Under the pieces are notes generated by a model. It had not been told where the DNA came from. It searched no databases and saw nothing but the letters and a program-made list of their open reading frames with translations. From Diphasiastrum complanatum (taxonomy: Eukaryota > Streptophyta > Lycopodiopsida > Lycopodiales > Lycopodiaceae), in NCBI GenBank assembly GCA_029204225.1, contig CM055102.1:25017390-25081389 (forward strand): 64,000 nt of DNA, written 5' to 3'. The position numbers and the translations under genes are program-made. Positions 1-64,000 of this stretch are shown here, one piece after another. Positions within the stretch are counted from its first letter, which is position 1; each line of letters opens with the position of its first letter.

Positions 1-818
1 CTGCATTCATATAGCGTGTAATCTTTGTTCAAGACTTTAATTTCTAATGTATTGGTACTTTATCTCAATATGCTTGCTCCTGGAATGGAATCTATGCTGA
101 AGTGACAATGCAATCATAAACTGATTGTCACTAAATAGAGTAGTTGGAATATTTTGAGCAAGTACTATGTTAGATAATGAAAGTCTTGATCAGATTGTGC
201 TTTCTTGGGAGCATGGGTAGTAGCTATATATTTTGATTCAGTGGAAGACATTTATAAAAAGGTTTGATTTTGGCTATTATTTTATTCCACAACAATGTCT
301 CCAAGTAGCAAAGTATTGAATAATAAAGCATACAAATGAATAAAAAAAAGAGAGAATAAGATGTTTATTATCAAATATAGTCATGATAGTGATTAAACAT
401 TCAAAAAATAATCCTTTCATACAATCAGCACACATGCTCTAGTGTATGAGAGGCCATTTGGTTTTGAAGGCAAACCTACGACACTTGGTATAGGTTTTCT
501 CGTTGGCCCTCTTGTCACAGCCGGCAGGAAAACCTACTTTTATCCATAGACAAAAACCTATAGTTTTGATTGTAATCCTAATGTAGTATTTAAAACTTTG
601 TAGAATTATGCTAAATATTGAAAAGCATCTTGAGCCTACAGAATTTCACAAGATCTTGATGTGGGTATTAAGCAATTTCTGACATTGGAAATGTTTGGCA
701 AGTTGAGTGCTAATACAATGCTTGTTTCTACTTTTGTTTTGCATATGATTGAAGCCATACAATTTGATTTGTATAGCATACACAATTTGGATTCATCTCT
801 GTGTTTGAGTGATCAAGA
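1..818. other. No gene recognised (left flank)
   Basis: AT-rich sequence with scattered stops in all frames. One 67-codon open frame at 661-864 starts at GTG and has no recognisable motif. I see no LTR end, tRNA or promoter that can be supported. Confidence 0.5.
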
Positions 819-997
819 TCAAGAAGGTAATGAAGCAATTGCCAAGAAGCAATTGCCAAAGTGACAATCCTTGGTAACGAGCATTGAAATTTCAAGTTTT
901 GAGGAGTGCATTATCTTGATGTGCAAACTCCAAAGATTGTACAATCTTTGTGATTGTAAAAAGATCCCAAAATAATCACTTTTCACACCAAGGATAT

Positions 998-1018
998 GGG
1001 GGGGGGGGGGGGGGGGGG
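998..1018. repeat. Poly-G tract of 21
   Basis: Twenty-one consecutive G on the plus strand, lying inside the 3' end of a minus-strand copia protease remnant, where it adds a run of prolines to the reading frame. It is one of three long G tracts in the window (the others are at 41861 and 43026). G-quadruplex formation or a length error in the assembly are both possible. Confidence 0.9.
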
Positions 1019-1019
1019 T

Positions 1020-1450
1020 TAGAAAATCAATAATTATACTTACTAATAATAGATTCGTAGAGAGATTAGGTACATACAAAACTTTTGATAGTAGTTTGAT
1101 TTGATCATGTTGGAACTTCAATCTTACAATGCCTTCACCTTCAATAGTGTGTGTGCTATCGTCGCTAAGATGAACGAATTTCTTTGTACTGGTCATATCT
1201 TGAGTAGCTCCCGAATCCAAAAACCAAGAATTGTCAACTTTCACCTTTTGATCTTTGATCATAAACGCTCCTTCATCCATGTCGATTGTAGGAGATTGAG
1301 ATGATACTACGACTACATTCGCCTGTTGATCTGGTCACTTATTGGCATTCTTTGCTTATAGAATCCTACAATCTTGGATCTCACGATTAGTGTGTCTACA
1401 ATATGTATAGAACATCTTCTTATTTGACTATGAATTTCATAATTGTTTTT
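1020..1450 (-). pseudogene. Ty1/copia gag end and protease remnant
   Basis: Read on the minus strand from about 1450 down, there is first a degenerate CCHC zinc knuckle near 1380-1420 in which the first cysteine is replaced. Then follows the protease motif W-F-L-D-S-G-A-T-Q near 1205-1235 and the usual downstream 'LYVPNLSTNLLLVS' stretch near 1035-1075. The aspartate of DSGAT is the expected catalytic residue of a copia aspartic protease. The frame breaks upstream and ends in the poly-G tract, so this is a fossil. Its wording is very close to the plus-strand copies at 1582 and 59637, so all three probably belong to one lineage. No LTR is visible next to it. Confidence 0.75.
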
Positions 1451-1581
1451 GAATTTGTGTCGGCTTCTGATTCGATGCGGAGTCCAGAGAGATTTTCTTG
1501 TCGCTTAGAACCTTTATTGACATATAGAGTGTGAGATGATGAAGTCAAAGAAGTGTTGTGACTTATTCAATTATCTTTCTG

Positions 1582-2345
1582 CAACAACATTGTGATAACT
1601 CTAAGCCATCTTAATACTTTCAAAAATCATATAGAGCAACAGGATCAAACATTGAGGATTTATATGTAGTAATGACTCTTTTATCGAGTCTCTCTGAAGC
1701 CTATGAAACTTGGGTCATGGCCATTTCGACCCAGCAGCAAGTTACTCTATCAAGAGTCATTTCAATGCTGCTACAAGAGGAGATCAGAAGAAATACCTCC
1801 TCCACAGGCTCAGGATCTGATCCTTATGCTCTTTACACAAAGAAAAATCAGAATTTCAAGTCAAAGAAATCCACAAAATCTGATTATTCAGGAAAAAGGA
1901 GCAACATGCAGCTAGGATCAAACTTTGGCTCTGGGTCAAATTATAACTTAGGATCGAATTCTTGCTCAGAGTCATATTTGAATTTTCATTCATCATCCCA
2001 GCCAATGCATAAACTCTTCTACAAATACTGTAAAAAGACTGGTCATGTCATTAAGGATTGCAGAACACGCAAGTAAAACAATAAAAAGAAGAAGTAGTTC
2101 TAACAACAAGCAAATACTTCCTCAACTAGTAACTTGATCCAGCATGAAGAGGCGGATGAAGCTGACTTTATAACCAAGGTCAGAAATTTTCAAGATATCG
2201 ATTCTCGGTACCTGGACTCTGGAGCAACTCAGCACAAGACCCATCATCGGGACTGCTTCCAAAGCTACAAGTCTGATAAGAGCTTTCTACAATTTGCCCA
2301 CATGATTTTGCAGATCATCTTCATTCTTTTGCGCAGCTTGGAAAT
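1582..2345 (+). pseudogene. Ty1/copia gag-protease remnant
   Basis: An open frame at 1672-2076 matches the C-terminal half of a copia gag (UBN2 type): an LSEAYETW-like stretch, then VISMLLQEEIRR, a Ser/Gly-rich linker, and a zinc knuckle (KYCKKTGHVIKDC) whose first cysteine is lost. After stop codons the frame at 2134-2330 carries a protease with DSGATQH followed by an aspartate/tyrosine-rich stretch. Codons just upstream of 1672 (NHIEQQDQTLRIYM, followed by stops) continue the gag, so the start lies in damaged sequence. The remnant points away from its minus-strand sister at 1020-1450. It stops at about 2345 with no integrase or LTR. Confidence 0.8.
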
Positions 2346-3437
2346 CGGCTGTTGATTTCTGCTCATGTTGCTTAGATATTTGTAGCTCTCTATTGAATTG
2401 AGTCAACTACTAGCCCATTAAAGTGTTCTCAAAAACCACATCTCTTATATTCTTTTTTCTATGCTAGCTACCATATCAATAAACCTAGTAAAAGAATCTA
2501 AGTCAATTTGTCGGTTGTATCGAATGTGAAAAAGTTCCGAGCCTTAAACTTAGTGATAGGCCGTAGTATCTATTGGAAGCGAGATCTGATTTTATCATCA
2601 AACTCTATCTAGAATGTCGATGCTATCATTCACTGATGACTTCAATTGACAGTTTGAGCAATGCTTCAACAATTCATAGATCTAAATGTGGGAACTGATT
2701 TTTTGGATTAGTAGAATAGACCTTTGTTGAAATCCTGGTCGATTAACTATGATGGAAACAATAGAACATACGACAATAAAAAATTACACTAGCGACAGAG
2801 CATTAATGTTTATTCTTAGACAGCGAGCAATGTTTAGTTCATTAGCAATTGAATCTTGTACGACAAAAAGAATTGAACTGATCAAAGAGCACGATAAAAT
2901 CAATTCATCTACTGTGTACGACAGAATCATTGAAGAGTCAGAGTTACATACACTCTTAACGATAGAACAAAGTAAGTCGCAAACTCTCGATGATACATTA
3001 TAATAAAAATAAGATGCATATAGGAACAAGTTTGAGTTCGACACACACTTAAAACAAGAGGGTGTGACGTTCTATAGTAAAAGCTTATCCAACCTAATCT
3101 AATCAAATGTTGACTATGTATAAGTTGTTGAGTTGGTACTCTGCCATGTCATTCTAAACTAATTACATGATTACACATGTAAAGTCACAACTTAGAAAGA
3201 GTCACGAATGCTTCAACTAAATTATGGAATATTCGAGATTCAGTCTTATCCATTTATTAAGACAATGTCGCGTCATATGTTCTTCCATTAAAGTATATTT
3301 CTTTGTAGGGTCTTCGATGTAAGGCCTTCGACGTGCATTTTTTTATATAGTGGTTTTTTAGGCTTCTTATGTATTTGAATTCGATTAAGTAAAGTCGAAT
3401 ATATTTTTCTGTTCATCTTTAGGACTTTACTAAGGTA
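2346..3437. other. No gene; weak retroelement-like traces
   Basis: Read on the minus strand, 2360-2560 gives a short stretch (RQIDLDSFTRFIDMVASIEK) with the flavour of a retrotransposon gag, but stops and frame changes prevent assignment. The 84-codon plus frame at 2749-3003 and its minus shadow show no motif. Confidence 0.3.
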
Positions 3438-3693
3438 TCACAATACTCGCTTAAAGATTGGCATGTGGGTCTTCTTCTTCAAAGGTATCCTCTTCTTCAA
3501 ACCCTTTTGGCATAGTTGCATCAAAGATCTTTGGAGAACGGGTACCAGGAGGAATGGAGAGTGTGTCCAGAACTTGAAAATTGGCTTTGAAAATGCCAGT
3601 GTATCCTGTTGGGCTTGCATCTGTTGTTTCTTGTAATCGGTGAACTAATCGAATCCTATGCTTTCTTTTCTGGTCAATATTTATTTTGTGCAA
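3438..3693 (-). other. Unassigned short ORF
   Basis: An 80-codon minus-strand frame ends at 3451 with an acidic tail (two EEED groups). An overlapping frame of 60 codons is also open. I do not recognise the product and see no start context, splice site or neighbour that would identify it. It could be the last exon of a decayed gene or a chance frame. Confidence 0.2.
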
Positions 3694-6600
3694 AAAATAT
3701 CAACTTGATAATTTTAAATTGTCCTTTTGCACATTGAATAGATATTGCATTTTTTTTCCCTAGCTATTCGATATCTACTTCATGGGCAAAACAACAATCT
3801 GACACCTTTGAATTGTACTTTTGTGAGCCAATAAATATTGCACTTTTTTTTGTTGTTGTTTAATATTCATTCTACATGTATATATGTTTAATGCCTTCCA
3901 ATTAATGTATTGCACACAAAATAAATATTGTGCCATCAGTTACCAATACCCGTTCAGATGCCATTTTGGGTAATTTAAATTTGATTTATTTTTTGCTTGC
4001 AAATGATATGCAATTAGTTGTAAAACTTTTAGCTTCTCCATATTTGACATACATTGACTCATCTTAGATTTAAGTCCCAATATGATTTTATTGTGTCGTA
4101 TAATAAACAAATAATTTAGTATTTAAAAAGATGCGTTTTCTTCTTTATTTATACATCTTCATCAGTTTCTCCAAAAGATAGAATTTTTTAGTCATGTGAA
4201 ACTGCTTCTAATACAATAGAATATTTTTCATGTGAAAAGGATGAACTAAGTATAAACTTTCTGAATTTTTGTTCACCATGGTTTGTAAGTCGATAAAATA
4301 CTTTTCTTGCTTGTCATTGTGACATTTTCATATACTCAATAACCTCTTTAAGATCAAGAAATTGGATCTTATACTAAATAAGCCTTTATAAGATCAAAAA
4401 GATTATTATTGTTAACATTCTATTTGAGCTCACCACATTTAGTTTTATATAAAATTCATATATATGTAAAGGTTGGCCTACCACTTTAACAATCCCTTGT
4501 TTTGAATAATTTCTTGCTGCTTTTACGAAATAGATGGGAAAAATAAGTCTTTATAATTTTAACTTAAGTGAATGCTTCTTATACAATTTAAAAATGTGCT
4601 ACATATGCATCTTTTATAATTCCAAAATGATCACATGTTTATTGTACCATGTTTGCATCCATAAATGTTTGAACCTTATTCAAAATACTCTCAACAATTT
4701 TACTTTGTTTTTTCTTCATTGAGCACTTTTCAATAATGCTTTTGAAATTTTTTGGGATGAATAGAACCAAGATATTTTCCAATGTATCATTGATTTTCAG
4801 AGTAATTATTTGCTACCAAACATGTCTAGAAGATAGATTGTTAATCCAAAAGTCACTTATAAAATGTTGATTCCACAAGAAATCCATTAGATGTAACATC
4901 CCAAAGAGCAAAAAAAAAAGATCATTAGTATTTTGTGCATAATATTGCATTTGTATTTTGGTATGATACATTCACCTATTGTAATTGTTGAGCACACTAT
5001 AATTCTTGATCATATAGACCAAATTGTTGCAACCTTTGGTAGTATCCAAGTAAAATAATATTTCCATCAAATATGAATCTAAATGAGCTAACTGAAAAAT
5101 TTAAAATTAGGACTGAATCTAGTATTTGAGTCTTTGGGATTAATGAATTTATCTACTCATAAATCGACTTGCCTATGATTATTATTTCTCAAATCTTTGA
5201 TAACAACATCACCATATTGTATTGCTTTGCTATTTTTTCTTTCAAAGTGTGGTACATTTTTTAAAACATGTAACATAAAGATGAAACTTCTTCATTAGTT
5301 TGAATTTGATATCGCTAATAAGATGATATCTTCACGAACAAACAAATTTTAGAAGAGCTCTTAATTTCTCCAGTTCAATATTTAATAATAAGATTTCAAG
5401 ATTCATTTGAGTTTTTCACACTCAATATTTGTTAGCGTGCTCTCACATAGACATCGTTAAATTGATTAGTTAACATGCTTAAGCAACTGATGTCTCCAAT
5501 TAATCATACTAATTAGAGGACAAGCAAAATCGGAAACTCAAAAAATGATCTAAAGTTGTCAGTGTTCCTTTCTCTATGCAATCTTTCTCTAAAGTCAAAC
5601 TTCTCAAAGGGCCCAAATTTTTTCTAATGGTTGTGTACTTGTTGGATTTCTTTCTCTATCTCACTACTCTGAATGGGCTCTAAGGGCTCTAGTCTAGAGT
5701 GATGGCTAGGAGTGAGGTGTAAGATGGATGTTTTAGGATTCTCAACCCATTTTTAAGTTCATTCTAGAGTATAGGGTTGCTATGGGACATGGCTCCTACG
5801 GGTACTCCCACTTTGGACACTAGAAAATCTTGCAGTTATATCTTTCCTTCTACTACCAATCATGTGGCCTTATTTACTTGAAGTTCATCTTGGTATTGCC
5901 TAGAAATTTCTAATATGACATTCTTTGGCACTGAATCCAAAATCAAAATAATAAAATATGTCATCAATTGTATAAAGACTAGATTTTATAGCTATATCAA
6001 GATCAAATAAATCTTCAAATTTTTATTCTTTTCAAATTGATTGATCATTTAGTAATTGAAACTATGATGGATGATCATTTAAATCAAACAAGGTGGATGC
6101 TTGATGGAGTGACGTCAGATCATCAAGATAACCAATGCAGTCATTTTGATGATTTAGATGATCATGTCTAGTAACGATCTGACCAATGTAAAATTGAATA
6201 GAAATCACGGTTAGATATGTCATCTTATATCACTACATCTAGCGTCCACAATATAATTCACAGGTGAAATACAAAGATTGCACTCGAATCCTAGAAATGG
6301 AAAAGACAGTTTAAAAAAATAGAGGAAAAAAAAAAAGACAAAAGAATGATGAACAAAAGTCAAAAAAGTCATTAGATCATAAACAGAGAAAGGAAAGTAC
6401 TTTCAAGAATTAATTTTGATAGAAAATGACTTAAAAAATCATTTTTTTAGCTAGAGATCTTGAACAAACAATCATATGAACCTTCGTCGAGTTGCCAGAT
6501 CAAACATCTAGTTTAGATTCACCTATATTGAGGTGGGCAAAGGTTGGTTTACATATAAAGTACATGTTTTAAAGTCAGACAAGAATTCAGAAGCTTATTA

Positions 6601-7090
6601 CTTTTGGAACCTTCGTCACGAGCATGTTATCCTCATTATGAACCTTCGCCGACCTGACATATATGTTGAAATGGGTAACACGAACGGAGGAAGAGAGAAG
6701 GAAATAGTTGCGAAACAACTCTCCCATTCTTATGGACTGCTACTAGCAAACAACAGTCTAAAATGATTGTAGTTGCAAAAATAGACTCACAACTCAAGCG
6801 TTCTCATTTACAAGATCTTAAAAATTAATTCATACTCAAACGGATGAATGAGTACAATCCGCCAAAGAGATTAGATATGGTGTGTGATATTACGGCAAAT
6901 GGATTTTAATAAGAAGTTCAGATTAGAATATCAAAGTGATAAAGCAGTATGATAATGCAAATTTCTCAAGCGTCAAAGACAGCCATCGTTTGATCAGATA
7001 CTAAGTCGTTAGCATCTGTGATCTGATTAGAGTGAGTGAACAAGCATGAACAAGCAGTAAGAGGGTAATCAAATCACAACATCATATATC
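3694..7090. other. AT-rich DNA without recognisable genes
   Basis: About 3.4 kb of low-GC sequence. The only open frames above 60 codons are at 4534-4722 and 6533-6766, and neither has a domain signature. Stops are dense in all frames. It probably contains old, unrecognisable repeats, but nothing specific can be supported. Confidence 0.5.
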
Positions 7091-7099
7091 TACATTAAA

Positions 7100-7615
7100 C
7101 ACAGATGATAGAAAGTGTTACTTCTATATTACAATGAAAGCTTGAACAACACTGAATGCGTTACAACCAAAAATGGAGACATAACTTGCATGCTCGATAT
7201 CATTCGCTCTGTTGGCGGAGCACCATGGAGAATCTGTGATGAAGATGTATTTATACATCACATCCTTGTATCTAATTACAATAAACTCGCGATCGCTGAC
7301 GTAGACGAGAATGTCACATATCTTCTCTCACTTTGCATATTTCGGGAAGTAGCTGGAGACGTTTCTCGGGAGGGGACTCATTCAAAAATTGGAGGGAACC
7401 AATTTAAATTTTGGTGGGAACACTTTTTATTTACTAACTTGACTATTAGGCCTTGTGACATTAAAAGTCCCGCAAAAAGACCTAAAGTCCTTTTATTAAC
7501 TTCTAACTAATCAATTAACTATGTGATCATCGAGTTGGACTTACACACGCAAGGTGCCAAAGCCCTCTCACTTATTAACTATGGTTAGGATTGTCTCGAT
7601 ATATGCAAACCCTCC
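7100..7615 (-). repeat. LTR-like repeat, copy 1 (related to 44010-44808)
   Basis: The segment from about 7430 to 7615 is clearly homologous to 44630-44806. They share stretches such as 'acattaaaagtcc', 'aactatgtgatcatcg', 'gtggacttacacac'-like sequence, 'cacttattaacta' and the end 'aaaccctccaatag'. The copy at 44 kb has LTR hallmarks on the minus strand, so this is read as an LTR of the same family, beginning TGGAGGG on the minus strand near 7610. A 131-codon plus frame runs through it (7115-7510) but is treated as chance. The outer limit near 7100 is a guess. Confidence 0.5.
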
Positions 7616-7639
7616 AATAGTTTCAAGGGATCAACACAT

Positions 7640-7986
7640 TCATCATCCAACATGGTTATCAACCAAGCACTACCGATTCTAATGTTTATTTCAAGTTAGT
7701 GCAACAATCCTTCATTACCATCACCTTGTATGTCAATAAGCCAATTCATGGCCAATCTTGGCATCATCCATTGAAAGGCTCTCATAAGAGTCATTAGATA
7801 CATTCGAGCTACAACGGACCTGTGCATCTGCTATGGGAAAGTCGACAACAACAATCTTCATCGGCTTAGTAAATATTCAGATGCGAGATGGGGAGGAGAT
7901 GTAGATACTCGTAAATCCACATCTGGATTTATATTCTTCTTCAATGACAATCCTATTTCTTGGAACAGTCGTAAGCAAACAAGCAA
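7640..7986 (+). pseudogene. Ty1/copia RT end and RNase H fragment
   Basis: Plus-strand translation gives VIRYIRATTDLCICYG near 7785, then 'YSDARWGGDVDTRKSTSG' near 7870-7925 and an ISWNSRKQ stretch. These are the classic junction and RNase H start of Ty1/copia pol (usual form YSDADWAGD...RKSTSG...ISW-SKKQ). A shorter RT-like piece (YQPSTTDSNVYF...LYVN) lies at 7655-7735 in a broken frame. The fragment stops abruptly at about 7986, next to a minus-strand LTR retroelement with its A-rich internal tail. Confidence 0.75.
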
Positions 7987-8084
7987 GCATACACACAAAC
8001 ATGGAAGCGAAAAAAAAAAAAAAAAAAACGAAAGGAAAGGAAAGCTAGGTAGAAAAAAATCGTAAAAAGCGGCAACGGCGCCAA

Positions 8085-8765
8085 TGTTGGAAGTATTTCT
8101 AGTTTGTAGTATGGTGGCTAGATCTACTCATGGATGTAGTATAGTGTTAGAGAGGATCGTGCACTTTTTAGGAATCTACCAAAAGCTTTCAAATGAAAAA
8201 TAAACAAACAAGGACGAGAGCACCAAGGCTTTCCCAACTGGTGCTCGTAACAAAAATAAAAACTAACTTGACTAAGGCTTACCCGACTAGCCAAGATTAA
8301 CAAAAACTAGATCCTATTTTAAAACCCAGATGGAAATAATAAATTGCGGCTAAACTAAGCATAAAGCAATTAAAAACATGCCACAATAAAAACCAATGAA
8401 AGGAGGCAAGAGGAGGCCCGAGCACCAATTTAGCATAATCTCAAAGTGTTGTGTATATTACAAATACCTCTCCTTTTATAGCGAGGAGGGTCTTCCATAA
8501 GTTTCCACTAACTTATGGTATTAGTTTAAAACTAGCCATTCTAGAACTTCTAACTTAGGACTTAGAACTTTAAAAGTTTCTAACTTTGAAACTTAAGATA
8601 ACTTAAGACAAATATTTCTAGGCTTAAGTTTCTTAAGTCTAAGTTCTAATCCTAAGTTTAGGTTATTTTATTATTTAAGCTTCTACTCATGGACTTACAA
8701 AACACATGCCACGGAGTTTTATTTCTCTTTTTATTTTTTTCACTATGTTTGCACAGTTGCTAACA
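8085..8765 (-). mobile_element. LTR plus primer-binding site of an LTR retrotransposon
   Basis: The 681-bp interval starts TGTTGG and ends CTAACA, so it has the TG...CA ends and short inverted ends of an LTR. Immediately to its left, 8067-8084 reads on the minus strand as TTGGCGCCGTTGCCGC. That matches the TGGCGCCGTTGCC type of primer-binding site known from plant Ty3/gypsy elements. The element therefore points left on the minus strand. A TATA box (CTATAAAAGG on the minus strand) lies near 8473. The internal region is reduced to about 100 bp (7987-8084). No target duplication could be checked because the other LTR is missing. Confidence 0.65.
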
Positions 8766-11450
8766 ATACCAGAACCGGGTGGGTGTCATCCTTCAAGTTT
8801 TAAGTTCAAGGGAATTGGGTGAGTGTCGTCCGTTAAGTCTGTAAGCTGGCTTTTCCTCCCATTTCAGTCACTAAAACTAAATTTATTGTAAACGCTTATA
8901 AATTTTTTGTTGTAGCTTGGATTGAGACGATGTAACAAGAAAAATCAGTAAAATTTCATATTGTTTTCAACTGTGCACTGTAAATATAAAATTGATTTCA
9001 ATGTTGACTTAGGAAATTCGTTTTTTTATTATTTGGGTTTGCTTGAGAAATTGAAAACAGAATGATGATGTGTGTGACCTTGGCAGTCAACCAAAGATGA
9101 TAGGCTCGTAACTTTGGCACACTAAAATATTTGGCAAATCATTGAACATTTAGTTTAAATCTTTAAGATTCTTCGATTTAAAACAGTGGCTAATTTGGTT
9201 GGGTTGAGTCCAAAGAAGATGACAAGGCTAATCCCATATTTGTGGTTATCACGAGTCGGTACTTTAAATTTTGTCCCAACATTAACATTGGCCTATAATT
9301 TTATATTCCCTTTGACGCGGGTCCATAACAAAGGGTCACTTCATTCCAATAGGACATTGACACATGGTACCCAAATGATCTAAAGCTCCAGAGCAACACT
9401 CCATCCCATAAGCTAAGACTGTCACCTCAGGTAACATGTTATGTGCCCTTATGCGTACGTAACATTATGCCTATCTACGTGTTCGTAACTTGATGTACAT
9501 TGTGAATTTTCTTGTACACAATTAATTTGATTGAGGATTTATGTCACGTGTGCAACTTATATAGAGGTTTATATTATAACTTACATTGTGATCTCATCAT
9601 ATGTAGGTTGCATCAAGTATTTTCAAAAGTGAAATATTGTCAAAAGCCTTTTTACCTTTTAAAAAAAACACAAAATTCATCATTGCAAACCAAGTGGGCC
9701 TTTCAAGAATCCTTTAAACATATTGTATGATCCTATGAAGTATTATTCTATTTAGTACCCTTTGGGAACTTTCAAAGTGAAAAACTAGATACAATGATAA
9801 CGCAAGATATTAGAGGCGTGTGCATTTTTGTGATTGAAATGACCAATTTACAATGGCCTAATTAGCACATTATTGAGTCCACATAGAACTAAGCTTAAAC
9901 TAGAAGACTATGGACAACACACAATTAGTCTACTAGATGATCCAAAAGGGCCAGATAGGTGGCCCCCAAGGGCAAGCAAAGAGTAGAATCAATCCCAATG
10001 GACATGCAATAGTATCAAAGGGTGGTCTTCCAAAATTCTTCCAGGCAACAATCACTTCAAAAAGGTGGCCTAAACACTTTTTTCAAGTGCCAATGGGCTT
10101 GAAGGGTAGCCTTCAATTTTCAAACAACCATTAACAAGCCCAAAGGGGTAGCCTTAAAATCTTGTCCAATGGGACCCCACAAGGTTGCAAGGAATTCTCA
10201 CTTGTGCAAACTCAAACCTAGGTGTGCAAAGCCACAAGCCAAAGTTCTTATGTGCCATTTTATTAAACCTTGGATATAATAAAGTTTGGTATCTCCAAGT
10301 GTGGGAGCCATTTATGTGACTTTCTTTCTTTGAACAATTTAGTGAATTAACACATGTTTGGTGTGGTGGTGTGGCAACCGAGTTGGTGGGCTAGTGCAAC
10401 TGCCTTAGATTCCCTACCCATGGGTAGCCTACTAAAAATAAAATTATTAGTTCTATATTTAGTAGATTGAGTCATGTTTATTAGTTTCGATATTTGTGAG
10501 CACAAATTCTAGTACCATTGAGAATTAATTCTTGAAGATATCCAAGAACCGTAATATGGTGAGCACACATGAGATACCTTTGCATGACTAAGCACCAACT
10601 ACTTGACTTACTATTTATGTAAGCTTTTGAGGAACATGAGATTTTGACAACCATAAGCAAAAACCATCGTCTATAAGATATCTTTCTTATTCTAATGCTT
10701 TCAAGCTCAGCTATCCTTTTGAAGAGACCAACATAAATTGTCTAACAATTTAACTAAAAAAGCATCAAGTTTTGATGCCTACTTCATTATTGCACATGCT
10801 ACTACATTAAAAAATTGTTATTATGATGTATATTTCAAATCAACTTTTAAAACATGTATTGTTTCATTAAATATTGGATTAGCCCTTTAGGAACATGTTT
10901 ATTTGCTTGCTTATCATTACTTAAACTTTTACTGAATATCAAATTGTGGCACATTTGTCTAAGTAGTTACTAAAAAGATGTATTATAAAATGTTCTTCTT
11001 GATTGATTTAATAGCTACCTTGACACGTATTGAACTCAACTATGATGGTTAACATAGGGATTTTGAAGCCTTATAGTTGACTTCATTTATGGTCTTCTGC
11101 ATGATTGCAAATGGAACATTATGGTGATGCTTGTCTTATTGGTAGCATGAATTTCAAGGTAAAATTTAGTTCTTGAGTGATTCAAAAGTATCCTTCACAC
11201 CAATGGATTTAATTGTGATGCTATATATAGGGACTTTGGTGTCTTATATTTGACTTGTCAACTATATTTTGCATGATTACAAGTGGAACATTATGGCAAC
11301 ATGTCTTATTAGTAGCATGAGTTTCAATCATTCCAAATATGTAGCAAATATTGTATAGTTGAGCCTACTTTGGTTATTATCTCAATGCCTTACGTGTATC
11401 AAGCATATATCATATGGTGCATTGTATTCAGTATTTATGTCTTGAATCTT
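8766..11450. other. No gene recognised
   Basis: Moderately AT-rich sequence. Open frames at 9186, 9512 and 9937 are 65-72 codons with no motif. Two similar phrases at 8776-8845 (GGGTGGGTGTC and GGGTGAGTGTCGTCC) form a short imperfect direct repeat. Two similar phrases near 11095-11155 and 11265-11325 form an imperfect repeat of about 60 bp containing 'catgattgcaaatggaacattatgg' type sequence. Confidence 0.4.
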
Positions 11451-11455
11451 CAACT

Positions 11456-12280
11456 TGTGAGAAATTGGCAAAAATCTAGCTTGTTATTTTTTAGGATAGA
11501 AGTTTGTAAGTGAATCTCACATGTGTGGAGGATGTTCCCACATGTGGAGAATTGTAAAGTAAATTAAAATGTTTGATATAGGGGTCTCATAGAATTTCAT
11601 AGTCAAGCATTTAGGTGTAGGATGTTGATAGGGTCAAATTTGGCATAGATGGCAAATTATCCATTTCCACTTGTAATGCCACTATTGGGCCAAAATAGAG
11701 TAGGAGGCCAAACTTGTTCCAATTAGGGTGTAGACAAGTGTAATGATTTTGTTTGATGAAGTTTAAGAGGTCCAATAGGTTTTAGAGGTGGAACCATGTG
11801 TGGTCCAATAGGAATTTGAGGTGTGCTTGAATATAGTCCAATAGAATTTAGAGGTGCATGGATCAATGGACCAATAGGATTAAGAGGTGGCAAAGTGTGA
11901 TCCAATCATAGTTAAGCATAGTGGTAGTTCATGAATCTACTAGTATCATTGTACTCCTCATTTTGGATCCAATTGATTTTGAGATTGAGTGGATTTTGAG
12001 TGTCATTGAATTTCTAGCTTTCTCTCTCTACCCGAGAGCTCATGATGGTTTTCTCTCTCTACCCGAGGAGAGCAGCTTCTTTTTACTTGGAATACTTTTG
12101 GAACACTTCCCACATGTGTGAGTGAGAGTTGGAAGTGATTGAATGCATGTAGTAGTGTGTTTTTGCCATAGGATCTAAGATTGATCTTGAATCTCAATCT
12201 AGTCTTGATCTTGGTGCATCTACACACCTTAGGAGATCACAAGTACATGTTGTGGACAATCCACACGTGTGAATTCAACA
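11456..12280 (+). repeat. 5' LTR
   Basis: Begins TGTGAG and ends TCAACA. It contains several degenerate copies of a unit built around 'GTCCAATAGG...TTAGAGGTG' at 11766-11895. Relative to the 3' LTR it has an extra 31 bp near 12030-12060, where the block 'TCTCTCTCTACCCGAG' is present twice. Confidence 0.93.
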
Positions 12281-12292
12281 TGGTATCAGAGC
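12281..12292 (+). other. Primer-binding site (initiator tRNA-Met type)
   Basis: TGGTATCAGAGC lies directly after the LTR end. It is complementary to the 3' end of plant initiator methionine tRNA and is the standard copia priming site. Confidence 0.9.
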
Positions 12293-13036
12293 CTACCTAA
12301 GGTTACCATGCATTTTGATCCATTTGAGTGAAAACTATTCATCAATCTTGAGCTAGAAATTGTCAAGGCCCATTTTCCTAGCTATCTTGTTCAATTTTGG
12401 ATCAAAAGATATCAAAAGGACATTGATTGGGTCTGACCTGGTACTGTACGGAATCAGGTGCTCAGACACGTGTGAGGAACATCCAATTTCAGTTTGGAGT
12501 TCTCTTTCATGTTTGATCCAAAAATCTTGCTAGATAGCTTGTTTTGAAGCTATTTTTGTCTAGTTTCTGATGCAATCAATTTCATTCCATTTGGTTGAGC
12601 CAATCAAAAGCTATAAGCTTTTGAAGAGGTTTAGGTAGGGCACCTAGACCTGGGTGGACACATTTGGTTTGGTCAAGAGATTGCCTGTTTGATCCAAAAT
12701 CACAGTTGAATGCTTACCAATCTCATCTATATGTGATCTAGGCATTGTTTTGAGATCTTAGCCATTTTGTTTCATGCAATATCATTGTATTTGAGTCAAA
12801 TTTGGTTTCTTAGTGTATTTCACACGTGCTAAGAGTGTTTGATCCTAACTTTGCCCATACTCCATCATTTGATGTGAAGTAGATCTAGTTTTGGAGAGAT
12901 TGAGATAGCTAGTGAGAATTATCTCACAGTTTGTTGCAAGATCTTGCATAGGAGATGGTAGCACACCGTTATTGGATCCTATAGTGAGAGAGAAACAACA
13001 TTTTTTGGTCATCACTTTTATTTATCTCCACTTTAC

Positions 13037-14104
13037 ATGACTTCAATGAGTTCATACTTGTTGCAACCAAGTGAGAGATTGTCTACTTCCAATTATTCAA
13101 TATGGAAGTTGAGGATGGAGTCCATCTTGATACTCCAAGATGTGATGGACATTGTACTTGGGAGTGAGGAGGAGCCTCAAGTCCTTCAAGAAGTTCAAAA
13201 ATACAAGAAGAGAGCTAGGATGGCTCTCCACTACATTAAGATGAATGTCTCTAATGAGATATTGAGGGAGATTGGTGATTGTTCTACATCCAAGGAAGCT
13301 TGGGATTGTCTCAAGTCCATCTATGAGGCTAAGAACACCTTTAAGATCCTCACTCTTAGAAATCAAATCTTCAAAAGTAGTCAAAAGAGTGATGAGAGTG
13401 CATCTAATTATGTTTTAAGAGTCAAGGATATTCATAGGGAGCTTGCATGTATTGGTGACTCAATCAATCAAAGTGAGCTAGTCCAAGTCATTCTCAATGG
13501 CTTGAGAGATGAATATGACAACCTTGTCCAATCCTATGCCATTAAGGAGGAGCTACCAAGTTTGGAGGCCCTTCAAAGTGTGCTTATTTCTGAAGAATCA
13601 AGACAAGAGTACAAACTCTTGAGGATGGACAAGCTATCACTCAATCATGATGATGGCAAAGCTCTACTTGCCAAGCACAAAGAGAGGAGTAAGAAGCAGC
13701 ACCATCACTTCTCTTATGACAAAGCTAAAAACCAAGATGAAGAGGAGGAGGAGGATACCTCTCATGCATCTACTTCAAATCTCAAGAAGAAGAAGATCAA
13801 GTGCTTTTATTGTGGCAAGAAAGGCCATTATGCCACCAATTGCTTCAAGAAGAAGAATCAACTCAATCAAGCCAACATCACCAATGAGAAAGAAGACTAT
13901 ATTGCAAGTGATGGAGAAGGATCTCTTATGGCATCAAGCTTCTCCTCATCCACTTCAACAAGAATGACTCATGGTATATTGATAGTGGAGCATCTTCACA
14001 TATGTGTGGTTCCAAGCACTTTTTTTCATCTATTTTGCCTTATGATGGAGTCAAGAAGACCATATACTTTGCAAGTAAGCATGAGTGCAATATTGAAGGA
14101 GTAG
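13037..14104 (+). CDS. Copia gag polyprotein with zinc knuckle
   Basis: A 355-codon frame. The start ATG at 13037 is preceded by about 750 bp of leader after the primer-binding site. Residues about 15-200 match the UBN2/retrotransposon gag fold of copia elements, including YSIWKLRMESIL near the N-terminus, CLKSIYEAKNTF-like sequence near residue 95 and an AYAIKEELPSLEALQSVLISEE-type helix near residue 170. A basic, acidic-patch linker leads to a complete CCHC knuckle, CFYCGKKGHYATNC, near residues 255-268, the nucleic-acid-binding part of the capsid. True gag coding ends near 13960, where the protease continues in another frame; the last roughly 45 codons are read-through. The frame is intact, so the capsid protein could still be made. 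Confidence 0.88.
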   Translation: MTSMSSYLLQPSERLSTSNYSIWKLRMESILILQDVMDIVLGSEEEPQVLQEVQKYKKRARMALHYIKMNVSNEILREIGDCSTSKEAWDCLKSIYEAKNTFKILTLRNQIFKSSQKSDESASNYVLRVKDIHRELACIGDSINQSELVQVILNGLRDEYDNLVQSYAIKEELPSLEALQSVLISEESRQEYKLLRMDKLSLNHDDGKALLAKHKERSKKQHHHFSYDKAKNQDEEEEEDTSHASTSNLKKKKIKCFYCGKKGHYATNCFKKKNQLNQANITNEKEDYIASDGEGSLMASSFSSSTSTRMTHGILIVEHLHICVVPSTFFHLFCLMMESRRPYTLQVSMSAILKE

Positions 14105-14580
14105 GGATTATTCCCTTGAAGCTTGCATCTTCTAAAGATCTCTTTCTCAACAATGTTCTTTTTGTCCCAAAGCTTACAAAGAACATCTTAAGTGTTGGCC
14201 AACTTCTTGATAGTGGCTTTGATGTCAATTTCAATATTGACAATTGTGTGATCAAGAAGGATGGTGAGATCCTTGCATATGGATCAAGATTTGAAGGCAT
14301 CTACAAATTGGATCCAAGTGAGAGTGCAAACTCTCTTGATGTTTCTTATATGTCCAATATTTCAAAGGAGGATGATCACACAAGATGCACATATCTTCTC
14401 TCTTCAAGTATTATGGTGTATGATTATTCCTTATTATTCAAAGCATATGTTGAGAAGAAATTCTCATTGAAGATCAAAACCTTGAGGAGTATTGGAGCTC
14501 TTGAAGGAATAGCACCATATGAAGTTTTAATCAAGATGAAGCCTAAGGTTGATCACCTTAGTGAACTTGGTAGTGCTTGA
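13965..14580 (+). CDS. Copia protease / GAG-pre-integrase region, frame-shifted from gag
   Basis: This frame starts inside the gag ORF without its own start codon near the motif. It reads S-W-Y-I-D-S-G-A-S-S-H, the copia protease active site, at about 13970-14002, followed by LFVPKLTKNILSVGQL near 14158-14205 and the usual 'DGEILAYG' region. From about 14440 the sequence jumps to short integrase-like phrases (AYVEKKFSLKIKTLRS and APYEVLIKMKPKVDHL), so most of the integrase core is deleted. It ends with TGA at 14578. Expression would need a frameshift near 13960 or the shift may simply be a mutation. Confidence 0.75.
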
Positions 14581-14595
14581 TTTGCACATATTCCC

Positions 14596-15234
14596 TTGGA
14601 AACAAGAAGGAAGGATGATCCAAGCTCATGGATCATGATTGGATACTCATCCATCAAGGAGTCCTTTAGTGTCTTTACACTCTCTATTTCAAAAGTGATT
14701 GTGAATAGAGATGTCACATTGCATAAAGATTCAATCTTGGAAGTGGCCGAGATCAAGGCTTCTCAAGAAGCATCACAAGTTATCTTTTTTGAAGGTATTC
14801 AAGTTATGATGGGGCCAATATGTGAGGAGGAGTTTCTTCTTCATATGATTTCAAGAAGATCTTCAAGATGCATGGCCAAGTCTTTATGGCTCATCTTACA
14901 TGGCAAAGAGGGGCATCTTTCATGTTGTATCTACTACAACACATTCATATATGCTTCTCTTCTTTTGCTAGAAATGCTATCTTGCTTCATTGAATTTTTT
15001 GGATCTCAAAGTTCAAGAAAAGCTATACTAGTTTTGTATGATGCTTATGGTATGGACATGTTTCTTGTCATTATTGACTTAGATGTGTTCTCAATACTTT
15101 TTGAAAGCAAGATATTGTATTGTCAAAAGTATGCTCTTGATTCTAGTAAGAACAAGATTAAGCTTGGTACTCACTTTTTTGAAAATCATGTTTTCACATG
15201 TTTTGAGGCAAATTGTAAACTCCTCTTGAGATAA
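14596..15234 (+). CDS. Chimeric pol-derived ORF of unknown function
   Basis: A 212-codon frame 16 bp after the previous one. Its first roughly 55 codons read like the copia integrase C-terminal region (DDPSSWIMIGYSS, then VIVNRDVTLHKD), where full elements have a GY-S---Y--F...SRDV-F pattern. The remaining codons are hydrophobic-rich and do not show the conserved RT motifs (no YVDD). Near the end, KIKLGTHFFENHV is loosely like the RNase H tail of copia (KHI---HFIRD-V). It looks like a mosaic of small pol pieces that has stayed open. ATG at 14596 is internal to the original pol frame. Confidence 0.5.
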   Translation: METRRKDDPSSWIMIGYSSIKESFSVFTLSISKVIVNRDVTLHKDSILEVAEIKASQEASQVIFFEGIQVMMGPICEEEFLLHMISRRSSRCMAKSLWLILHGKEGHLSCCIYYNTFIYASLLLLEMLSCFIEFFGSQSSRKAILVLYDAYGMDMFLVIIDLDVFSILFESKILYCQKYALDSSKNKIKLGTHFFENHVFTCFEANCKLLLR

Positions 15235-15249
15235 AGTGAAGCATCCAAA

Positions 15250-15612
15250 GTGGACACTTACATCCTTGAGAGAGTAACTAGCCTAAAAAAGATCAAGATA
15301 GTCTTTGATATCAAGATTAGATCCATTATGGATATAGTTCATTATATGTGGACTAGTCAAGCTAGAAAGCATAATTTTGATAATCATCATTGTTTCACAT
15401 CTTATGATCTTGATATCCATGATCCTTATGAGGCTTGGAAGCCTCAGATTTCTCTATTTATGGTGCATCCATCATGTAAGTGGAACTTTCAAATCAAAGA
15501 TCATCATCAAGCATGGAGGAAGCCCATGATCATAGTGGCATATTGGTGGAGCACTCTTCAAAGGCATTGGCAAGAGATCTCTACCAAAGAGATCTTATCA
15601 TGGATATGGTGA
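15250..15612 (+). CDS. Second chimeric internal ORF
   Basis: A 120-codon frame, His- and Trp-rich, with no recognisable domain, lying 15 bp after the 14596-15234 frame and before the purine tract of the 3' LTR. It occupies the place where the RNase H end is expected in a complete copia element. No start context beyond the in-frame ATG is visible. It may be a chance frame within rearranged pol sequence. Confidence 0.3.
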   Translation: MDTYILERVTSLKKIKIVFDIKIRSIMDIVHYMWTSQARKHNFDNHHCFTSYDLDIHDPYEAWKPQISLFMVHPSCKWNFQIKDHHQAWRKPMIIVAYWWSTLQRHWQEISTKEILSWIW

Positions 15613-15727
15613 GGGTGCTGCTATGATGGATCCCTTGGCTGATCTCCACTTCTTATGCATACCAAAGGATCCACTCAAAAAGATTCACAAACTTCTCAAG
15701 TGATCTAGTACCTTTCCAAGCTATTTT

Positions 15728-15738
15728 TTGAGGAGGAG
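15728..15738 (+). other. Polypurine tract
   Basis: TTGAGGAGGAG immediately precedes the TGTGAG start of the 3' LTR, as required for plus-strand priming. Confidence 0.85.
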
Positions 15739-16532
15739 TGTGAGAAATTGGCAAAAATCTAGCTTGTTATTTTTTATGATAGAAGTTTGTAAGTGAATCT
15801 CACATGTGTGGAGGATGTTCCCACGTGTGGAGAATTGTAAAGTAAATCAAAATGTTTGATATAGGGGTATCATAGAATTTCATAGTCAAGCATTTAGGTG
15901 TAGGATGTTAATAGGGTCAAATTTGGCATAGATGGCAAATTATCCATTTCCACTTGTAATGCCACTATTGATCCAAAATAGAGTAGGAGGCCAAACTTGT
16001 TCCAATTAGAGTGTAGACAAGTGTAATGATTTTGTTTGATGAAGTTTAAGAGGTCCAATAGGTTTTAGAGGTGGAACCATGTGTGGTCCAATAGGAATTT
16101 GAGGTGTTCTTGAATATAGTCCAATAGAATTTAGAGGTGCATGGATCAATGGTCCAATAGGATTAAGAGGTGGCAAAGTGTGATCCAATCATAGTTAAGC
16201 ATAGTGGTAGCTCATGAATCTACTAGTATTATTGTACTCCTCATTTTGGATCCAATTGATTTTGAGATTGAGTGGATTTTGAGTGTCATTGAATTTCTTG
16301 CTTTCTCTCTCTACCCGAGGAGAGCGGCTTGTTTTTACTTAGAATACTTTTGAAACACTTCCCACATGTGTGAGTGAGAGTTGGAAGTGATCAAATGCAT
16401 GTAGTAGTGTGCTTTTGCCATAGGATCTAAGATTGATCTTGAATCTCAATCTAGTCTTGATCTTGGTGCATCTACACACCTTCGGAGATCACAAGTACAG
16501 GTTGTGAACAATCCACACGTGTAAAATCAACA
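15739..16532 (+). repeat. 3' LTR
   Basis: 794 bp, TGTGAG...TCAACA, colinear with the 5' LTR apart from single-base differences and the loss of one 31-bp block. It is followed directly by the CAACT target duplication. Confidence 0.93.
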
Positions 16533-16689
16533 CAACTTTCTATTACAAATAAGATTGTGTAGTTGGTGTCAAGTTTTATCAAGAGTTGGATGCAATCGTT
16601 TTTATTAAAAATAAAAATAAAATAAAAACTTCACATTAAGCTTTCAATTCATGCAAATTTGAACAAGAAAAAGATAGTGTTGGGAGCTG

Positions 16690-18939
16690 GTACCACTAGA
16701 GCCCTGTGGATTGGTTGGTGCTAGAGCTCCTTGCCCTGGGCTTTGGCCTTGAAATGACGAGCCTTGAGCAGCAGATGGAGGCTGTTGGAATCTTGCGCCA
16801 TCTCCACCATCTGATCCATCAAAGTGGTGTCCGAGGTTATGGAGTTATGAAGCTAATGGAAGGAGTGCACTTTATGAAGTCTTGTTCAGTTATAAGCCTA
16901 AGCTTGTATAGGCGTTCACTGGATAGCTGCCTTTATAGCCTTTCTTCCAGGGTGGCGATTTGCTAGTTAAGAGCCTCGACGGAAGCAGTGTATGATTGTT
17001 GTAGTTTAGTGTGTTGCTCCGTCGTGGCTTTAAACTTTTGGGCCAACGTTTTGATAGGCCACCACTGGAATTGGAGTTCCCTCGGGATTAGCTGGTGGTG
17101 TGAAATCATTGAAATCCACCAATTCCAATTGTTTCTTCATAGCAGAATGTGCAGCTTGTGTGTCCCTTTCGGCTGTAAGGTTGTCTATGATGGTTTGCAT
17201 GTTGGAGATCTTCAATTGGAGCTGGATCTGGAGGTGGCTGAACATTTCTTGCCGTTGCTGATTATATGTGGTGAGGTTCTAAATTTGCTGCTGCTGTTGC
17301 TTGCTTTCCGCCTCCAACCTTGCTTTTTCCTTCTGAAGATCCGCCATAGCGCCATCATCAAATTGTCTCATGGTGTATTGTCCCCCTAGGGTGCCGAATA
17401 AATTATATTGGAGCTCATTCACCAACCATGCCACTTTTTGGGCTGCGAGGGGTAACTGCTCCCAAGGGCCAATGTCAAGGAGAGTGCGGGTATAGTTAGG
17501 ATATGGCATCAGATTGAATGGGAGAAAATCTAGAATTGGCGAAGAGCTTGGATTTTGAAAAAAGACATGGGGTGGTGATTGAGGGATGAGAGGGGATGTT
17601 GGTGGGGTTGATTGTTTTATGAGATGTGGTGAATGTGATGGTGACAAAATGCGTGTGGGAGATGTGTGGATCGGAGGAGTCGTGATGGCGGTGGATGTAG
17701 TCTGTGTTAATAACTGCAAAGAAAAATCATCTACATTGACTGCAGAGTCAAGTAGGGTGGAAGATTGTATAGGTGAGGGCTTTGGTGGAATTGTGGAATC
17801 AAAGCCCATGTTGAGTGTGAATGAGGGGGTGGATGCGGTGGTAAATGGTGGGGGTGGTGGTGGAAGAGTAGTTGTGATAGTAGGTAAGAAAATTGGAGCT
17901 GTGGAAGATGGCTGAGTGGACAGAACCATGCCCATGGAACCAGAACCGAAAGCGTCTGCATTGAGTGAACTGCCTGCTGCTGCTACTGCTTGTCGGTGTT
18001 GTTGGGCCTGGTGGAGTAAGGCCTCCTACTGTACTAGGACGTCCTTTGGGACTTGAGAGGGTTTTAAGCTCTCGCCAGATTTAGCATACTCTGCCCCTAT
18101 ATCACTGATAAGATATCAGGGGAGATGGTGTCGTCCGTGCTAATTGCCTTCTCTTTCTGCCTCTTTGTGGGTGGTGCTGGTGAAACAGGTTCTGCTGTCG
18201 GTTGTAGGGTGGCTTGCTTTCTGGTGCTCGGATAGACATCGTTGAGCTCTTTGATAGCAGCGTCTGCTCGATGACCCAATTGTTTGGTGACCAATATGTG
18301 GAGGAGATATCCACATTTGGTGGTTGGTTTCCTGGCTTTTAAGGCCCCGCATAACTTATCTGATACCTTTTTTGCCCACTTGTAGTTGTAAGTGGGATCA
18401 TCCATGGTGAGGGTCAAGGAGAAGAGATCACTCGGTGGGATGTGATCCATTTTCACTATATGGACCTCGACCATAGTGACTAGGATTTTTTATGCAGCCG
18501 AAGATGGAAATCTGTGAGAAGACGAATAGCTATCCTGTCGTTGATTTGGGCAATGGTTTTTCCATCCTCCGTCAGAAACTTGGTGAAATATTTGGCATCA
18601 TAACTAGTACCCTTGCCATGGATCGTCTCTCCTGGATTAGTAAATCCAATACTCTGGAGGTGCTCGGGAGAGATGTTGATGAGGGTATAATTGCCACTCT
18701 TAGATGTGATTTTTGAATGTTTGGAACTCATCTGAATAGGTTGAGTAGGTAGCTCAAATTAAACTCTCGTTCTGTTGATCAAGGAAGTAAGTCAGATCAA
18801 AGCCAAGCTTCATAAGAATATCCTTGTCCTGGATAAGTTGCTCAGCATAATTTTTGATAGAAATCATGAAAATGTCCCATTAATAGGGTTTAGGGGCCGT
18901 ACAACGATGGAGAAAGAGCGATGAGTCGCGAGAGGTCAT
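16690..18939 (-). pseudogene. Broken gene of unknown family, about 740 codons
   Basis: Read on the minus strand from ATG at 18939, one protein can be followed through several breaks. First comes an N-terminal part (MTSRDSSLFLHRC..., one stop, then 'YAEQLIQDKDILMKLGFDL'). A globular part follows with 'LINISPEHLQSIGF' and 'AQINDRIAIRLLTDF' (18480-18731). After a 1-base shift in an A run near 18480 the next part contains 'VEVHIVKMDHIPPSDLFSL' (18097-18474). Then come a Pro/Ser/Thr-rich linker (17550-17935), a predicted coiled coil rich in Gln/Glu (17030-17350), and a Gly/Gln/Ser-rich tail to about 16690. At least three stops and three shifts make it a pseudogene. I do not recognise the family. 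It sits downstream of gypsy RT-RNase H on the same strand but has its own TATA box, so it may be a host gene or a gag-like ORF of another element. Confidence 0.55.
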
Positions 18940-19048
18940 GATAGCAGTGATTCTAGATTGCTCGAGAAGTTTTGACAATTCCAAAAAAATTCAGCATGAA
19001 CTTGGTAGCAGAAATCTAGAATGAATTCGTGGAGAGAATGGGGGAGGC

Positions 19049-19058
19049 CTATATATAG
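19049..19058 (-). promoter_or_regulatory. TATA box for the unknown minus-strand gene
   Basis: CTATATATAG, about 110 bp upstream of the ATG at 18939 on the minus strand, followed by a C-rich stretch (GGCCTCCCCCATTCTC) typical of a plant transcription start region. Confidence 0.5.
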
Positions 19059-19462
19059 ACTTTTTTGGTCAAGAATTCACAACTTCACCCAAAAATTGTC
19101 CTCAGTGTCCAAGATTTCCTAGTGAGGTTCACAAATTTTGAGGCACTGTTCTGAGGGTCGGCAAATTCCTGTAAGTGATTTTTTTATACAAAAATGAGAA
19201 ATGGCTGGCAGTACAAAAATGGGTCTGATTAGAATTCGCGGAGATGACAGAGAAAAAGTGAAGATGATTTTGATGCTCAGCAAATTTGCTATGAATTCTG
19301 TCAGGGAGTATCTGATGCAATAAACTGATGTTTTTTATTTATGAAAAGTTTTTCTCTGAGACAGAATTTGTGGAAGTAAAAAATGAATCATGCATACTAA
19401 AAAAGTGATTGGGCAAATTCTATCTGAGGTGGGTGTGAGAAAAATGTTCTAAAAAGAATGAT

Positions 19463-20970
19463 TCATGTGGTTTTCTCAAGAAAAAAAATGATTGTATGCC
19501 TGATCTGATGATATCTTGATGTTGTGAGACAAGAAAACATGGCAAGAAATTGTTGAAATGGCAAGTAGGCAGGAAAGGATCCGTCAAGTGATACAACCAG
19601 TCGTGCAAGCCTTGTTGATGAGATATAGGAGTGCTTAATGATCAGTGAAGAAGGCAAAAACTTTTCCCAGAAGATAATGGTGAAACTTTTGAACCGCATA
19701 TACCATTGCCAAAGCTTCACGCTCATAGTGGTATAATTGACTTCATCGGGTATCAATTGTCTACTGAGAAATCGGATTGGATAATCCTTTTTGAATTCTC
19801 CCGGTTGGGTGAGCACTGCTCCAATGGCATACTTGGATGCATCGGTATGCACATGGAATTGTTTGGAGTAATCAGGAGCTCGGAGGATAGGTGCATTGGT
19901 AAGGGCTTCTTTGAGTTGATTGAATGTGACGCGTTGTTCATCAATCCATTTGGAGACAGCAACTACTGTGTAGATTAATCGTGCTTTATTAGTGAAGTCG
20001 AAAATAAAGCACCGATAGTAGCTGGCATGGCCAAGGAAAGAATACACTTCACAAATGGTACGTGGTTTCAGTAGATTTTGAATGACGACGATATTTTATG
20101 GGTCAGTTGCGCTGTCATTTTTTGAAATTATATGGCCTAACACAATACCGTGGGTTACCCAGATCTGGTATTTTTCAGGGTTCAGGGAGATGCCGAATCG
20201 TTGACATTGGATAAAAATTTTCTCAAGCATAGACAGATGTCGTGATTCTTCTGAATGTGCACCTAAATCATCCAAGTAAACTTCTAGGATGTCGCCCATC
20301 TGCTAAGAAAAGGCAGCTTGCATAACATGTTGGAAGGTCAGAGACCAAAGGGCATGACTTTCCAACAAAAGATTCCCCATTCTGTGGCAAATGCGATTTT
20401 ATGTTGATCTTCTTCAGCAATTTGGATCATATTATATCCGCTAAAGCCATCTAAAAAGGAGTAGGCCTCATCTCCTACTAGATTTTCTAGGATGGATTCT
20501 CCGAAAGCTAATGGAAAATGATCACGTTTTGTGACGGCATTAAGTTTATTAAAATCGACACAAATCCGGAGTTTTCCATTTTTCTTAGAAACGATGACAA
20601 TTGGGGAAACCCACTCAGTATGTTTGATTTCGTAGATAAATCCTACATCTAACAAGCATTGTAGTTCTTCTTTGATCTTGGCCTTATAGATCGGATTACA
20701 TCTATAGGGACGACTAGCAGTTGGCCTGGCACTCGGTTTAAGCGGAATACAATGCACAGCTACCTAGGTTGAGATGTCTTTCATGTCTTTATAGGACCAC
20801 GCAAAGACATGTCTATATTTTTGTAGGAGCTTTTCAAGCTGTCTGTGTTGCTCGCGACTGAGATGAGCCCCAACGCGGACAATATATCGTTACTTTCATG
20901 TGGCTTGCTCAAGGAAAGAGTGATGGTTCGAGCAGGGCCTTGCCAAGTCATTTTTTCAAGTCCCAAATCA
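19463..20970 (-). pseudogene. Ty3/gypsy RT-RNase H remnant
   Basis: Minus strand, in order: the lead-in (HVFAWSYKDM near 20770-20800 after a frameshift), then the RT start (IPLKPSARP...RPYRCNP near 20690-20750). Next are the KKNGKLRICVDFNKLN block near 20545-20590 and FSGYNMIQI near 20430. The catalytic V-Y-L-D-D lies near 20275, then GHIISKN near 20120, and the RNase H region with 'HVHTDASKYAIGAVLTQ' near 19820-19860. Stops and frame breaks occur at about 20300, 20095 and 20047. The usual integrase does not follow; after 19463 the strand leads into the promoter of the unknown gene. The Asp pair of YLDD is intact but the protein is not. Confidence 0.88.
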
Positions 20971-21700
20971 TGAATATGAGACTTATCTACTTGTTTTTAG
21001 TTTACCATTGTTTTATGCCTAAATTGCTTATGAAATTTACCTAAATCTGTAGCTAAAATTCATGATTTGTAGGCATCAATGTACCTCTAATTTTTTGATG
21101 ACTCCACCATTGAAAAAAATGAGCAAGAATTCATTCATCTTAGCAATAGAAAATAGTTGTCCCAACTAACCAAAAAATTGGTTTAAGTTACTAGCTAAAA
21201 GTTGTTGGGTTGTCTTTTGTTAGAATCATACAGCTTATATCTAGCCTCAAATGTTGGTCATAGTAGCTTTCAATCTAGAAGATTTAAGGAGCTTCAAAAT
21301 GTTAGAACACCTACGCACAATATGGAATAGACAAGTGAAAGTCCTCCCAACATTATGCCAAATGCTAAGAGTTAAAGTTCGTTTGAAACAAAATCACAAA
21401 TCAACACTGTAACGTTCATTTAGAAAACACTCTCCCACACCAAGCTCATATAGCAACTATCTTTAAAAAAAACAAAGTACATTGTACATATAGTTTCTTC
21501 TTTGGCAATCCATGCATGGCCTAGGTTGCTATTGGCAAGACGTGTTCCGGTCGACTTGTCGCATGGCGAGTCCAATTGGTCCTAATCCACTGATTGGACC
21601 CACAGCAGTTCTACTTTTATTCTAACTCTCTCCCTGAAAGTAGAATCTACTTTTTACACTCTTATATACATAGCATCAAAGTTAACAAACTTTAAGTACA
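20971..21700. other. No gene recognised
   Basis: AT-rich spacer between the gypsy RT start (minus) and the copia RT (plus). No protease or gag of the gypsy element is found here, so that element is 5'-truncated. Confidence 0.4.
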
Positions 21701-21704
21701 TAAA

Positions 21705-22643
21705 GTTTTCATCTAAGCTTGTCAAACTTTCTAAAACTTATGAAATTACAGATCCAGGAGAAGCAACAAAATGCCTTGGACTGGAAATAGGAAGAAATTG
21801 AATCAAAAGAAAAATGCATCTGAGTCAGTCAGAGTATGTTTAGAAAGTACTGAAGCAGTACCAAATGATAGATTGCAAAGACAAAGCCACACCAATGATA
21901 GCTGGAGCCATACTCACGAAACAAGATTGCCCGAATACAGATGAGGAGAGATAAAAAATAGAAGGTATACCCTACCAAAACCTGAGGTAGTCTGATGTAC
22001 CTCACAATCTATACCAGACCTGATTTAGCCTTATTTGTCTATGCTTTAAGACAATTCTCTTTGAATCCTGGCATGGCACATTGGCAAATGGGCAATATCT
22101 GAAGGGTGCCCAAAACATGGGATTAACCTACAAAGCAGATGAAGGCAAAGGATTTGAGCTCAACACTACAGTGATGCAAGTTGGGCGAGCTGCAAAGACA
22201 ACAACAAGTCCATGACAAGAGGATGTTCGATTGCGTGCGGAGCAGCAATCAGCTGGACGTGCAAGAAACAAACCTTGGTAGCTCAATCCTCATGTGAAGC
22301 TGAATATGTCGCAGCTTCAAAGATGGCGAACGAGGTAGTATGGTTGCAGGTGATGTTGGAAGCAGTTGGCATACGATAGAGAGAACCATGCATGATGATG
22401 ATGGATTCTCAAAGTGCCATATATCTGTCCAAGGATCATGTTTTTCATTCAAAGACAAAACATATACCTCTGAAGTGCCATCATATTCGAGACTTGATCT
22501 CAAAAGGAGAGCTCAAGGTTCAATATATAAAATCTGAAGACATGATTGCAGATTTGCTCACGAAGTTGCTCGACAAATCACTCTTCACAAGCAAAGGAAA
22601 GCAATCGGATTAAATGTACAAATTTGCAAGGTTTAAGAGAGAG
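21705..22643 (+). pseudogene. Copia RT end and RNase H (family A, copy 1)
   Basis: Plus-strand frames read ATKCLGLEIGRN near 21760, then 'DCKDKATPMIAGA' near 21870. Next come the RNase H run 'AISWTCKKQTLVAQSSCEAE' near 22242-22300, MMMDSQSAIYLSKDHVFHSK near 22395-22450 and HHIRDLISKGELKVQYIK to 22613. Several frameshifts break it. It ends in a purine tract (GTTTAAGAGAGAG) that leads straight into an LTR at 22644. Compared with the related copy at 51.8-53.9 kb, everything before the RT C-terminus is missing. Confidence 0.85.
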
Positions 22644-23363
22644 TGTCAAAAATTGTGAACTCCTGCAATTTTGTCACGAAGCGAAGCGACACGGAGTGAA
22701 GCGAAGTCGAATGGCAAACAATTCGTGAAAGTCAAACGTATCTTGAAAATCCTAAAACATGAAACAAAGCAAAAATCGAAGATCGAATGATTCGTGAAAG
22801 TCAAACATACTTCTAGGACCAAAAGACACAACACAACAAGACATGAAAAGAAAAAGAAAGAAAATCTTTCGCGCTATTAGCTGGCAGCTCAATGAGCATG
22901 GTGTCTTGTACTTCACACTCAGCTGAAACAATCAGCAATAATAGAAAATAACTAACTAGTAGTTGATTAGCGTTAACTACTCTTGTAATTCTCTGTTTAG
23001 CTATCTTGTAAACTCCACACAGTGGAGATATAAAACACAATTTTGGATGAGCAAGAAATAGAGAGAGAACATAGAGCGAAAGAGCAAAAAAGAATAGAAA
23101 ATATAGAGAAACAAAAATAGTTGTGCATGAAAGTCTGCCAACAAGCAGAACACAACGATAGGACTGACACTGATCATCTCACTCTAAACTCAAAACTGAT
23201 AATACAATTGCTCTCTCTTGTCCATCTTTTTGATTTTTGTTGTCTTGTTTGCTAGAATGATTTATGTTTAGTGATCTATAGTCGCGTGCCTAGGATCCTG
23301 TAAGCTTCCACATAAGAAAATCAAACGAACATAATCTGTTTGCGAAACCAATCTGTTTGCGAC
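22644..23363 (+). repeat. Full LTR shared by two copia copies (family A)
   Basis: 720 bp from TGTCAAAAATTGTGAAC to TTTGCGACA. A polypurine tract lies to its left and a primer-binding site (TGGTATCAGAAC) directly to its right. It therefore acts as the 3' LTR of the element on the left and the 5' LTR of the one on the right. It contains a near-repeat of a GATTCGTGAAAGTCAAAC phrase (about 22725 and 22790) and GAAGCGAAGCG runs. A TATA-like box (GGAGATATAAAACAC) lies near 23023. Confidence 0.88.
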
Positions 23364-23405
23364 ATGGTATCAGAACACTCAGGTGTTAACTACATGGTAT
23401 CAGAG
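23364..23405 (+). other. Two primer-binding-site copies in tandem
   Basis: TGGTATCAGAAC at 23364-23375 directly follows the LTR, and CATGGTATCAGAGC occurs again at 23392-23405. The second is the better match to the initiator tRNA-Met primer site. The two lie about 30 bp apart and look like a short local duplication. Confidence 0.75.
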
Positions 23406-23457
23406 CCCTCAAGTTATCACTACTAATATCTAAATAGCGATTTTCTAGGCAACACGA

Positions 23458-25200
23458 TATGGCTACAACGATCCAGACAAGAATATTAATCAGTCTTGAT
23501 GGCAGAAACTACAGGGTATGGAAATTCAATATCAAAACACTTCTGAAGGTGAAGGCATCTGGTCGGTGACTGAACTCATAGAGGTGCAGCCTCCAGAGGG
23601 AGACCCGAGGAGAGCTGAGTGGATCAGAAAGGATGAGCGTGCAATGGTGATCATCGTTTCATCCATCAACGAAAAACTACTCATGCAGATTGAAAACTGC
23701 GAAAGCAGCCATGCAACATGGGAAAGACTAAAGAAGAAGTACAAAGTGAGGACTGTCGCTTCAATGATGCATCTTCACAATCAACTGCAATCCATACGCT
23801 GGGATGTCAACTAGTTGGATTAGCACGTTGAGAAGATCAGAACGATCTTCGCTCAACTTGCTGCATCTGGACAAAAACACTAGGTCCCAACACCACAACC
23901 GCTGATGTACTTCATGAAATCTCTACTTGCGTCCTATCAGCCGTTGAGAATGCTCATACTGAGTCTTCCAGATATGACACTCGACAAAGAAATCAGTCTT
24001 GTCATTGATGAGAGACTAATGAGGGATGAAGGAGAAGGAAACAGTGATCAAAAGAAAGCTCTCTTCACAAAAGGAAGGAAGAAGAACAAGAACAAGCCCA
24101 GATTCGACGAGACAAAGTCTTCGAGCAGAGGCAATGATAATTAAGAATCTTCTTCATGTGATCACTCTCACAAACTAAGACACACAGCCAACAAATGCTG
24201 GTCCAATCCAACGATACCTTGCATGCACTGCAAGAAGAAGGGACACTCTACATGCGATTGCAGATTGAACCCAAAAAGAAAGAACAAAGCTGAGAAAGAA
24301 AATGTTGCAGAGTCATCCAAGAATGCAGATAGAGGTGATGAAGCCTTCACAATACTTGATGAAGCTTCAACAAGTTACACTGAACAAGACTATGATGTAG
24401 TCATTGATTCAGGAGCAACCTCACACATCACCTACAACAAAAGAATCTTGATCGACTTCAGAGAACTCGAAAACAACAGAGCAGTGATTCTAGGTGATGG
24501 AGCGACACGATGTCAAGGGCATCGGAACTCTACAGTTGCGAACACTGTCAGGTCAAGCAGAGCTGTCAGGAGCACTCTACGCACCTTCACTGAGAAAAGA
24601 CCTGCAATCAGTTTCCAAGATGGCAAATCTTGGAATTCGAGTTCTATTCGATGGCAATACATGCCGCATGATCGAGAAAACAACAAACAGATTGTTGAAT
24701 GCAGAGAAGAAAAATCTCTATCAAGCCAAGATTATCAACAATTCTGATAGCATATTAAATGCATCAAAAAATGAAGATCAGATCTGGCATAGGAGAATGT
24801 ATCATCTGAACATGAAGAACCTGTATGACAAGTACAAGAAAGTTAGAGTCATAGGTCTGAAGATATCCATACCCGATACCGAGTTCTACGAAGCCTGTTA
24901 GAAAGGTAAACATCATCGAAATCCATTCACACATGAGGGAAGAAGAGCCAAAGAAGTTCTTGAGCTCATCCACTCAGATGTCTGTGGACCGATGAAGGTG
25001 GATTCGCTCTCAGGATTGAGGTATTTCTTGACGTTCATTGATGATTACATCCGGATGACTACGATCTACTACCTAAAGAAAAAATCTAAAGTGTTTGACT
25101 CTTTCAAGAAGTTCATGGCATCTGCAAAGAGACACACCTCAAAGAAGATGTATCTTACAATTTGTACCCTAATTTGGCTTTCTTTGTCTATGCTTTAAGC
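23458..25200 (+). pseudogene. Copia gag-protease-integrase start (family A, copy 2)
   Basis: Gag frames run 23458-24144 (LLISLDGRNYRVW-like start, EKLLMQIENCESSHATWERL, LPDMTLDKEISLVIDERLMR). The complete CCHC knuckle CMHCKKKGHSTCDC is at 24220-24262. The protease motif V-I-D-S-G-A-T-S-H-I-T lies at 24400-24432. A frameshift near 24500 leads to the pre-integrase region (DQIWHRRMYHLNMKNLY near 24780, then CKKGKHH with the first codon changed to a stop at 24899). The integrase start HSDVCGPMKVDSLSG follows near 24972. At about 25145 the sequence jumps directly to the end of RT, so the integrase catalytic core and most of RT are deleted. Stops at 23813 and 24142 also interrupt gag. Confidence 0.88.
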
Positions 25201-25809
25201 CAATTCTCTTCCAATACTAGCATGGCGCATTGGAAAATGGAAAAATGAATCCTGTAATATCTGAAGGATACCCAAAATATGGGATTAACCTACAAAGCAG
25301 ACAATGAAAGGAAAGGATTCGAGCTGCTCCACTACAGTGATGCAAGTTGGGCGAGCTGCAAAGATGACATCAAGTCCGTAACAAGAGGATGTTCAATGGC
25401 GTGCGGAGCAACAATCAGTTGGATATGCAAAAAGCAAACCTTGGTAGCTCAATCCTAATGCAAAGCTAAATACGTCGCAGCTTCAAAGGTGGCGAACGAG
25501 GTAGTTTGGTTATAGATGATGTTGGAGGCAATTGACATACCACATGGAGAACCATGCACGATGATGATGGATTCTCAAAGTGCCATATATTTGTCCCAGG
25601 ATTATGTCTTCCATTCAAAGACAAAACACATACCTCTGAAGTACTATCACATTTGAGATTTGATCTCAAAAGGAGAGCTCCAGGTCTAGTACATATAGTC
25701 TGAAGACATGATTGCAGATCTGCTCACGAAGTCGCTTGACAAGCCACTCTTTGCAAAGAAAAAAAGGCAATTGGATTAAACATACAAAGTTGCAAGGTTC
25801 AAGAGGGAC
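25146..25809 (+). pseudogene. Copia RT end and RNase H (family A, copy 2)
   Basis: After the deletion joint, frames read YLTICT and FVYALS-type phrases. RNase H pieces equivalent to those of copy 1 follow (AISWICKKQTLVAQS near 25415-25455, MMMDSQSAIYLSQDYVFHSK near 25560-25620). Stops interrupt it at several places. It ends in GGTTCAAGAGGGAC, a worn purine tract, next to a second LTR at 25810. Confidence 0.8.
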
Positions 25810-26152
25810 TGTCAAAAATTGTGAACTCTTCCAACTTTGTCGTGAAGCGAAGCGAAGTCGAATAGCGAACAATTCGCGAAAGTCAAACGTACCTCAAAAA
25901 TCCTAAGACACGAAACAAAGCAAAAATCGAAGGTCGAATGATTCGCAAAAGTCAAACATACCTCCAGGACCAAAAGACATGACACGACACGAAACGAAAA
26001 GAAAACGAAAGAATATTTTTTGCTCTGTCAGCTGGCAGCTCAACGGGCGTGGTGTCTTGTACTTCACGCTCAGCTGAAATAGTTAGCAATAACAGAGAAT
26101 AACTAACTAGCTGATTAGCATTTACTACTCTTGTAATTCTCTGTTTAGCTAA
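25810..26152 (+). repeat. Truncated LTR of copia family A
   Basis: Homologous to the first half of 22644-23363 (starts TGTCAAAAATTGTGAACTC) but cut off at GTTTAGCTA near 26152, where the full LTR continues TCTTGTAAACTCCACAC. Several substitutions and small indels separate the two, suggesting an older insertion. Confidence 0.82.
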
Positions 26153-26353
26153 AAGTATCTAAAGAATAATACCTTCCATTCGCATCCTCTTGCAAAGTCC
26201 CATTTTGTGTTTGATATTTTTTGTCCCTCTGTTGTTGCTTTTTGTAGTGCGTCATGCATCCACTCTCTATTTGGACCATGCCTTTAACGGAAGAAAACAA
26301 GGGCTACACACCTTCCTAGAATTGAGAGTGTTGGTTACCTTTAACTATTTCAT

Positions 26354-26469
<116 letters not shown>

Positions 26470-26479
26470 CTTCTATCCT

Positions 26480-26967
26480 ATAGTGATGCCAGTTGGCTGA
26501 CCTTCAAAGAAGACTCTAAAAGCTTGACTGGAGGATGCAGCATTATAGCAGGAGGTGCTATTAGTTGGACATGTAAGAAGCAATCGATAGTTGCTCAATC
26601 ATCTTGCGAATCTAAATACATTGTTGCATCTAAGGTGGCAAATGAAGTGATATGGATCAGATATATGCTTGAAAATTTGGGCATCACTCAAGATGAACCA
26701 AGTATATTTCTAATGGACAATACTTCAGCAATTCACTTGACAAAGGATCCGATGTATCATGCTCGAACCAAACATATTGCTATGAGATATCATCACATAA
26801 GAGATCTCATAGACAAAGAGCTAACCTGTACCAGCTTCGTTTCAACCAAAGAGATGGTGGCAGATATATTCACCAAGGCATTGGACAAAGACACATTTGA
26901 GAAACATAGAACCAGTCTTGGAATAATTAAATTACCAAGTTTTAAGAGGGAGCTGTCACGTATATAA
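26480..26967 (+). CDS. Copia RNase H C-terminal ORF (family B)
   Basis: An open frame of 147 codons (26524-26967), extended upstream in frame to YSDASWLTFKEDSKS at 26480. It covers most of a Ty1/copia RNase H: 'ISWTCKKQSIVAQSSCESKY' near 26550, then IFLMDNTSAIHLTKDP near 26705-26750. 'ARTKHIAMRYHHIRDLI' lies near 26762-26812 and MVADIFTKALDKDTFEKHR near 26853-26910. These match the family closely, including the D of MDNTSA. The 5' part of RNase H and all of RT are absent, cut at the microsatellite. The purine tract TTTAAGAGGGAGC follows and leads to a 3' LTR. It is unbroken but only a domain-sized relic, and it differs from family A. Confidence 0.85.
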
Positions 26968-27300
26968 AATGTTGGTAATTTAATTATAAGGCCATCATAA
27001 GGGTCAATAATTATTACCAAAATAATTAAGTAGACCCCTATTATACATTGAATTAAATTGGATTTTTTCTTTTAGAAGCAAGTGAGAGATTAACTTCATC
27101 TAATCATTCTATTTGGATTTTTCCTTTTAGAAGCAAGTGAGAGATTAACTTCATCTAATCATTCTATTTGGATTTTTCCTTTTAGAAGCAAGTGAGAGAT
27201 TAACTTCATCTAATTATTCTATTTGGATTTTTCCTTTTAGAAGCAAGTGAGAGATTAACTTCAAACCAAACTATACTTGAAGTGTCATAAGGGTCAAAGA
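26954..27300 (+). repeat. Start of a copia 3' LTR (family B) with internal tandem repeat
   Basis: Begins TGTCACG right after a purine tract and carries a TATA-like GTATATAAAATG at its very start. The right limit is not defined; a CACTA fragment begins near 27306. Confidence 0.6.
27060..27264. repeat. 55-bp tandem repeat, about 3.7 copies
   Basis: Units start at 27060, 27115, 27170 and 27225, each beginning GGATTTTTCCTTTTAGAAGC and running to ATTCTATTT. The copies differ by only one or two bases, so the expansion is recent. The fourth copy is cut after TTAACTTCA. Confidence 0.95.
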
Positions 27301-27305
27301 TTAAA

Positions 27306-27520
27306 GCATTTCCAAAAAACACTTTAAAGAGTTACCTCTCGTACTCTTGGATTCTCTGTGTGCACTCCATTGGCCCAAATATGATCGTTGACAATCCTCC
27401 TTGTCCGAATCCTAAGGCCTTTGCATTGTGTGCATGTACATGGTATCCTCTCATCATATTCTGGTTGAAACTGGTCCAATAATCCAATTACAAATTGCAC
27501 AAATTCTTTCAGTGTCATTC
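27306..27520 (-). pseudogene. CACTA transposase-associated domain fragment
   Basis: A minus-strand frame of 64 codons reads FVQFVIGLLDQF, then 'RIPCTCTQCKGLRIRTRR' and VNDHIWANGVH. The C-x-C-x2-C cluster, the basic stretch and the [VI]-x-[DE]-H-[LI] pattern match the N-terminal transposase-associated domain of plant En/Spm (CACTA) elements. The rest of the transposase is missing on both sides. Confidence is moderate because the piece is short. Confidence 0.5.
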
Positions 27521-28185
27521 AAGTGAAAATTGACAAATTCTAACATGTGACGAATTGTAACATGTGACAAAAATTGACAAAATAGTCTTTGTACATTTAG
27601 TGCATTTGCAACCTTCATTTGTGATGGAGTGGTGGTGTTTTGGCTTTCCAAAGAGCAATATACTATATCCCAATCCTCAACCAAATCGGAGTACATTGCT
27701 ATTACAAATAAAAAAATTATGACATAAATCAATATACATACATGTGATGGATCAATAGGCAGTCTACGTTGCCCAAACCCAGACTTGAAACTGGACGATG
27801 ACTGGGCCTGTAGACTTGACCGGTGACTTGTGAACCTGCATGGTTGCCACGTGTCATGATCCAGGAGTGCACATGGCTTGGAGTCTCTCTCCTTGGAGGT
27901 ATACAAGGGGAGGAGGACTCATTTGCCATCCATTCTGTCTACCTAGGAGGAGGTGATGGAGAGCGTGTGCACGGCCAGGATGTATTGCTAGCGTGAGGCA
28001 GGAGATGGCTGAGAGCCTAGGCAGTGGTATGGGACGCCGTCTGGGATGGAGGTCGGATCCACCTTGATACGTCACAGGCCAGGGCACGGTGGGTGGACCC
28101 GGATTAGGTCCTATGGCGGGGTGGAACGAATCGTTCGGTGCTGATGGAAGAGCTTGAAGATGAACCAGTCAATAGTTGTTCATTG
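27521..28185. other. No gene recognised; GC-rich patch
   Basis: 27850-28110 is distinctly richer in G+C than its surroundings and has overlapping minus-strand frames (27454-27906, 27854-28087) without a recognisable domain. Confidence 0.4.
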
Positions 28186-30930
28186 TACTTAGTCTTGCTT
28201 GCTCCTTTTTTCTGTGATAGAGCTCAATTCTTTTTTCTTTCTCTAAACTACTTAAGACGAGATAAATAATTCTTGCCTTAAGATGTTTGTTGAGTTCGTC
28301 TTTTACCATTAGAGAGTACTTCGTGTTCAGGCGGTATTGTCTTTTTTGAACAGGAACAATATCTTCTTTTAGATCAAAACGATGACATGAAGGAATCTGT
28401 TGGGTGCAACTTCAATTAGCTCTGTTTAATCAGGTTAAATAATACCTTCAGTCATGCTGGCCTTCGTATGGCCATAGATTTTGTGCATTGTTGATTCAAC
28501 AGATTTATCCTTGTCGACAGTCAAGTCCACATTCCCAAATTCGTCTTCAGATTCATCGGATTCGTCATTAGAATCTTCTGCATCTTGATCAGAAACTTCA
28601 GACTTGTTGTCTGTATATTAGTTTTCATATTGCATACATCAAGAAATTCTTCTTCTTTGTTTGTTAAATCATTATTCTCATAGCATTCAAAATATTTGAC
28701 TCTGATATCTGAAGCATTAGAGAAAATATCAAGTGCGTAAAAAGAATTTTCAGAAGTAAAACTTGTGTCAGGACATTGGAGTTTCTCCTTTGTATCTATC
28801 TCAACTCCAAGTAATAATTTGTTCTACTGGCTTTCCACAGTTGTTAGTTTCGCCAGTTTGAAATCTCAATTCCCTCGACTTCCAATGTACACTAGCATTA
28901 GTCTGATAAAGCCACGGCCTTCCGATCAACACAGAGTAAGAGGGCAAAGCAAGTGGCTTGATAACAATGAAGTTCATCATTAAAGGCTTTGCTTGGATAT
29001 ACATAGTGACGTCCTTTAATTCTCCCACAGGCTTCCTTCGTGTTGAATCCGCCAACTTAATATTTCGTTGAGTTGGTCGAATATCAATCAAACCCAAGGC
29101 ATGAGTTGTGTCTTCAGTTATAATATTGATGCTCAAACTTGTAATTTTGGGTGCGCCAAGGTCTCCCAAATCAATAGATAATACACTTAATTTAGGTGAG
29201 AAAATTCTTTTTTTTTTCTTAGGCATAGAAAGACCCTTTAGCTGTGTATGATAATTGGTATTGTCTGCTAATAATTGTTCAAAAGTTATGTTTGGTCAAA
29301 GAGAGCCGTTACGATATCATAATCTTTTGACTTTGCTTTCGATATTAATTTATCAATCGTGGCATCAGAAAGCCCTTCCTCAGATGTGTTGCTGCATTAC
29401 AATCATAATCAGGGTCATCTTTGAGGTCTTCTTTCGTTAAAAATTTGTTTGATGATTTTTTCTTAGAGGAATTTCTTCGTTTCTTCGAAGAAACTTTCGA
29501 ATCAGGTTTCGAGGAGCTTTTGTTTCTCGTGGTTACTTTGAATAGTTTCTCGACATCGCTTTTTGGCCAAGATTGGTCAACTGTCTTCGTCAACTTGTCT
29601 TCAATGACATCAATTCTCTGTACAACAGGATCTGTTGAAGCTTTCCCATTCGAATTTGCAACAACAACAGGTGTTGCTACATACTGATACTTAGGACGCG
29701 GCTTCTGCGGCTGTGGACACGACATATCTGATTTTTCATGGCTGTGAACAATTAGGTAAAAAATGACCTGGTTCCCCACAGTTATAATAGTTGCCCGAAA
29801 CGGGTTTTGTCGAATTCATAGCCTTTGTTGTTGGTGCCACAAACTCCGGTGGATTGTGTCTTTTGGGTGCGAATTTTGGTTTGGATTGTTGAGCTGGTGA
29901 TGTAGTACCCTAGACAAAATTCGTTGTCGCATCATTATTTTGAAATATAAATATGTGTGTTGGATCTTCGACGAACTGAACATTCACAAACTTGCAATCT
30001 TCCTTCGAATGTCCTGATGTATCGCACTTCGTACACCAAATCCCTAAATTTGAAGAAGCTTTTTGTCTTTTATCTGCAACTTCTGAATCTTGACTTTCAG
30101 ATCGTTGAATTTCTTGTTAAGATCTGCCATATCTCACTTCCAGATCTTCTCTAATTTGGATGTTGCAGGCTTATCCTCAGTGCTTTTGTTATCTTCCTTT
30201 CGTTTGGATTTTCGTTTTCTTCTTCGATTTCTATCATTAGGCTTTGTGTTTGACGAATCACTAGAATCGGATTTTGAACTTGATTCAGACTTTGAATCGT
30301 CTTCACTGCCACTAGAATCATGTTTAGATTTTTGACTTTGTCTGGTAGATCGTCTCTTTTGAGCTAACTTTGAAGTCTCATAATTCTTTGCACTTTCAAT
30401 GACTGTTGATAAGGTAGTCATGTCACCTTGTCTGCAATATCGATCAATATTTGGTGGTAAACCTGCCAAAACCCATTTAACCTGCATCGCGACAGGATAT
30501 ACTTCAGTTAGTTTTCCAATAAGTTATATTTCGAGTATACCTTCATAGAGATTCTTGACTCTTCTTCTGCACGTTGTTGAGTCTTTCAAGTACTCTGGAT
30601 GAATAACGAATTTCTCTAAACTGGTGTAGAAACGCATCTTTTAGCAGCAACCAGGTTGTCAAGCGTCCTGGTTCAACTTGGCTGTACCATTTGAGTGCTT
30701 ATTTTCTGAGAAGACGAGGAAAAATTTGTAGCTTGTCAGCATCAGTACCTTCGTTGTTCGAATTTGCAATTGATTCGAACTACGAAACATAACTATCAGC
30801 ATCATCTAAAGATGGTCCTTTGAAATAATCATATTTGATCTTCGAAATTGAAGTGAAACGGAGAGCAGGGCCTTCCATAATCAGTTTTGGTTCATGATCA
30901 ATAGCTTTTGGATCTAAGTGAAAAACACAC
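28186..30930 (-). pseudogene. Ty3/gypsy gag-protease with RT start
   Basis: Minus strand from 30930: the gag core shows 'DYFKGPSLDDADSYV' near 30810-30850, then FPRLLRKxALKWY near 30690-30720 and 'RVLERLNNVQKKSQESL' near 30545-30600. VKWVLAGLPPNIDRYC lies near 30425-30480. A Ser/Asp/Lys-rich linker (30134-30350) leads to a complete zinc knuckle CTKCDTSGHSKEDC near 29990-30032. A second knuckle near 29770-29812 has lost its first cysteine. The protease-type region includes 'YSVLIGRPWLYQTNASVHW' near 28880-28940. At 28280-28400 the RT begins (IVPVQKRQYRLNTKYSLMVKDELN) and is cut at about 28190. Stops and shifts occur throughout. It differs from the gypsy RT at 20 kb, so it is a second element. 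Confidence 0.85.
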
Positions 30931-32649
30931 CTCTAGAGATTATAGGTGCGTCACTTCCTTTAATAGCTTTAGCCAATAGATGACTTACATGTATGTACAT
31001 TATACCTTTAAAGGTAAATTTAACTATGACTTTAAATTACTCTAGTTTAATATGATGATTCAAATCTAGTCAATTCGAGTACGTGACTTGGATAAGGTTG
31101 TTCAAGGCATCGTTTCACTTCTAATGGCCTTGTCCTTTAATGTAAGATAAGTCTTTAATAGTAATAACCGGAAAAATGATATAGGCCTCTTCATAATATA
31201 TAGTTGTCCAACACATATCTTCATATTCAAGTATATATTGCCTTTTTTCGAGTGGATATTCATTATTTATGAAATACATGGCATCACAAATTAGGGGGCC
31301 ATCCCTTAACTTACTCATTATTGGGAGGCCTCTTCATTAAAAATACATCTCAAGTTGAGAGGGCCCAAATTACTAGCTCCCGCATGGTTTTCCATTTTTT
31401 AGATGAGGCTCACAAAATGTACAACTTATCCTAGCACTAGTAACTCTCGTGCTCTCAGACTCGGCTCTCAACTACAACTCCACTGGAAACTCTTTTGGAG
31501 TGGCGTTTCACTGCATTGACACCTCGGGGCGTGGCATCAGCTAAAAGAAAGCAATGACATGGTTTTAGAATCACACATCCTAAATGCAAATAAATCTAAT
31601 TAACAAAATTATGTGCTAAACACAATGTAGTTCTCGCCTTGGAAGTATTTTATGAGAGAATGGAAAGAACTTGATATGTGACATCCTTGCATTTTCTTTT
31701 ACTTTGCATTTGAACATATGCTCCCGCACATGCATCCACCTTCTAACATTAATTTCTCCTTTTCTATGTCCTCAAGGTGAAACAAAATCACAACTAGGGT
31801 GATGAAGCCAACGAACATATAAAGAACAAATGGTGCATTTAATCTATCTAACCAATCTAGATCATACATATCTATTTCCAAGCTATGGACCACTAGCAAT
31901 AACTCAAACTGTAGGAGAGATGTCAATCTTGCAGCGCGTAGCTACTACTCCCAAATCAAGCACACCTCCTGGAGAGGCCTATGGATATACATATACCCTC
32001 CAAGGCTATACCCCAAATAGAAGTGTGTGACTCATCGATCGATGACATATGTGGCCCAGTTAGGTTGTTGATGTATCCTAGTGAGGTGTCTTAGACCAAA
32101 TTATTCACATGCTTTCAAAAGGCTTTCATTAACATAATGGGATAGTCCAAGTATCTCTCCTATGCATCATTCATAGTTATCACATTAGATCTTGGCACAG
32201 AGTGCTTCACACACACATACACGCGTGCGCGCGCGCACGCGCACCCCCACACACAAGATATATGTATGCATACATACATGTATGTATGTATGTATGTATG
32301 GTCTAAAGTGTGTTTTTGATTATTAGGTAGCAAATTAGAGTACATTTCATCTTACCCTAGTAAGAAACTCTATGGACAATAATCCTTTTACTTGAATAAA
32401 TATTCATATATTTGGAAATAGAGCAAGTTTATTTGAGATAAGTCATTATCTTGATGTATTTTCGTAAAATTTTGTTAATGTGTTTAAGCTTGACACTTTC
32501 TTTGTAACTTATCTATTATTATAAAATGGTAAGATATACTTTCAAGTGTTAGAAATATGCAATGGTTGTATTTATGATGACTAGGCAATTAGTCAATATA
32601 GTTACTTGGTTGAATTATGACTCTATTGCAAGTACTAGAAGTGGTGGAT
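30931..32649. other. No gene recognised
   Basis: Mixed sequence between the gypsy gag and the hAT element. Open frames at 31121-31318 and 31699-31926 (minus) have no recognisable motif. A GT/CA-rich microsatellite block lies at 32208-32300. Confidence 0.4.
32208..32300. repeat. Compound CA/CG and TATG microsatellite
   Basis: CAC(A/T)-type repeats, then alternating GCGCGCGCAC sequence (about 32222-32244), a C run, and repeated TATG/CATA units (32262-32300). The alternating purine-pyrimidine core could adopt Z-DNA. Confidence 0.9.
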
Positions 32650-32657
32650 GTTGAAAT

Positions 32658-32750
32658 CATAGTTGCAGCGAATCGCGATTCGCCAGCTTCGCGATTCGGG
32701 AATCACGATTCTACGAATCGCGATAAGCTGCAGCGAATCGTGGACAAAAT
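32658..32750 (+). repeat. Left terminal and subterminal inverted repeats of hAT
   Basis: Starts CATAGTTGCAGCGAATCGCG and contains about five variants of the GAATCGCGATTCG palindrome within 90 bp, followed by an A-rich tract at 32755-32771. Such clusters in hAT elements are usually transposase-binding sites. Confidence 0.85.
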
Positions 32751-33638
32751 CGCAAAAAAAAAAAAAAAACAAAAACCCGATTTTCGGCCTCCTCCTCGCG
32801 CACAGAACCGCGCCAGTAGTGGAGGAGGCAAATTTTTAATCTGAGAGCCGTGGGCATCCAATCTTCGCAAGTGAATACTTGGTAGGCATCTACTCGACGA
32901 TACGGTGTTGGTGTGCACGGTGCCGGGTGGGTCTGAGCTTCGTGGAGAGCGAAACGACCAAATTTCGATATTTGGTAAGTGTAGGCTTGATTTTTTGCAA
33001 TTGTTGACATTGAGCTGTAGGCAACCAAATCGAGTGTAGTCTGGCTCTAGACCACCTTTCTTCACGCCCACAGTGATTTTTATAGCATCAGTTTCAGCCG
33101 TCACGACACGCTTAGCGAGATTTGAACACCACATTCCAAATGCTTGTGTATTTTGGCCATTTCCACATAATGGCTTGTTGGAAACCGAGTGAGGTGATGT
33201 CTGAGCCTAGAATGCATTTCCACATGCTTGCACAGACTCCTATGACCTCCGTTCCGCCCGTCTACGTTCGTATCACAAATTTCAAGTTTCATGTCCTGAT
33301 TCCATACTTTTTAGGGTTTAGACGTGGACCATCGTGCAAACATCTGCTAGGGGCGCGGTTTAGGCCCACACTGCACTCCTTTATGCCTGCACGGACTCCG
33401 ACGCTAACGTCAGTCGCCTGTTATCCCTCATACAAAAATTATTCTATCCCACGCCCTAATTTCATGTTCTTCTTTGGCACTTGATATAATGTGTGAACTA
33501 GAATCGTTCTGATGTATGCTCTGGTATTTTGAGCTCTATTTGAGCTCGGTAATGTTGTTCAATGCAATGTATTTTTTTTTTCTACTGAACATTTGCCTAA
33601 TTATTTGTTGTTTGCAGATTTAGGGTCGTGTTGATACG

Positions 33639-36600
33639 ATGCCAGTGCGGGACTGAGGCCTTTGGGCCGAGGTTGAGCTTACCGACGGGGATGTGGGCAC
33701 ACACCATGGCTCAGGCACCCGCAGATGGAGATGCTTGCATTGCGGTGGTCACTTCACGGGATCACTCACCAGGGTTAGGGCTCACTTGTTGCGAGTCAGA
33801 GGGCCAGATGGGCGGACATTGGGCATATCTGATTGCCCCAGAATTTCTGATCAGGATCTGCAGAGGTTGTCTACCATGTACGGGCCCGGTACTGCATCAC
33901 AGGGTTCAGGGCTCACAGGCAGACAGGCAGGGCCTACCATGGATATTGGGCCTAGTACATCACGGGCAGGGCATGGTATAGCTGCAGGGCGTAGTACATC
34001 ATGGGTTGGGCATGGTACAGGTGCAGGGCCCAGTACATCACAGGCAGAGCATGGTACAGCTGCAGGGCCCAGTACAGCACGGGCAGAGCATGGTTCAGGT
34101 GCAAGGCCCAGTAGAGCACCTTCAGTTCCATCCGCAGCAGCAGCAGGACCATCAGATGAGCATGTTGGTTCAGCAGCAGCGGGTGCTTCTCGACCCTCCT
34201 CCTCGGCAGCAGATGCACCACATGCTTCGGCAGATGTTGCCAGAGAGAGTGACACCCACAGATCAGCCATCCGTTGGGCATGCCAGACCACGAGCACCAT
34301 ATACACAGCAGAGAGGGGTTAGGCCCAGGTAGCAGACCCTTGATCGATGCGGCTGGCAGAGAGAGCAGCAGGCCCGTTGCACTCGACTGTGTGGCCAGTT
34401 CTTTTACGAGTGCGGCATTGCCTTTGCTGTTGCTGACACTTGGGTGTTCAGGGAGTTCTGTGCACAGATGGCGGCCATGGATGCTACATGGACACCTCCC
34501 AGGCGAGAGGCACTACGAGGCAGGTTGCTTTGTCAGGAGGAGGAGACCATCACGCGGGAGTTGAGTTTCATTCGGTCAGCTTGGCAGTAGTAAGTAACTT
34601 GTCTTTGTAATCTCTTTGCATGTGTTTAGGATTTACTGGTGCCGTAATTTTTGCATGTAGCTAATGGGTGTTTTGCGACAGGTATGGATGCACGATACTG
34701 AGCGATGGATGGACCGACATTCATCGGCGATCCGTCATCAATGTCTTGGTTTCTTGCCCGCTTGGCACAGTATTCCTACGTGGCGTGGATGCCACTCGAG
34801 GTGGTGACGCCATCACAGCCGATTTCATATGGGAGGTCATTAGAGATGTTACTGCTGACATCGGAGATGAGCACGTGGTTCAGGTTGTCACCGACAACGC
34901 CTCGAACTGCAAGCAGATGGGCGAGATTATGATGAGGGAGCACCCCAGCATTGTGTGGACACCCTGTGCTGCACATTGCATGGACTTGCTCATCCATGAC
35001 CTATGTGCACTTCCGTGGATCATAGAGGTATAGTTTGTTTTATTTGCTATGCTTTCTTCCTTCGATGCTGCTAACCACGTCTCAACTACTGTCTAAACTT
35101 TTTTACTGGGTGTTTGTGTTGCAGATCACTTCTACAGCCATGCGCCTGGTCACTTTTGTCACCAGGAAGAGGCGTGTGTTGGCCCTGTTCCGCACCTTCT
35201 CCACCCTAAACCTGAAGAAGCCCGCACCCACACGCTTTGCGTTTTACTTCTTGGTGCTAGAGCGATTGGTGGTGGTGAAGGATGCATTGCGGCAGATGGT
35301 TTCCATCATGGCCTTCCGGGACTTTACAGACCTCCCCCATTCGGCATTTTTCCAGTCCACTGTGTACGGCGACGAGTTCTGGAGAGCTGCTGAGGAGATT
35401 AGTGGGATCCTACTACCCATTTACAGAGTGCTGCGTCTGGTAGACCGTGAGGGGTGCACCCTCGGTCTCATTTACGAGTTCATGGAGCGCATCGGCGAGG
35501 GGATTCTGTTGTCAGCCTTGGACGAGCATAGGTATGACTCTTCAGTGTCTAGTTTGTTGTTTCTCACTCGAGTCTGATGCGTTTCTTTTATGCTATGGTT
35601 TAGTGATTGTTGTAATTTGTCTGCTGCAGGAGGCGCGAGATCTCACGCATCTGGGAGGCTAGATGGGACTACTTCCACCGACCCATCCACGCCGTAGCCC
35701 ACATGTTACACCCCTTGTGGCGCTCTACACGAGAGAGGGACGATCCGGAGCTGCACCGGGGATGGGTGGAGTACATGGAGCGCGTATGGCCCGGACCAGG
35801 TACGTGTGAGAAATCATTTGGTAGCAATGTTACTGCAGTATTGTACTCATTGGTAGTGTCTGAATTTGAGGGGTCTTACATGTGCCATGTTTTTCCTTTT
35901 GCCAATAGGTCCGATGCTGGCCAACATTGCAAGCCAGCTGCTCGCATTTGAGCGCTTCCAGTTTCCTTTCGATGGAGAGCAGAGTTGGCGGAGGGAGGAT
36001 CAGCTGAGGCCCGTTACATGGTGGTGCATCCACGGGCGCAGCACAGGTGACCTGAGGCGATTGGCTGAGAGAATCCTTGCACAGGACTGTTCTGCAGGAG
36101 CTTGTGAGCGGAATTGGAGCACCTGGGCCTTGTATCACACGCAGAAGAGGAACAGGTTGTCCATCGAGCAGTGTAGGCGGTTGGTGTTTGTGAACACCAA
36201 CGGCCGTATGCTGAGGCGCACACGAGGAGAGGGTCAGATGCTCGAGGTGAGTCACATCATCACCCCTTTTTTCTTGGTATGCTTTGGTGAATTGATTTGC
36301 TTTCAAAATATGCAGTGAGTTGCACAATACCTGCCTAACAACAATGTATTGTTTTTGGTTGCAGGTGGACCCCGACACTTGCTTGGTGGATTCGATAGCT
36401 GCTGCTCCTCGGGCACCACCCACACAGGAGGAGATGGATGATGAGATCCATAGAGAGCTCTACAGACAGGCACAGGCTGACGCACGGGCTTTACGGTGGC
36501 AGAGGAGGACAGAGAGACAGAGGGAGAGGGCTGAGGAGGGAGATGACAAGGTCTCGGAGGGTGGAGAGATGCTCGGGGCACACTATGTGGAGGAGGAAGA

Positions 36601-37142
36601 GTGGGTTGAGGGAGATATAGAGGAGGACGAGGAGATGTGGGCGGAGGCACAGGGGGGTGACCTGGCTGACCTGCTAGTGGACCCTGATGCAGAGACAGAG
36701 GAGGAGCCAGCCATTCCTACACGTAGGCCTCGGGGGAGACCTAGAGGTTCTAGGAGGGGGGGGGATGAGTACTCTTTTTGTAGACAGGAGTGGAGCATCA
36801 CAGGTAGTCGTTGGCCAGGCATCATCACAGTGGGTAGGGCCATCCCAGGGCGTAGGGTTACGGCCACCTGACACACAGGCACGACGGAGTAGACACAGGG
36901 CTGGGGGCAGCCAGATGGGGGCCAGAGGAGGGGAGAGAGGCAGAGGCAGAGGCAGAGGCAGAGGCAGGGAGAGGGGGGTGGTCCAAAGCCAGGGCACGCA
37001 GCAGGGATCCAGAGCACGCAGCAGAGCCAGGGCCACACCACGACATATGGCTCCCTCCAGTTCCGATTCATCTGCGGACCCATGGGATCTGCAGTCCACA
37101 GATTCGGATGATTTATCCTACCATGACTCTGACGAGCCTTAG
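33639..37142 (+). pseudogene. hAT transposase gene, six exons, lightly damaged
   Basis: Exons read as 33639-34586, 34682-35027, 35125-35531, 35630-35799, 35909-36246 and 36365 to 36871 or 37142. All five introns are GT-AG and keep the reading frame. Exon 1 has a BED-type finger (RWRCLHCGGHFTGSLTRVRAHLL, 33720-33790). After a low-complexity linker it has FFYECGIAFAVADTWVF at about 34395-34445. Exon 2 is the DUF659 signature: GCTILSDGWTD, then VVTDNASN and WTPCAAHCMDLL. Exon 5 carries the hAT dimerisation motif (PVTWW, then CERNWSTW and KRNRL). The tail is acidic, then AT-hook-like (RRPRGRPRGSRRGG), then Gly/Arg-rich. Damage: TGA at 33654-33656 five codons after the likely start, a frame change in the linker, TAG at 34330-34332, and a probable shift in a G9 run at 36756-36764. 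Confidence 0.9.
33948..34110 (+). repeat. 39-bp coding minisatellite in transposase linker
   Basis: Four tandem 39-bp units start at 33948, 33987, 34026 and 34065, with a partial fifth at 34104. In the BED frame each encodes a 13-residue GPSTS-A-HG--A repeat. In the frame that joins the downstream exon it is Gln-rich (MVQVQGPVHH type). Confidence 0.9.
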
Positions 37143-37310
37143 TTATATAGTTTTCATTACGTTCATGGAACATCATTGTACCCCTTTTTGGTGCCATGTG
37201 GCCCGATATTATATATTATGATGATCCTATTCACAACATTGTCGTGATTCAGTATTGTTCTTTGTGGTTTTAGTTCAGTAACTTCGGTTTTATGGTTTAT
37301 GATTTATGGT

Positions 37311-37352
<42 letters not shown>

Positions 37353-37679
37353 AAGTATGGTTGTTTTGTCAAAAATTGTTTCATTTAAGGCTAAAGTTCA
37401 GAATGATTCAGCTAGGTTTTTGTTCAGCATGGTTTTAGTTCCGTTTGTTGTGAATCGTGATCAGAGAGAGATAGAGAGAGGGAGAATCAGAGAAAGGGAG
37501 ATTCCTGCCACTAGGAATGCCCCAATGTGTTCACTCTTTTTTATATGGGATGCAGCTTTAGCGTAAAGGGACCATCCTGCACCTGAAACAGTCGGCAAAC
37601 TACACAATCATACTCCCCTCGATCAGAGCTTTCATCTGATACCCATATTGCACAAAAAAATTTCAAAAAAAAAAAAAAA

Positions 37680-37780
37680 TTCGATTCTACACGATTCTGG
37701 GAAAATCCCGAATCGCGAATCGGGATCGCGATTCTGATCGCGATTTTGAATCGCGATTCGCGAATCGCGGTGCAACTATG
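37680..37780 (-). repeat. Right terminal and subterminal inverted repeats of hAT
   Basis: Reading inward from 37780 on the minus strand: CATAGTTGCACCGCGATTCG, then at least four more GAATCGCGAT/ATCGCGATTC variants to about 37690. The outer 10 bp match the left end exactly, and the inner palindromes are arranged differently from the left end. Confidence 0.85.
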
Positions 37781-40530
37781 GTTGAAATATCCACAATGGA
37801 AGTAGTGGAGTGAATAGGTTTAGCTGGAAGTACATGATCCTGAAGTACAAACTTACCAAAAAGACTTTGTTTATAGACATGAATGAGAAGTTTCCCCCTA
37901 GTAGGTTTCCCTCTTTCATTCCATTTCATTCTCATTGACATTGACATTAAGACGTTAAGACAATGTATGCATTGATATCTGGTCAACTTTCTTTTATTTT
38001 AATTGAATATATGTTCTTCATGAATGCCATGCGTTGATATTTGGTCACCTTTCTTTTATTTTAATTGAATCTCACACGGAACTTATGATAAGAATCAAGA
38101 GACCCAACATTTATGATCTAATTCTCTTTCATGTCAAGTTGAAAATTGCCTCTAGTGTAGTAGAAAGTAGGGATAGTTGTTCACCCTTTTTTCAATGTTC
38201 AAATTTTTTTGCCATAATTTAGTTGTCATTTCATGAGGGACTTCCAAAGTGATGCTAATGACTTTTCTGCAATTCTTGATTCACTTGGTCAACTTTGTGA
38301 CGATTTGGACGTTTTTTATTCCTCAGTATTCATGCCTTTATGGATATGTCAAATCACTTACTCATCTATCTTTTTGATGATTAAGACTTTCAATGTTTTA
38401 TATTTATGCCTTTACCTTTTCAATTCAACTACTCACTTTTCTTTTATCATGATTTGGACCTTTCTATTTTATTCTATTTTGGAATTTGCTCCATGATGTA
38501 TGGCAATGAGAATGAAACTCTTTGTTGCATGTTCATAGATTTCCATTCTACCTCTAGTCCTAGTTACAATTTTTCCATGCCAATTTTTCCTCAACTGAAA
38601 TGAGCACATCATTGAGTAGCCCTGGGCCAAAACCTTGAGAGGGCATAAATGTCTTTCTAAAAATCTTTACCATTGGTCCTCGATGCTTTTACTAGTGGTA
38701 TGGGTAATTTTTGAAATTGTGGCCTTTCAAATGACCCTGACCAACAGTAAAGATCACTAGAATGAGCATTTTCTTCCCTAAAGGTTGAGTGGAAACTGAT
38801 TCTATCTTACCTATAATTATCCCAAGATGTGCTCTTAAAATTTTTCCCAAACCACCAACTAAATGTTTAATTATCCTAAAAATGTGGTGTAAAATTTCAG
38901 GCATTATCTTCCATAATAAATTGATCTACCAACACTGCACAAATTTTACCAGCAAGATTTTATGGGCAGGTAAATTTTGAGGGACTTTTCCACCCTCCTA
39001 AGGATTTCTTCATTTTAACTCTGAATTTTTGAGGAGAGGCCTAAAACTAAACCTAAACCTTGAGGGGGCTTCAATACATTAAAGAAATGTACTGTTTTTA
39101 GTAGGATTTACAAACATAACTCCAAGCCAGAGGTGGATAGCAAACACTGTGATGATTAGTTAATGAGCAGTAGTGAATCTACTTTGAAAGTTCATAGTGT
39201 CAGATGTGATGCTGATTTGATTGTGTCATAATGAACGCCATGAAAGGAGGTTGGACTTTTATGCTGATTACTCCACTTACACTTCCTAAATGCACATGAC
39301 CATCACCACAAATTAAAAGATGCTAAAAATATTTGATCAAGAAAAAGTCCAGAAGTAACCAATTTTTAAGTGTTGTGCCTGATTATTATTCTTGTACATG
39401 AATATCCGCGGTTGAAATCCACACCTCAGTGCATAATTATCCAGATTACTTTGACTTTGCATCTGCCATCGAGAAAGGATAACAGTGGTATCTCCCAGTT
39501 TATCAATGTGACTGCTTGACAGAAACATGAAAACAAGGCTGGTTGGTAAAATTTCTAACCATTAACAGTGGCCTACCATTTTTTACTCACATAAAAGAAA
39601 GTTCAAAAGAGGACCCCAGATAAACAACAGTGCTTGGGAAAAAATGCAGACTAGAAATTTCTGTTTGATATCGGATTATGGAGATAAAACCTTGTTGGAA
39701 AATATGGAAAAGAGCATTGCATCTGGCGGTTTACTCAAGACCAATTCAAAGAGCTGTAAGCATCTGAGTATCTCTGATTTCTAACAAAATAGGTATGCAA
39801 ATATGAAAGTATACTTTGGTTCAAGTTCATAGTATTTTCAAAACAAGATGGAATATATGCTTCCACCAAAAGAAGAAAAGATAGGTAAATGAAAAATATG
39901 CTGAATATCTGACCACGAATAAGCAAAGTACAAACCCCATACCACAATAATAAGTGCATCAAGCTTGCAATACTCTGCTAAAAGTGTCAACAGTACAATC
40001 ATGTAGACGGATCAGCTCAAACTTGCAAGAAAGAGTTACACCAGCTCTCCTGATCTTATTGGTTTGAAGCTTCCTATTTTCTTCAAAAATTCTGAGGCCT
40101 TAGGAAACCATCACACCAGCATACAATTCTGGAACATCATAGAAATCATGTAATGCTCGTCTTTTAGCAGATAAAATGTACATCCTAAGGCTAGTATAAA
40201 GTTGCAAGCGCAATTATGACCACCTTCTGATTGTGAGGAGTTGAAGCGAGATAGATCCCCTTATATCAGTAAACGCCATCGTAATTCTCAATTTCGGAAA
40301 TAGTTTCCGTTTATCAATGCCCTTCTCACTTCTCTCAGCCACTTTGGAAATTTGCTAAATGTTGCCATAGTAGCCTGTGTTTCAACCCCTGCCGTGTTTG
40401 ATCAAGATGCTCGTGAAGATCTGACAAAATAAACCCTCACAGAATAAACATTCAGCGAGAAATCTCCAATGCTGGCCAGAGTTCTGAGGAAAGAATGGGA
40501 AAATGGCCGCAAGAATGAACTGCCCAGGTA
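37781..40530. other. No gene recognised (3' side of the ATL gene)
   Basis: AT-rich DNA between the hAT element and the ATL gene. Its part from about 39700 to 40538 is downstream of the ATL stop codon and presumably holds the 3' UTR and polyadenylation signals, which I could not place with confidence. Two near-identical phrases (TTGATATCTGGTCAACTTTC at 37971-37990 and TTGATATTTGGTCACCTTTC at 38034) form a 63-bp-spaced repeat. Confidence 0.4.
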
Positions 40531-40538
40531 GTCCGAGT

Positions 40539-41108
40539 TTACACAAAGGGCACGGGGACGTGAATTGGAAGGGACAATCTACTACTTTGCAAAGGATGCC
40601 GCGCGAGAGGGACTAATTCAGAGAGAGGAGTGGAAATGGGGGTAGTGAGGGGTGTTAGCAGGGGGGATGTTCGGCACATGGGACAGGAAGCATGAAGATG
40701 AAGCCAGGAATCAATGCAATTCGCATGGAATACATGGCGACATTCGGGCATCATCCGCAAAACCTCCTCATCTTTATAATCCGCCAAGCAGATGGAGCAA
40801 GAGGTGCTCTCGGCATGAGGAGGCAGAAGAGGCTGCTGCGAGCTGAAGATGATCTTGGGGTACGATTCCAGTGTTGCCTGATCAAGCCCAGCAACGCCCA
40901 TCAGCCGCTCTTGCCCAACCGCACCCTGCTGCTGCTGCGCTACTGCCTGATCGCGCTCCCTCTGGGATCTCATCCTCACGCACACATAGGATGCGAGCAT
41001 GATCGCAGATACGAGCACCAGAATGCCAGCAGCGATGGCGATGCCGTATCCCAGCCCCACTCTACTCGTATTATCTCCCATCCAATCCACCGAAGAATTG
41101 GTCGCCAT
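40539..41108 (-). CDS. ATL-family RING-H2 E3 ubiquitin ligase (ATL67-like)
   Basis: An intronless 189-codon gene starting at ATG 41108. Residues about 20-44 form one hydrophobic membrane segment (GIAIAAGILVLVSAIMLASY). The conserved G-L-D motif is at residues 74-76, followed by LESYPK. The RING-H2 finger has every zinc ligand: C104, C107, C123, H125, H128, C131, C142 and C145. W135 is the tryptophan that contacts the E2. The C-terminal STPLSELVPL-like segment and the membrane segment place it next to Arabidopsis ATL67 rather than the defence-type ATLs. Known ATLs are membrane-anchored E3 ligases that pass ubiquitin from an E2 to target proteins, often in stress signalling; the substrate here is unknown. 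Length and absence of introns are normal for the family. A CT-rich tract at 41151-41182 lies in the likely 5' UTR. Confidence 0.95.
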   Translation of the reverse strand: MATNSSVDWMGDNTSRVGLGYGIAIAAGILVLVSAIMLASYVCVRMRSQRERDQAVAQQQQGAVGQERLMGVAGLDQATLESYPKIIFSSQQPLLPPHAESTSCSICLADYKDEEVLRMMPECRHVFHANCIDSWLHLHASCPMCRTSPLLTPLTTPISTPLSELVPLARHPLQSSRLSLPIHVPVPFV

Positions 41109-41554
41109 CCCTCCTTCCTCCTACAATTGTCAGATCACACACACACCCCCATCTCTCTCTCTCTCTCGTTCTCTCTCTCTCTCGGAATTCCAAAAAGGAA
41201 AAGTGGGGATGAATTTGATGCTTTTTTTGCACTGACTACTTGAGCACATTTAGGAAGTACATCATCTTTGGGGACAACAAGCTCTTCTTCTACACCAAAA
41301 AGTTTGAGATTGTGGGAGTTAATAAGAGTAGGGTGAGTTAGGGATTTGGTAAATAAGCTACATCTAGTTCAAATCTGGAGGCGTACATAGTAGGCCCTAG
41401 CACACCTCCCAACCCAACACCTTTTTTTCACATTCCAAGACTAATGTTCACCACGACGCTTCACATCCACAAACTCTTTCGCACATCCACGACCTGAAAG
41501 GACAAAGAAATGAGTGTAGGGACAAGGACAAAGAAATGAGTGTAGGGACTGGGG

Positions 41555-41556
<2 letters not shown>

Positions 41557-41614
<58 letters not shown>
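41557..41614. repeat. (TC)n microsatellite, about 29 units
   Basis: An uninterrupted TC tract followed by CATCCCATTCCATCCCATCTCATCTCATT, a short pentamer-like continuation. Confidence 0.97.
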
Positions 41615-41617
<3 letters not shown>

Positions 41618-41860
41618 CCATTCCATCCCATCTCATCTCATTTGTATGATGTACAACACTACAATGGAGGTGGACAGGCAAGCCACGTCCAAAAGCTGAT
41701 GTGGCACATACATGGCACTTTTCAACATGTTCGCTTTACATCACATTTTAAGGCCCAGGCAACAAGCAAAAGCACAAAGCTCCAATCACATGCACTTGCA
41801 CAACACTCGGGACTCGAGCTTGAGTTTGGGCTCGGTTCAAACTTTTCTCCAACTTGATTT

Positions 41861-41876
41861 GGGGGGGGGGGGGGGG
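41861..41876. repeat. Poly-G tract of 16
   Basis: Sixteen consecutive G followed by AGG, in intergenic sequence. Confidence 0.9.
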
Positions 41877-42539
41877 AGGTCATCTTTGAAAGGTTCATGT
41901 GATGCACCATCCACAAGTAACATATGTCTAAAATGGAAGTCAAATTATCTTCTTTAGTAGAATTATAACGAAATCTCATGAATATAGATCCATTGATAAA
42001 TGCTTTAGCTTATAGCTAAATACTTTTGTTGCTCTTATGCTTTATTGATTCGCAAACATGTACCCTCATTGTGTGGCATGTCACTAATTTGAGATATCTA
42101 CCCTCACTTTGTTTTATCTCAAGTAATGTGAGCTTTACACAAATATCATTTCAAATTATAAGAGAGAATAGGCTAGGAGGGGATTCAATGCACACTCCCA
42201 CTTTGTAACACTACCTTTAAAGTGAAAAAGTGAAACACGTGTTCTATAAGCATGCTTCACGTGTGGTCCTTCTTGAAATGAAAAGAAATTTGCTATCTCT
42301 CTTTTTTTGTGGCCACAATACTACTAAATACATATTTCTATCTAACAAAAATAAGATCTTTCATTCTTAACAATTACAAAAATATTGAGCAATTGACAAA
42401 AGAATCATGACAAAAATGTCCAATTCGAACCAATTTGTCAACGGTCAAATCTTCTTAAGCCTTTCTTGTTGTTTTGTTATGGATTATGCAAAGATTTTCA
42501 TTCCTATGACCGAACAACTTAAGGATAAGGGAAAAAACT

Positions 42540-43011
42540 TCTTATGGTAGAAATCTGAACAAGAGAGTTTTGATGCTCTCAAGTGAAGCTACTACTCCAC
42601 TACTAAAAGTGGCAGATCCAAATCAACCATTTATGGTTAAAATTGATGCTAGTGACTTTGCAGTAGGGGCAGTATTGGTCTAGGTTGAAAAACTAGTTGC
42701 TTTCGAAGGCAAAAAGTTGTTCCCAACTCAAAAACTATATAGTGCCTATGAGAAGCAGCTAAATTGTTCATGCATTAAAGCATTAGAGATACTATTTGAC
42801 AGACCATCAAAGTATAACAGACTTTTGTAACTAGCTCAGGATTAGGGATCAGAAAGCTTGATGGGCTGAGTTAATGCGATAATTTGATATTAACATCAGG
42901 CATAGGAAAGGGAAGTTCAATGTTGTTGTCACTGCCCTTGGTCACACACACACACACACACATGTGTGTGTGTGTGCGCATGTGCGTGTGTGCGCTTGCA
43001 CGTGTGTGTGT

Positions 43012-43042
<31 letters not shown>

Positions 43043-43640
43043 GGGGTTAACGAATTGAGTTTTATTTAATTTTGTAATAATTTCCTTGATTCCTTGAGAG
43101 GGAAATACGAGCATGATGCTTACTTTTCTATGAATTTGAAAATAGTGAAAGAGAGAGATTTACACATATCTAGAATAGTACATGAGGCTCGAGGCAAGGA
43201 CACTTGTTGTTGAAAAAAGTTCAACGTAGATGGGAAGAGAACTCGGAATTTCAAGTATGCCAACGTATCTTTGTGATTGAGAGTTGAACACCCAAAAGAA
43301 CACTTGTAGCTAAGGGTAGATGGGTCTAATATTTACCTAGTGTTGAGGATAAAACTTTGAGTCAAGAAAAAAAATGGGATAAGTACAATGTTGAAGATGG
43401 GAACTCTACAAATGTAGGACATCCAAAAATTTAAAAGACTTATTAGCTTCTGAAAAGACGATTATACTAGCCTAATATGGAAAAAAGGGCATCCGTGAAT
43501 ATGTACCACACACATGCTAGAAGTTCCAAGTAAGTAAGGGAGAGGCCTCAAAGTAGGTGGCCATTTTCAACCATCGGAAATCCTATCTAGCAAATGGGAG
43601 AGTATCTCAATGGATTCTATTGGTGGCCTACTTGTTTTCA
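42540..43640 (+). pseudogene. Ty3/gypsy RNase H and integrase start
   Basis: Plus strand: LKVADPNQPFMVKIDASDF and AVGAVLV near 42610-42683, then LFPTQKLYSAYEKQL near 42717-42762 and YLTDHQSI near 42795-42820. FDINIRHRKGKFNVV lies near 42882-42930, the end of a gypsy RNase H. A microsatellite then replaces the usual 'DALSR'. From about 43460 pieces of the integrase zinc-binding and core start can be read (IREYV near 43490, CQ/VSKGEA near 43530, ISMDFIGGLPVFKD near 43608-43650). Stops are frequent. No LTR is attached. Confidence 0.8.
42943..43046. repeat. (CA)n-(TG)n microsatellite ending in poly-G 21
   Basis: About 10 CA units, about 30 TG/CG-type units, then G21 at 43026-43046. It lies exactly at the end of the gypsy RNase H, so it arose inside a retroelement. 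Confidence 0.95.
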
Positions 43641-44009
43641 AGGACATAAATAGCTCTTAAGACAGATGGCATATTATGTGCCATGTGCCTAGCCTTTGAG
43701 CATGGCCTATAACACATGAACAATGGATGTACTTGTAATTACTCATAGGGGGTCCAGTTGGGGGGCCACTAATAGAGAGCTTTGGGATAACAATTTTTTT
43801 AAAAGTTCGGGGTTTACGATGGTTAGAAAGCAAAAACAAAACATGGGTGCATTTGGCATGCAGACGCTTGGCAAGCTCATTACATGGATCCTTAGCCTGT
43901 GCATAGCAACAGATTGTGTCAAAAAAGGGCAATTTGTGAAAAAAAAAAAGTTTTCACAAAATCGACAATAACTTCACCGTTCGTGCACCGTTTTGAATAT
44001 CGTATGGCC
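43641..44009. other. Decayed integrase or unassigned sequence
   Basis: Continues the gypsy remnant on the plus strand but I cannot recover the D-D-E core. The minus-strand 91-codon frame here is treated as a shadow. Confidence 0.3.
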
Positions 44010-44808
44010 ATGAAGGTAGATGTTCTAGTGTAGTGGGTTTCTTTCCTAGCCTATCCTCAACCCCCGATCTAAGAATCTAGAATCAAGGAGATAAACACGC
44101 GTAGGTTCGTTCCCATGAGGGCGATAGCATATCTCAAAATTTAGCATGAATGGAAGATCCACATCTAACTCTAACATCCATTAACCCTAAGCATTAACAC
44201 TACAACCACTACCACTACACATCCATCAACACTACGATCCACAATGAAGATAGATTACTCTTTTTCTCTCTCCCTTTCTCTCTCACAAGAAGTATAAGAA
44301 ATGGCAAAACCGATAATACTCGGATCCAACAATTAGCAAACACAACAAAAGCATGAGAGATGAAGGAAAAGTGATTGAGAGCAAGGAATTCATAAATCCA
44401 TTTCATAAGAGAACCAATATGCTTGTATTGAAATGAGGATATGAACATGAGGAGCAACTCGAGTTTACCCCTATTTATAGTGTAGAGGAGGACCCTGGCC
44501 TCAAAATCCTATCGGTTCATTTCTACTTCCCTAGCTATTCAAACTTAAAAAAGAGTGGGAACCCATACCAATTTGAATTTGAATTTGAATTTGAACCGAT
44601 TTTGGTGGGAGTCCCAACTTTATTCACTAGCTTGACATTTAGGCCTACGACATTAAAAGTCCTAAAGTCCTTCTATTGACTTTCTAATTATCAAATAACT
44701 ATGTGATCATCGGGGTGGACTTACACACACAGGGTGCCAAATCTCTTTCACTTATTAACTAGGGTTAGGGTTGCCTCAGGATCCGCAAACCCTCCAATAG
44801 TATCCCCC
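44010..44808 (-). mobile_element. 3' LTR of an LTR retrotransposon, copy 2 of the 7.1-kb repeat
   Basis: On the minus strand the boundary reads TTTTGGTGGGGGATACTAT then TGGAGGGTTTGC: a purine tract followed by a TG start at about 44804. The right-hand 180 bp match 7430-7615. A TATA box (CTATAAATAGGGG on the minus strand) lies near 44470. GAATTT is repeated four times at 44573-44596. The left limit near 44010 is estimated. The internal side carries the unassigned ORF at 44776-45698. Confidence 0.6.
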
Positions 44809-45698
44809 ACCAAAACTAGTGGCGGTCCCACGACACCTCACGAGATTATTCACTTTGGGCTCTGGTTCTGCTCGCATCGTACCTTGATGAGATGGTACTG
44901 CACCTTCTCTATAAATTCCATGCGTTCCATTTTGAAGTCGTGTTTGTGCGGAAAAAATCACTTATTGGCTTTGGCAACCCAATTCGAAGTTGTCCAGAGT
45001 ACCACCCAGCATGGCTGCACGATAATATAGTCTAGCGATGGTCTTGGACTTATCTGATGCCATGGGAAGATTTGGATTGAATGCCAAGGAAGGTAGGCAA
45101 TCATCCCATCTCGTAGTAGTGGATGCCAACTTGGACAAATCATTGGCAAATATTGCCGATTGTCGCACAGTTGGATCTGGTGAATTCCGGTACTCAGCAC
45201 CATAAAACTGAAGTGCTCTGATAAAATCAACCGATATCTTGTATGTTTGGTGAATGATGGGCCAATTTGGGGTGTGGATGCTGATTTAATCCAATGCACG
45301 TCCAAATCTTTCCATTTATTGCGTCTCAGCATCGGCAAATAAAAGGGATCGACTCGCAATTGGCGAGGGCTGACAACATAGCTTGTAATAGAATTCGAAG
45401 CTTTCTTGAACACTATTGTGCTCCAAGCTGGTTGCTCTCTCAATGCGGGTAGTCTATCCAGTTCTTTTCCTGCCTCTATCTCAGAGGTTTTGAACTTAAT
45501 AACCCATCCACCCCTCGAGGACATATGCGGATGTTGGTGCAAAAAGTTTTGAATTTGGTCTTTGATGGTGACTGGTTTTTGAAACAAAATTATGGTCCCT
45601 GATGAAGATGGACCAGCTTCAGCAGCTTGGGTGTCCGTTGTTTCTAGAATTTCAGGAGCTCCACCCTGGTCCATGCATGTATCGAATCTTGTATCCAT
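44776..45698 (-). pseudogene. Unassigned ORF next to the 3' LTR
   Basis: The minus-strand frame from ATG 45698 has 246 codons. After one frameshift near 45190 and one in-frame stop at 44962-44964 a second frame continues to 44776, giving about 307 codons in all. Recognisable stretches are an acidic, Ser/Gly N-terminus, 'GGWVIKFKTSEIEAGKELDR', FYLPMLRRNKWKDLDVHW and ARLYYRAAMLGGTLDNFELG. No known domain is obvious. It ends beside the purine tract of an LTR, where some plant gypsy lineages (Athila, Tat/Ogre) carry an extra ORF. It could equally be a gag of an unfamiliar family. Coding character is supported by the long open frame and by its continuation across a single shift. Confidence 0.5.
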
Positions 45699-45699
45699 T

Positions 45700-48600
45700 C
45701 ATGCATGTTCCTCATTTTTGGTGATTTTTGGGGGATGGATCTCTCCAAATCCATAAGGAGATCATTATGGAATTAATTACAGCATGATTAGCCTTCCTTT
45801 TTACCTTCCCATCAAGCTATGAGACCTGTGAATTGATGGTCGGTGGCTTATGCATCATCTCCATCAAGTTTGAAGTTATTTTGACTTCTACAAATAAAGA
45901 AATCTTCGTTCTTAGCCTATACTGCATCTTAGGATTAGTATGAATGCTTCATGGAAGTCTAATTGATGGTTTAAGACTGTTGGTAGCATCAATTTTGAGC
46001 TTGGGGAGGTGTTTGCACGTTTTTGCATGATTCCTTCTTGTGGAAGTGCGCCCTACTACAAATTTCTGGCAGCTCTAATCTCGCATGTGTGAAGCTTAGG
46101 TGGTAGGCTGACATGGCAAGCATCTTGTTCACTTGGTCTCCCTCTGTACTGAGCTTTACAACACCCAATTTGGTGTCCTGTAGCCAAAGTTATGATCATA
46201 TGAAGTTTTGCAAATTTGTGAGTAAAATTGGCAAAATTTGAATTATTCTAATTGCATGCCAGTCATTTCCCTAATTTGTAGTATTGTGTTTGCATGGATT
46301 AGTTGCATGCTGATTCTCAGAGTGATTCTGACATGCATGAGGGATTTACAATCGATTTGAGTGGCCATACGCATGTGCTCTGATAGTTGGGTCACAAATG
46401 TGTGTTATTGGCTGACAAATTCCGTAAAACTAAAGTTTACGTAAAAAATTCCGTAATGACGTTTGTGACTGATGTAGTGTGCTTTGCATGCCAGTTTGAC
46501 ATTGGGTTAGTAACATAAGGAATCGGACAATGTTTCGATATTTTCGACTCTGATTGTCTTTTATACTAACAGTATTTTTGAATTACGTAAAATAAAGCAA
46601 ATTTTGAGTTTTTCAGAAAAAATCAAAATTTCGGTCATTTCTTCGTTATTTATGGAATCAGTTTAGATTATTGAATTGATTAAACTGAGTTTATCAATCA
46701 GAATTGATCACAATGTTTTCACTAAGTCTAAATTATTTCCCGATGATAGATAAGTTAAAATTGACAGAAGGTACCGCAATGAATGTATGACAGTTTATAC
46801 TGTGCTGTCATTTTTTAACTTTGGAGTTTGGAACTCCCAGATTGAAAGTTACAATCTGTATTTTTTTCTTTTTTGTTGAATTTCCATTTGATAATTGGGA
46901 ATCAATTACTTCTCAAGTGAACGTTTGTGCAAGATACTCGTTAAATTTGGATTAAAATCGTAAAACAATATGAAATGACCAGGTTGAATGAGTGGCAATA
47001 GTATTCTTTATCTAGTCAATAAATCTGACAGGATACGGTTCAAGAATTACTGAAATCCCATGGATGGGATTTCCATTCATGTAATTTCATGTTTAAATAG
47101 GTTTTGTCAATATTAACGGAGTAATGCCAAACTAGTCAATAAAAAAGAAAATAATTGATTTCATTTCCAGTAAAATCTTGTGGTGAATTATATTCAGCCC
47201 AAGTATAGGATAGAAATGAAATTGTTTTGGACTTTTTCCTACAGTAATTAGTTTTTTAAAATATTTACTAGTGTCATTACGTCTTCTTGGTACCCTAGCT
47301 GAAATGATTTTTAGGGAACTACAAATTCTAAGGAGGGAAGAAGAGTGGCCATCAGAGGTAGTAAGTGTGATTGGAAAATGTATTTTGCAGTTAGGATTTT
47401 GGTCATCCCTATAAATAATTGCTTAATACTGCTTATTAATTTCTTGGTTAGAATTCGTTCAGTTGAATTCGTAACTGATATCTTTGTAACCATTTAGTTA
47501 TCCGTAGTTTTGGATATCAATTGTGAGGTTAGAAGTGGAATCTGATACATGGTTTACATTGGATCTGTTAGTTGACATAAGCTTGCCCCTAGATTTGATG
47601 CATCAGTAGGGGTTTGAAGCTTATCATTAACCAGAAATGATCAGGGTGTAATATTGAACCATGTTAATTCTTTTGTCTAAGTCGCATAATCATATGTGGA
47701 TTTTGGGTATTCATCTGATAGGCATGCCAGTCATCCAAATAAATGGGATTCTCCAGTGTTTTGGAAACATGAGATAATTTCCTGTAGTGATTATAGGACA
47801 GCTAGATGATCAGTGGATCTCTAGAATATCAGATAAGGCGGTTAAGGGTTTTTTGGAAGGAAAAGCTGATGGTATGGGACGTCAGTAATTTTGGAGAGGA
47901 AATTCTAGGACTGTAAAGATCTGATGATCAATGGTGTGTTTAGTACCTAGTCGCGATATGGGAAAGAAAAAAACCATTCGATCAAATGTAAGGTATTTTG
48001 AAAAATTTTGAGGTTTAATCTAGATCCCAATGTGGTATCTCATTATTCACAAAATCAGAGGCCCTCAAATCTATTTCTCGCTTTCTTAATTAATCCTTTA
48101 CTTCCTAGTAAATTCTCAAATATAGGATATCAGACTGATTTATATGATTCTTTCCAGCATGAAGCATATAAATTACTACTTGTGAGAATAGACTTGGAAT
48201 TCAGATAAATTCTAAGGTTAAAATGTTTCAATTTCTTAAACCTAGAATATCTCTGGTGCATAAATGGATTTCGATGGAATAGTAGTTTCTATCACTCAGA
48301 GTGAAAATATTTGAAGGAGAAGTCCTGTGTGTAATAGGGTGAATCCTTTAGTGGAAACACTTATTACTGACTTTTCTTGGATTTAGATATTTTCATATAT
48401 CATCTTTCCAGTTAATTTTTTTATGGAAATTTATAATTTCTTTAAAATGAGAGGTGAAGTGGTGGGATAAAATTCCATCTAGGAATCTGTTGGTTGCATA
48501 GCTTTTGGAAGAGAACCAACTAGGGTATAGAAATGAGATTGGATCTGAAAGAAATTTCGAATAGATTCAGAGTAAGATGCGTAATTGGAAATTTTCGAAT

Positions 48601-51230
48601 AAGAGAAATTATCTAGGGATTGTACGGACAATATGGATCTAGAACAGATTTGATATATGAATCATTATCTATTAGTAGTAGAGTAAAAGGTCAAAAGTTA
48701 CTAATTCCATTTTGATTGGAATAGAAGTAAGTTTGATCAGAATTTAGTCTGAGAGTTCTATATTGAATCAACCTAATCTTAGTTTAAGTACTAGGATCAG
48801 AGAGGGGTTAATCAGTGGGAGAAATTACGTAATTAGAAGTAAGTGGGATTGGAAAACTGTTGAGAGTGAATTTTTTTCATCTCAGAGATTTCTCGGATAT
48901 GTTATTAACTCATAAGAAATAGAAAATATTTTGTGGTTGAGTTACAAGATCTCAGTGACATATGTGAGTAACATATGTGGGGTTCTGGAGGAATCTGCCA
49001 GATAAGAATGTGTTTATGTACTAGGTCATAGTGAGATTATTCTCATATGTGCACGATTAATCTTGTATGAATCTACTGTGTAATCCTAGTTACTAAGGTT
49101 ATCTAGTGCACTTAACCTGGTCGGTAAACATAAGCATATGAGCAAGTATCGTTTTTACAGATACTTGCAGAGTTGACAAATTTTTGTATAGAAGATTTAT
49201 GGACTAACTTATAAATGATTTGGGTAAGGATCTAAATGTGGTGTTATGCTAGTATAATTGAATTCTTCACCTAGACATTGAGATTTCTGAATAATTGGCA
49301 ATTAACTTGAGCAGTTGTTTACTCCAGGATAAAGTTAATTGGTAAAACGATCAGGGTGATGTGGATTCACGGGGAATTGATGGTTTTTGAATTATTTTGC
49401 TTGTAAGATGCATGATAGTGAATCATTTCGGCTCATCAGTTTAAAATTGTGTGCATTGGATATACAGTATTCTTGGAATAGAGTATTCCTTAGTCAAGGA
49501 AGGGACTCAACTCACTAGTGATTGTATCCTAGAGAGCTCGAATGGATAACGAATCATGATGAATCCAAGAATAACAACTGAATTGATATCTAGTAGGACT
49601 TTGGGTATCTAGATGTGATTCTGGATTGTAATCTAAAGTTTTTGTAGTTGAAGATGATTGTCATTTTTGGTATGCGTTCAGTATTTATTTACCAGTTGTT
49701 TTTAGAACTTGAATCTTGCACTTCAGTTTAAGAATCCTGGTAGAAAGTATTCCTAAATCCAGTATTTTCTTAATGGAAAGATTTTTGGAATGACTCTTAC
49801 TTTTCCTGAGTTATGTTAGACATATACTCCGGTATCCTGTAAATGATTAAGTATGATTTTGATTCCAGGAAATTATAATTGACAAATCATACGAATCTAA
49901 ATATTTGTGATTGACGGATCATAAATAGATACTTAATTATTGTCAGAGGATTATAAGGAATTGTAATGATTCTTAAGTGTGGTGATTAATTCTTGATCTA
50001 TTATTTGAGTAAGAATTCAAATCAGTGTTTTGAATCTCTCTACTCCAGTATTTTATTTGAGAACCTATGGATCTCACAGACATTCTCACAAGATAAGTTA
50101 TCTTATTTGTGGAGAGTTTAATTAGTCTAGTGGATGCTATTCTACTACAGTTTATGGTCTGCAGATGCTTGAGTACAGTTCTTCATTTGAATTGGATCTC
50201 CAATTATCTTAGGAGACAGACAAGTCTATTAAGATGAATGAAGACTATTTTTTCTGGCATTTGGTGCTAGAAACAAGAGCATATAACTCAAAAGAGTATA
50301 TGGGATACTCAGAGTTGAGTTTTAATCATTCTATATCTTAATGATTCTCCTAGAGATTCTAGTTAAATGAATTATCATATCTTGGAATTGGATTCTAAGG
50401 ATATTTGTACTTGAAAGCTTATGAATTATCTACCAGAGTTTGTGGATGATTTCAGACTGTATTTATAATTATTTTATTATTTCTTTAACTTTAAATCTCT
50501 TAAGTTAGGTTATCTCACCCAGTGTTTCATGTAAGTGCTTTTCATGAAGGTGATTTTACTAACTTATGGTGAATATAACCCGTTGGGAATTTATCGCTTA
50601 GTGTACTTTTTCAAACCTGAGTTGTACTCCAGTGTAGAGATTATCACTTGGAATAGGATTATCTTTGAGTACTTGTTTGATGTGAAAGTAAGACTAAGGA
50701 TAATGATATTCTAGGTTGATATTTAAAGTTAACTAGTCTTGGATACACGGTACTCCAGTAAATCAAGCTGTTAGTTATGCCATGTCATGCTGGATGTGAC
50801 CCGAAAGTAACTAATATCCTTGTGAGGCCCAGAACACACTAAATGGATTTTAGACAAGGTTTGAGACAGTGAATGCATGTGTAGAATTATCAATAGCAAT
50901 TCTATGAATAGGTGATCCATGCTTAGGACTCTATCCAAGGTGAATCTATGTATAGGAAATTTAGGGCTATGCATGGCTATGTGCCCAGGTTGCTTTTGGC
51001 TCTATATATTGAGACCAAACTTGTCCTACTCATTGTGATCATGGATTCATTGCCAGGGTTTCACTCTACGTTCATGCCTCTTGTTCCTTGGCTTGGGGGT
51101 GAAGCTTCTAGAGTTGATTGGTTTCTTCTACTTGGTTGGGTGGTTGCTCCATATTGTGTTTTCCATTGTGTGTTATCTTGTAAGCAGGATCTTAGGGAGC
51201 TTCTCTTATAGTTAGTGTCTCACTCGTTGG
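45700..51230. other. 5.5-kb gene-free region of uniform composition
   Basis: No frame longer than about 87 codons and no recognisable domain on either strand. From 46400 to 50700 the sequence is uniformly AT-rich with recurrent GGAAT/GATTTTGG-like words and looks of one origin. A TATA-like CTCTATATATTGAGACC lies at 50999-51015. It may be a very long non-coding LTR or leader of a retroelement whose ORF is at 44776-45698, but no second copy is in the window. Confidence 0.4.
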
Positions 51231-51234
51231 CGGT

Positions 51235-51761
51235 TTGACGCTCTACTCTTTCGTTGTGTTCTACTCGTTGGCAGACTTTCATACACAACTGTTTTGTTTT
51301 TATGCTTTTTTCTTTTCTACTCTACTCATACATATTCTCTGTGTCTCACTATATATATTTTGATCTAGAAAAATTAGTTTATATCTCCACTGTGTGGAGT
51401 TTACAAGATAGCTAAATAGAGAATTACAAGAGTAGTTAACGCTAATCAACTAATCAGTTACTCTCCGTTATTGCTACCCATTTCAGCCGGGCGTGAAGTT
51501 TAAGACTCCAAGCCCGTTGAGTTGCCAGCTGACAGCGCAAAAGATTCCCTTTCGTTTCTTTTCGTTTTGCATCGCTTTGCGGTTTTTGTGGTCCTAGAGG
51601 CATGTGTGATTTTTGCGATTTATTCTCGAATCATTCGACCTTCGAGTCAAGGTACTTGACTTTCACGAGTTGTTTGATCTTCGCAAATCGTTCGACCTTC
51701 GAGTCAAGGTACGTTGACTTTCACGTCACGGCAAAGTTGCTGGAGTTCACCATTTTTGACA
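51235..51761 (-). repeat. Truncated LTR of copia family A, inverted
   Basis: Minus-strand start TGTCAAAAATGGTGAACTCC at 51761 follows a purine tract (TTCAAGAGGGAG). The body matches 22644-23363, including CCACTGTGTGGAGTTTACAAGATAG and GTTGTGTTCT-CTGTTGGCAGACTTTCAT-like stretches. It is cut near 51235 before the LTR end. Confidence 0.85.
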
Positions 51762-53950
51762 CTCCCTCTTGAACCTTGCAGCTTTGCACGTTCAATCCAA
51801 TCGTCTTTCTTTGCTTTGTGAAAAGTGGCTTGTGGCGGTTTCATGAGCAGATCTGCAATCATGTCTTTAGATATTATGTACTGGACTTGGATCTCTCCTT
51901 TCAAGATCAAATCTCGAATGTGGTGGTACTTTAGAGGTATGTGTTTTGTCTTTGAATGGAAGCCAAGATCCTGGGACAGATAAATGGCACTCTGAGAGTC
52001 CATCATCATCGTGCATGGTCCTCCTTGGAGTATCCCAATTGCCTCCAGAATCATTTGCAGCCACACTATCTCGTTCGCCATCTTTGAAGCTGTGATGTAT
52101 TCAACTTTGCAAGAAGACTAAGCTAACAAGGTTTGCTTTTTGCATATCCAACTGATTGCAGCGCACGCTATGGTACATCCTGCAGTTATGGACTTGCTGT
52201 CATCTTTGCAACTCGCCCAGCTTGCATCACTGTAGTGGTGCAGCTCGAATTATTTTCCTTCGTTTTCAGCTCTATAGGTCAATCCCATACTTTGGGTCCC
52301 CTTCAGATATTGTAGGATTCGTAATGTGCCATGCCAGGATGGGAAGAGAATTGGCTTAAGGCATAAACAGAGAAAACTAGATTGGGTCCGGTACAAATTA
52401 TAAGGTACATCAGACTACCATTAGGTTTTGGTAGGGTATACTTGCCATCTCTTGTTCTTCCTCTTTCGTTTTTGGACAATCCCGCTTCGTCAACTTGGCA
52501 CCAGCTATCATTGGTGTGGCCTTTTCTTTGCAGTCCATCATGTGATACTGCTTGAGCACCTCTCTGGCATATTCGGACCAACTCAAGTGCATTTCGCCCT
52601 TTGTTCGATCTCTTTTGATTTTCAGCCCGAGGCATTTCGTTGCTTCTCCTAGATTTATGATTTCATAACTTTCAAAAATCTAACTCTTCGTGTCTTTGAT
52701 CAACATCAAGGAATTTCCTATCATCAGGGAATCATCCACAAAAATAGTCAGTATCACAAAATCTTTTCCTACTCTTTTTATGTAGACGTTACAGTCCGGT
52801 TGTATAGGATTGAATTCTAGAGACTTCAGAAGACTATCGAGTTTTTTGTACCAAGCTCGTGATGCCTATTTTAGACTATAAATGCATCTCTGCAACCGAC
52901 AGACATATTGTCGATTGTCGGGGTCTTCAAATCCTTCAGGCTGCTTCATGAAAATTTTCTCCTCTAGATCTCCACGGAGAAAGGTTGTTTTCACATCAAT
53001 CTGGTGAATTTACAGATTGTTCTGTGTGGCATATGCAAGGAAATAATCAACACCATATCTTTGTGTGTAGCCTTCTCGACAAGCCTTGTCTTGTAGCGGC
53101 CAACGGTGCCATCTGATTTCATTTTCTTCTTGTACACCCATTTGTAGTCGACGATTTTTCTGTTTTCTGGCAGTGGCTTTAGTGTCCATGCCTCGTTTTG
53201 CCTCATTGACTCGATCTCCTCTGACATTGCCTGCTTCCAGAATTCTCTCTCTGGACTCTGGACTGCTTCTTGATATGTTGTTGGCTCTTCAGTGAATCTG
53301 TAGTACTCAAATTGCGTGTCTTCGCTCCACTGAAGATTGTCAGTATAACGGTCTGGAGGTCTTCATTGTCTTGTTGATCATCCGGCTGTAGTCATCTATG
53401 AACATCAGGAAATACCTCGATCCTGAGAGCGAATCCATTTTCATTGGTCCACAGACATCTGAGTGGACGAGCTCAAGAATTTCTTTGGTTCTTCTTCCCT
53501 CATGTGTGAATGGATTCCGATGTTGTTTGCCTTTTTGACAAGCTTCGCAGAACTCAATATCGGGTCTTGATATCTTTAGACTTGTGACTATGTCTTTCTT
53601 ACACATGTCATACAGGCTCCTCATGTTCAGATGCTACATTCTCCTGTGCCAGAGCTGATCTTCATTCTCTGATGCATTTAATATGCTATCAGAGTTGTTG
53701 ATTATCTTGGCTTGGTAGAGATTTCCTTCTCTGCATCCAACCGTCAGCAATTTGTTTGTATTTTTTTCGATCATGTGGCATGTATTGCCATCGAACAAAA
53801 CTCAAATTTCAAGATCTGCCATCTTGGAGACTGATAGCAGATCTTTTCTTAGTGAAGGCACGTAGAGTGCTCCAGGCAGCTTTGCTTGGCTTGACAATGT
53901 TTGCAGCTATAGAGTCCCGATGCCTTTGACATCGTGTTTGCTAAATCTGA
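51762..53950 (-). pseudogene. Copia pol remnant (family A, copy 3)
   Basis: Minus strand from 53950: the protease tail and pre-integrase region, including a knuckle-like CEACQKGKQHRNPFTHEGRR near 53510-53565. The integrase start HSDVCGPMKMDSLSGSRYF follows near 53415-53470. At about 53365 the integrase core is missing and the sequence jumps to the linker before RT. RT then follows: AWTLKPLPENRKIVDYKWV near 53140-53200, 'DVKTTF', FVDDSLMIGNSL near 52715-52755, and DCKEKATPMIAGAKL near 52495-52535. RNase H closes the reading (MMMDSQSAIYLSQDLGFHSK near 51965-52025, then YHHIRDLILKGEIQVQY). Several stops and shifts interrupt it. This copy still has an almost whole RT region that the two plus-strand copies lack. 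Confidence 0.88.
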
Positions 53951-53986
53951 AGATCAAAGTTTTTCAGAATCCACATTAAGGGGGAG

Positions 53987-54725
53987 TGTTAGATTTCTTA
54001 TGCTCAGCCTTAAACAAATCATTCAAGTAATAAGCATCATGAAAAACCGAAGGCCAACAACATATTTTCGGGCCTTCACTTTTCCTTGAGATTTCTTGTG
54101 CCTTAGAAATCATTTTAAGGCACCTTCTCCTCCTTCACCTTTTTTTGCACTAGCAAAAAATGCGACACACGGGCCAAGTGGCCAAAGTGCCTTAGAAACC
54201 ATTCTTAAGGCACCTTTGCTTCTTTTTTTTTTTGCCTCCTTCGCCTTTTTCGCACTAGCGAAAAATGCGACACAATGACCAAATGGCCAGAATGCCTTAG
54301 AAATCATTTTTAAGGCACCTTTAAGGCACCTTCTCCTTTTTTGCTGTCTTTAAATCTAAGGCACCTTCGCCTTCTTCTCTGCCTTCAGCGTAAGGCACTT
54401 TTCGGCTTCGCCTTCTTCGCTGCCTTGCATCTAAGGGCGCCTTAGAGATTTACATACCTTTAGTGTAAGAGCACCTTCAGGAGTTGCAAAACTTCAGTCT
54501 AATGGGCACCTTCGGGTTTTTCGGCTTTTTCACGTTTTGCTACATTGGCTGACCGACGTCGCCAACTTATCAGCAACCCTAAAACAGTTGGACAACCAAA
54601 TATCCCAAAGGCGGTTGGTGGTTACCAACTTTGTACATATGCAAAGACTGGCGTAAATAGCATTAAAAGCTTGTAAGATATTTTGTTCCTCGACACTTGT
54701 GAATCTATATATTAGCTGATTCAAG
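53987..54725 (+). repeat. Probable LTR of another copia-type element
   Basis: TTAAGGGGGAG directly precedes TGTTAGATTTCTTATGC, the typical purine tract and LTR start of copia elements. Only about 30 bp of internal sequence remains to its left. The right end is not defined. The body is made largely of GCCTTAGAAA...AAGGCACC repeats. Confidence 0.5.
54100..54350. repeat. Tandem repeat of about 89-105 bp
   Basis: Units start with GCCTTAGAAA(T/C)CATT at 54100, 54189 and 54294. Each contains TTAAGGCACC(T)TT, a pyrimidine-rich block and GCACTAGC(A/G)AAAAATGCGACACA; the third is partial. Further AAGGCAC words continue to about 54400. Confidence 0.85.
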
Positions 54726-55556
54726 CTATGTAAGTGTTAATTTGAATTTGAGTTAATTATGAGTTAACGAATGTTGTGCCATAAATTTTTGAATAAAAAA
54801 TGTGATTGTTTAAAATTGGATGCAAGGGAATCAACTATTTTTAAATCCTGGTTGTCTTGGAATTGTGGCATAATGTAAGCAGTTTTTTAATCTTATCTTA
54901 AGGATTGAACATTGATTCGAAGTGGGTGCAGTATGTCGAATGATATTTTTTTATTGTTATCACGATGAGGTCGTCGATGAGGCTCGAGGAAATAATGAAA
55001 ACCAAGAGTCTTTGAATATTGTTGAACAATAAAAAAACATATGCAAAATAATTTTGTGAATGTAGATAGAGCATGCATGCTGAGAGCTTGGGCATGCATT
55101 CAAGAAAAAAAAGAGGAATCATGACTTTTTTGCTATTTATGATTTGCATATAAAGGTGGATCTAAGTTGTGAGCATGCATGTGAGAAAAAGATATACACA
55201 TAAAATTTTTCTATTTATGACTTGCATATAAAATTTTGATGTTTAGAACTTGCATGTAGGGGGGGTGTGCATCTAAAGGATCGACAAAGCACATACCTCT
55301 CTAAATGAGGTTGGCTATTGAAAAAATGCATTGACCAATTTGAATTCATAGAACTTGCCTTTTGCATTGTAAGGCCAAAAATGAACTCAAGTACTTGCGC
55401 ATAAACCTTGAGCTGAAATTAGGATTATGGAGCTCCAAAGTGCTCATAAACCTTAAATGTATATTAGGGTTTTGTAGCTCAAAAGTGCTAGTAAACCCTA
55501 ATGTCAATATGGTTTCTAAAAAAACGAACCAGAAGAAGTGAGGGAAGTACCCTAAA

Positions 55557-55560
<4 letters not shown>
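54726..55560. other. CLP1 upstream region
   Basis: AT-rich sequence with no gene. A short duplicated phrase (GACTTGCATATAAAATTT at 55210 and GAACTTGCATGTAGG at 55245, with a related one at 55140) is seen. No convincing TATA box is found upstream of CLP1, consistent with a housekeeping promoter. Confidence 0.4.

Positions 55561-55597
<37 letters not shown>
55561..55597 (+). repeat. (GA)n tract in the CLP1 5' UTR
   Basis: Eighteen GA units run right up to the ATG at 55598. GA/CT tracts at this position are common in plant genes and may act in promoter opening or translation; here this is inferred from position only. Confidence 0.9.
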
Positions 55598-55601
<4 letters not shown>

Positions 55602-58600
55602 TGGTGGCAGCGCAGGCTATGGCTGGAGCAGCAACAGGCGGCGCTCCAGGAGGTCCGTCAGTTGGCTCAGCAGCGAGGAAATTCAAGCTGCAGAAAGAAA
55701 GCGAGCTACGGGTGGAAGTGGGTTGGGATGCTCCTCTCAGATTACAGCTTATTTCTGGCACAGCTGAGGTGTTTGGGACGGAGCTGCCTCCTGCTTTCTG
55801 GCTCTCATTCCCACCAGCACAGAAATTCGCGGTACTGAAATTTCCTTTCATGCTGTTCTGCATTCATCATTTCTCAGATTGTTTAGAAAAGTAAAGTTCG
55901 CGTTTGATACAATGACTTAATGATTAATGTGGGTTTAGGATTTACGGTTTACACTTTCAAGAAGCTTGACGTTTTTTTATCTGGATAGTTCGACGGTTTC
56001 CTTGGGAATATGTATTTGTTGCTCATTACTCGGAATGATTTACTTTTTCTTGGCCAAAATAACTGAATTCCAAGAGAATTTGGGAGGTCACAAGACTTTA
56101 ATATTTCTATGCTCATAGATATCCTAGATCCAGTAGACCCGTTCGAATTTTCTTCTGACGTTCGAATTTCAAATAAAAAAACCCTATCCATAAATCATTT
56201 TTCTTTTAAAAAAAAGGGCGGGAAAAAGAATGTTTCAAATTCAAAGGCTCAAATCCAGAATTGGATTTTAGATTCGATCAGGCGAGTTTTGAATTGCTAT
56301 TCGCTCTTAACATGGTAAGACTCCCTCAAAACTTAAAATGCTAAGACTAACTTTGAACAAAATTGCCAAGTTTTCGGTATAGATACAAATATTGTACAAC
56401 TCAAGAAACATTTGTTGGATACAGTTCATTTGAGAAGTTTATCTTTGTGCAGCTCAGCCATTTGCTGATTATTATTTACTGAACTAATGTGAAATGCTCA
56501 GGATTGATCATAATAAGTCCTAGGGACTCCTAGCTATACTTCGTTTCTTTGAAGAGGTGGTATGTAATAATATCGCTTTAGTTTTCTGATCACGCATCTC
56601 ATTCTTTATTCTAGCTCCTGGAGGTTGGGGTTTCGCATGGTTAGTCTTTTCAGATAGAAAAGTTGTGGATGTTGTCGGTGGCGTAATGATATAAATTTCT
56701 TTTCATGCAGGTCTTTACTTGGAGTGGGGCAGATATAGAAATTGAGGGCGTTTCTGAAGTTGCATACATTGCAGATGAGGTACACCTCTTTGCATGATTT
56801 CTTAGCTCTGCATGCTTGCTGCCCCTCTATTTTGTAGTCACATTTGCTGTTTGTGATTTACCTTCGGAGGTTGGGTGTCAACTCATGCAACTTGTACTGG
56901 CTTCTTGGGGTTGGCATTTTGAGGGACACAGACTCCAATGGTGAGTTACATCAATGTGCATGCTGTTTTGGAACGTAGGCGTCACAAGGCAAAAGAAGCA
57001 ATGGCAGCTGAAGCATTATCAGCACCGTTTACTGCTCGCTCTGAACAGGTTTGCCTGATTCATTCCTGATTCTAGATGCGTGAATGGTTGATTATGTTCA
57101 ATTTGACATTATGTTTGACTGTGCACTACTTGCACTTCTGCTTGGTTACATAATCTAAAGAATAAAACTTTTCATGTTTGAGTTTTTATCTGTATTTTTT
57201 TACCTTGTACTTGCTCTTCCTCATTTGTTTGCTAAGCATAATACTGGACCATTCTGTATATGTAAAACATGCTTCTCTTTCCGTCTGTGTTTGGACCTAC
57301 TTTTTTTTACTGCTTATGTTAAAAGTTAAAAACTTAATTTATTACAGATAATAATTTCTGGAAGACATCATGCCTTTCAATGATATATCAGTATTGTTCA
57401 GGAATAATTTATGTTGTTGCGCCTGCAATGGATGATAAATAGATTGTCTATATGAAACTCTGACATATAGTTACAGTAAGTTGTGGTTTGGGTAAGTGTC
57501 ATTGCTGATGCATGCATTTTGTTAAGCAGGGACCCAGAGTGATTGTGATGGGGCCAACAGATTCAGGAAAGAGCAGCTTGACAAGAATGCTACTTAGTTG
57601 GGCGGCAAGACAAGGATGGAGGCCAATGTCTGTAGATCTAGATGTAGGCCAGGGCTCTATTACAATACCAGGCACTATTGCTGCTACTCCAATTGAAATG
57701 CCAATTGATCCAGTCGAGGGAATTCCCCTTGATGTGCCACTTGTGTACTTTTATGGACATACTACACCCGGGTATTACACCTATGAACATAATAAAAGGA
57801 TCATTCTTGTTGTTTAGATCTTCTTACTATTTTGTTTGGAATGGAAATTTTCCAAGCCGGACATCAATCTTAATATGGTGAAGTTCCTTGTCCTGTGTCT
57901 CAAAAAAGCTATTTGCAGTGTGAATACAGATCTGTACAAAGCCTTGGTAAAGGAGCTAGCAAAAACATTGGACATGCAGCTCTCAACCCATGCAGATGCT
58001 CGGGCAGCAGGCGTGGTGATAAATACGATGGGATGGGTGGAGGGTGTGGGTTATGAGGTGCTTGCCAATCATTGATCTGGCTTATTACATTTTCAGATGT
58101 TGTAAGATTGAGTAGTCAAAAGAGAGTCACAGTAAGCGCAGCTTGAAGACAGCGAGGTTGATTGTCAGTTTGTGCATTTGTTGAGGCAATTGCTGAAGTT
58201 ATAGAGCTCAAAGTATCAAGCTGTTTTGGGAAAATTGTCACAGTAATTTATTACATGAGCTCATTGGCAAATTGAATCTGTCCTGGCCAGTTCAACTTAC
58301 TTTTTTGGCCACGGTCTCTCATAATTGCCCACTGTAGAGGGATTGCCACCTATCAAGGGTAGTTGAATTGAGCTTTTTGTATTGTTCACATTCTGGTGTG
58401 GACCTTTCTTTTCCCCACAACTATTCCTGGTTTCTTCCTGCTTTTTAATTTTTGCACTCTGTTTTTTATAAGTTAAGAAGGGTCATTGACCTCAATTGCC
58501 AAAGATTGTTGTATGTTCGCTGGGATAACCTTATGATATTCTTTCTTTGGCCATATACAAAGTTGTGTTCTGCTATTATATCATATTTCTAGTTCCTGGC

Positions 58601-59044
58601 TAAAAGGTACATGCTTGTGTATAGTCTTATTTTTAAACAAGTGCTTGCATTTAATAACTGTTTACCTGCTTTTCAGCTTCTTCTGCACTCGATTGATGCA
58701 TTCAATGCAAAAGTGGTCTTAGTTCTGGGGCAGGTCTGTGATATTTTGTGGATTCAGTCACATGGATTACTTTATCTAGCTCTTAAGGTTTTTGGTCATT
58801 TGCTGTGTGATTAACATCTATAAGATCTTCTTGGATAGGATACACTGTTTGCCTTTCAAATTTTTTCTTGTTATACTGATAATTCAAAGCCACCTTTGAT
58901 CGAATTCAGGAAAAACTCTATAGCATGCTGCATGATGTTCTCAAAGCAAAACCTGGAGTGGACATTGTTAAACTTCATAAGTCTGGTGGCGTAGTTGCTC
59001 GGAATTCAAAATATCGTCAAAGAAGTCGAATCTTCAAAACAAGG
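55598..59044 (+). CDS. CLP1-like mRNA 3'-end-processing factor (5' seven exons)
   Basis: Exons: 55598-55831, 56711-56779, 56932-57048, 57530-57771, 57919-58057, 58677-58733 and 58910-59044. All introns are GT-AG and all joints keep frame, giving 331 residues. The N-terminal domain has FGTELPPAFWLSFPP and the spliced KFA-VFTW joint. Exon 4 opens the kinase domain with Walker A GPTDSGKSS (residues 148-156), followed by SVDLDVGQGSITIPG. Later exons give INTMGWVEGVGYE, VVLVLGQ and VKLHKSGGVVARN. Known CLP1 proteins bind ATP, belong to cleavage factor II in pre-mRNA 3' processing, and in animals phosphorylate RNA 5' ends. Arabidopsis CLPS3 is the obvious relative. About 110 C-terminal residues of the usual 440 or so are not found before 64000; a copia fragment lies 600 bp after exon 7. 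Either a very long intron or a truncated gene is possible. Confidence 0.93.
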
Positions 59045-59636
59045 GTACGACCTGTGTTTTAGTTTACTTTGTGACAAGTAATTCTTGATTAAAGTTTTTA
59101 AGATTTCACGGCTTAAATAAAAAAGATTACTATTTTTAGTAATTGTAGTACAACAAGTGTAGAATGTAGTAGGATGCATTTTATCTTTGACTATTGCTAT
59201 AATTACCATTTTGACAAAATTCCAAGAATTGGTAGTAGTGACTGCATTCTTAAAAATTTTACTAAATTCTTGGGCTTCGGTACCATTTGGTTTGGGGGGT
59301 GCAATAATTGCGACAATTTTGGGCTACGGTGCAATATTTATAAATTTTGGGAATTTTGGGCTACGATGCATAAATAAATATTTTACGGACAACATCTAAT
59401 CTGTTTTCAAGGTACACTTTCCGTTGGCAAATTGGCTTGGTTTAAGCCTAAGCACACATATCAAGTTGTGCAGAAATTAATGCAATAATTTTGAACCTCA
59501 AACCACATCAAGAATTCAAGTTGTTGGAGTTATTGATTTTTTTGGACCATCTTGCAAACAGCTTATAATTCTTGTTTTTGATACCACGCAATCTTTGGGC
59601 CTATTTTGTTACTTTACATTTTGATATCCATCATTC

Positions 59637-60655
59637 ATGGATTCCTCTAGTGACTTCGCCGTCATAGAGAAATTTGATAAGGGCAATTTCCACACGTGGA
59701 AGTTTAAGCTTGAAATGGTTCTATTGGCCAAAGACTTATGGGATGTAGTCACTGGTATTGAGGTTGGGCCAGAAATCGATCAGCCAGCCAGATGGAGGCA
59801 AAAGGATGGCAAGGCACTTGCCACTGTTGCTGTGAGTCTCAAAGATTCAAAGATTCCACAAATTAGCATTGGAGGAAGCTCAAAGGAAGTGTGGGACATC
59901 TTGACGGGGCTATACGAGGTCAAGGATTTTAGTTCGAAGCTGTTGCTGAAAAAGAGGTTCTTCTCTTTCAAGATGAATGAGTTTGAGCCCGTGACTATTA
60001 ATGTAAACAACTTCAAGTCACTTTTGGAGCAAATATGCATCGATTGGCTCTCCCGTGGATGATTCATATGCTGTTATGACTTTGCTCTCGAGCCTATTGG
60101 AAAACTTGAATATTGGACTATGATAGTGTCAACACAACGTGAGTTGACATTGCAGAGCGTCATATCCATGTTTCTTCAAGAGGAAATTAGAAGATCTTCC
60201 TGTAGTTTTGACGGGGTTGTTGCACTGTTCACAAAGGAGAGTAAATAGAAAAACAACAAGGTCAAACAAAGCTTAAACCCTATCAGCTCTCAAGTGAAAT
60301 TAGATCAGAGGGTTCAACAATCTAGTGAAAAGACTTCTTCTAAATCTAACATTGTTTGCTATTATTGCAAGAAGAAAGGGCATATGATCAAGGATTGTAA
60401 GAAGTTACAAGCAAAGAAGAAGAGTCAGCTACAAGCCAATGTATCAGAAGCTGATTTAGAGGAGTCAGAGAACCTAGAGAACGCTTTCATGGCAAGACAT
60501 GAAGACACTCAAGGTCTTGGATCTTGGTACCTAGATTTTGGGGCAACACAAGACCTCCTCAATCATAGGGATTGGTTTGTGGAATACACTGAGTGTTTCA
60601 AATGAATTTGTATAGCTTGGAGATAGTTCTCATTTGATTGCTGGTGAATGAACAA
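59637..60655 (+). pseudogene. Ty1/copia gag-protease remnant
   Basis: ATG at 59637 opens a 141-codon gag N-terminus (FDKGNFHTWKFKLEMVLLAK, then SSKEVWDILTGLYEVK). After a stop at 60060 gag continues in another frame (LTLQSVISMFLQEEIRRSS near 60150). From 60294 a second frame has a complete knuckle CYYCKKKGHMIKDC (60355-60400) and the protease W-Y-L-D-F-G-A-T-Q near 60520-60550, where the usual Ser after the catalytic Asp is Phe. A following LGDSSHLIAGE phrase ends at about 60655, where the element is cut. The same lineage occurs at 1020-1450 and 1582-2345. It sits 600 bp after the last CLP1 exon found. Confidence 0.87.
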
Positions 60656-60693
60656 TATAATTGCTGCTATGATAGCATGATAAAATTATCATC

Positions 60694-60846
60694 ATTTGAC
60701 CTGTCAGGATATGTACTTAGAATGAAACAATCTAACCACTTACTAAAATGTACTTTTCTAGTACCTACTACTAGACTTTAATCATTCTAATATTGTATTC
60801 TTGGTTAGAATGGTTCATTCTCAATACAAATCCTGACGGGTCAAAT
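60694..60846. mobile_element. MITE-like foldback element, about 153 bp
   Basis: The left arm ATTTGACCTGTCAGGATATG and the right arm reading inward (ATTTGACCCGTCAGGATTTG) form long terminal inverted repeats of about 45-50 bp. Further pairing goes into the centre (TAGAATGA and TCTAACCA words on both arms). It has no coding capacity. No clear target duplication is visible, so the superfamily is open. Confidence 0.7.
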
Positions 60847-60849
60847 AGT

Positions 60850-63800
60850 GATAGATCAAATTGCCCTCAACATGGGCATGACAATGAGCTATACATTATA
60901 CAAAAACCAATACAGTGATGTTGAAGTAGGTATCCTTTGGGGTTAAGAATCCTTTGACATTACTTGTTGCTACAAGTGCTCGAGCGTGGTCCTTTAGAAG
61001 TGTTATGCAAAAAAGAATGTGTATAGGCTCTCATAAAAGATATCAATAGAACTCCTCAAAGTGAACCAAAACTTGTGGTTGACGTTAACAATAATGTTGC
61101 TAAACTTGAAACAGAGTATAATAGTAGGATATGGTGTCATGAAACATATTACAAGCCATACTGATAGCAAGTAGCTATAGTCTATACATGATTAGACTTG
61201 GCTTCTAGAGAATACAATAAGTCCCATCATAGTGGGAAGCTAGCTTCTAAGTCTGAGACTGACCCTTAAGAAATTATGTTGAGAGTTTGAGATGGACATC
61301 TTATCTTTCCTCAGACTCTACATATTGTCTATACTTATCCATGGTTGTTGAATATGTTGCAAATGTTGTTGTACGTTCATGAATCATGATAATATGTCTA
61401 GCTGTTGATAAGGAGGAAGCCTTTGTAATTGGAGTATAGCAGTGTATCTCAATCCTTTTGTAAGGAATGTTCCCAACATTTGAAACATAATATGTTCCTT
61501 ATGCATGAAACATGCCAAAAATATAATGAGAACTTTTTTGTTGTTCCCCTATTATTACTTGCCAGCAATTCTAGCATTTAATGATGTACGCATTGTGGAT
61601 TAGTCTACCAACTCATCATTTGGGTGAATGTCTAAGTAATCGAAGGGCTGTAATACGTAGTGTAGTCAAAGGATTGATTGCACAGATAAACGGATGTACT
61701 TTTTATTTCACTTATGGTTTTCGGTAGTCGATTTCACTATCTAGTGTAGATGACTGTACTGTTTATCTAGGAGGATTGTTTAGTAGCTGAAAGATTGACT
61801 ACTTACGTGAACAATTAGATTGTTATTCAATGGAACAATTGATTGCTTGAAGGGATCGATCGTTCAAATGTTTTAAGATTTGGAAAACCTAGGACAATAG
61901 ATGGCACTTTTGTTGTTAGGGTTCAGGTCATAATACGTTAAGAAGAAGGTTGTTTAGGCAAAGGTAGCTAGAATACTTGTTAGAATGGAATGCACCATAA
62001 CTCGTTAGAAAGAGGAGAATGAGAGTTTTCCAATAGTGTCTTTACATGTTGGAAGTGATGCTTGCATGGCGAGTGATGACCAAGAAAGTCATTTTACAAA
62101 GTTTGCCAACTAAATGACTTTGTGGATGCTGTTCACACAAACCAAGGCACCATTTTTCCCAAAGTAGAAGAGTGCACTTCTCCATGTTTGATTATGGTGC
62201 ATTATATCCGATCATCAATGCTCTAGCTTATCCTCCTCTCTACCTATAAATATAGATCGTGTGGAGAAGGCATGACCACCCTTTGTTCTTGTTGGAGTGC
62301 GAGGTCAGGAAATGGCACGCTAGAGAGGAGATAATCTAATGGTTTCTTCTTGTGACTCTATGCGGAGACTATTCGTTCTCTAGGAGTGAATTAGCCAACA
62401 ACAAGGTATGCCTACGTTTTGGAGGTGCAATTGGTAAGCATGTATCACCTCTCTTTTCTTTATTTCCTTGTACATTTCTCTAGCTTTAAGTGTTTGTGTT
62501 GTAGTGGTTGTAGGAGGTACAACAAGAGGATTTCGTTTCTCTCCTAGCTCAAAGCTCTTACGTTACATGTAGGTATTTGTGTGCTTCTGAAGGGTTGTTA
62601 CTATTCTTCTTCCAAATATCAGTGCTTTTGTGAAGGTGCCTACTCCATTGTGCATTCCGTTTGCCACCTGTATTGAGCAATCAAATTAACTACTTGACCT
62701 ACATCTTCCTCTGCTTGTCTCTTTTAAGAAATGCATATCGATCCTCTTATGTAGATACTTGCATAGGATACTACATCTTGGATCTTGATTGCTGATGTAC
62801 TAAGCAATTGTATTGCTTGTACAACTTAGTTGATCCATCTCTCTCTCTCTCTCTCTAGACATCGGATGTCGATCTTGTTAGTTAATCTAAGTAAGGATGA
62901 TGATTCAATGATGTATGCATGCTTTTGGTGTGAGATGCAGGTTGTGGTTTAGGGTAAAAGATCTCCCTTGCAACACTTTATTGTGGTGGAAAGTGAGCTT
63001 TAGTGCATTGATTCTTGCATGGGTTTTCCCATATTGTGATGCATTTCTCTCACTTGGCCTCGTTATATGTTCTAGTTTACAACTGTATATATTTAGTGAG
63101 TGTCGCATGAGCTGGCCTCCATTTGTGTTGGGATCTCTTCCATGGCTGATAAATCTTCGTCTACTTGTCTTTAGGCTTGATTATCATTGTATGATTGTTT
63201 CTTTGCCCTTGTTCTCACATAATGGTACTCAGGGCTGATGTATGCAATTGTGGATATGTGTGCATGTGCCTTTATTGGATTGGCATGTCTAACGTGCTGA
63301 TTTTTGAGTGTACAACTTGCATACTCTGATGGTTGGGTGGTTGAAGGTTTTGCATAATAAGTTACTGTTTTTGGAAAATTAGTGGAATTTCAGTATTAAT
63401 TTGTGGTTGGATAAGTTACTTTTGGCAAAATCAACCTAGATGTTGCCAACTTCAAGCTGTTGGGAAATGATCTTAATAGGTGAATTCAACAGGCAAACTA
63501 GAAAAGAAAAGTTATGTTTGTAAGTGGGGAAAATGATTCTTTTTGACTTGTTTCATTCATCGACATTAACAGTGAGATGTATTCAAAGGAAGCTTGCTTG
63601 ACCACCATCCTCTTTTTTTGGAGCTAAATGTGCTAATGCTAACTTTAATGTTAAAATCTTAAAATTCACAAAGTAAATTTATATTTACACTACATAGACA
63701 AGAGGCTTTTGTCAGTAACGTAAAGAAGGCAGTTGCTACATCATCATTGAGACATTGTAGATATTAAATATGAAAGTTTTTATTAAGCAAACATGAAAAG

Positions 63801-64000
63801 TGCAGAAAAATTCTTAAGCTACAAAAAAAGCACAAAAGAGATAAAGGTTGGTTTTACATGAAATTTATGGTTTGATCAAGAATGTAAGGGAGCTAGGATG
63901 AAACATTTTTAGTGTGGGGTTGTGGGGGCAGCTAGCAACGAACTCAAGAACAAGACAACACTCTAGTGGATATGTGGCAAATGGTTTTGGAGGACAATAA
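60850..64000. other. No gene recognised (right flank)
   Basis: The missing CLP1 C-terminal exons were looked for here and not found. Open frames at 62905-63238 have no recognisable motif. A (TC)n tract of about 9 units lies at 62840-62858. Confidence 0.4.
62244..62255 (+). promoter_or_regulatory. TATA-like box
   Basis: CTATAAATATAG preceded by a C-rich block. It could belong to an LTR or to a gene running off to the right, but no coding exon can be tied to it. Confidence 0.3.

Follow-up and report, generated by a model that had tools for sequence, protein, structure and literature searches.

The window, a stretch of 64,000 nucleotides of Diphasiastrum complanatum, contains near its middle a DNA transposon of the hAT type. 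Its gene lies on the forward strand between exact repeats, and the following features were recognised:

32650-32657: left copy of the target site duplication (TSD) GTTGAAAT, 8 bp, identical to 37781-37788
32658-37780, + strand: hAT element of 5,123 bp, its DUF659/hAT gene enclosed by exact terminal inverted repeats (TIR) and an exact TSD
32658-32667, + strand: left TIR CATAGTTGCA, 10 bp, exact
32670-32725: left array of palindromes (6 strand-hits at four distinct sites)
32975-33617, + strand: likely leader intron (GTAAGT...TTTGCAG), called by eye and not scored
33639-34586, + strand: first coding exon, broken, with stops in the candidate frames
34587-34681, + strand: intron 1, GT-AG, 95 bp, junction codon checked
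34682-35027, + strand: exon with most of DUF659
35028-35124, + strand: intron 2, GT-AG, 97 bp
35125-35531, + strand: coding exon
35532-35629, + strand: intron 3, GT-AG, 98 bp
35630-35799, + strand: coding exon
35800-35908, + strand: intron 4, GT-AG, 109 bp
35909-36246, + strand: exon with the hAT dimerisation domain
36247-36364, + strand: intron 5, GT-AG, 118 bp
36365-36871, + strand: last exon, an acidic, RG-rich tail, stop codon at 36869-36871
37704-37766: right array of palindromes (9 strand-hits at five distinct sites)
37771-37780, - strand: right TIR, the exact reverse complement of CATAGTTGCA (10/10 bases)
37781-37788: right copy of the TSD GTTGAAAT, identical to 32650-32657

The exact 8-bp duplication and the exact 10-bp inverted ends announced in the earlier note were both verified at these positions. 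The duplicated octamer matches the hAT pattern nTnnnnAn, which is given as the target pattern of Hermes (PMC10368747) and, from earlier studies, also of hobo (PMC3276498). All pairs of exact 10-bp inverted ends with exact 8-bp direct repeats, at a spacing of 0.3-12 kb, were searched for in the whole window. Two were found without filtering, the element (32650-37788) and a pair at 4154-7247. The latter (CATCTTCATC, TATTTATA) is simple sequence, a two-letter repeat, and is probably due to chance. A filter asking for at least three letters in end and repeat, put on the shuffles only, would drop it. With this filter there is one pair in the window, and one pair was found in one of 40 dinucleotide shuffles. 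By themselves, TIR and TSD are thus only moderately improbable. The boundary call is firm because of the gene that they enclose rather than because of the repeats alone: TIR, TSD and DUF659/hAT gene are co-extensive, and the description of the locus as an exactly bounded hAT transposon was right.

From position 34333 onwards the gene can be read without interruption. Splicing of 34333-36871 gives 673 codons and a single final stop. The five GT-AG introns are short (95-118 bp) and have 38-39% GC, versus 53-63% in the exons. The donor of intron 1 is CA|GTAGTA; use of the adjacent GTAAGT would create a stop codon at the junction. A frame change at the run of nine G (36756-36764) in the C-terminal region was considered and rejected, the preceding frame staying open to the stop at 36869-36871. 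Downstream of this run, codon preference (trained only on 34682-36246) scores the uninterrupted frame at 4.8 versus -6.0 and -12.6 for the two others. If the likely leader intron (32975-33617) is included, the exon count would be seven, not six.

Two Pfam families were identified in the product of spliced 34333-36769: DUF659 (PF04937, 3.3e-42, 144.2 bits versus a cut-off of 34.7) and Dimer_Tnp_hAT (PF05699, 8.1e-7, 29.2 bits versus a cut-off of 21.4). DUF659 includes hAT transposases, mostly from Viridiplantae (as described in PMC3985635). Both domains occur above their cut-offs and in the same order as in the DUF659-type transposases of plant hAT elements. In searches of solved structures, the four best matches (E 0.0046-0.0059 in one search and 0.0041-0.0051 in the other) cover only 68 residues of the dimerisation region. 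Two of them are named Hermes transposase; the other two are named only 'transposase' and we take them to be Hermes as well. One of the two structure searches also gave a Vpx protein (E=0.55), taken as a chance match. The E of the motif ACERNWS aligns with that of ASERTFS in Hermes. The two putative catalytic D positions of the RNase H-like fold are presumed from motifs.

The N-terminal part is broken. Frame 1, which is that of DUF659, is open over 33601-34586 except for stops at 33979 and 34330, and no zinc finger was recognised in it by eye. Frame 0 has an ATG at 33639 followed by a stop at 33654, is open over 33657-34319 and carries a zinc-finger-like stretch. This stretch shows a CxxC...H...C arrangement (CLHC...RAHLL...C), spotted by eye, which we take to be the pattern of BED-type zinc fingers. 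Pfam gave no family, BED or other, at E<=0.5 on 221 residues of frame 0; on 77 residues a zinc-finger family matched with E=0.12 (13.2 bits versus a cut-off of 40). Two frame-1 pieces matched no Pfam family. The fold predicted for the zinc-finger stretch, from one sequence, has a very low mean pLDDT (42.1). The first coding exon also includes a 39-bp tandem repeat (33948-34113; 4.3 copies, 85% matches) with a period that is a multiple of three. The linker made of these repeats and the acidic tail may be particular to the family of this element.

A first codon-preference scan, trained on 34333-36720, was circular over that region, and the training set was changed to 34682-36246. With the latter, frame 0 is the least bad over 33657-33860 (-5.2 versus -8.6 and -14.5), frame 2 is the best over 33861-34113 and frame 1 the best over 34114-34319 (-2.5 versus -17.2 and -9.7). 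Codon preference is only mildly informative here: it decides little on the upstream frame and gives no support to frame 0 past 33860. If frame 1 is native, two point changes would explain the breaks. If frame 0 is native and the zinc-finger-like stretch real, two stops (33654 and 34330) and a frame change before 34330 would be involved.

The earlier note had proposed a six-exon BED-DUF659-hAT-C gene, nearly intact and silenced by a few point changes. DUF659, the hAT dimerisation domain and the five GT-AG introns were recovered, while the BED domain was not found by Pfam. 'Nearly intact' describes the gene from 34333 on, with its 673 open codons, and does not extend to the N-terminal part. A few point changes are enough under frame 1 (two stops); under frame 0 a frame change is needed too. 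As assembled, and whichever upstream frame is native, the copy lacks the coding capacity for a full transposase. The clean 673-codon frame could in principle yield a protein devoid of the N-terminal part.

That the breaks are confined to the first coding exon would fit assembly errors or an unrecognised intron in a gene that is in fact intact. In this exon 53 intron candidates keep a frame open. However, among the best 25 of the 53, ranked by pyrimidine content, none has a convincing acceptor tract, and these 25 have 58-60% GC versus 38-39% in the clear introns. An additional intron was rejected accordingly among these 25, none being convincing, and an intact gene is considered unlikely. A domesticated, hAT-derived host gene lying by chance between repeats would likewise show a long open frame and clean introns, but the exact TIR and TSD persist and the N-terminal part has stops in both candidate frames; such an origin is extremely improbable.

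The locus is therefore best described as a full-length, formerly autonomous DUF659-type hAT DNA transposon that has decayed. Confidence in this reading is high, given the exact TIR and TSD, the presence of both DUF659 and Dimer_Tnp_hAT, the five introns with 673 open codons and palindromes located at the tips.

These palindromes were searched for in the whole window, on both strands and with at most one mismatch, as the motif AATCGCGAWTC. All 15 strand-hits are located in the element ends (6 left, 9 right) and none outside them. The expected number is 1.01, and none of 100 shuffles reached at least 15. Many sites are matched on both strands because the motif is self-complementary, and the hits correspond to nine distinct sites, each at most 80 bp from the element tips. 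In the right array, Tandem Repeats Finder counts 4.6 copies of GAATCGCGATTCG. Because of these palindromes, the first 100 and the last 101 bases of the element fold better as single strands than their shuffled versions do (z -5.83 and -4.18, respectively, with none of 200 shuffles per end folding equally well). Their position is that of the subterminal transposase sites of hAT elements and, by this analogy, we infer that they are putative binding sites of this transposase.

The two ends are also rich in CpG (observed/expected 2.31 and 2.59). The corresponding values are 0.97 in the leader part, 0.42 in the first coding exon, 0.71 over 34682-36246 (introns included), 0.37 over 36365-37142 and 0.49 from there to the right end. 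For comparison, the 10-kb flanks give 0.61 and 0.45. Of the 63,901 windows of 100 bases, 220 contain at least 10 CpG, and 185 of these are on the two element ends; the other 35 are found at 25830-25853 and 51614-51636. This difference in make-up between the ends (2.31 and 2.59) and the body (0.37-0.97) is what a non-autonomous or captured assemblage would show, either hAT ends around the transposase gene of another hAT family or a nested insertion. However, the gene, both ends and the duplication all coincide in extent with a single pair of exact TIRs. Moreover, of the 110 pieces that blastn aligned between the element and the window, 9 lie in the element and the others are purine-rich simple repeats; no other copy of the element was found in the window besides such repeats. 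An assemblage is thus very unlikely.

The CpG palindromes (GAATCGCGATTC type) might act as a switch through symmetric methylation, in which ends that are unmethylated, or half-methylated following replication, would be bound and fully methylated ends would not. This idea is speculative and rather doubtful. If true, it would represent a compact variant of the control by methylation that has been put forward for Ac/Ds. According to PMC12910297, methylation at GC-rich subterminal repeats has been implicated in the activity of Ds, but methylation alone did not predict transposition in the elements tested there. The CpG palindromes provide a simple case for asking if subterminal methylation controls hAT movement.

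The element resembles Ac/Ds of maize in its short TIRs and subterminal repeats, and Ac/Ds also makes an 8-bp duplication. The TIRs of Ac/Ds are described as 11 bp long and several AAACGG subterminal repeats as bound by its transposase (PMC3260210). In contrast, the repeats of the present element are palindromic, located at most 80 bp from the tips and devoid of this hexamer: neither strand of the outermost 200 bp at either end contains AAACGG. Like Hermes and hobo, the element has duplicated 8 bp that follow the nTnnnnAn pattern. In Hermes, BED domains are reported to bind a quasi-palindrome made of subterminal repeats 1 and 2 (PMC10368747). The element differs from Hermes in that the protein match is limited to 68 residues, with E of about 0.004-0.006, and in that BED is undetected by Pfam here.

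By analogy with Hermes and Ac, the transposase would bind the subterminal repeats, pair both ends and then excise the element; insertion at an 8-bp staggered target would duplicate GTTGAAAT. The ends still look recognisable, and we infer that this copy is at most movable by an enzyme made elsewhere.

The target site appears to have been near-palindromic. The joined flanks read GTGGAT-GTTGAAAT-ATCCAC, where the six-base arms are perfect inverted repeats, and the expected empty site with a single GTTGAAAT is GTGGATGTTGAAATATCCAC. Arrangements of this 6-8-6 type are present at 62 of 63,980 window positions (about one in a thousand), a figure that applies to a palindrome spotted after the fact in one insertion. 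The target motif of hobo is described as a palindrome exceeding its duplication in length, and those of the Drosophila families studied there as palindromes reaching at most three bases past the duplication, that of hobo comprising 14 bases (PMC3276498). The target of the present element is comparable in kind but not in length, its arms having six bases versus at most three.

Taken as a whole, this is an ordinary, well-delimited decayed element of the DUF659 type, which adds one unsurprising specimen to a well-known family. For one hAT family it supplies a gene model together with exact ends and a duplication, which can be used for masking and for finding non-autonomous relatives and a working copy. 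Pattern searches for relatives of the transposase gave seven matches in a collection of bacterial and archaeal contigs and one in a collection of viral contigs, both collections being without plants; none of these matches was confirmed.

Elsewhere in the window there are copia- and gypsy-like fragments and a RING-H2 frame, which point to a probable land-plant host. Rfam and ARAGORN gave no matches in the whole window. A Copia-type LTR retrotransposon is located at 11456-16532, its repeats (11456-12280 and 15739-16532) showing 93.2% identity among the matches listed. Its gag frame (12962-14104) matches Retrotran_gag_2 (1.1e-28). The regions 21728-26151 and 51248-53937 include related stretches in several arrangements, with 76-86% identity among the matches listed, and are overlapped by copia-like frames recognised by eye. 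Gypsy-like frames are found on the - strand at 17279-20763 and 28801-30523, with RT_RNaseH_2 at 19463-20095 (2.3e-25); 17279-18025 and 28801-29295 matched no Pfam family, and the remaining gypsy-like calls were made by eye. Finally, an open frame for a RING-H2 protein (40539-41120, - strand; zf-RING_2, 2.5e-13) lies about 2.8 kb from the element and is probably a host gene.
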